Shown here one piece after another: positions 1 to 23,201 of a DNA stretch of 23,201 nt (positions within the stretch are counted from its first letter, which is position 1; each line of letters starts with the position of its first letter). The translations under genes were made by a program, and so were the position numbers. Below the pieces are notes generated by a model. The model was not told the DNA's origin and ran no database searches. It saw nothing but the letters and a program-made list of their open reading frames with translations. This stretch comes from a virus. Where the stretch lies: positions 1-23,201 of IMG/VR virus record IMGVR_UViG_3300034102_000611, one strand, 5' to 3'.

Positions 1-2
1 CT

Positions 3-500
3 GTTGCTGCTGGTACTGCAAAAGTAGCACAAAGTAAAAGTTTGGCTGGTGGTGCTGCAGGACAAGCCCTTCTTAATATAGGTGAAGTTGTAAATCCTCA
101 TACACAAATGTTATTTAAATCTCCGTCGCTTCGTCAATTTCAATTTCAGTTTAAAATGTTTCCAAAAACTAAAGCTGAAGCTCAAGAGATAATTAAGATT
201 GTACAATTTTTCCGTGTAGCTGCATATCCAGCTCTTGGAAATGGTAACGGAACAGATTCAGTTAATATGTCTACTTTTAAATTTCCAGATGTATTCAAAG
301 TTACGTTCTTAACGGGAAGTAAACAAAATAAAAACATAATTAGAATGATGGATTCATATTTGACATCTGTTACCGTTAATTATAATCCAACTAGTCCAAC
401 ATTCTTCGAAGATGGAATGCCATCTGAAATAGATTTATCTTTGACTTTCCAAGAAAGCAAAGCACTCAACAGAGATCTTATCCTCTCAGGAGGTTATTAA
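3..500 (+). CDS. Baseplate tail-tube cap/junction protein (gp48/gp54-like), C-terminal part
   Basis: This is the 3' part of a gene whose start lies left of the window: the frame is open from base 3, and a TTG at 42 is only an internal codon. About 165 residues are visible. The segment NPHTQMLFKSPSLRQFQFQF, then a conserved Phe-rich region and an ending of the type VNYNPTSPTFFEDGMPSEI, match the C-terminal tube-like domain of the T4 gp48/gp54 family. Those proteins cap the baseplate hub and start polymerisation of the tail tube, so this protein should sit at the junction of baseplate and tube. It lies one base before the gp53 gene. I cannot separate gp48 from gp54 because the N-terminal part is missing; T4 gp48 and gp54 are 364 and 320 residues long. 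Confidence 0.8.
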   Translation, partial: VAAGTAKVAQSKSLAGGAAGQALLNIGEVVNPHTQMLFKSPSLRQFQFQFKMFPKTKAEAQEIIKIVQFFRVAAYPALGNGNGTDSVNMSTFKFPDVFKVTFLTGSKQNKNIIRMMDSYLTSVTVNYNPTSPTFFEDGMPSEIDLSLTFQESKALNRDLILSGGY

Positions 501-501
501 T

Positions 502-1230
502 ATGTCATATTTCTTTCAAGGTTTTCCAACGATGCAATACGATGTATTTGCAAATGGAAGACCAGTCGAAACTACTGATTTATTTAGATCTGTTAGACTT
601 AAAAACAATCTACGAGATGATATCTTGCTTTATGAAAGATACCGTATTCAAGATGGTGAAAGACCCGATCATGTATCATTAAAATTATATGGTACTACAG
701 ATTATTATTGGACTTTTTTCATGATTAATCCAGATATAGTCAATTCATTTGCTGATTGGCCATGTTCTAGAATTGAAATGGAAAATAAGATTAAACTTAA
801 ATATCAAGGTAATGTATTATTAACTGATGAAGATATCTCTAATAAATTTATTCGTGGAGAAACATTAAAAGGATCTATTTCTTTAGCGACTGCTAGTATC
901 ATACAAAAAGATACTGATAGAGGTGTAATACGCTTATCAACTACTGATCAAGTTGGCACATTTGTAGATGGAGAACTAATAAGAGGTTTAACGTCTAATG
1001 ACCAAATAGCTATTGACCGTCAAATACCATATAGTGTTAATCCAAATCATTTTGAAGATTCGACTAGATTTTGGGTAAGAAAAGATTATCCAGGAGCAAT
1101 ACCTATTCCAAATGATGAACATGAAAGAGAATGGAATGAATACAAAACAGATATTAAAGTTATTAGACCAGAATATATTACTCAAGTAGTAGATGAATTT
1201 TATAAAATAATTAATCCAGATCAACAATAA
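502..1230 (+). CDS. 53: Baseplate wedge subunit gp53
   Basis: The 242-residue product resembles the T4 gp53 wedge protein, which joins wedges to the central hub in the last step of baseplate assembly. The N-terminal third carries the family pattern: an F-P-x-x-x-Y-D start, then LFRSVRLKNNLRDDILLYER, then the aromatic block YGTTDYYWTFFMINPDIVNS around residues 63-82. It is longer than T4 gp53 (196 residues); the extra length is mostly after residue 95. The start ATG at 502 follows AGGAGG within the end of the preceding gene (488-493), a strong ribosome binding site that supports this start. Its stop overlaps the next start in a TAATG junction, so translation is probably coupled to the hub gene. 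Confidence 0.85.
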   Translation: MSYFFQGFPTMQYDVFANGRPVETTDLFRSVRLKNNLRDDILLYERYRIQDGERPDHVSLKLYGTTDYYWTFFMINPDIVNSFADWPCSRIEMENKIKLKYQGNVLLTDEDISNKFIRGETLKGSISLATASIIQKDTDRGVIRLSTTDQVGTFVDGELIRGLTSNDQIAIDRQIPYSVNPNHFEDSTRFWVRKDYPGAIPIPNDEHEREWNEYKTDIKVIRPEYITQVVDEFYKIINPDQQ

Positions 1231-2495
1231 TGTCACTAGGTAAATTTGACTATTCCGTTGAATCCGTTCAACTAACATCTTCCACTGGGCAAAAGCTCGA
1301 GATTAAAGATTTGGTGATATCAATTGATATCTATGAATCACTATTATCTCCATATATTAAAGTAGAATTGGGTATCACAGATGCTTCTAACTTACTTGAA
1401 ACAGTTCCAATATTGGGTCAAGAAAAAGTAGATTTAGTATTATTAGAAGGTAAAAACAAAATAAGGAAAACGTTTTATATTGGTTCTGTGGCAAACTATA
1501 TTCGCGCGAATAATCAAGCTTCAATGTATACGTTAAAGCTTATTACACCTGAACAATTAATGAATAGTTTGAAACTCGTCTCACAAGCATATACAGGTAA
1601 AATATCTGATGCACTACAAAGTGTTATGAAAGATTATCTAAATAAAACTATAGACGTTACAGAAGATACTGTTGGTAATTATAAACTAGTTGTTCCAAAT
1701 TGGAATCCGTATCAAGCCATAGATTGGTTAAGTCGAAAAGCTATGGATAAAAATCAAACACCATTTGCTTTTTATGAAACGTTTACAGGCGGTCATCGTT
1801 TACAATCTTACACAACTCTATTTAATCAAAAGACATACAATAAATTTGTGCACAAAGGTGGTACATCATCTAGTACAGACGCTGGACAATTAGCAGCATC
1901 GTATAATGTGGCCATTGAATACGACATTAGAGATTACTCAAACACATATAAGAACACTTTGCGCGGTGCATTTGGTTCTGCCATGCATACTATAGATATT
2001 AGTACAAGGTCTTATAAACTATTGAAATATGATTATCTAAAAGACTTTGATAAAAAAGCTCATTTAGATAAAATTCCATTTATTAATAAAGAATTTAAAG
2101 TACAAAATAAACCTCTTAATGAATATGATTCAGTTCACTATGTAGCTAATAAAAATTCAAAAGCTTGGGGTACAACTTCATATAATAATTATAATAATGA
2201 AGCAGAATTTACAAAATTGGAAGCAGACGCATATGTTTATCAACTTGGATTAACAACTCTAAATATGGTAATTCGTGGAAGAACAGATTTGTATCCTGGA
2301 AAAATAATTGAATTCGAAGTAGATCGTGATAGACCATCGATATATGGTGTTGCTAAAGATAGCAATGAATATATTTCTGGAAAATATTTGGTAATGCATA
2401 CACATCACAAAATGGTTGATGGTAAATACACAATCATTATGGATGTAGTAAGAGATTCTCTTGGTAAAAAGATTAAACAACGCGGTGGTAAATAA
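1230..2495 (+). CDS. 27: Baseplate hub subunit gp27-like
   Basis: The 421-residue protein begins SLGKFDYSVESVQLTSSTGQ and continues with a segment on ligand-like hub strands (SIDIYESLLSPYIKVELGI), the usual opening of marine T4-like gp27 hub proteins. T4 gp27 (391 residues) forms a trimeric ring between the tail tube and the gp5 spike. The C-terminal part (GRTDLYPGKIIEFEVDRDRP, then a GKYLVMHTHHKMVDGKYTI segment) resembles the second tube-like domain of gp27/gpD-type hubs. The gene starts on the last base of the gp53 stop and ends three bases before the gp5-like gene, so hub and spike are made together. Assignment rests on sequence pattern and gene order; the hub role is confident, and precise equivalence with T4 gp27 slightly less so. 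Confidence 0.82.
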   Translation: MSLGKFDYSVESVQLTSSTGQKLEIKDLVISIDIYESLLSPYIKVELGITDASNLLETVPILGQEKVDLVLLEGKNKIRKTFYIGSVANYIRANNQASMYTLKLITPEQLMNSLKLVSQAYTGKISDALQSVMKDYLNKTIDVTEDTVGNYKLVVPNWNPYQAIDWLSRKAMDKNQTPFAFYETFTGGHRLQSYTTLFNQKTYNKFVHKGGTSSSTDAGQLAASYNVAIEYDIRDYSNTYKNTLRGAFGSAMHTIDISTRSYKLLKYDYLKDFDKKAHLDKIPFINKEFKVQNKPLNEYDSVHYVANKNSKAWGTTSYNNYNNEAEFTKLEADAYVYQLGLTTLNMVIRGRTDLYPGKIIEFEVDRDRPSIYGVAKDSNEYISGKYLVMHTHHKMVDGKYTIIMDVVRDSLGKKIKQRGGK

Positions 2496-2498
2496 ATT

Positions 2499-3764
2499 AT
2501 GAAAAATTACATGAACTGGTTTACTGGTGTAGTGGAAGATCGCGATGATCCACAAGAATTGGGTCGTGTGCGTGTAAGAATATTTGGTTTACACACTGAC
2601 GATTTATCAAAGATCAGAACAAGCGATTTACCGTGGGCTCATACGCTGATGCCTACAACATCTGCATCTATTTCAGGATTGGGATTTTCTCCAACTGGTT
2701 TAGTAGAAGGTTCATGGGTCGTAGGGTTTTTTGCCGATGGTGAAAATTGTCAAGATCCTATAATTCTTGGTTCTATACATGGTTATCCAACTCAAAATGT
2801 AAATGACCGCACTGCGTTTAAAGATTTTAATGGTAATTATCCTCGTTGGTATGATGAAACTGATGTAAGCAAAGTAGCGAGAAATGAATGGAAAGATCAT
2901 GTGTCTTATTATTCTCGTTATGCTGAGCAGATTAAAGGGATAGAAAAAGCTACTAAACCGTATATTCCTACAGTTGTAAGTGACTCCCCAGAGGAATCTA
3001 GGAGCTCATGGGAAGAGCCAGAACCACGTCGTGGAGTTAGAGGAACATATCCATTCGTCCATACGTTTGAAAGTGAAACAGGCATCATCCGTGAGATAGA
3101 TGATTCTGAAAATAACTCGCGAATTGTTGAGCATCATCCTGCAGGTACATTCTACGAGATATTTCCAGACGGTGATAAAGTAACTAAAGTTTCTGGTGAA
3201 AATTATACGATTGTTGTTTATGATGACAATATCTTAATTCGTGGAACACAAAATATCACCATCGAAGGCGATCAACGAGTATTAGTAAAAGGTGATTATG
3301 TCATGGAAGTTATGGGAGACTATAATCTAAAAGTACATGGTAATCGCTATACTAAAATCTCTCAAAATGATGCAATTGAAACCGTTGGTAATTTTAACTT
3401 AAACGTAAAAGAAGATTTCTTAACTCGCGTTGGTAAAAATCAAATATTATTAATTGATGGAAATAAGACTGAAACAATAGGCGGAAGTTCTTCATTAATG
3501 GTAACAGGAAAAGTAGATAACGTATTCTTAGACACTATGAGTACATTCTCAAATGGTGCGCAATCAGTATCAACTAATTCAAGTCAACAGTTTTTGTCTA
3601 AAAATGGTTTAGAGTTTGGCTCTGAAGCAAATTGGAATCTTAAGTGTAATTCCAATATGACTATCACCACAGTTGGTACATTAGGTATTGATACTGGCGG
3701 TGCATTTACAATTAATAGCGGTGGCAATTTTAGTGTCGACGCTCCTAGAGTGGACTTAAACTAA
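2499..3764 (+). CDS. 5: gp5-like baseplate central spike, OB domain plus beta-helix, no lysozyme domain
   Basis: Residues about 5-100 form the gp5/VgrG-type OB domain: WFTGVVEDRDDPQELGRVRV at the start, a glycine-rich strand region, then GSWVVGFFADGENCQDPIIL and GSIHGY. Residues 100-180 are a polar linker. Residues 185-225 contain the typical E-x-E-x-G ... NNSRIVEHHPAGTFYEIFPDG strands, and about 240-345 is a repeated strand pattern with VxGDY-type units (GDQRVLVKGDYVMEVMGDYN) expected of the intertwined triple beta-helix needle. T4 gp5 (575 residues) has a lysozyme domain between OB domain and helix; here that space holds only about 80 residues with no lysozyme motif. The spike should pierce the outer membrane as a trimer, while wall digestion is probably supplied by the next gene. 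ATG 2499 is used; a second ATG at 2511 is possible. Confidence 0.85.
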   Translation: MKNYMNWFTGVVEDRDDPQELGRVRVRIFGLHTDDLSKIRTSDLPWAHTLMPTTSASISGLGFSPTGLVEGSWVVGFFADGENCQDPIILGSIHGYPTQNVNDRTAFKDFNGNYPRWYDETDVSKVARNEWKDHVSYYSRYAEQIKGIEKATKPYIPTVVSDSPEESRSSWEEPEPRRGVRGTYPFVHTFESETGIIREIDDSENNSRIVEHHPAGTFYEIFPDGDKVTKVSGENYTIVVYDDNILIRGTQNITIEGDQRVLVKGDYVMEVMGDYNLKVHGNRYTKISQNDAIETVGNFNLNVKEDFLTRVGKNQILLIDGNKTETIGGSSSLMVTGKVDNVFLDTMSTFSNGAQSVSTNSSQQFLSKNGLEFGSEANWNLKCNSNMTITTVGTLGIDTGGAFTINSGGNFSVDAPRVDLN

Positions 3765-3765
3765 T

Positions 3766-5166
3766 ATGTCAAATTCTCCATGTGGAATTAATGCAGCTTT
3801 AGATGAAGCAAAGGCTGGAATAGATGCTCTTAAAGAAAAAATTTCTGGTGGATTAGAATCCATAGGAGATTTAGATTCTATTGCTACTACCATTAAAAAT
3901 AAACTAAAAGAAGTAAATGTTCCTAAACTTGAAAGTATTAACTTAAAAGAACAATTAATTAATCTTCCAAATTTAAATGCTGCAGAATATTCTGCAAAGG
4001 TTGCAGAATTAAGAACCAAATTTGGTACAGCTGTTCCAGATTTAGATGCAATTATTGCAAAAATCCCGAAACCAGTTGGATTAAATGCTCAAGGTAATAA
4101 AGATATTTTTACCCAGCTTAATGATGCATTAGGCAATGTTGGTGCTGTATTCCAAAATGCTCAAGAAAAACTTAGTTCACTTTCTATAGAATCATTGACA
4201 GCAAATATATGTGATGAGAAAAAAATTGATCCTATCACTAAGAAAGAAGTTCCTGTAGTACCTAACGTTGAAGTTACACAAAAAACTATTCCAGATCCAG
4301 TTACAAAAGAACCTATTCCAGTAGTGATAGATCCTGTGACTACTAAAGAAGTTCCAATAACTAAAGTAACTCCTCCTCCGCCTGGAGTTCCTGCAGTAAC
4401 ACCTACTCCAGTTTATGAGCCTACTCCTCAAGTAAAACCAACTCCTCCAGTAGTTCCTCAAAAAAATCCAGTCGTTGAACCTAAACCTTCAACTCCTCCA
4501 TCTGCTGGATTTACATTTACATTTACTAAAGAAAAATTAGTTGCTGCAGGTGGTGCAGCTGCAGGAAATTGGTATGAATATTTGAGAGATACTTTACCAA
4601 AATATAATATCACTACACCTGAGCGTGTTGCTGCATTTGTTGGAAATGTGGGTGTCGAGACAAGTTGGACACAAATTGAAGAAAGCGTAAAATATAGTGC
4701 AGATTTTATATTTAAAAATTTAAATCCTGGAAATAAACGATTCGCTACGCTCGATGATGCTAGAACTGCTGTATCAAAAGGCGCAGAATATGTTGCGAAT
4801 GTCATCTATATGGTTGAGCGCAAGTTATTAGATCCACAGCCTGGTGATGGTTGGAAATATCGTGGTCGTGGTTTAAAACAATTGACATTTAAAGACAACT
4901 ATTTAAGAGCATCTAAAGCGTTTTTTGGCGATGACAGGTTAGTTAAAAATCCAGACTTAGTTGTCACAGATAAGAATATTGCTGTTGAGACCGGTGCTTG
5001 GTATTTTAAGACTAAAAATATTTCTGACTATGCTGATAAAAAAGCATGGGGTGAATGTGGTGCTTTAGTTAACGCAGGTAAACCAAATGCAGATCCAGCA
5101 AAAGTAATAGATTACCAAAAGAGAATTAAAGCTCAAGAAAAAGCATATAATGCATTTATTGCATAA
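3766..5166 (+). CDS. Putative virion-associated peptidoglycan hydrolase, GH19 family
   Basis: The 466-residue protein has three parts. Residues 1-155 are Ala/Lys/Glu-rich and probably helical, with no signal peptide. Residues 156-246 are a Pro/Val/Thr linker (VPITKVTPPPPGVPAVTPTP). Residues 247-466 are a GH19 (chitinase-like) domain as in phage endolysins: FVGNVGVETSW with the likely acid Glu298, EESVKYSADF with Glu305/306, and the hallmark GDGWKYRGRGLKQLT at 360-374. In this family the domain cuts the glycan strands of peptidoglycan. No holin is adjacent and the gene sits directly between gp5-like spike and gp25, so it is more likely a structural, tail-borne lysin than the lysis endolysin. 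The usual His before the first catalytic Glu (GHES in many relatives) is Val here. The N-terminal function is unknown. Confidence 0.85.
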   Translation: MSNSPCGINAALDEAKAGIDALKEKISGGLESIGDLDSIATTIKNKLKEVNVPKLESINLKEQLINLPNLNAAEYSAKVAELRTKFGTAVPDLDAIIAKIPKPVGLNAQGNKDIFTQLNDALGNVGAVFQNAQEKLSSLSIESLTANICDEKKIDPITKKEVPVVPNVEVTQKTIPDPVTKEPIPVVIDPVTTKEVPITKVTPPPPGVPAVTPTPVYEPTPQVKPTPPVVPQKNPVVEPKPSTPPSAGFTFTFTKEKLVAAGGAAAGNWYEYLRDTLPKYNITTPERVAAFVGNVGVETSWTQIEESVKYSADFIFKNLNPGNKRFATLDDARTAVSKGAEYVANVIYMVERKLLDPQPGDGWKYRGRGLKQLTFKDNYLRASKAFFGDDRLVKNPDLVVTDKNIAVETGAWYFKTKNISDYADKKAWGECGALVNAGKPNADPAKVIDYQKRIKAQEKAYNAFIA

Positions 5167-5177
5167 TAAATAGAACC

Positions 5178-5645
5178 ATGCGATCACAAAACTTATCAGA
5201 CTTACCCATAGGCAATCGTCCAGCCAATTCTCAACCAATGCGAGAATTGACATTTGGCGGTAGAGAATCTACGTATGCAGATTTAGACTTATTATTTAGG
5301 CCTAACCCTGTGACTGGAGATATTAATCCAATTCGCGATGTAGATGCCGTTAAAAAGTCTGTACAAAATTTAGTATTAACTAATTTCCAAGAAAGACCAT
5401 TTCAACCTGAAATTGGATCTGGAGTTAGAGGTTTATTATTTGAACCAGCAGATGATATTACAATTCACGGTATAGAAGAAGCTGTGCGTAGAGTTCTTGC
5501 CAACTTTGAACCTAGAGCTCGCATACTTGAAGTTGATTCTGCATTTGATGAAGGACTAAATTCGTATAGACTAACATTAGAATTTCAAGTAATAACTACT
5601 GGACAAGTAGCAACAACAACTATTGTATTAGAGAGAACAAGATAA
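5178..5645 (+). CDS. 25: Baseplate wedge subunit gp25
   Basis: The 155-residue protein fits the gp25/GpW family (T4 gp25 has 132 residues), the part of the wedge core that contacts the sheath and is conserved in contractile machines including type VI secretion. The family features are in order: YADLDLLFRPNPVTGDI, a helix with VKKSVQNLVLTNFQERPF, then GSGVRGLLFEP, and the EPR motif at residues 111-113 (ANFEPRARI). The first 25 residues are a short extension relative to T4. The gene lies 11 bases after the GH19 gene and one base before gp6. ATG 5178 is chosen because it gives the complete N-terminus; ATG 5238 is an alternative that would remove 20 residues. Confidence 0.92.
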   Translation: MRSQNLSDLPIGNRPANSQPMRELTFGGRESTYADLDLLFRPNPVTGDINPIRDVDAVKKSVQNLVLTNFQERPFQPEIGSGVRGLLFEPADDITIHGIEEAVRRVLANFEPRARILEVDSAFDEGLNSYRLTLEFQVITTGQVATTTIVLERTR

Positions 5646-5646
5646 T

Positions 5647-7521
5647 ATGCCTATTAATGTAACCGAATTAGATTTCTTTCAAATAAAAGAAAATTTAAAA
5701 GATCATTTAAAAGGTCTTCAAGCTGGAGGTAAATTTACCGACTATGATTTTGAAGGATCTGGCATGTCTGTGCTCATAGATCTTTTAGCATACAATACAC
5801 ACTATAATGCATTGAACGCGAATATGGCTGTGAATGAGGTATTCTTAGATTCTGCAGATCGTAGACAAAATATTGTATCTCATGCTAAATTATTAGGTTA
5901 TATTCCTCGTTCAAAAACTTCTTCATTTGCTACTATCAATATCACAGTGAATAGTCCAACGGGTTCTCCTTCTAGATTAACTCTTGATAGAGGCACAGAA
6001 TTTACAACGACGATCAATGATAAGCAATATGTATTCACAGTTCTTGAAACACAAACAATATCTCCAATTGCAGGAGTGTACACATTTGAAAATGTTAAAA
6101 TAAATCAAGGTGTTTTAAAGTCTACATTCTATGTTGTGGATTCTTTTGATGATTATCAATATTACGAAATTTTAGATTTAAATTGCGATAGAGAAACAAT
6201 TAGCGTTAAAGTTAAAGAAAATATTTCAGCTACTTTATCTGATGTTTACACACTGGCAAAAGATTTTACAAAGGTAAATGCAACATCAAAAGCATATTAT
6301 ATACAAGAAGCGGTATCAGAAAGATTTGAAATTTATTTTGGCGATGGCATAACATCTAAAAAATTAAATCCCGGAAATGTAGTGCAAATTGAATGGTTAT
6401 CTACTGCAGCAGAAGAAGGTAATGGAGCAACAATATTTTCTTTAAACGGAAATATTCAAGGTAACACAAATGTTACTGTATCAACTGTGTCAAAATCCGA
6501 TTCCGGCGCTGATCGTGAATCAAACAATTCTATTAAATTTAATGCGCCATTAACATATATTGCGCAAAATAGAGTAGTTACTCCAGATGATTACCGTGCA
6601 GCTATCTTAGAAAATTATTCTAATATTGAATCTATTGCAGTTTGGGGTGGAGAGCAAAACGATCCTCCTCAATATGGTAAAGCTTATATCTCTATTAAAC
6701 CAAGAGATGGAGAAACATTAGATGAAGTTGAAAAACAAAAGATTAAAGACCAAATCTTAAAGCCTCGCAATATCGTTTCTATTAGCCCTGAGATTATTGA
6801 TCCAGAATACACATATCTTAAATTAGAAGTATATTACAAATATAATCCTGCGCTTACATCTAAAACTGCAGGAGAATTGAAACAACTTGTGACGGATACT
6901 ATTGCAAATTATAATTCTGCAGATTTACAACAATTTGATGGTGTATTTAGAAATTCTAAGTTAACAAGATTAATTGATGCGTGTGATCCATCTATTTTAA
7001 ATAGTACAATTAGAGTGTATATGATAAAACGTTTAATCCCCATATTGAATACACCAAGACTTTATAGCATACAATTTTCTTCTCCGTTGTATTTTACACG
7101 TTCAAATGATAAAGTTGTTACTTCGACTTCATTCACATACAATGGAGTAACATCTTATATACAAGATAGACCACAAACACTAGGTAGTTCTGAACCTCAT
7201 TCTGATAAAGGCGGAACACATACATTAGAAATATATAAACTATTAAATAATAATAAAATTACTACAGTATCAGATATAGGTTATATCATTGCAGATCAAG
7301 GATTAGTAGTATTAGAAAAATTTACTCCATCTGCTATAAGCGGTGATTATATTACTATTACTGGAATTCCAAATTCTAACGATATTGCTCCTAAAAGAAA
7401 TCAATTAATAAAGATTAATATGGATGATGTTACGGTAACTGGTGAAGTTGATACTATTGCTACAGGTGGTACACCTGCAGGTGTAAGTTATACAACAACT
7501 CCTCGTCATAAAGAAGATTAA
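5647..7521 (+). CDS. 6: Baseplate wedge subunit gp6
   Basis: At 624 residues this is close to T4 gp6 (660). The N-terminus shows the baseplate J/gp6 pattern: DYDFEGSGMSVLIDLLAYNT, NANMAVNEVFLDSADRRQNI, then AKLLGYIPRSKTSS around residues 80-95. The middle contains FEIYFGDGITSKKLNPGNVV, and residues about 310-350 carry NRVVTPDDYRAAILENYSNI followed by GKAYISIKP, the segment before the dimerisation region. gp6 forms the ring that joins the wedges and changes shape when the sheath contracts. The gene starts one base after gp25 and stops three bases before the gp7-like gene. The last 120 residues are less conserved in appearance and Thr/Ser-rich. Confidence 0.9.
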   Translation: MPINVTELDFFQIKENLKDHLKGLQAGGKFTDYDFEGSGMSVLIDLLAYNTHYNALNANMAVNEVFLDSADRRQNIVSHAKLLGYIPRSKTSSFATINITVNSPTGSPSRLTLDRGTEFTTTINDKQYVFTVLETQTISPIAGVYTFENVKINQGVLKSTFYVVDSFDDYQYYEILDLNCDRETISVKVKENISATLSDVYTLAKDFTKVNATSKAYYIQEAVSERFEIYFGDGITSKKLNPGNVVQIEWLSTAAEEGNGATIFSLNGNIQGNTNVTVSTVSKSDSGADRESNNSIKFNAPLTYIAQNRVVTPDDYRAAILENYSNIESIAVWGGEQNDPPQYGKAYISIKPRDGETLDEVEKQKIKDQILKPRNIVSISPEIIDPEYTYLKLEVYYKYNPALTSKTAGELKQLVTDTIANYNSADLQQFDGVFRNSKLTRLIDACDPSILNSTIRVYMIKRLIPILNTPRLYSIQFSSPLYFTRSNDKVVTSTSFTYNGVTSYIQDRPQTLGSSEPHSDKGGTHTLEIYKLLNNNKITTVSDIGYIIADQGLVVLEKFTPSAISGDYITITGIPNSNDIAPKRNQLIKINMDDVTVTGEVDTIATGGTPAGVSYTTTPRHKED

Positions 7522-7524
7522 AAG

Positions 7525-8637
7525 ATGCCGTATACCGTTTTAACTGATAGGTTAGGGACTACCACACCGCAGTATTACGTATTGCACGAAGTAATACCAG
7601 AGCATCTTCGCGCTAATGAACGCTTCATGGAATTCCTTGAAGCTTATTTAGAGTGGCAACAGTCAAGTGTTTATTCTCCGGGTAGTATCATAAATAAATT
7701 AGTTGATATTAAAAATATCGACAACGTTGCTGAAGAATTTATACCATATATTCAACGTGCTGTTGCAGGACCAATTCCAGCAGTTGAAGGAGTTGATAGT
7801 AGAAAGCTTTATAAGCAGATTATTGATTTATATCTAGCTAAAGGTTCGTTACCTTCATATGAAGCTTTATTTAATATATTATTCCAAGATTCAATAGAAC
7901 TTTATTTCCCCAGAGTTGATATGCTGCAACCTTCTTCTGGAAAATGGAGTGACGTTGATGGAAGATATACTGATAATAATGGATTTTTATCAGATAGAAA
8001 ATATTTGCAAGATAGTTATTACTATCAAGATTATTCATATGTTATCAAGACAAGCAAGTCATTTGAAACTTGGAAGGATATAGTTACTAAGGTACTTCAT
8101 CCAGCAGGTTTTATATTTTTTGGTCAAATTAAAGTAGTTTCTACTGCTTTAATTGGTCAACAAAAATTAAAAATGAAATTGATACAAATTGGTAGAGTCG
8201 TTGCTGAAGAAGCAACCAGACCTATCATTTTGGATACAGTAACTATGACAATCGGCGTAGCTGAAACTTACCGTGAGTTATCAGGTACACTTGTTACACC
8301 AGTTGCTGGAGAACACATTGGTGGATTAACGTCTAGACCAGCAATTCCACTTGGACCAACGTTTAAACATTTTGATCAATATAAATTCTTAATAGAAGAA
8401 TTTGCTTCTAATTATGATGATGTTGTACTCGAAGGACCATGTTTAGGATTAAAAACTAATTTTGTACCTGTACTAAATAGAAATGTTATAGATGAAACAT
8501 ACGAAAACGGTACGACGATATTAATGTCTTCATTCTTAACGCAACAACCAGCAGATTTGGCTGGAATCGCATATACTGAATTAATAGATTTACTTGATCC
8601 AACTTCAGGATCTAATGTTATAGTTGAGCTCAACTGA
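7525..8637 (+). CDS. Baseplate wedge protein, gp7 / tail protein I-like core
   Basis: The 370-residue protein lies where T4 has gp7, between gp6 and gp8. It begins with PEHLRANERFMEFLEAYLEW, then a helical region, then LYLAKGSLPSYEALFNILFQ at about residues 110-129, followed by YFPRVDMLQPSSGKW. The Lys-Gly-(Ser/Thr) helix is typical of tail protein I (P2 gpI) proteins, which correspond to the core of T4 gp7 in wedge structures. T4 gp7 is far larger (1032 residues), so here only a minimal wedge core is present. By family knowledge it should pair with gp6 in each wedge. The C-terminal half (about 190-370) has no motif I recognise. Family assignment is by pattern and position, less certain than for gp6 and gp8. 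Confidence 0.68.
   Translation: MPYTVLTDRLGTTTPQYYVLHEVIPEHLRANERFMEFLEAYLEWQQSSVYSPGSIINKLVDIKNIDNVAEEFIPYIQRAVAGPIPAVEGVDSRKLYKQIIDLYLAKGSLPSYEALFNILFQDSIELYFPRVDMLQPSSGKWSDVDGRYTDNNGFLSDRKYLQDSYYYQDYSYVIKTSKSFETWKDIVTKVLHPAGFIFFGQIKVVSTALIGQQKLKMKLIQIGRVVAEEATRPIILDTVTMTIGVAETYRELSGTLVTPVAGEHIGGLTSRPAIPLGPTFKHFDQYKFLIEEFASNYDDVVLEGPCLGLKTNFVPVLNRNVIDETYENGTTILMSSFLTQQPADLAGIAYTELIDLLDPTSGSNVIVELN
8622..8635. repeat. 14-bp perfect palindrome
   Basis: AGTTGAGCTCAACT is a perfect inverted repeat covering the last codons and stop of the gp7-like gene. In RNA it could form only a 5-bp stem with an AGCT loop. No run of T follows, so it does not look like an intrinsic terminator. It ends two bases before the TATAAATA promoter element, and may be a protein-binding or RNA-processing site, or chance. 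Confidence 0.4.
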
Positions 8638-8645
8638 TATAAATA
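8638..8645 (+). promoter_or_regulatory. T4-type late promoter element before gp8
   Basis: TATAAATA is an exact match to the -10 element of T4 late promoters, which are recognised by the phage sigma factor gp55. It lies in one of the few intergenic gaps (39 bases), with transcription expected to begin near 8651-8653, about 25 bases before the gp8 start. In DNA this AT-rich a few such octamers are expected by chance on each strand, so position rather than sequence supports the call. Confidence 0.5.
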
Positions 8646-8658
8646 GACCATATATTCC

Positions 8659-8673
8659 TTAAGGATTTTAAAA
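8659..8673 (+). promoter_or_regulatory. gp8 translation leader with Shine-Dalgarno
   Basis: TTAAGGATTTTAAAA contains an AAGGA ribosome binding site set 11 bases before the gp8 ATG. The same 15-base leader recurs, with one change, before the giant gene at 10166. Confidence 0.55.
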
Positions 8674-8676
8674 ACC

Positions 8677-10143
8677 ATGTCTGCTATTATTACTACTAAA
8701 TTTCGTTATCAAAATGCTAATACCTTACTTCAAGGTTTAGCGGGAGAACTTGATGATGTTTATTATCTTGGCATAGGACGTTCATTTGCTTGGCCTTCTG
8801 ATTCCTCTCCTCCAACTCCAACAGACGTTCAATCAGTCGAGTTTGATGCTCAGAGAAACTTATTAGCGCTTAAAAAGATAGCGCTTACAAACGTATCTCG
8901 TGCAATCCCTCGCTATAATTGGATTTCTGGTTCAACTTATTCAGAATATGATGATCAAGATAGTGCTTTAAGCACAAAACAATATTATGTAGTTACTGAT
9001 GAATTGAACGTTTATAAGTGTATCAAAGCTGGTATTTCAGGCTCATCTATTAAACCTGCTGGAACACCTACTTCTATTGGATCAGTATTAGCAGATGGTT
9101 ATCAATGGAAATACATGTATACGTTATCAGGTTCTGACGTTGCTAAGTTTAATACTTCTTCGTTCATCGCTGTGAAAAAATTAGAGTCAGATGATGAATC
9201 AGTTCAATGGGACGTTCAAGAAAGCGCGCTTCCTGGTGCTATTCATAGAATAAAAATAATTAGTGGTGGCAGTGGTTATACATCTAAACCTACGGTAACA
9301 ATTACTGGTGATGGTATCGGCGCTTCTGTAATTGCAGCAGACGTTACACTTACTGGTGGTGTTGTTACAGAAATCATAATGAATTCAGCAAGAATTGGTA
9401 GTGGATATTCAACAGCAACTGTAAGTTTTAGCGGTGGAACTCCTGTTACTCCAGCAACAGCAAGAGCGATTATCTCTCCAAAAGGCGGTCATGGTTCAAA
9501 TCCTATTGAAGAACTAGGTGGCTTCTATGTTATTATCGACGTGAACCTAGTTGCAGATGAAGGTTCAGGAGATTTCTTAGTTGATAATGATTATAGACAA
9601 ATTATGTTAGTAGCAAATCCGCACGAAGTTGATGCAACAGCTGTACGTTTACTTGGTAAATGGACAGCAACTACAGCGTATATTGTTGGAGATGTCGTTT
9701 ATTATAATAATTATGCATACGTATGTGATACTCCTCATACTTCAGTTTCAACATTTGAGCCAGATATTGCTAAATGGACAGGACCAAGTGTAGCTTCTGC
9801 AGCAACATTAAATGGTCTTACTACAATTACATACACTGGATTATCTGGTACTCTTGCAGCAGATCAACAAGTTATAGGTCAAACAAGCGGTGCAATCGGT
9901 TATGTAGATAGCGTAGATACCGGAGATACTGTAATAAAATTCCATCAAAATTCTACTACTGGATTTGGTAGTTTCCAAGAAGGTGAATCTATTACTATAG
10001 GCGCCGCTACAGCAACTATCGATTCAATAAGTGCACCAGAATATGTGCCAATGTCCGGGAAATTAGTATATCTTGAAAATTTATCACCTGTAAATAGAAA
10101 CATAAATCAAACAGAAGATATCAAGTTAGTATTAGAACTATAA
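8677..10143 (+). CDS. 8: Baseplate wedge subunit gp8 with inserted modules
   Basis: Key blocks of T4 gp8 (334 residues) are present in order: an N-terminal IITTKFRYQNANTLL, YYLGIGRSFAWP, the Pro-Arg-x-x-Trp site in RAIPRYNWISG, YVVTDELNVYKC, DGYQWKYMYTL, then DNDYRQIMLVANPHEVDAT, and the end SGKLVYLENLSPVNRNINQT before EDIKLVLEL. gp8 is a dimer in the baseplate wedge, bound to gp7 and gp10. The protein has 488 residues. The extra length is a GGSGYTSKP...GSGYSTATVSF beta module at about 193-270, a segment at about 326-367 resembling a CBM5/12-type carbohydrate-binding module (KWTATTAYIVGDVVYYNNYA with a later Trp), and a small beta domain at about 375-460. These could face outward and touch the cell surface. 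It is preceded by the likely late promoter at 8638. Confidence 0.9.
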   Translation: MSAIITTKFRYQNANTLLQGLAGELDDVYYLGIGRSFAWPSDSSPPTPTDVQSVEFDAQRNLLALKKIALTNVSRAIPRYNWISGSTYSEYDDQDSALSTKQYYVVTDELNVYKCIKAGISGSSIKPAGTPTSIGSVLADGYQWKYMYTLSGSDVAKFNTSSFIAVKKLESDDESVQWDVQESALPGAIHRIKIISGGSGYTSKPTVTITGDGIGASVIAADVTLTGGVVTEIIMNSARIGSGYSTATVSFSGGTPVTPATARAIISPKGGHGSNPIEELGGFYVIIDVNLVADEGSGDFLVDNDYRQIMLVANPHEVDATAVRLLGKWTATTAYIVGDVVYYNNYAYVCDTPHTSVSTFEPDIAKWTGPSVASAATLNGLTTITYTGLSGTLAADQQVIGQTSGAIGYVDSVDTGDTVIKFHQNSTTGFGSFQEGESITIGAATATIDSISAPEYVPMSGKLVYLENLSPVNRNINQTEDIKLVLEL

Positions 10144-10149
10144 TTCAAT

Positions 10150-10164
10150 TTAAGGCTTTTAAAA
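10150..10164 (+). promoter_or_regulatory. Translation leader of the giant structural gene
   Basis: TTAAGGCTTTTAAAA precedes the ATG at 10166 and repeats the gp8 leader at 8659-8673 with one base changed. AAGG is the likely ribosome binding site, 10 bases before the ATG. Confidence 0.5.
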
Positions 10165-10165
10165 T

Positions 10166-13100
10166 ATGTCATTAAAGATCTTTTCTCAAGCACCATACTA
10201 TGATGATTATGACGAGGCAAAAAGATACCTTCGCGTATTATTTAGACCTGCTGTTTCTTTACAAGTAAGAGAGTTAAATCAACTTCAAACATACTTACAA
10301 ACTCAAGTCGAGCGAGTAGGTTTACATTTGTTTAAAGAAGGTTCCATGGTCATTCCAGGTCAATCTTCTGTTGATACAAATATAACTTATATAAAGATTG
10401 AGAATGAAACTAATGGCATAGACATTAATACTATTGCCGATGAATTAGTTGGTTCTACGATAACCGGCCAAACTTCAGGAGTTACAGCCAAAGTTACAGC
10501 TGTAACTCCTGAAGAACCTAATGAAGATAATCCAATATTAACAGATGCTATAACTCTATTTGTTAGATATACATCATCAGGCGATGATAATGAAACAAAA
10601 ACATTCGTTGCTGGAGAATTATTAGTTGCAGACGCAGCTACTACTACGGAATTAGTAGAAAGAACAGTACAAATTAAGTCGGGGGCTGGCGTTCTCGGTA
10701 AAGGTACTGTTGCAGCTATTCAAAAAGGTATTTATTTTATAAAAGGGCAATTTGCTCTTGTTACAGATCAAACTCTGGTAATTTCTAAATATAGTAATAC
10801 ACCTAGTTATAGAATCGGTTTAGATGTTGACGAAAATATCGTCGACTCTAACGACGATAATACTTTAGCAGATAATGCTAATGGAGTTCCAAACCAAAAT
10901 GCTCCTGGTGCACATCGATATCAAATAATTTTAACGCTAACTAAGCTAGCTCCAGATTCTGTACTTGATGACACATTCATTGAGCTTATTAGAATTACTG
11001 ATGGTATATTACAATCTAGAGTTACAGAAACTGATTATTCAATCTTAGCAAAAACTTTAGCTAGACGTACGTATGACGAATCTGGTCATTACACTGTTTC
11101 ACCCTTTAAAGTTGCAGTTCGTGAACATCGTAATAACGATAGAGGAGTATGGACCGGACCGAATACAGCATATCAACTTGGAGATATAGTTATATCTGGC
11201 GGAAATTACTTTGTAGCTCTTAAAGGTGGTTTATCTGGAGCTGTTGAACCATCAACATTATTTGATGCAACTAATCCATATCAAAATTTAAATGATGGTA
11301 TTATTGATTGGAATTATACTACTAATCCTGCATTTAATAGAGGTTATCTAACTCCAGAAAAAGGCGGCGACGAAACTGCTGTAGCGATTGCGATTGAGCC
11401 TGGAAAAGCATATGTTCAAGGTTATGAGATTGAAAAAATTGCAACTGAATACATAAAAGTATCTAAAGCAAGAACATTTGATCGTATATCAAATGACGCT
11501 ATACCCGTATCATATGGTAATTACATTTACGTTTCAAACGTTTTAGGATTGCCAGATTGTTCAACATTCCCTCAAGTTGATTTGTACAATCGATTGACTC
11601 CAAGTTCTAATCCTCAAACAGCTGGTTCTGGTACTAAAGTTGGTACAGCTAGACTTCGTGGATGGGAATTCCATTCAGGTACGCCTGGAACATCAACTGG
11701 TGTTTATAAAGCATACATCTTTGATGTTAAGATGGAAAGCGGATACACGTTTGATCGTGATGTAAAACAAATATTCTATGATAGCGGTACAACTAAAACT
11801 AATATCGCAGCCGATGTTTTTGGCAAATACACTACACTTTCTGGTTTTATATCTGCTTCAACTACTACAATCACAGGTTCTTCTGGAACTGCATTCACTA
11901 CGCAACTCAAAGTTGGTGATTACATTAGAACAATTAATTCGGCTGCAGCATATGAATTCCGTAGAGTTACTGCAATTACAGACAGCGATACACTTACCAT
12001 AGATTCAGCATTTAGCGGTACTGTATCTGGTGCAGTTTATTCTAGAGTTGTTACTGAAATCAACGAACCCGGTGGTTTACCGCTATTATTCCCACTTGCA
12101 TATTCATTTATTAGAAATACACGTGGTGGTACTGGAGACAGTGAACAAGCAACTACATATACTACAACACAACGCTTTGATGCATCAACTGGTGCAGGTC
12201 AAACGTCATTAACGTTTTCAGTAGGTTCTGCAACTAGTCCTACTACTAGTGGCACAGAATTTAATCCAGCTGCAACTTCTACTGATTATATTTTAGTTAA
12301 TAGGACAGATGGTACTATTGAATCACCAAGCGGTATAACACTTCAAAATAATGGTGTAGATGTATTAATCAGCGGGTTAACAGCTAGTAAAGCATATAGC
12401 TTATTAGCTCCGGTTCGTAAAGCTGGTTCTCCAGCACAAGAAAAGAAAAAGACTCTAGTTGATAATGCAACAGCAGATTTTACAACACTAGCATCTGTAA
12501 CACCGTTAACTTTATCATTAGGTAAAGCTGATGGTTATAAAATAGTTACTATAAGGATGGCTGAAGATTTCACAGCTGCATCATCTAATCCAGCGACCAC
12601 GACTGACATCACGTCTTGGTTTACTTTTGATAATGGGCAACGTGATACTCATTATGATGTAGCTACTATAACACGTAAAGATGGTTATCCAGTTCCAAGT
12701 GGAGCTGTTCGCGTCATATTCGATTATTTTGATCATAGTATTGGTACAGCTGGCGATTATTTCACAGTTAATTCATATAGCGGTGAAGTTCCCTATAATA
12801 AAATCCCTTATTATATTTCTTCAACAGGCGTAGTAGCTTTGTCTGATGTCATGGACTTCCGTCCTCGTATTGGAGATGCTGGTGCTTTATTTTCTGGAAC
12901 TGGTGCTTCGCAAACTGAAATTCCTAAAATTGGTTTCGAAACTTCTGCAAGCTACTCATACTACTTACCCCGCTCAGACAAATTAGCATTAAATATAGAT
13001 GGCTCATTCTTCTCAGTTGATGGAGTTGCAAGTTTATCACCTGAAGAACCAAAAGATCCAAACTTAGGTATGTTGATTGCTAAGTTGCACATATCCGCTT

Positions 13101-16100
13101 TCACATTATTCCCATCTCAAGGTTCTATTCAAATAGAAACGATTGATACTAAACGATATACTATGCGTGATATCGGTAAACTTGATAAGCGTATTGAAAA
13201 TCTTGAATACTATACAGCTCTATCATTATTAGAGCAAGAAACTAAATCATTAACTATTCAAGATGAATTAGGTCTTGATCGTTTCAAAAATGGATTTATC
13301 GTTGATAGCTTTAAAGGCTCTGATCTTGGAGATACAGCTTCTATAGATTATCGCTGTTCTATTGATATGTCATTGCAAGAACTAAGACCATTCTATACAA
13401 TGGATAATATAAATTTATTAGAAGTAAATCAATCTGATGCGGCACGTGATACTGATGGATATGCATTAACTGGCGATATTATCACATTACCATATACAGA
13501 GAGAGAATTAATAAGACAGCAGTTTGCATCTCGCACAGAGAATGTAAACCCATTTGCTATCTTTACTTTCTTAGGAAGTATGTCATTAAATCCTCCTTCA
13601 GACGAATGGTTTGAAGTTGATCGTAGACCAGATATTGTAAACAACATCGAAGGTAACTTTACCGCAGTACAGACTGCTCTTGAAGCAACCGGTGCATTAG
13701 GTACAGTTTGGGGTGCATGGGAAACCAATTGGGTTGGTCAAACACGAAACATAGATCGTTTAGTCGTAACACGAGGATTCGATAGTCGTGATTATGGACT
13801 TGGAGCCGCTCGTTGGTCAGATCGTCGCACATTTACTCAAGCTGAACTACAAGCTATTGGCGGAGATGCAACATCATTTGGTAATGATGCAGCCGGTGCA
13901 CGCGTTTTAACATTCCAAACTCAAGCGACAACAGTTGGTCAATCTCGCACAGGTATTCAAACATCTGTTACACCAAAAATTGATTATCAAGTTCTTGAAG
14001 ATAGAGTATTACAATCCGCACTAATACCATATATTAGATCTAGAGATCTATTGTTTGTTTGTAAAGGCTTGAAGCCAAATACGAAATTATTCCCGTTCTT
14101 TGATGATACAGACATCTCTTTATTCGTAACTCCTGCAACTAAAGTGAATTTAACTATAAGTGCTGGAACTACAGATCAGTTTAATACTGAAACCAACGTT
14201 GGTGGTGCAGCAGAAGAATTTGCTAGACAAGTAGATGGTAAAGCAGAGGTTTCATACAACAAGGGCGACGTTGTTTTCGTTAAACAGCGCGGGGTTAATA
14301 CATACAACACTCAAGCAGTTTCTCCAGGAACAGGTATAGCTGTATTAGTTGAAAAAAGTACTGGAGACCCACAAACCGAAGCCGTTTATTTGATGAACAT
14401 TAAAGGTTCTTTCCAAGATGGTGACATCATAAGAGGTTCTATTTCTGGAACAGAATATGAAATTGATGGAAGCGTAGTAGTAGCTACAGCGGGCGATGAT
14501 ATTATAACAAACTTTAATGGTTCTACTGCTGGCATATTTAAGATTCCAAATACTGATTCAATTCGTTTTAGAACTGGCATTAGAGAATTTAAGCTATCTG
14601 ATAGTAATACAGGATCTTTAGATTTCACTACCCAAGGTCGCGGTCAATATCGCGCACAAGGTATATTAGAGACTAAACAAAAAACTATTAATGCAGTTAG
14701 AAACGCAGAAATATCGACTCAACAAGTTTCTGATTCTCAAATTACTGAAGTTTATTCAGATGAACGTTTAACTCGTGATAGCGGATGGTATGATCCATTA
14801 GCACAAACATTCTTAGTACAATCTACTGGTGGTTCTTTTATTACCAGCGTTGATATATTCTTTGCAACAAAAGATGTTGGCATTCCAGTAACTATGCAAA
14901 TTCGCGAAGTCGTAAATGGTTATCCTGGTCAACGTGTATTGCCATTCTCAAGAGTTACAATGACACCAGATAAAATTAACATTGATCCAAATATCGGTTC
15001 TCAACCTACAACATTTAGATTTGAATCTCCTGTCTACTTACAAGACCTTACAGAATACTGTATTGTGTTATTGTCTGATTCAAATAATTATAGAGTTTGG
15101 ATTGCGCAACTTGGAGAAAAAGCTGTTAATTCAGATCGTTTCATATCTGAACAGCCTTATGCTGGTGTATTGTTTAAATCACAGAACGCCTCTACATGGA
15201 CAGCGAATCAAGAACAAGATTTGAAGTTTACAATTCGTTCCGCAGTATTTGATATTGCACAATATCCAGTAATTGAATTTAATAATGAACCGCTTCCTCC
15301 AATTATATTAGAAACTGATCCGTTTCAAACAAAAGCCGGAACAGATAAAGTGCGCGTATTTGCTAAAAACCATGCTATGCCAAATAATTCTTCAGTTATC
15401 ATTTCTAATGTGGCTGCAGGAACATATAACGGTATAGTTACAACATCAACTACTGGACTAAATGGAACATTCACTATTGTAGATAGTGAAGTAGATTCTT
15501 TCGTAATTGATCTTGCAAGTAATGCTACTAATAGCGGTTTTGTTGGTGGAGAAAATGTAATTGCCACTGTTAACATTGGATATGATGCAGTAAACTTTAT
15601 TGCTCAATCACAAGTATTTTCAGAAACTACATTAGCATTTGGTATGACGCCTATTAATGAGTCATATAGTGCAGCTTCCGCAGAAACTTCTTTAATTCCA
15701 AATGTTACTACTTACTTTGATAATAAGAATATTGTAGCTTCTCAGACTAATGAAAACTTATCTGCGCTTTCTGGCAATAAATCATTAGTTGTAACTGCAA
15801 GATTGACATCTGAAAATGAAAATTTATCTCCTGTTATCGATACTTCTAGAATGTCATTAACTACAATCTCCAATAAGATTGACACATACACGTATTCAAC
15901 TAAAAATAATGATGATCTAGATTATAAAACAGTATTAACGACAGCTGGAAACAATGTAGCGTATGCCGGAAATACTATTAGTATCACAAATACTGGCACT
16001 TTAAGAAGTGATGCTACGGGTATTGCAGTTGGCAAATATATTGATATAAGCGGTACAGGATCTGGAACTAATAATACCACAGATCCAATATTAGTGACAG

Positions 16101-16570
16101 CTGTTGCTTCAGATGGTGCTACAATTACTTGCGACCATACATTTACAACACAATCAGCTACCACCACTACTATTACTTTATTAGATAATTATGTTAGTGA
16201 GATTGCTCCAACGGGTGGTTCTTCTGAATCTAAATATGTTACACGAGTGGTTAACTTAGCAAATTCTTCAACTTTCTTGAAGATTATGTTTGGTGCTAAT
16301 ATTCCAGCAGTAACTGGTTCAGATATAGAAGTTTATTACAAACTATTACCTGCTGGTTCTACTACTGATATTACTAAATTCAATTTTGTAAAAGCTACTC
16401 CTATAGCTAATTTAGTTAAAACATCTAATCGCAATACGTTTACTGATGTTGCATATGAATTAGAAAACTTACCTGTGTTCGATGCAGTTGTAATTAAGAT
16501 TGTGTTTAAAACTGGTAATTCTGCTCAAGTACCTAGAGTTAAAGATTTAAGGGTGATTGCTTGTGCTTAA
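10166..16570 (+). CDS. Giant 2134-residue baseplate/tail structural protein (DUF4815-like N-terminus)
   Basis: The gene fills 6.4 kb. The N-terminus (YDEAKRYLRVLFRPAVSLQV, then RELNQLQTYLQTQVERVGLH) matches DUF4815-type proteins, large tail or fibre-like proteins of marine T4-like phages. Residues about 328-385 resemble a carbohydrate-binding module (VWTGPNTAYQLGDIVISGGN). Residues about 557-625 are a beta module (GTAFTTQLKVGDYIRTI...SDTLTIDSAF). Residues about 995-1050 are a conserved block (KRYTMRDIGKLDKRIENLEY). Residues from 1539 form another (SGWYDPLAQTFLVQSTGGSF, SVDIFFATKDVGIPV, YCIVLLSDSNNYRVWIA). The last 430 residues are Ser/Thr/Asn-rich. By position after gp8 and by size it is likely the peripheral wedge or short-fibre attachment protein, perhaps taking over the outer parts of T4 gp7 and gp10. 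No catalytic motif was seen. Start and stop are clear. Confidence 0.75.
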   Translation: MSLKIFSQAPYYDDYDEAKRYLRVLFRPAVSLQVRELNQLQTYLQTQVERVGLHLFKEGSMVIPGQSSVDTNITYIKIENETNGIDINTIADELVGSTITGQTSGVTAKVTAVTPEEPNEDNPILTDAITLFVRYTSSGDDNETKTFVAGELLVADAATTTELVERTVQIKSGAGVLGKGTVAAIQKGIYFIKGQFALVTDQTLVISKYSNTPSYRIGLDVDENIVDSNDDNTLADNANGVPNQNAPGAHRYQIILTLTKLAPDSVLDDTFIELIRITDGILQSRVTETDYSILAKTLARRTYDESGHYTVSPFKVAVREHRNNDRGVWTGPNTAYQLGDIVISGGNYFVALKGGLSGAVEPSTLFDATNPYQNLNDGIIDWNYTTNPAFNRGYLTPEKGGDETAVAIAIEPGKAYVQGYEIEKIATEYIKVSKARTFDRISNDAIPVSYGNYIYVSNVLGLPDCSTFPQVDLYNRLTPSSNPQTAGSGTKVGTARLRGWEFHSGTPGTSTGVYKAYIFDVKMESGYTFDRDVKQIFYDSGTTKTNIAADVFGKYTTLSGFISASTTTITGSSGTAFTTQLKVGDYIRTINSAAAYEFRRVTAITDSDTLTIDSAFSGTVSGAVYSRVVTEINEPGGLPLLFPLAYSFIRNTRGGTGDSEQATTYTTTQRFDASTGAGQTSLTFSVGSATSPTTSGTEFNPAATSTDYILVNRTDGTIESPSGITLQNNGVDVLISGLTASKAYSLLAPVRKAGSPAQEKKKTLVDNATADFTTLASVTPLTLSLGKADGYKIVTIRMAEDFTAASSNPATTTDITSWFTFDNGQRDTHYDVATITRKDGYPVPSGAVRVIFDYFDHSIGTAGDYFTVNSYSGEVPYNKIPYYISSTGVVALSDVMDFRPRIGDAGALFSGTGASQTEIPKIGFETSASYSYYLPRSDKLALNIDGSFFSVDGVASLSPEEPKDPNLGMLIAKLHISAFTLFPSQGSIQIETIDTKRYTMRDIGKLDKRIENLEYYTALSLLEQETKSLTIQDELGLDRFKNGFIVDSFKGSDLGDTASIDYRCSIDMSLQELRPFYTMDNINLLEVNQSDAARDTDGYALTGDIITLPYTERELIRQQFASRTENVNPFAIFTFLGSMSLNPPSDEWFEVDRRPDIVNNIEGNFTAVQTALEATGALGTVWGAWETNWVGQTRNIDRLVVTRGFDSRDYGLGAARWSDRRTFTQAELQAIGGDATSFGNDAAGARVLTFQTQATTVGQSRTGIQTSVTPKIDYQVLEDRVLQSALIPYIRSRDLLFVCKGLKPNTKLFPFFDDTDISLFVTPATKVNLTISAGTTDQFNTETNVGGAAEEFARQVDGKAEVSYNKGDVVFVKQRGVNTYNTQAVSPGTGIAVLVEKSTGDPQTEAVYLMNIKGSFQDGDIIRGSISGTEYEIDGSVVVATAGDDIITNFNGSTAGIFKIPNTDSIRFRTGIREFKLSDSNTGSLDFTTQGRGQYRAQGILETKQKTINAVRNAEISTQQVSDSQITEVYSDERLTRDSGWYDPLAQTFLVQSTGGSFITSVDIFFATKDVGIPVTMQIREVVNGYPGQRVLPFSRVTMTPDKINIDPNIGSQPTTFRFESPVYLQDLTEYCIVLLSDSNNYRVWIAQLGEKAVNSDRFISEQPYAGVLFKSQNASTWTANQEQDLKFTIRSAVFDIAQYPVIEFNNEPLPPIILETDPFQTKAGTDKVRVFAKNHAMPNNSSVIISNVAAGTYNGIVTTSTTGLNGTFTIVDSEVDSFVIDLASNATNSGFVGGENVIATVNIGYDAVNFIAQSQVFSETTLAFGMTPINESYSAASAETSLIPNVTTYFDNKNIVASQTNENLSALSGNKSLVVTARLTSENENLSPVIDTSRMSLTTISNKIDTYTYSTKNNDDLDYKTVLTTAGNNVAYAGNTISITNTGTLRSDATGIAVGKYIDISGTGSGTNNTTDPILVTAVASDGATITCDHTFTTQSATTTTITLLDNYVSEIAPTGGSSESKYVTRVVNLANSSTFLKIMFGANIPAVTGSDIEVYYKLLPAGSTTDITKFNFVKATPIANLVKTSNRNTFTDVAYELENLPVFDAVVIKIVFKTGNSAQVPRVKDLRVIACA

Positions 16571-16580
16571 TGAACCTTTG

Positions 16581-16802
16581 ATGAAAGTAGAAAACGAAAT
16601 AGGATTATATCGAGATCCTGTTTCAAAGGTTATCATAAATAAAGATGACATCTCATATAATAAATATTTGCAAAATAGACAAAGATTAATTAATGCGCAA
16701 CATCAGGTTGAAAAAAATACTACTGATATCAATGATATCAAAAACGAAGTAAGTGAAATTAAAAGTATGTTAGTTACTATTCTTGCTAACATTAAAAAAT
16801 AG
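16581..16802 (+). CDS. Small coiled-coil protein, function unknown
   Basis: The 73-residue product begins MKVENEIGLYRDPVSKVIIN and ends in a predicted coiled coil of about 30 residues (QVEKNTTDINDIKNEVSEIK, then MLVTILANIKK) with hydrophobic residues in heptad spacing. The N-terminal part (YRDPxSKxIIN) looks like a conserved motif, but I cannot attach a function. The frame stays open upstream to a TTG at 16557, which would overlap the giant gene by 14 bases; the first ATG, 10 bases after the preceding stop, is the more ordinary start although no clear Shine-Dalgarno is visible. A small coiled coil between a giant wedge protein and a fibre could be an assembly chaperone or connector. That is inference from position only. 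Confidence 0.6.
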   Translation: MKVENEIGLYRDPVSKVIINKDDISYNKYLQNRQRLINAQHQVEKNTTDINDIKNEVSEIKSMLVTILANIKK

Positions 16803-16807
16803 AGAGA
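16801..16807 (+). promoter_or_regulatory. Shine-Dalgarno of the tail-fibre-like gene
   Basis: AGAGAGA overlaps the end of the small coiled-coil gene and lies 5 bases before the ATG at 16813, supporting that start. Confidence 0.5.
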
Positions 16808-16812
16808 TATAA

Positions 16813-17910
16813 ATGGCAGCTATTAATGTAAATCTAAGCGACACGTTTAACGAGTGGAGATTAAAAACTAATCAGATCGGTGATTTCGTAGGAGACACCA
16901 CTGGTTTATTAACTGATGCAACGGATGTAGTTGCAGCTATTAATGAAGTAAGATCTGCAGCTCCTCTTGATGGTGTTATTTCTACTGATGGCAATGAATT
17001 TAAAGTAAACGTAGATTCAGCAGATACATTTGAACTTGTATTAACAGCAGCTGGTAATTTATCAGTTACTGGTGAAATGACATCAACTAAATTCAATGGT
17101 CCTTTGACAGGTAATGTTACAGGAAACTTAACAGGTGCTGTTACAGGTAATGCATCAACTGCTACAATACTACAAACGGCTCGCACGATCAACGGAGCTT
17201 CTTTTAACGGCTCTGCTAATATAACATTCAATACAGATGCAACTGCAGAAGGTAGTACTAATCTTTATTTCACGAATGAACGTGCTAGATCAGCAATAAG
17301 TATTGCCGCTACAGGCGGTAATATTACATATAACTCAACAAGTGGTGTATTTAGTTTAACTAATGCTAACGTAGTTGCAGCCCTTGGTTATACACCTTGG
17401 CATTCAGGCAATGATGGAGCTGCTTCTGGTTTAGATGCGGATTTATTAGATGGATTTAATTCAGCAACAGCAGCTACTGCAAATACAATTGCATTACGAG
17501 ATGCTAGTGGCGATCTCACAGCAACTGTATTTCGTGGTCGCGCAACTTCAGCATCATATGCCGACTTAGCAGAAAAATATACTACTGATAAAGAATATGC
17601 AATTGGTACAGTCATAGTAGTTTCTATGGGTGGAGATTCTGAATGTACTGCATCGTATTCTCCTGGACAAATTGCTGTTGGTGTAGTTTCTGAAAATCCA
17701 GCATTCTTAATGAATAAAGATGCTGAAGGTCAAGCAATTGCTCTTCGCGGTCGAGTACCAGTTAGAGTAATTGGACCAATTACAAAAGGTCAAACTGTAA
17801 TTGCTAGTCTTGATGGCAAAGCAATTTATGGCGTTTTAAATCCTATTGCGATAGCTCTTGAAACAAATCAAGAGTTTAAAGAAAAATTAGTTGAGTGTGT
17901 AATATTGTAA
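16813..17910 (+). CDS. Tail-fibre-like structural protein
   Basis: The 365-residue protein has the build of marine phage fibres. Residues 1-50 form an N-terminal attachment-like region (NVNLSDTFNEWRLKTNQIGD...ATDVVAAINEVR). Residues 96-115 are short T-G-x-x repeats (GPLTGNVTGNLTGAVTGNA). Residues 122-137 read TARTINGASFNGSANI and residues 204-217 SGLDADLLDGFNS, both common in trimeric phage fibre shafts. The C-terminal domain from 246 (SASYADLAEKYTTD...GTVIVVSMGG...VGVVSENPAFLMN...GRVPVRVIGPITKGQ) is a fibre-tip domain seen in many phages. It should form a trimeric fibre attached to the baseplate and may bind the host. It lies just before the modification cassette, one base before the cupin gene. 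The receptor cannot be predicted. Confidence 0.8.
   Translation: MAAINVNLSDTFNEWRLKTNQIGDFVGDTTGLLTDATDVVAAINEVRSAAPLDGVISTDGNEFKVNVDSADTFELVLTAAGNLSVTGEMTSTKFNGPLTGNVTGNLTGAVTGNASTATILQTARTINGASFNGSANITFNTDATAEGSTNLYFTNERARSAISIAATGGNITYNSTSGVFSLTNANVVAALGYTPWHSGNDGAASGLDADLLDGFNSATAATANTIALRDASGDLTATVFRGRATSASYADLAEKYTTDKEYAIGTVIVVSMGGDSECTASYSPGQIAVGVVSENPAFLMNKDAEGQAIALRGRVPVRVIGPITKGQTVIASLDGKAIYGVLNPIAIALETNQEFKEKLVECVIL
17107..17154 (+). repeat. Four 12-base repeats coding T-G-x-x units
   Basis: Four in-frame units begin ACAGGT or ACAGGA and encode TGNV, TGNL, TGAV and TGNA in the fibre shaft. The third bases differ between units, so it is a protein-level repeat rather than a fresh DNA duplication. 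Confidence 0.7.
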
Positions 17911-17911
17911 G

Positions 17912-18412
17912 ATGATAAAACTTGATGATGTTGTTGAATTTATTCACAACCCTTTAGCATACGAACAAAAACTAGTTTCATTAATAAACACTAAGGGGGA
18001 GCAAATCCTCCTTAGTTCTTTTAGCGAGCTATATAATGAAAACTCTACTATTAAAGTAGAAGGCATGGAAAAGTTTTGTGTTAACATATACAATAAGTGC
18101 CAATATCTATCTTTGAAATATGATCACAGTGGTCCAATAACGTGTCATGCGTTTATTGCAAAAGATGACGCACCGTCATTCCCACTACACACTGATCCTG
18201 ATGACGTTATAATCTTATGTGTTGAAGGTACTAAAAAGCTTCTCATTAAGAATGAATATATAATACTAGAAGCTGGTGATGATGTCTATATTCCCGCAAA
18301 TACGCCACATCAAGCTTTCAATGAAAAAGCTTCATTTACATTGAGTTTTGGTTTAGAAAAATTTCTTAAAGATAAAGCGAAGTTATATAATGAATTGGAT
18401 GTTCTACCTTAA
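17912..18412 (+). CDS. JmjC/cupin-type putative Fe(II)/2-oxoglutarate oxygenase
   Basis: The 166-residue protein has a single cupin fold pattern. H93-x-D95 occurs in SFPLHTDPDDVIILCVEGTK and the second metal histidine is His133 in AGDDVYIPANTPHQAF. The sequence HxD ... V-x-G-x-K-(K/R) ... GD-x-x-Y-(I/L)-P ... PH is that of JmjC-like cupins such as the ribosomal oxygenases (YcfD, MINA53, NO66), which hydroxylate Arg or His in proteins; Lys109 would be a candidate 2-oxoglutarate contact. It is shorter than those enzymes and lacks a recognisable extra domain. Its end overlaps the radical SAM gene by 23 bases, so the two are translated together, which suggests it acts in the same modification pathway. 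Other cupin roles, such as binding without catalysis, are possible. Confidence 0.7.
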   Translation: MIKLDDVVEFIHNPLAYEQKLVSLINTKGEQILLSSFSELYNENSTIKVEGMEKFCVNIYNKCQYLSLKYDHSGPITCHAFIAKDDAPSFPLHTDPDDVIILCVEGTKKLLIKNEYIILEAGDDVYIPANTPHQAFNEKASFTLSFGLEKFLKDKAKLYNELDVLP

Positions 18413-19448
18413 AACGACAGAGACATGTAATCTTAATTGTCGTCATTGCTTTACAAATGGAATAAATGGACCAAAGATATATTGGGACAAAGACAAAGTA
18501 AAAGATTGGGTCGACAGATTTATTCAAACAACAAATAAAGATGATACGATCCATTGTGAATTTCACGGCGGTGAACCATTTTTAGTTGATGTTGAAGAAA
18601 TGAAAGCAGTGCATAATTACTGCAATACTCTCCATCCTAATATGACTTGGGGAGCAACTACTAATTTAGTTTTTAAATTAAAAGAAGAGCATAAAGACTT
18701 TATTAAAAACGAATTAGGTAATCGCTTAGGAACTTCTTGGGATCCTAAGATTAGATTTGATAATGATAAGCAATTAAAGCTTTGGTTGGATAACCTTAAA
18801 GAGTTATTGGCTCAAGGTACAACTATCAGATTGTTTATCAGTGTCACTAAAGATACTATTGCAATAGAACCAATTTACTTGTTGACTTGGATTAAATCTC
18901 TAGGTGTTCAAGAAGTATCATTTGAAAGATTGACTGGGAATGGAAGTGCTTTAAAGCATCCTGATATATTCCCGTCAAATATAGAACAAGATGCATGGTT
19001 TTTAAAAATGCATGAGCAGTCTATATTATATGAGACTAGAGATTGGTTTGATAATGACTTCTTAGAAACGATTTACTCTAAGTTTGAAACTGGATTTACT
19101 AAGGGCGGCACATTTTGCAGAGATTGCGAAGAAAAGATCTTTACATTAAATGCAGATGGTTCTATTTCAGGTTGTCCTAATTCAGCACCTGAATTTCAGT
19201 TTGGGCATATAAATGACTCAGTCGAAGACCTTATAAATAGTCCTATAAGATTAGAAAATATGGCATGTGAAAAGAGCAGAAATGATTTTTGCTATTCATG
19301 TGAAGTATTTGAACATTGTGGAGGCGACTGTCATCAATTAGCTTGGCAAGATGACATTTGCGCAGCTCCAAAAAGCTTAATGAAATTATTATCAACACAA
19401 ACAAAGAAAGTTTGGATGATTAAGGAAGAATATGGCAACACTAGATAA
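18390..19448 (+). CDS. Radical SAM-SPASM peptide/protein-modifying enzyme (first)
   Basis: The 352-residue protein has the radical SAM cluster motif CNLNCRHC (Cys13, 17, 20), which binds the [4Fe-4S] cluster that cleaves S-adenosylmethionine, and GGEP at 60-63, which contacts SAM. The C-terminal part is a SPASM domain with auxiliary-cluster cysteines: Cys243, 246, 262 (GSISGC), 293, then 301, 304, 310, 314 and 324 in the spacing C-x2-C-x5-C-x3-C-x9-C. Such enzymes (anaerobic sulfatase-maturing enzymes, sactipeptide and related maturases) act on peptide or protein substrates. The end of this gene overlaps the start of the CHxS-tailed protein gene by 17 bases, so enzyme and candidate substrate are probably coupled. 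The SPASM domain argues against QueE, the common phage radical SAM enzyme. The start may be ATG 18390 or 18399. Confidence 0.9.
   Translation: MNWMFYLKTTETCNLNCRHCFTNGINGPKIYWDKDKVKDWVDRFIQTTNKDDTIHCEFHGGEPFLVDVEEMKAVHNYCNTLHPNMTWGATTNLVFKLKEEHKDFIKNELGNRLGTSWDPKIRFDNDKQLKLWLDNLKELLAQGTTIRLFISVTKDTIAIEPIYLLTWIKSLGVQEVSFERLTGNGSALKHPDIFPSNIEQDAWFLKMHEQSILYETRDWFDNDFLETIYSKFETGFTKGGTFCRDCEEKIFTLNADGSISGCPNSAPEFQFGHINDSVEDLINSPIRLENMACEKSRNDFCYSCEVFEHCGGDCHQLAWQDDICAAPKSLMKLLSTQTKKVWMIKEEYGNTR
19422..19428 (+). promoter_or_regulatory. Shine-Dalgarno of the CHxS-tailed protein gene
   Basis: AAGGAAG lies inside the end of the radical SAM gene, with its AGGA core five bases before the ATG at 19432. 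It is among the stronger ribosome binding sites in the window and fits a product needed in larger amount than the enzyme. Confidence 0.65.
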
Positions 19449-20004
19449 TCCCATTAACCCGCAGAATATCGCAAATCGATATTCAGATTACGTAACTGCT
19501 GTTGCTAATGCAGGAATTACTTGGGGCAATAATGCAAAGCCCTTTGAAGAAATGGATGTTAATCAATTTGGCGGAGACACTAGTGGTCGCGCTATTAGTA
19601 TTACAGGCAACAGTATTGGTGAAGTTGGTACTGTAATAACAGCTATAAACATTTACAATACTTTAGTAACTGAAACTGCAACATACACAAATATTAGAAA
19701 TTTGCGTGCAATACTAAACGTTGAGGGCGGCGGTGGTAACACTGGTTCACGCCCAAATCCTGGTGTTATATACGATGGCACAGCTGTTGCACATATGAAT
19801 GCTGACTATAGACAAAGTATCGGTACTCCTGATGCTTCAAACGTTTCATCTGGTGATGAAGTTACGAGTGCCAATTTACAACAGTTCTTTACTAACTTAG
19901 CAACTAGTTATAATACAGCAAGAGGTACTACGACTACTGTTCAAACTAACGTATGTCATGCTTCTTGTCATTCATCATGCCATGGTTCTAGAGGAAGAAG
20001 ATAA
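19432..20004 (+). CDS. Virion-like protein with C-terminal (CHxS)3-RGRR tail, candidate modification substrate
   Basis: The 190-residue protein starts ATLDNPINPQNIANRYSDYV and is otherwise Gly/Thr/Asn-rich (NAGITWGNNAKPFEEMDVNQ, a GGGGNTGSRPNPG loop at 99-111), the composition of a phage tail or fibre protein rather than an enzyme. It has no transmembrane segment or signal peptide. All cysteines are in the last 16 residues: CHAS-CHSS-CHGS-RGRR, with Cys175, 179, 183 each followed by His. Lying between two radical SAM-SPASM genes, with 17 bases of overlap with the first, it looks like a RiPP-like substrate: residues 1-170 as carrier/virion part and the tail as core. An alternative is a metal-binding tip like those of PAAR or P2 gpV spikes. 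I recognise the type from marine phages but cannot name a function. Confidence 0.75.
   Translation: MATLDNPINPQNIANRYSDYVTAVANAGITWGNNAKPFEEMDVNQFGGDTSGRAISITGNSIGEVGTVITAINIYNTLVTETATYTNIRNLRAILNVEGGGGNTGSRPNPGVIYDGTAVAHMNADYRQSIGTPDASNVSSGDEVTSANLQQFFTNLATSYNTARGTTTTVQTNVCHASCHSSCHGSRGRR
19954..20001 (+). other. (Cys-His-x-Ser)3-RGRR C-terminal motif
   Basis: Codons 175-190 of the virion-like protein encode CHAS, CHSS, CHGS and then RGRR directly before the stop. Codon use differs between the three units (for example TGT CAT GCT TCT against TGC CAT GGT TCT), so the repeat is kept at protein level rather than being a recent duplication. The Arg codons overlap the ribosome binding site of the next gene. 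Confidence 0.85.
19991..19997 (+). promoter_or_regulatory. Probable Shine-Dalgarno of the gene at 20007
   Basis: GAGGAAG lies within the RGRR codons; its GAGGA core is 11 bases before the ATG at 20007, a little far, while the following GAAG is nearer. The site may constrain the RGRR coding sequence. Confidence 0.4.
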
Positions 20005-20006
20005 CA

Positions 20007-20723
20007 ATGAATTTAGTGAATACAATCGTTCCAATATCAATCGAAGATCTAAAAAAATACTTCACAGATAAAAACGTTTACTATATTATAAATTATAAAG
20101 ATAGTAAACTAAAGGGTGCTAAGCTACTAACATATCTAAGTAACCTTGATATTCCTTGCAATATTGATTTAGCTAATTTAGATGAAGTTGAAAAATACGA
20201 ACTACTAGATGAATATTTCAAATCGTCTATGATCGTGAATATTCCTTCTCTTGAGTTTTTAGCAATGGATGTATTAAAAGAAGCTAAAGGATTAACTGCT
20301 GAGGTTATTCATCGAGACTTTATTGAATCACATGCAGAAATTTTAGAAACATGGATTACTAAACTTGATAGTCTTACAATTTTTAATATGAGCATTGTTG
20401 GTGATAGCCATTTCGAAGAGTTCATCAAACAATTCCCTGTATCTGAAGACCAAGATTTAACTGGTGTAAATTTTATTAGTTTATTAAAACACACTGAGTT
20501 TTATGATTTTTATAAAAAAATTGACAGATCAAAATTAAAATTTTATTCTCATTATTTTAAAGATTATATGTTTAAGGGTAAAAGTCTATTTTCATTCTGG
20601 GCTAACGACAATAATCCATTATTTTTGTTGACATATGGAATCGCTGAAGGATTAGTAGATCCACAACAATATAATGAGGCTAAAAGACAAACCATAGAGG
20701 AATCAAATGTTACACTTATTTAA
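20007..20723 (+). CDS. Unrecognised 238-residue protein of the radical SAM cassette
   Basis: I do not recognise this family. The product is acidic and mixed alpha/beta: it begins VNTIVPISIEDLKKYFTDKN, then a predicted strand-helix region (VYYIINYKDSKLKGAKLLTY) that looks like a small Rossmann-like or sensor unit, then mostly helices rich in Lys, Asp and aromatic residues (FYDFYKKIDRSKLKFYSHYF). It has one cysteine (in DIPCNIDL), no metal-binding motif, no membrane segment and no signal peptide. It lies two bases after the CHxS-tailed gene, and its end overlaps the next gene by 17 bases. By position it is a candidate helper, such as a substrate-presenting or leader-binding protein for the two radical SAM enzymes, or a chaperone for the modified protein; nothing in the sequence proves either. 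Confidence 0.7.
   Translation: MNLVNTIVPISIEDLKKYFTDKNVYYIINYKDSKLKGAKLLTYLSNLDIPCNIDLANLDEVEKYELLDEYFKSSMIVNIPSLEFLAMDVLKEAKGLTAEVIHRDFIESHAEILETWITKLDSLTIFNMSIVGDSHFEEFIKQFPVSEDQDLTGVNFISLLKHTEFYDFYKKIDRSKLKFYSHYFKDYMFKGKSLFSFWANDNNPLFLLTYGIAEGLVDPQQYNEAKRQTIEESNVTLI
20696..20701 (+). promoter_or_regulatory. Shine-Dalgarno of the gene at 20707
   Basis: AGAGGA lies five bases before the ATG, inside the upstream gene. It is a strong site at ideal spacing and supports the overlapping start. Confidence 0.65.
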
Positions 20724-21801
20724 TAAAACTTATCTAGAATTTGATGATAATATCGAAATCAATTTCGATCGCGTTGTTATTTCGAATCAATATGGAATTC
20801 CAATGCATCAAGAATTGGATAAAGTTTCTTATGGTGAATTAATTCAATATGGTAAATCATACGATGAAGTTATATCGCCAGACATAATCGGGTTTGTAAA
20901 AACATTAAAAGAGTTTAGTGATGCGTCCGGTAAAAAGATTATCATATATTGTGATAAAGAAGCATACAAGAAATTCATTGCACAGTGGTTTAAAATACTT
21001 TTACCATTAGCAGACTATACAACATTTAAAACTATTATAGATCATACCATATACAATCAACGGATAGTTTCTAATACTCAATTATCTTCAGTCTATGCAT
21101 TAAATCAAACTACATTGTGGGAAAGTTTAGATGATTTAGAATCACATTGGTCAACAGTTAATAAACCAACCGATGCTAAAATAGTAGAATTTAAGTCACT
21201 TGGTTTAAATTTATCTTATGAGTTGCTATTAGCAGATTATCTTTCAGGTTCTACTAATTATGAAGTAGAACTTAGAAAGACAATGCATACATTTTTGCGT
21301 AGGTGGTTTAAAGAAGTATTTACTGATAATCGCCAAATGGTATTATTAAATATTGGCAATCATAGATTCCAAACCGCGCTTGGCATAGATGCGTCTACAA
21401 TTGATATTACTAGCGTAGATCCATTAGCAAATATTACACAATTAAGCGCTTATGCTGACGATACAATTTGGGAGCAACAGGGTATTTTTTGTGACTTAGA
21501 AGATTTAAGTCAACAACAAATCGATGCGTTAACTTCAACTATCATGGACATCTGTGAAAAGTTTGAAGGTATGGAAGTTGATCGTTCTATGTTTTCAATA
21601 TTTAATTATCTGGGTGCAGCATCTAGAAATGAGTTAACTAAGGTTGAGATGGATGAACTATTAGACTTTATTATTGATAAACCATTTGATACCAATTTAG
21701 TTCCACGCTTCGATTTTCAAAATGTTAACTTTGTATTAATGCTTTATTTCTTACGTCAAAAATATGAAAGTGCCGATTTAAGTAAATTTAAATTGGTATA
21801 G
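20707..21801 (+). CDS. Unrecognised 364-residue protein of the radical SAM cassette
   Basis: I do not recognise a family. The N-terminus MLHLFNKTYLEFDDNIEINF is followed by a strand-helix pattern (DRVVISNQYGIPMHQELDKV; KKIIIYCDKEAYKKFIAQWF) that suggests an alpha/beta domain in residues 1-110. The rest appears largely helical and acidic. There are three cysteines (in IIIYCDKE, IFCDLE and DICEK) with no cluster or nucleotide-binding motif, and no signal peptide or membrane span. Start: the ATG at 20707 with AGAGGA five bases upstream. It overlaps the previous gene by 17 bases and ends one base before the second radical SAM gene. Like its upstream neighbour it may hold or recognise the substrate for the radical SAM enzymes. 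That idea is from context only. Confidence 0.72.
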   Translation: MLHLFNKTYLEFDDNIEINFDRVVISNQYGIPMHQELDKVSYGELIQYGKSYDEVISPDIIGFVKTLKEFSDASGKKIIIYCDKEAYKKFIAQWFKILLPLADYTTFKTIIDHTIYNQRIVSNTQLSSVYALNQTTLWESLDDLESHWSTVNKPTDAKIVEFKSLGLNLSYELLLADYLSGSTNYEVELRKTMHTFLRRWFKEVFTDNRQMVLLNIGNHRFQTALGIDASTIDITSVDPLANITQLSAYADDTIWEQQGIFCDLEDLSQQQIDALTSTIMDICEKFEGMEVDRSMFSIFNYLGAASRNELTKVEMDELLDFIIDKPFDTNLVPRFDFQNVNFVLMLYFLRQKYESADLSKFKLV

Positions 21802-21802
21802 C

Positions 21803-22855
21803 ATGCGTGATTATATCATTGAAAAAAAACGTGATCCAGAACAAGAATATACACTTCATTTATTTGAATATTGTAATTTAAGATGTTCTTTTTGCTGGCA
21901 AGATCATGATAATACAGTAGGGATTGACTCAGTACTTGAGAAATTAATCCCTATTGAAAAATTCCTAACTACTGAAAAAAGTAGTTCAGTCGTATTTAAT
22001 GCTATGGGTGGAGAAGTATTTGCTCCACAAATATTTGATCAAAAGCTTTTACAAGCATACAAAGATTTATCACTCGGCATCAAGAATTTAGCAATCAAGT
22101 ATAATAAGACTGCTAAAGTTAATTGGGTAACTAATTTAGTTACTAACAAATATGACGAGATTGAAGAATTACTTAAGTATTCAAATGACATCGGTTTAAA
22201 AGCGGAGATCGTAACATCTTATGATCCACGTGGTAGATTTAACATAAACGATTTCGTGCAATTTAAACAAAGTATGGATTACTTTGGCGATAGAGTTACA
22301 TGCATTAGTATGCTATTATCTGCGCCAAATATTGAATACATTCTAAAAGATAAAGATCCGTATTTTAAAAAGCTTTATGATGAAGGCAAATACATCTACT
22401 TTGATTATTATATGCCTGATGAAACAGCTGAGTCTCAATCACCCACTGATGAGCAAATGCTTAAAGCTTTTAAACATTTTATAGATAATTATCCAAAGGT
22501 AGATCCTATTCGTGGTTGGATCGAAAATGATTTTAACTATGTTTCGTGCAGAACTAGTAAATTAGTTTTAGCTGATGGAACTATGTGCAATTGCGGCAAC
22601 TTGGTTCAAGATGAGAAGTCTATTAAATTTTACTCGAGTAAAATTGAAGCGATGGATAACTCTAGGATTGAAGATAGTTTCCTTGAAAAATATAATTGTG
22701 CATCGTGTGAATATTTAGATCGTTGTGGTATGGGTTGCTTTATGCAACATGATTATAAATTTAGAGAAGAACTTGATGAGTGTGTCTACAAACTTACGCA
22801 CAGATATATCGACGATGTACGACTACGAAGAAGAGCAAAAGCCTCTATCAGTTGA
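21803..22855 (+). CDS. Radical SAM-SPASM peptide/protein-modifying enzyme (second)
   Basis: The 350-residue protein has CNLRCSFC (Cys24, 28, 31) for the catalytic [4Fe-4S] cluster and AMGGEVF with the SAM-contacting GGE at 69-71. The C-terminal SPASM-like region has Cys249, 262 and 264 (GTMCNCGN), then Cys299, 302, 308, 312 and 327 with spacing C-x2-C-x5-C-x3-C-x14-C. It shares with the first enzyme a TNLV motif (110-113 here, 91-94 there) and S-(W/Y)-D-P-x-x-R-F (139-146 here, 116-123 there), so the two are probably related but have diverged. The start lies one base after the upstream stop, with no strong Shine-Dalgarno, so translation is probably coupled. It likely modifies the same substrate as the first enzyme at other residues, or acts with it as a pair. 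This is inference. Confidence 0.88.
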   Translation: MRDYIIEKKRDPEQEYTLHLFEYCNLRCSFCWQDHDNTVGIDSVLEKLIPIEKFLTTEKSSSVVFNAMGGEVFAPQIFDQKLLQAYKDLSLGIKNLAIKYNKTAKVNWVTNLVTNKYDEIEELLKYSNDIGLKAEIVTSYDPRGRFNINDFVQFKQSMDYFGDRVTCISMLLSAPNIEYILKDKDPYFKKLYDEGKYIYFDYYMPDETAESQSPTDEQMLKAFKHFIDNYPKVDPIRGWIENDFNYVSCRTSKLVLADGTMCNCGNLVQDEKSIKFYSSKIEAMDNSRIEDSFLEKYNCASCEYLDRCGMGCFMQHDYKFREELDECVYKLTHRYIDDVRLRRRAKASIS

Positions 22856-23201
22856 AGTACCTACGCATATTGAAGTTTCTTTAGATACTGTTCCAACCGC
22901 ACACCCATATTTGCCTCGTCTTTGTGCTAGACAAGGTTATGTTTTTATGTGGCATACAACGCGCGATAAAGAACCTGATCTATATGAGTTATCACAAAGT
23001 GCAAAAAATGAAAAGCAATGGTTTACTACTAAAGATCCAAATGGTATTGAATTAGTCTTATCATTGATACATGAGTATGATGATGAAGTGATTATTGGGT
23101 GTGTTAAATCTGCAGGTTATTTGGCAAATAAATCTAACGAATATCTACGTGCGCTTTTAAAAGGCGCATGGAAAGATTTAATAGATATATTTGGGCATAA
23201 A
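22815..23201 (+). CDS. Unrecognised protein, 5' part only
   Basis: An ATG at 22815 opens a frame of 129 codons that runs to the right edge of the window without a stop. The product starts MYDYEEEQKPLSVEVPTHIE and contains ARQGYVFMWHTTRDKEPDLY and EYDDEVIIGCVKSAGYLANK; I do not recognise the family. It overlaps the second radical SAM gene by 41 bases, which is more than elsewhere in the window, and no clear Shine-Dalgarno precedes the ATG, so the start is uncertain; a later in-frame ATG occurs in the codons for VFMW. Codon use and AT-richness match the neighbours and no other frame is open here, which supports a real gene. Confidence 0.6.
   Translation, partial: MYDYEEEQKPLSVEVPTHIEVSLDTVPTAHPYLPRLCARQGYVFMWHTTRDKEPDLYELSQSAKNEKQWFTTKDPNGIELVLSLIHEYDDEVIIGCVKSAGYLANKSNEYLRALLKGAWKDLIDIFGHK

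Follow-up and report, generated by a model that had tools for sequence, protein, structure and literature searches.

The window analysed here, the whole stretch of 23,201 nucleotides at positions 1 to 23,201 of IMG/VR virus record IMGVR_UViG_3300034102_000611, comes from an uncultivated T4 relative, and its region 42..10143 carries baseplate genes according to Pfam and PHROGs profile matches. All features described below lie on the plus strand. The region opens with a gp48-like baseplate tail tube cap (42..500; PF11091, E 4.7e-7; phrog_230, E 3.3e-45, profile positions 428-586 of 628), which is probably cut off by the window edge, and continues with a gp53-like baseplate wedge subunit (502..1230; PF11246, E 4.4e-9; phrog_232, E 1.5e-34). 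The ORF directly before gp5 (1230..2495) encodes a phrog_350 tail protein (E 8.4e-77) with no match in Pfam, and its gene position suggests a gp27-like protein. A gp5-like central spike protein of 421 aa (2499..3764) and a protein of 466 aa (3766..5166) follow, separated by one base, and directly downstream come a gp25-like baseplate wedge subunit (5178..5645; PF04965, E 6.1e-12) and then a gp6-like one (5647..7521; PF21379, E 1.1e-17; phrog_219, E 4.4e-176). Further on, a gp8-like wedge protein (8677..10143; PF09215, E 1.6e-11) contains a CBM5/12 module of the chitin-binding type (residues 329-362, approximately 9661-9762; PF02839, E 1.3e-7). A scan for T4 late promoters gave 2 matches, against 4.8 expected.

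The spike of phage T4 is the textbook tail-borne lysozyme built into the needle. In T4, the enzyme belongs to GH24 and lies inside gp5 between the OB domain and the helix, whereas in the window this slot is empty and a GH19 domain is found on a separate protein. Pfam recognised Gp5_OB (E 2.1e-27) and Gp5_trimer_C (PF22178, E 9.8e-9) in the gp5-like protein and no lysozyme family, and the alignment with T4 gp5 (PDB 2z6b) agreed, as had been proposed in the preliminary description. Residues 2-123 align with T4 residues 5-131 and residues 163-365 with T4 residues 368-565, which gives an OB part of residues 1-123 (2499..2867) and a trimerisation/beta-helix part of residues 163-421 (2985..3761). 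The counterpart of T4 residues 132-367 (approximately 236 residues), which hold the lysozyme and the maturation site, is a segment of 39 residues (124-162; 2868..2984), about half the 80 or so first estimated for this linker. Maturation cleavage of T4 gp5 takes place between Ser351 and Ala352, at the junction of lysozyme and helix (PMC7650644), and this site has no aligned counterpart in the gp5-like protein. The HMM matches to the OB part and to the helix lie 19 residues apart, compared with 213-265 residues in 50 GH24-bearing gp5 proteins. The OB and trimerisation/beta-helix parts of a T4-type gp5 are therefore present here and GH24 between them is absent; the records of six relatives also gave no GH24 match.

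The 466-aa protein consists of a helical N-terminal domain (residues 1-154, boundary approximate; 3766..4227) defined by a clade-only HMM and predicted helices, a Pro-rich linker (residues 155-248, boundaries approximate; 4228..4509) that varies in length and sequence among 10 aligned orthologues, and a GH19 catalytic domain (residues 249-466; 4510..5163). The GH19 domain on a Pro-rich linker, encoded between the spike and gp25 genes, had been noticed before, and Pfam (PF00182, E 5.5e-8), the best PDB sequence match (SPN1S endolysin 4ok7, E 1.4e-15), AlphaFold2 and the gene order all confirmed it. In the AlphaFold2 model of the GH19 domain, the mean pLDDT of 10-residue blocks was 84-98 with one exception at 63, and Foldseek matched the model to 4ok7 with E 1.6e-8. 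The catalytic Glu pair and the GRG..Q motif are kept (E298, E306, G367-R368-G369 and Q372). According to PMC8547705 on the GH19 endolysin subfamily, E49 is the proton donor, E58 is the catalytic base, and His occupies position 48 in 93%. Glu298 (codon 4657..4659) aligns with the former and Glu306 (codon 4681..4683) with the latter, and Val stands at position 48, where PMC8547705 gives His for the subfamily. Glu298 is nearly invariant across 25 aligned rows, among them locus L136, which lacks GH19. The helices of the N-terminal domain were modelled with low to moderate confidence (mean pLDDT 57 when this domain was modelled alone), and Foldseek found no credible match for this part in the PDB.

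Judged by its sequence, the N-terminal domain forms a family of carriers in its own right. An HMM built from the window clade only gave 48 out-of-clade matches at E<=0.01, near-identical contigs included, and all 48 fell in the slot after gp5 and 0 elsewhere, although this slot accounts for 409 of the 10,217 non-clade ORFs. Chance coiled-coil similarity among the carriers was considered as an explanation, and it is countered by the concentration of all these matches in one slot. The cargo behind the carrier differed among relatives: GH19, a lytic transglycosylase (L136), a T4-type lysozyme (L154), and often none that was recognised. The L136 cargo matches the lytic transglycosidase structure 9udh_A (E 5.7e-33), and in L154 the match is to T4 lysozyme (E 1.1e-15). 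The carrier N-termini of L136 and L133 are 75% identical, whereas their last 205 residues are 21% identical, and in L126 the carrier N-terminus is nearest to L096 (66%) while the cargo is nearest to L097 (77%) among 12 compared. These comparisons show that carrier and cargo evolve separately, and related viruses appear to exchange the carrier-borne enzyme for others. L136 lies at the base of the window clade in the midpoint-rooted gp5 tree, where its own placement is not settled, so either cargo may have come first. A tblastn search with four carrier queries against 50,697 phage records gave no match, and a bacterial genome collection gave 263 pattern matches, none of which was a confirmed relative.

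The survey of loci started from 389 sequences (loci and window), gathered as the best 80 of at least 593, the best 80 of at least 573 and the best 80 of 96 confirmed matches, a procedure that favours gp5 proteins resembling the queries. The 221 loci retained had both HMM parts in gp5 and a same-strand gp25 or gp6 within 5 kb; they correspond to 168 distinct gp5 proteins with the window counted. Among others, the 168 exclude cyanophages S-RIM8, S-RIM44 and AG-345-P14, the phages Mosig, ACP17 and NCTC12673, split-gp5 phages (Melnitz, L100-L110), Cronobacter phage S13, contigs ending within the interval, and GH24-bearing loci with an opposite-strand gp6 (L219, L255, L256, L259, L266). The order gp5, carrier-GH19, gp25/gp6 was found in 26 of the 168, window included, so the arrangement is not due to chance. 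The carrier was present in 91 of the 124 empty-slot loci and in 0 of the 43 with a gp5 lysozyme (GH24), and an earlier count, made at different thresholds with a broader HMM for the carrier, came to 72/99 and 0/43, respectively; L215 has a carrier by the broader HMM and was scored carrier-free in the 168-locus count. A GH19 neighbour was present in 26/124 empty-slot loci and 0/43 gp5-lysozyme loci, and the predicted anticorrelation between gp5 lysozyme and a GH19 neighbour was thus borne out. The named gp5-lysozyme loci (n = 6) all belong to Straboviridae, and those included in the gp5 tree (n = 3) cluster together; the anticorrelation may therefore represent a handful of events.

Cargo was sought with four HMMs of our own (GH19, GH24, M15 and one lytic-transglycosylase-type domain), with Pfam covering part of the carriers, and 63 of the 91 carrier loci had none that these models recognised, although further cargo may escape them. 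Many empty-slot phages therefore show no compensating enzyme at the site after gp5, and compensation was rejected as a rule. The suggestion that the hydrolase had moved from the spike stands in part: the enzyme is on a separate protein, of another family, in the baseplate cluster. "Moved" is too strong: GH24 and GH19 enzymes belong to separate families, no enzyme was recognised on most carriers, and a gp5 tree rooted only at its midpoint supports neither a direction nor a GH24 ancestor of the window clade.

The predicted proteins and their gene order establish that the lysozyme slot of gp5 is empty, that carrier, linker and a GH19 domain with both catalytic Glu residues make up one protein, and that its gene keeps a strict position among baseplate genes. 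We consider, with a probability of roughly 0.6, that the 466-aa protein is a tail-hub adaptor which carries a peptidoglycan hydrolase for entry and does the job of the GH24 domain within T4 gp5. Binding to the baseplate hub or the spike, beside gp5, would be the task of the helical N-terminal domain; this is a guess because the carrier has no credible fold match in the PDB and models poorly, and the Pro-rich linker would give the GH19 domain reach to the wall. After tail contraction, the lysozyme-less spike would cross the outer membrane, and GH19 would then open the peptidoglycan locally, as GH24 does for T4. For the carrier-GH19 protein, we infer presence in the virion, action at entry and peptidoglycan as the substrate.

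It is rather unlikely that the protein is a lysis endolysin which happens to lie among baseplate genes, with the N-terminal domain as a wall- or membrane-targeting module. Such a role fits its match to PHROG 181 (E 2.8e-97, two stretches, the better one at residues 1-199), which is labelled "endolysin" in the category lysis, and GH19 is a common endolysin family whose nearest solved structures here are endolysins. The protein has no transmembrane-type hydrophobic stretch (highest 19-residue hydropathy 0.75), and neither do canonical holin-dependent endolysins. However, the slot after gp5 was the one place where the carrier domain turned up, in many cases with no enzyme recognised behind it, and the gene order with gp5 and gp25 is maintained. 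In addition, the relative with the longest contig, G001 (167.6 kb), has two additional free-standing GH19 genes, both near membrane-protein-like genes and one followed by lipoprotein-like and membrane-protein-like ORFs (hydropathy, by eye), which lowers the chance that the carrier GH19 acts only at lysis. The records of the other five relatives, at 33-90 kb possibly fragments, have one GH19 gene each. The GH19 domains of the 15 carriers cluster together in the GH19 tree (100/97), nested within a 19-row group that includes the GH19 domains of G001 and Delftia phage PhiW-14 (94/98).

The carriers without recognised cargo (63/91) imply that the basic role of the carrier need not be enzymatic. The carrier could serve the structure or assembly of the hub, as a tip, plug or chaperone, and its C-terminal domains could be clade-specific add-ons; in the window clade, GH19 would then trim peptidoglycan while the spike penetrates independently. 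The minimum lengths of carrier ORFs (approximately 153-204 aa) and C-termini that fall into many groups without mutual blastp similarity agree with this, but three unrelated wall-hydrolase families on one carrier do not, and among 27 distinct complete loci with a window-type carrier, 26 have GH19 and the remaining one, L136, has the lytic transglycosylase. We regard this reading as unlikely. A GH19 substrate other than peptidoglycan, either chitin or a capsule-like host polysaccharide, seems quite improbable. Chitinases are found among GH19 enzymes (PMC8547705), and the gp8-like protein of the window has the CBM5/12 module; nevertheless, the GH19 domain resembles endolysin structures (4ok7, 8p8e, 9eoi) more than plant chitinases, and the other enzymes on the carrier are of peptidoglycan-cleaving families.

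Two known proteins were rejected as identities of the carrier. T4 gp5.1 follows gp5 in most T4-like loci seen, but 0 loci had both labels despite the similar position; gp5.1, found in GH24 loci and D479, is a different family and appears beta-rich by eye, whereas the carrier is predicted to be helical. For a PAAR tip protein, there was no match in the window or in the records of five of the six relatives, which may be fragments, and the PAAR protein of G001 is separate.

T4 gp5 and the window share the OB and trimerisation/beta-helix scaffold, a similar gene neighbourhood and a wall hydrolase associated with the spike, putatively so in the window. Studies have shown that in T4, too, tail enzyme and endolysin are relatives (PMC3184105, PMC7650644), and that gp5 of CBA120/ViI-type phages (Ackermannviridae) carries CHAP, so the tail hydrolase is exchangeable in the T4 superfamily (PMC3184105). 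Det7 gp5 matches CHAP (E 3.3e-10) with an OB-helix gap of 207; a blastn search with a piece of this gene was unproductive. CHAP remains inside gp5 in these phages, unlike the separate GH19 protein here. PhiW-14 has GH19 in the gp5 region and a separate GH19 endolysin, but its GH19 is fused to the gp5 helix part, with the OB part in another ORF. Pseudomonas phages Milchi and Astolliot also have an empty gp5 slot and an enzyme-bearing protein between gp5 and gp25, but their carrier is a PAAR tip protein and the enzyme is M15-peptidase-like (in Milchi, Peptidase_M15_3 E 1.6e-4, just under the Pfam cut-off, and endolysin family phrog_894 E 1.8e-18).

Many T4 relatives thus have an empty gp5 slot, and most of these have a separate protein, fixed in gene position, with wall hydrolases of unrelated families among its cargo. 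With such exchangeable cargo, the carrier would resemble the effector-bearing adaptors of type VI secretion. There is about an even chance that uncultivated aquatic T4 relatives have an undescribed family of hub adaptors, in which the chemistry for piercing the wall is kept apart from the spike and the C-terminal cargo (GH19, lytic transglycosylase, T4-type lysozyme, perhaps non-enzymatic tips) is swapped like effectors. With carrier and cargo as separate units, experiments can ask which part directs the enzyme and whether the choice of hydrolase tracks host wall chemistry. The results also concern annotation. The carrier family is labelled "endolysin" in PHROGs; profile positions of approximately 545-644 of the lysis-labelled PHROG 181 also match gp5 genes of named phages, and this family seems to mix architectures. 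Some records, D479 and Milchi among them, give the name "tail lysozyme" to gp5 proteins that have no lysozyme.

The 23,201-base window, an IMG/VR virus record, belongs to a T4-superfamily myovirus and comes from its baseplate cluster, with genes in the order gp48, gp53, a phrog_350 tail protein, gp5, a GH19 gene, gp25, gp6 and more wedge-type genes. Compared by megablast with 50,697 phage records, the window as a whole gave no match. The Pfam matches of the gp5-like protein (2499-3764) were Gp5_OB and Gp5_trimer_C; none was to a lysozyme family. When the protein was compared with the T4 structure sequence, residues 2-123 aligned to T4 gp5 5-131 and residues 163-365 to T4 gp5 368-565. Because only these two blocks aligned, 39 residues stand in place of the T4 stretch that holds both the lysozyme and the maturation site. 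The gap between the OB and helix HMM matches was 19 residues in the window versus 213-265 in 50 gp5 proteins bearing GH24, the T4-type lysozyme. The preliminary description was thus right that this gp5 lacks the lysozyme, and its 80-residue linker was an overestimate.

The GH19 gene (3766-5166) starts one base past the gp5 stop codon. As described earlier, its 466-aa product carries a GH19 domain on a Pro-rich linker and is encoded between the spike and gp25 genes; the helical N-terminal part spans approximately residues 1-154, and the variable linker approximately 155-248. In the AlphaFold2 model (mean pLDDT 75), the GH19 domain was of high confidence and the remainder of low to moderate confidence. 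Foldseek matched the GH19 domain to phage GH19 endolysins (4ok7, E 1.6e-8) and found no credible match in the PDB for the N-terminal part. A viral-library protein, A0A2H4N7H2 (560 aa), was 42% identical over nearly the whole protein. Glu298 and Glu306 were nearly invariant in 25 aligned rows, one of which was the relative L136, which has no GH19, and they align with the two residues to which a section of the GH19 database paper (PMC8547705) assigns the roles of proton donor and base.

Related loci were used to examine the predicted anticorrelation between a gp5 lysozyme and a GH19 neighbour. From 389 sequences, 221 had a complete interval from gp5 to gp25 or gp6, and 168 of these, the window included, had a distinct gp5. 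In the 43 loci with GH24 in gp5, neither the N-terminal domain family of the window protein (the carrier) nor any recognised hydrolase was found in the interval. Among the 124 loci whose gp5 had an empty lysozyme slot, 91 had a carrier, in some of them with a recognised C-terminal cargo of GH19 (26), lytic-transglycosylase type (1) or T4-lysozyme type (1); two without a carrier had an M15-like enzyme, and 31 had neither carrier nor enzyme recognised by the models used. In the remaining locus, Det7, the gp5 slot is filled by another insert, a CHAP domain. The anticorrelation was therefore borne out for GH19 itself (0/43 versus 26/124). Fisher's test of carrier against GH24 gave 2e-19, which is not an evolutionary test, because the six named GH24 loci are all Straboviridae, the three of them placed in the gp5 tree cluster together, and locus sampling favoured gp5 proteins resembling the queries.

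A carrier HMM, built from 21 window-clade N-termini alone, was searched against 11,490 ORFs with filters off. Outside the clade, 48 ORFs matched at E<=0.01 (not deduplicated). In loci without a gp5 lysozyme, every one of them sat between gp5 and the following gp25 or gp6, or within 3 kb downstream of gp5 if neither was found, and none sat elsewhere; such slots hold only 409 of the 10,217 non-clade ORFs. Many distant matches were individually weak (E 1e-5 to 1e-2). In the larger set, all 135 matches in complete-interval loci lay inside the interval, and the other 21 were in loci without a scored complete interval. Carriers tend toward a CG.N..L-type motif at the start and a C..VPN-type motif at the end. 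Four carrier queries found no cultured representative among the 50,697 phage records at tblastn sensitivity. Identity of the family with T4 gp5.1 was ruled out.

The cargo of the window clade is GH19, and all 15 carrier GH19 domains placed in a tree cluster together (support 100/97). The carrier N-termini of L136 and L133 are 75% identical; their last 205 residues are 21% identical and the cargo is unrelated, that of L136 matching a lytic transglycosidase structure (E 5.7e-33). The gp5 tree leaves L136 unresolved at the base of the window clade. In the distant L154, the cargo is a T4-type lysozyme (Pfam E 8.5e-7; PDB E 1.1e-15). Among the 12 compared, the L126 carrier N-terminus is closest to L096 (66%) and its GH19 to L097 (77%), and in the gp5 tree L126 sits with L096, L125 and L129. 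Anchor and cargo therefore seem to be separate modules that meet at the linker. Cargo went unrecognised by HMM in 63 of the 91 carrier loci, and Pfam found no wall hydrolase in 16 carriers of this kind, including L343, which is outside the counted intervals.

It is known that the gp5 enzyme can be exchanged, as with CHAP in CBA120 (part of PMC3184105). No separate hub adaptor with an exchangeable hydrolase in T4 relatives appeared in open-licence titles and abstract openings among the matches listed.

The relative G001 (167.6 kb) has three GH19 genes, the carrier copy and two free-standing ones. Judged by hydropathy and eye, one free gene (L302:18103-18732) has downstream of it a lipoprotein-like ORF and ORFs resembling membrane-protein genes, and the other (in L302:13729-15428) comes after three small ORFs of the latter type and a PAAR gene. 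None of the models for GH24, M15_4, VanY, Amidase_2 and M23 had a match in the records of six relatives (five of 33-90 kb). According to portions of PMC3184105 and PMC7650644, T4 pairs its lysis enzyme with a tail lysozyme related to it. Delftia phage PhiW-14 has a similar pairing of GH19 copies, one joined to the gp5 helix part (L315:4139-5905) and one a free endolysin. The free genes of G001 and these pairings favour a role in entry rather than lysis for the carrier GH19 copy.

Other arrangements were also observed. In PhiW-14, the unannotated ORF before the GH19-helix ORF holds the OB part and appears CHAP-like by eye. Methylophilales phage Melnitz-3 (L004:5962-9005) and L100-L110 encode the OB and helix parts of gp5 as separate proteins, resembling the T4 gp5*/gp5C cleavage as two genes; the Melnitz OB protein matches VanY slightly short of the Pfam cut-off, and the helix protein has an endolysin-family C-terminus. 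Pseudomonas phages Milchi (L005:7937-8941) and Astolliot (L006:6937-7941) have a PAAR spike-tip fused to an M15-like peptidase. Between its gp5 and a PAAR gene, L215 encodes a GH10-family protein (L215:7514-9097, Pfam E 4.8e-49). In L343, a carrier gene has beside it an extended PAAR-like protein of 368 aa (L343:5474-6580) whose C-terminal part is unassigned. Further along the window are a gp8-like wedge protein (8677-10143) with a CBM5/12 module of chitin-binding type (approximately 9661-9762), a 2134-aa protein with DUF4815 (10166-16570, E 1.7e-64) and, at 17912-22855, a Cupin/JmjC-type protein and two radical-SAM-type proteins, one below the Pfam cut-off, with three unassigned ORFs between.
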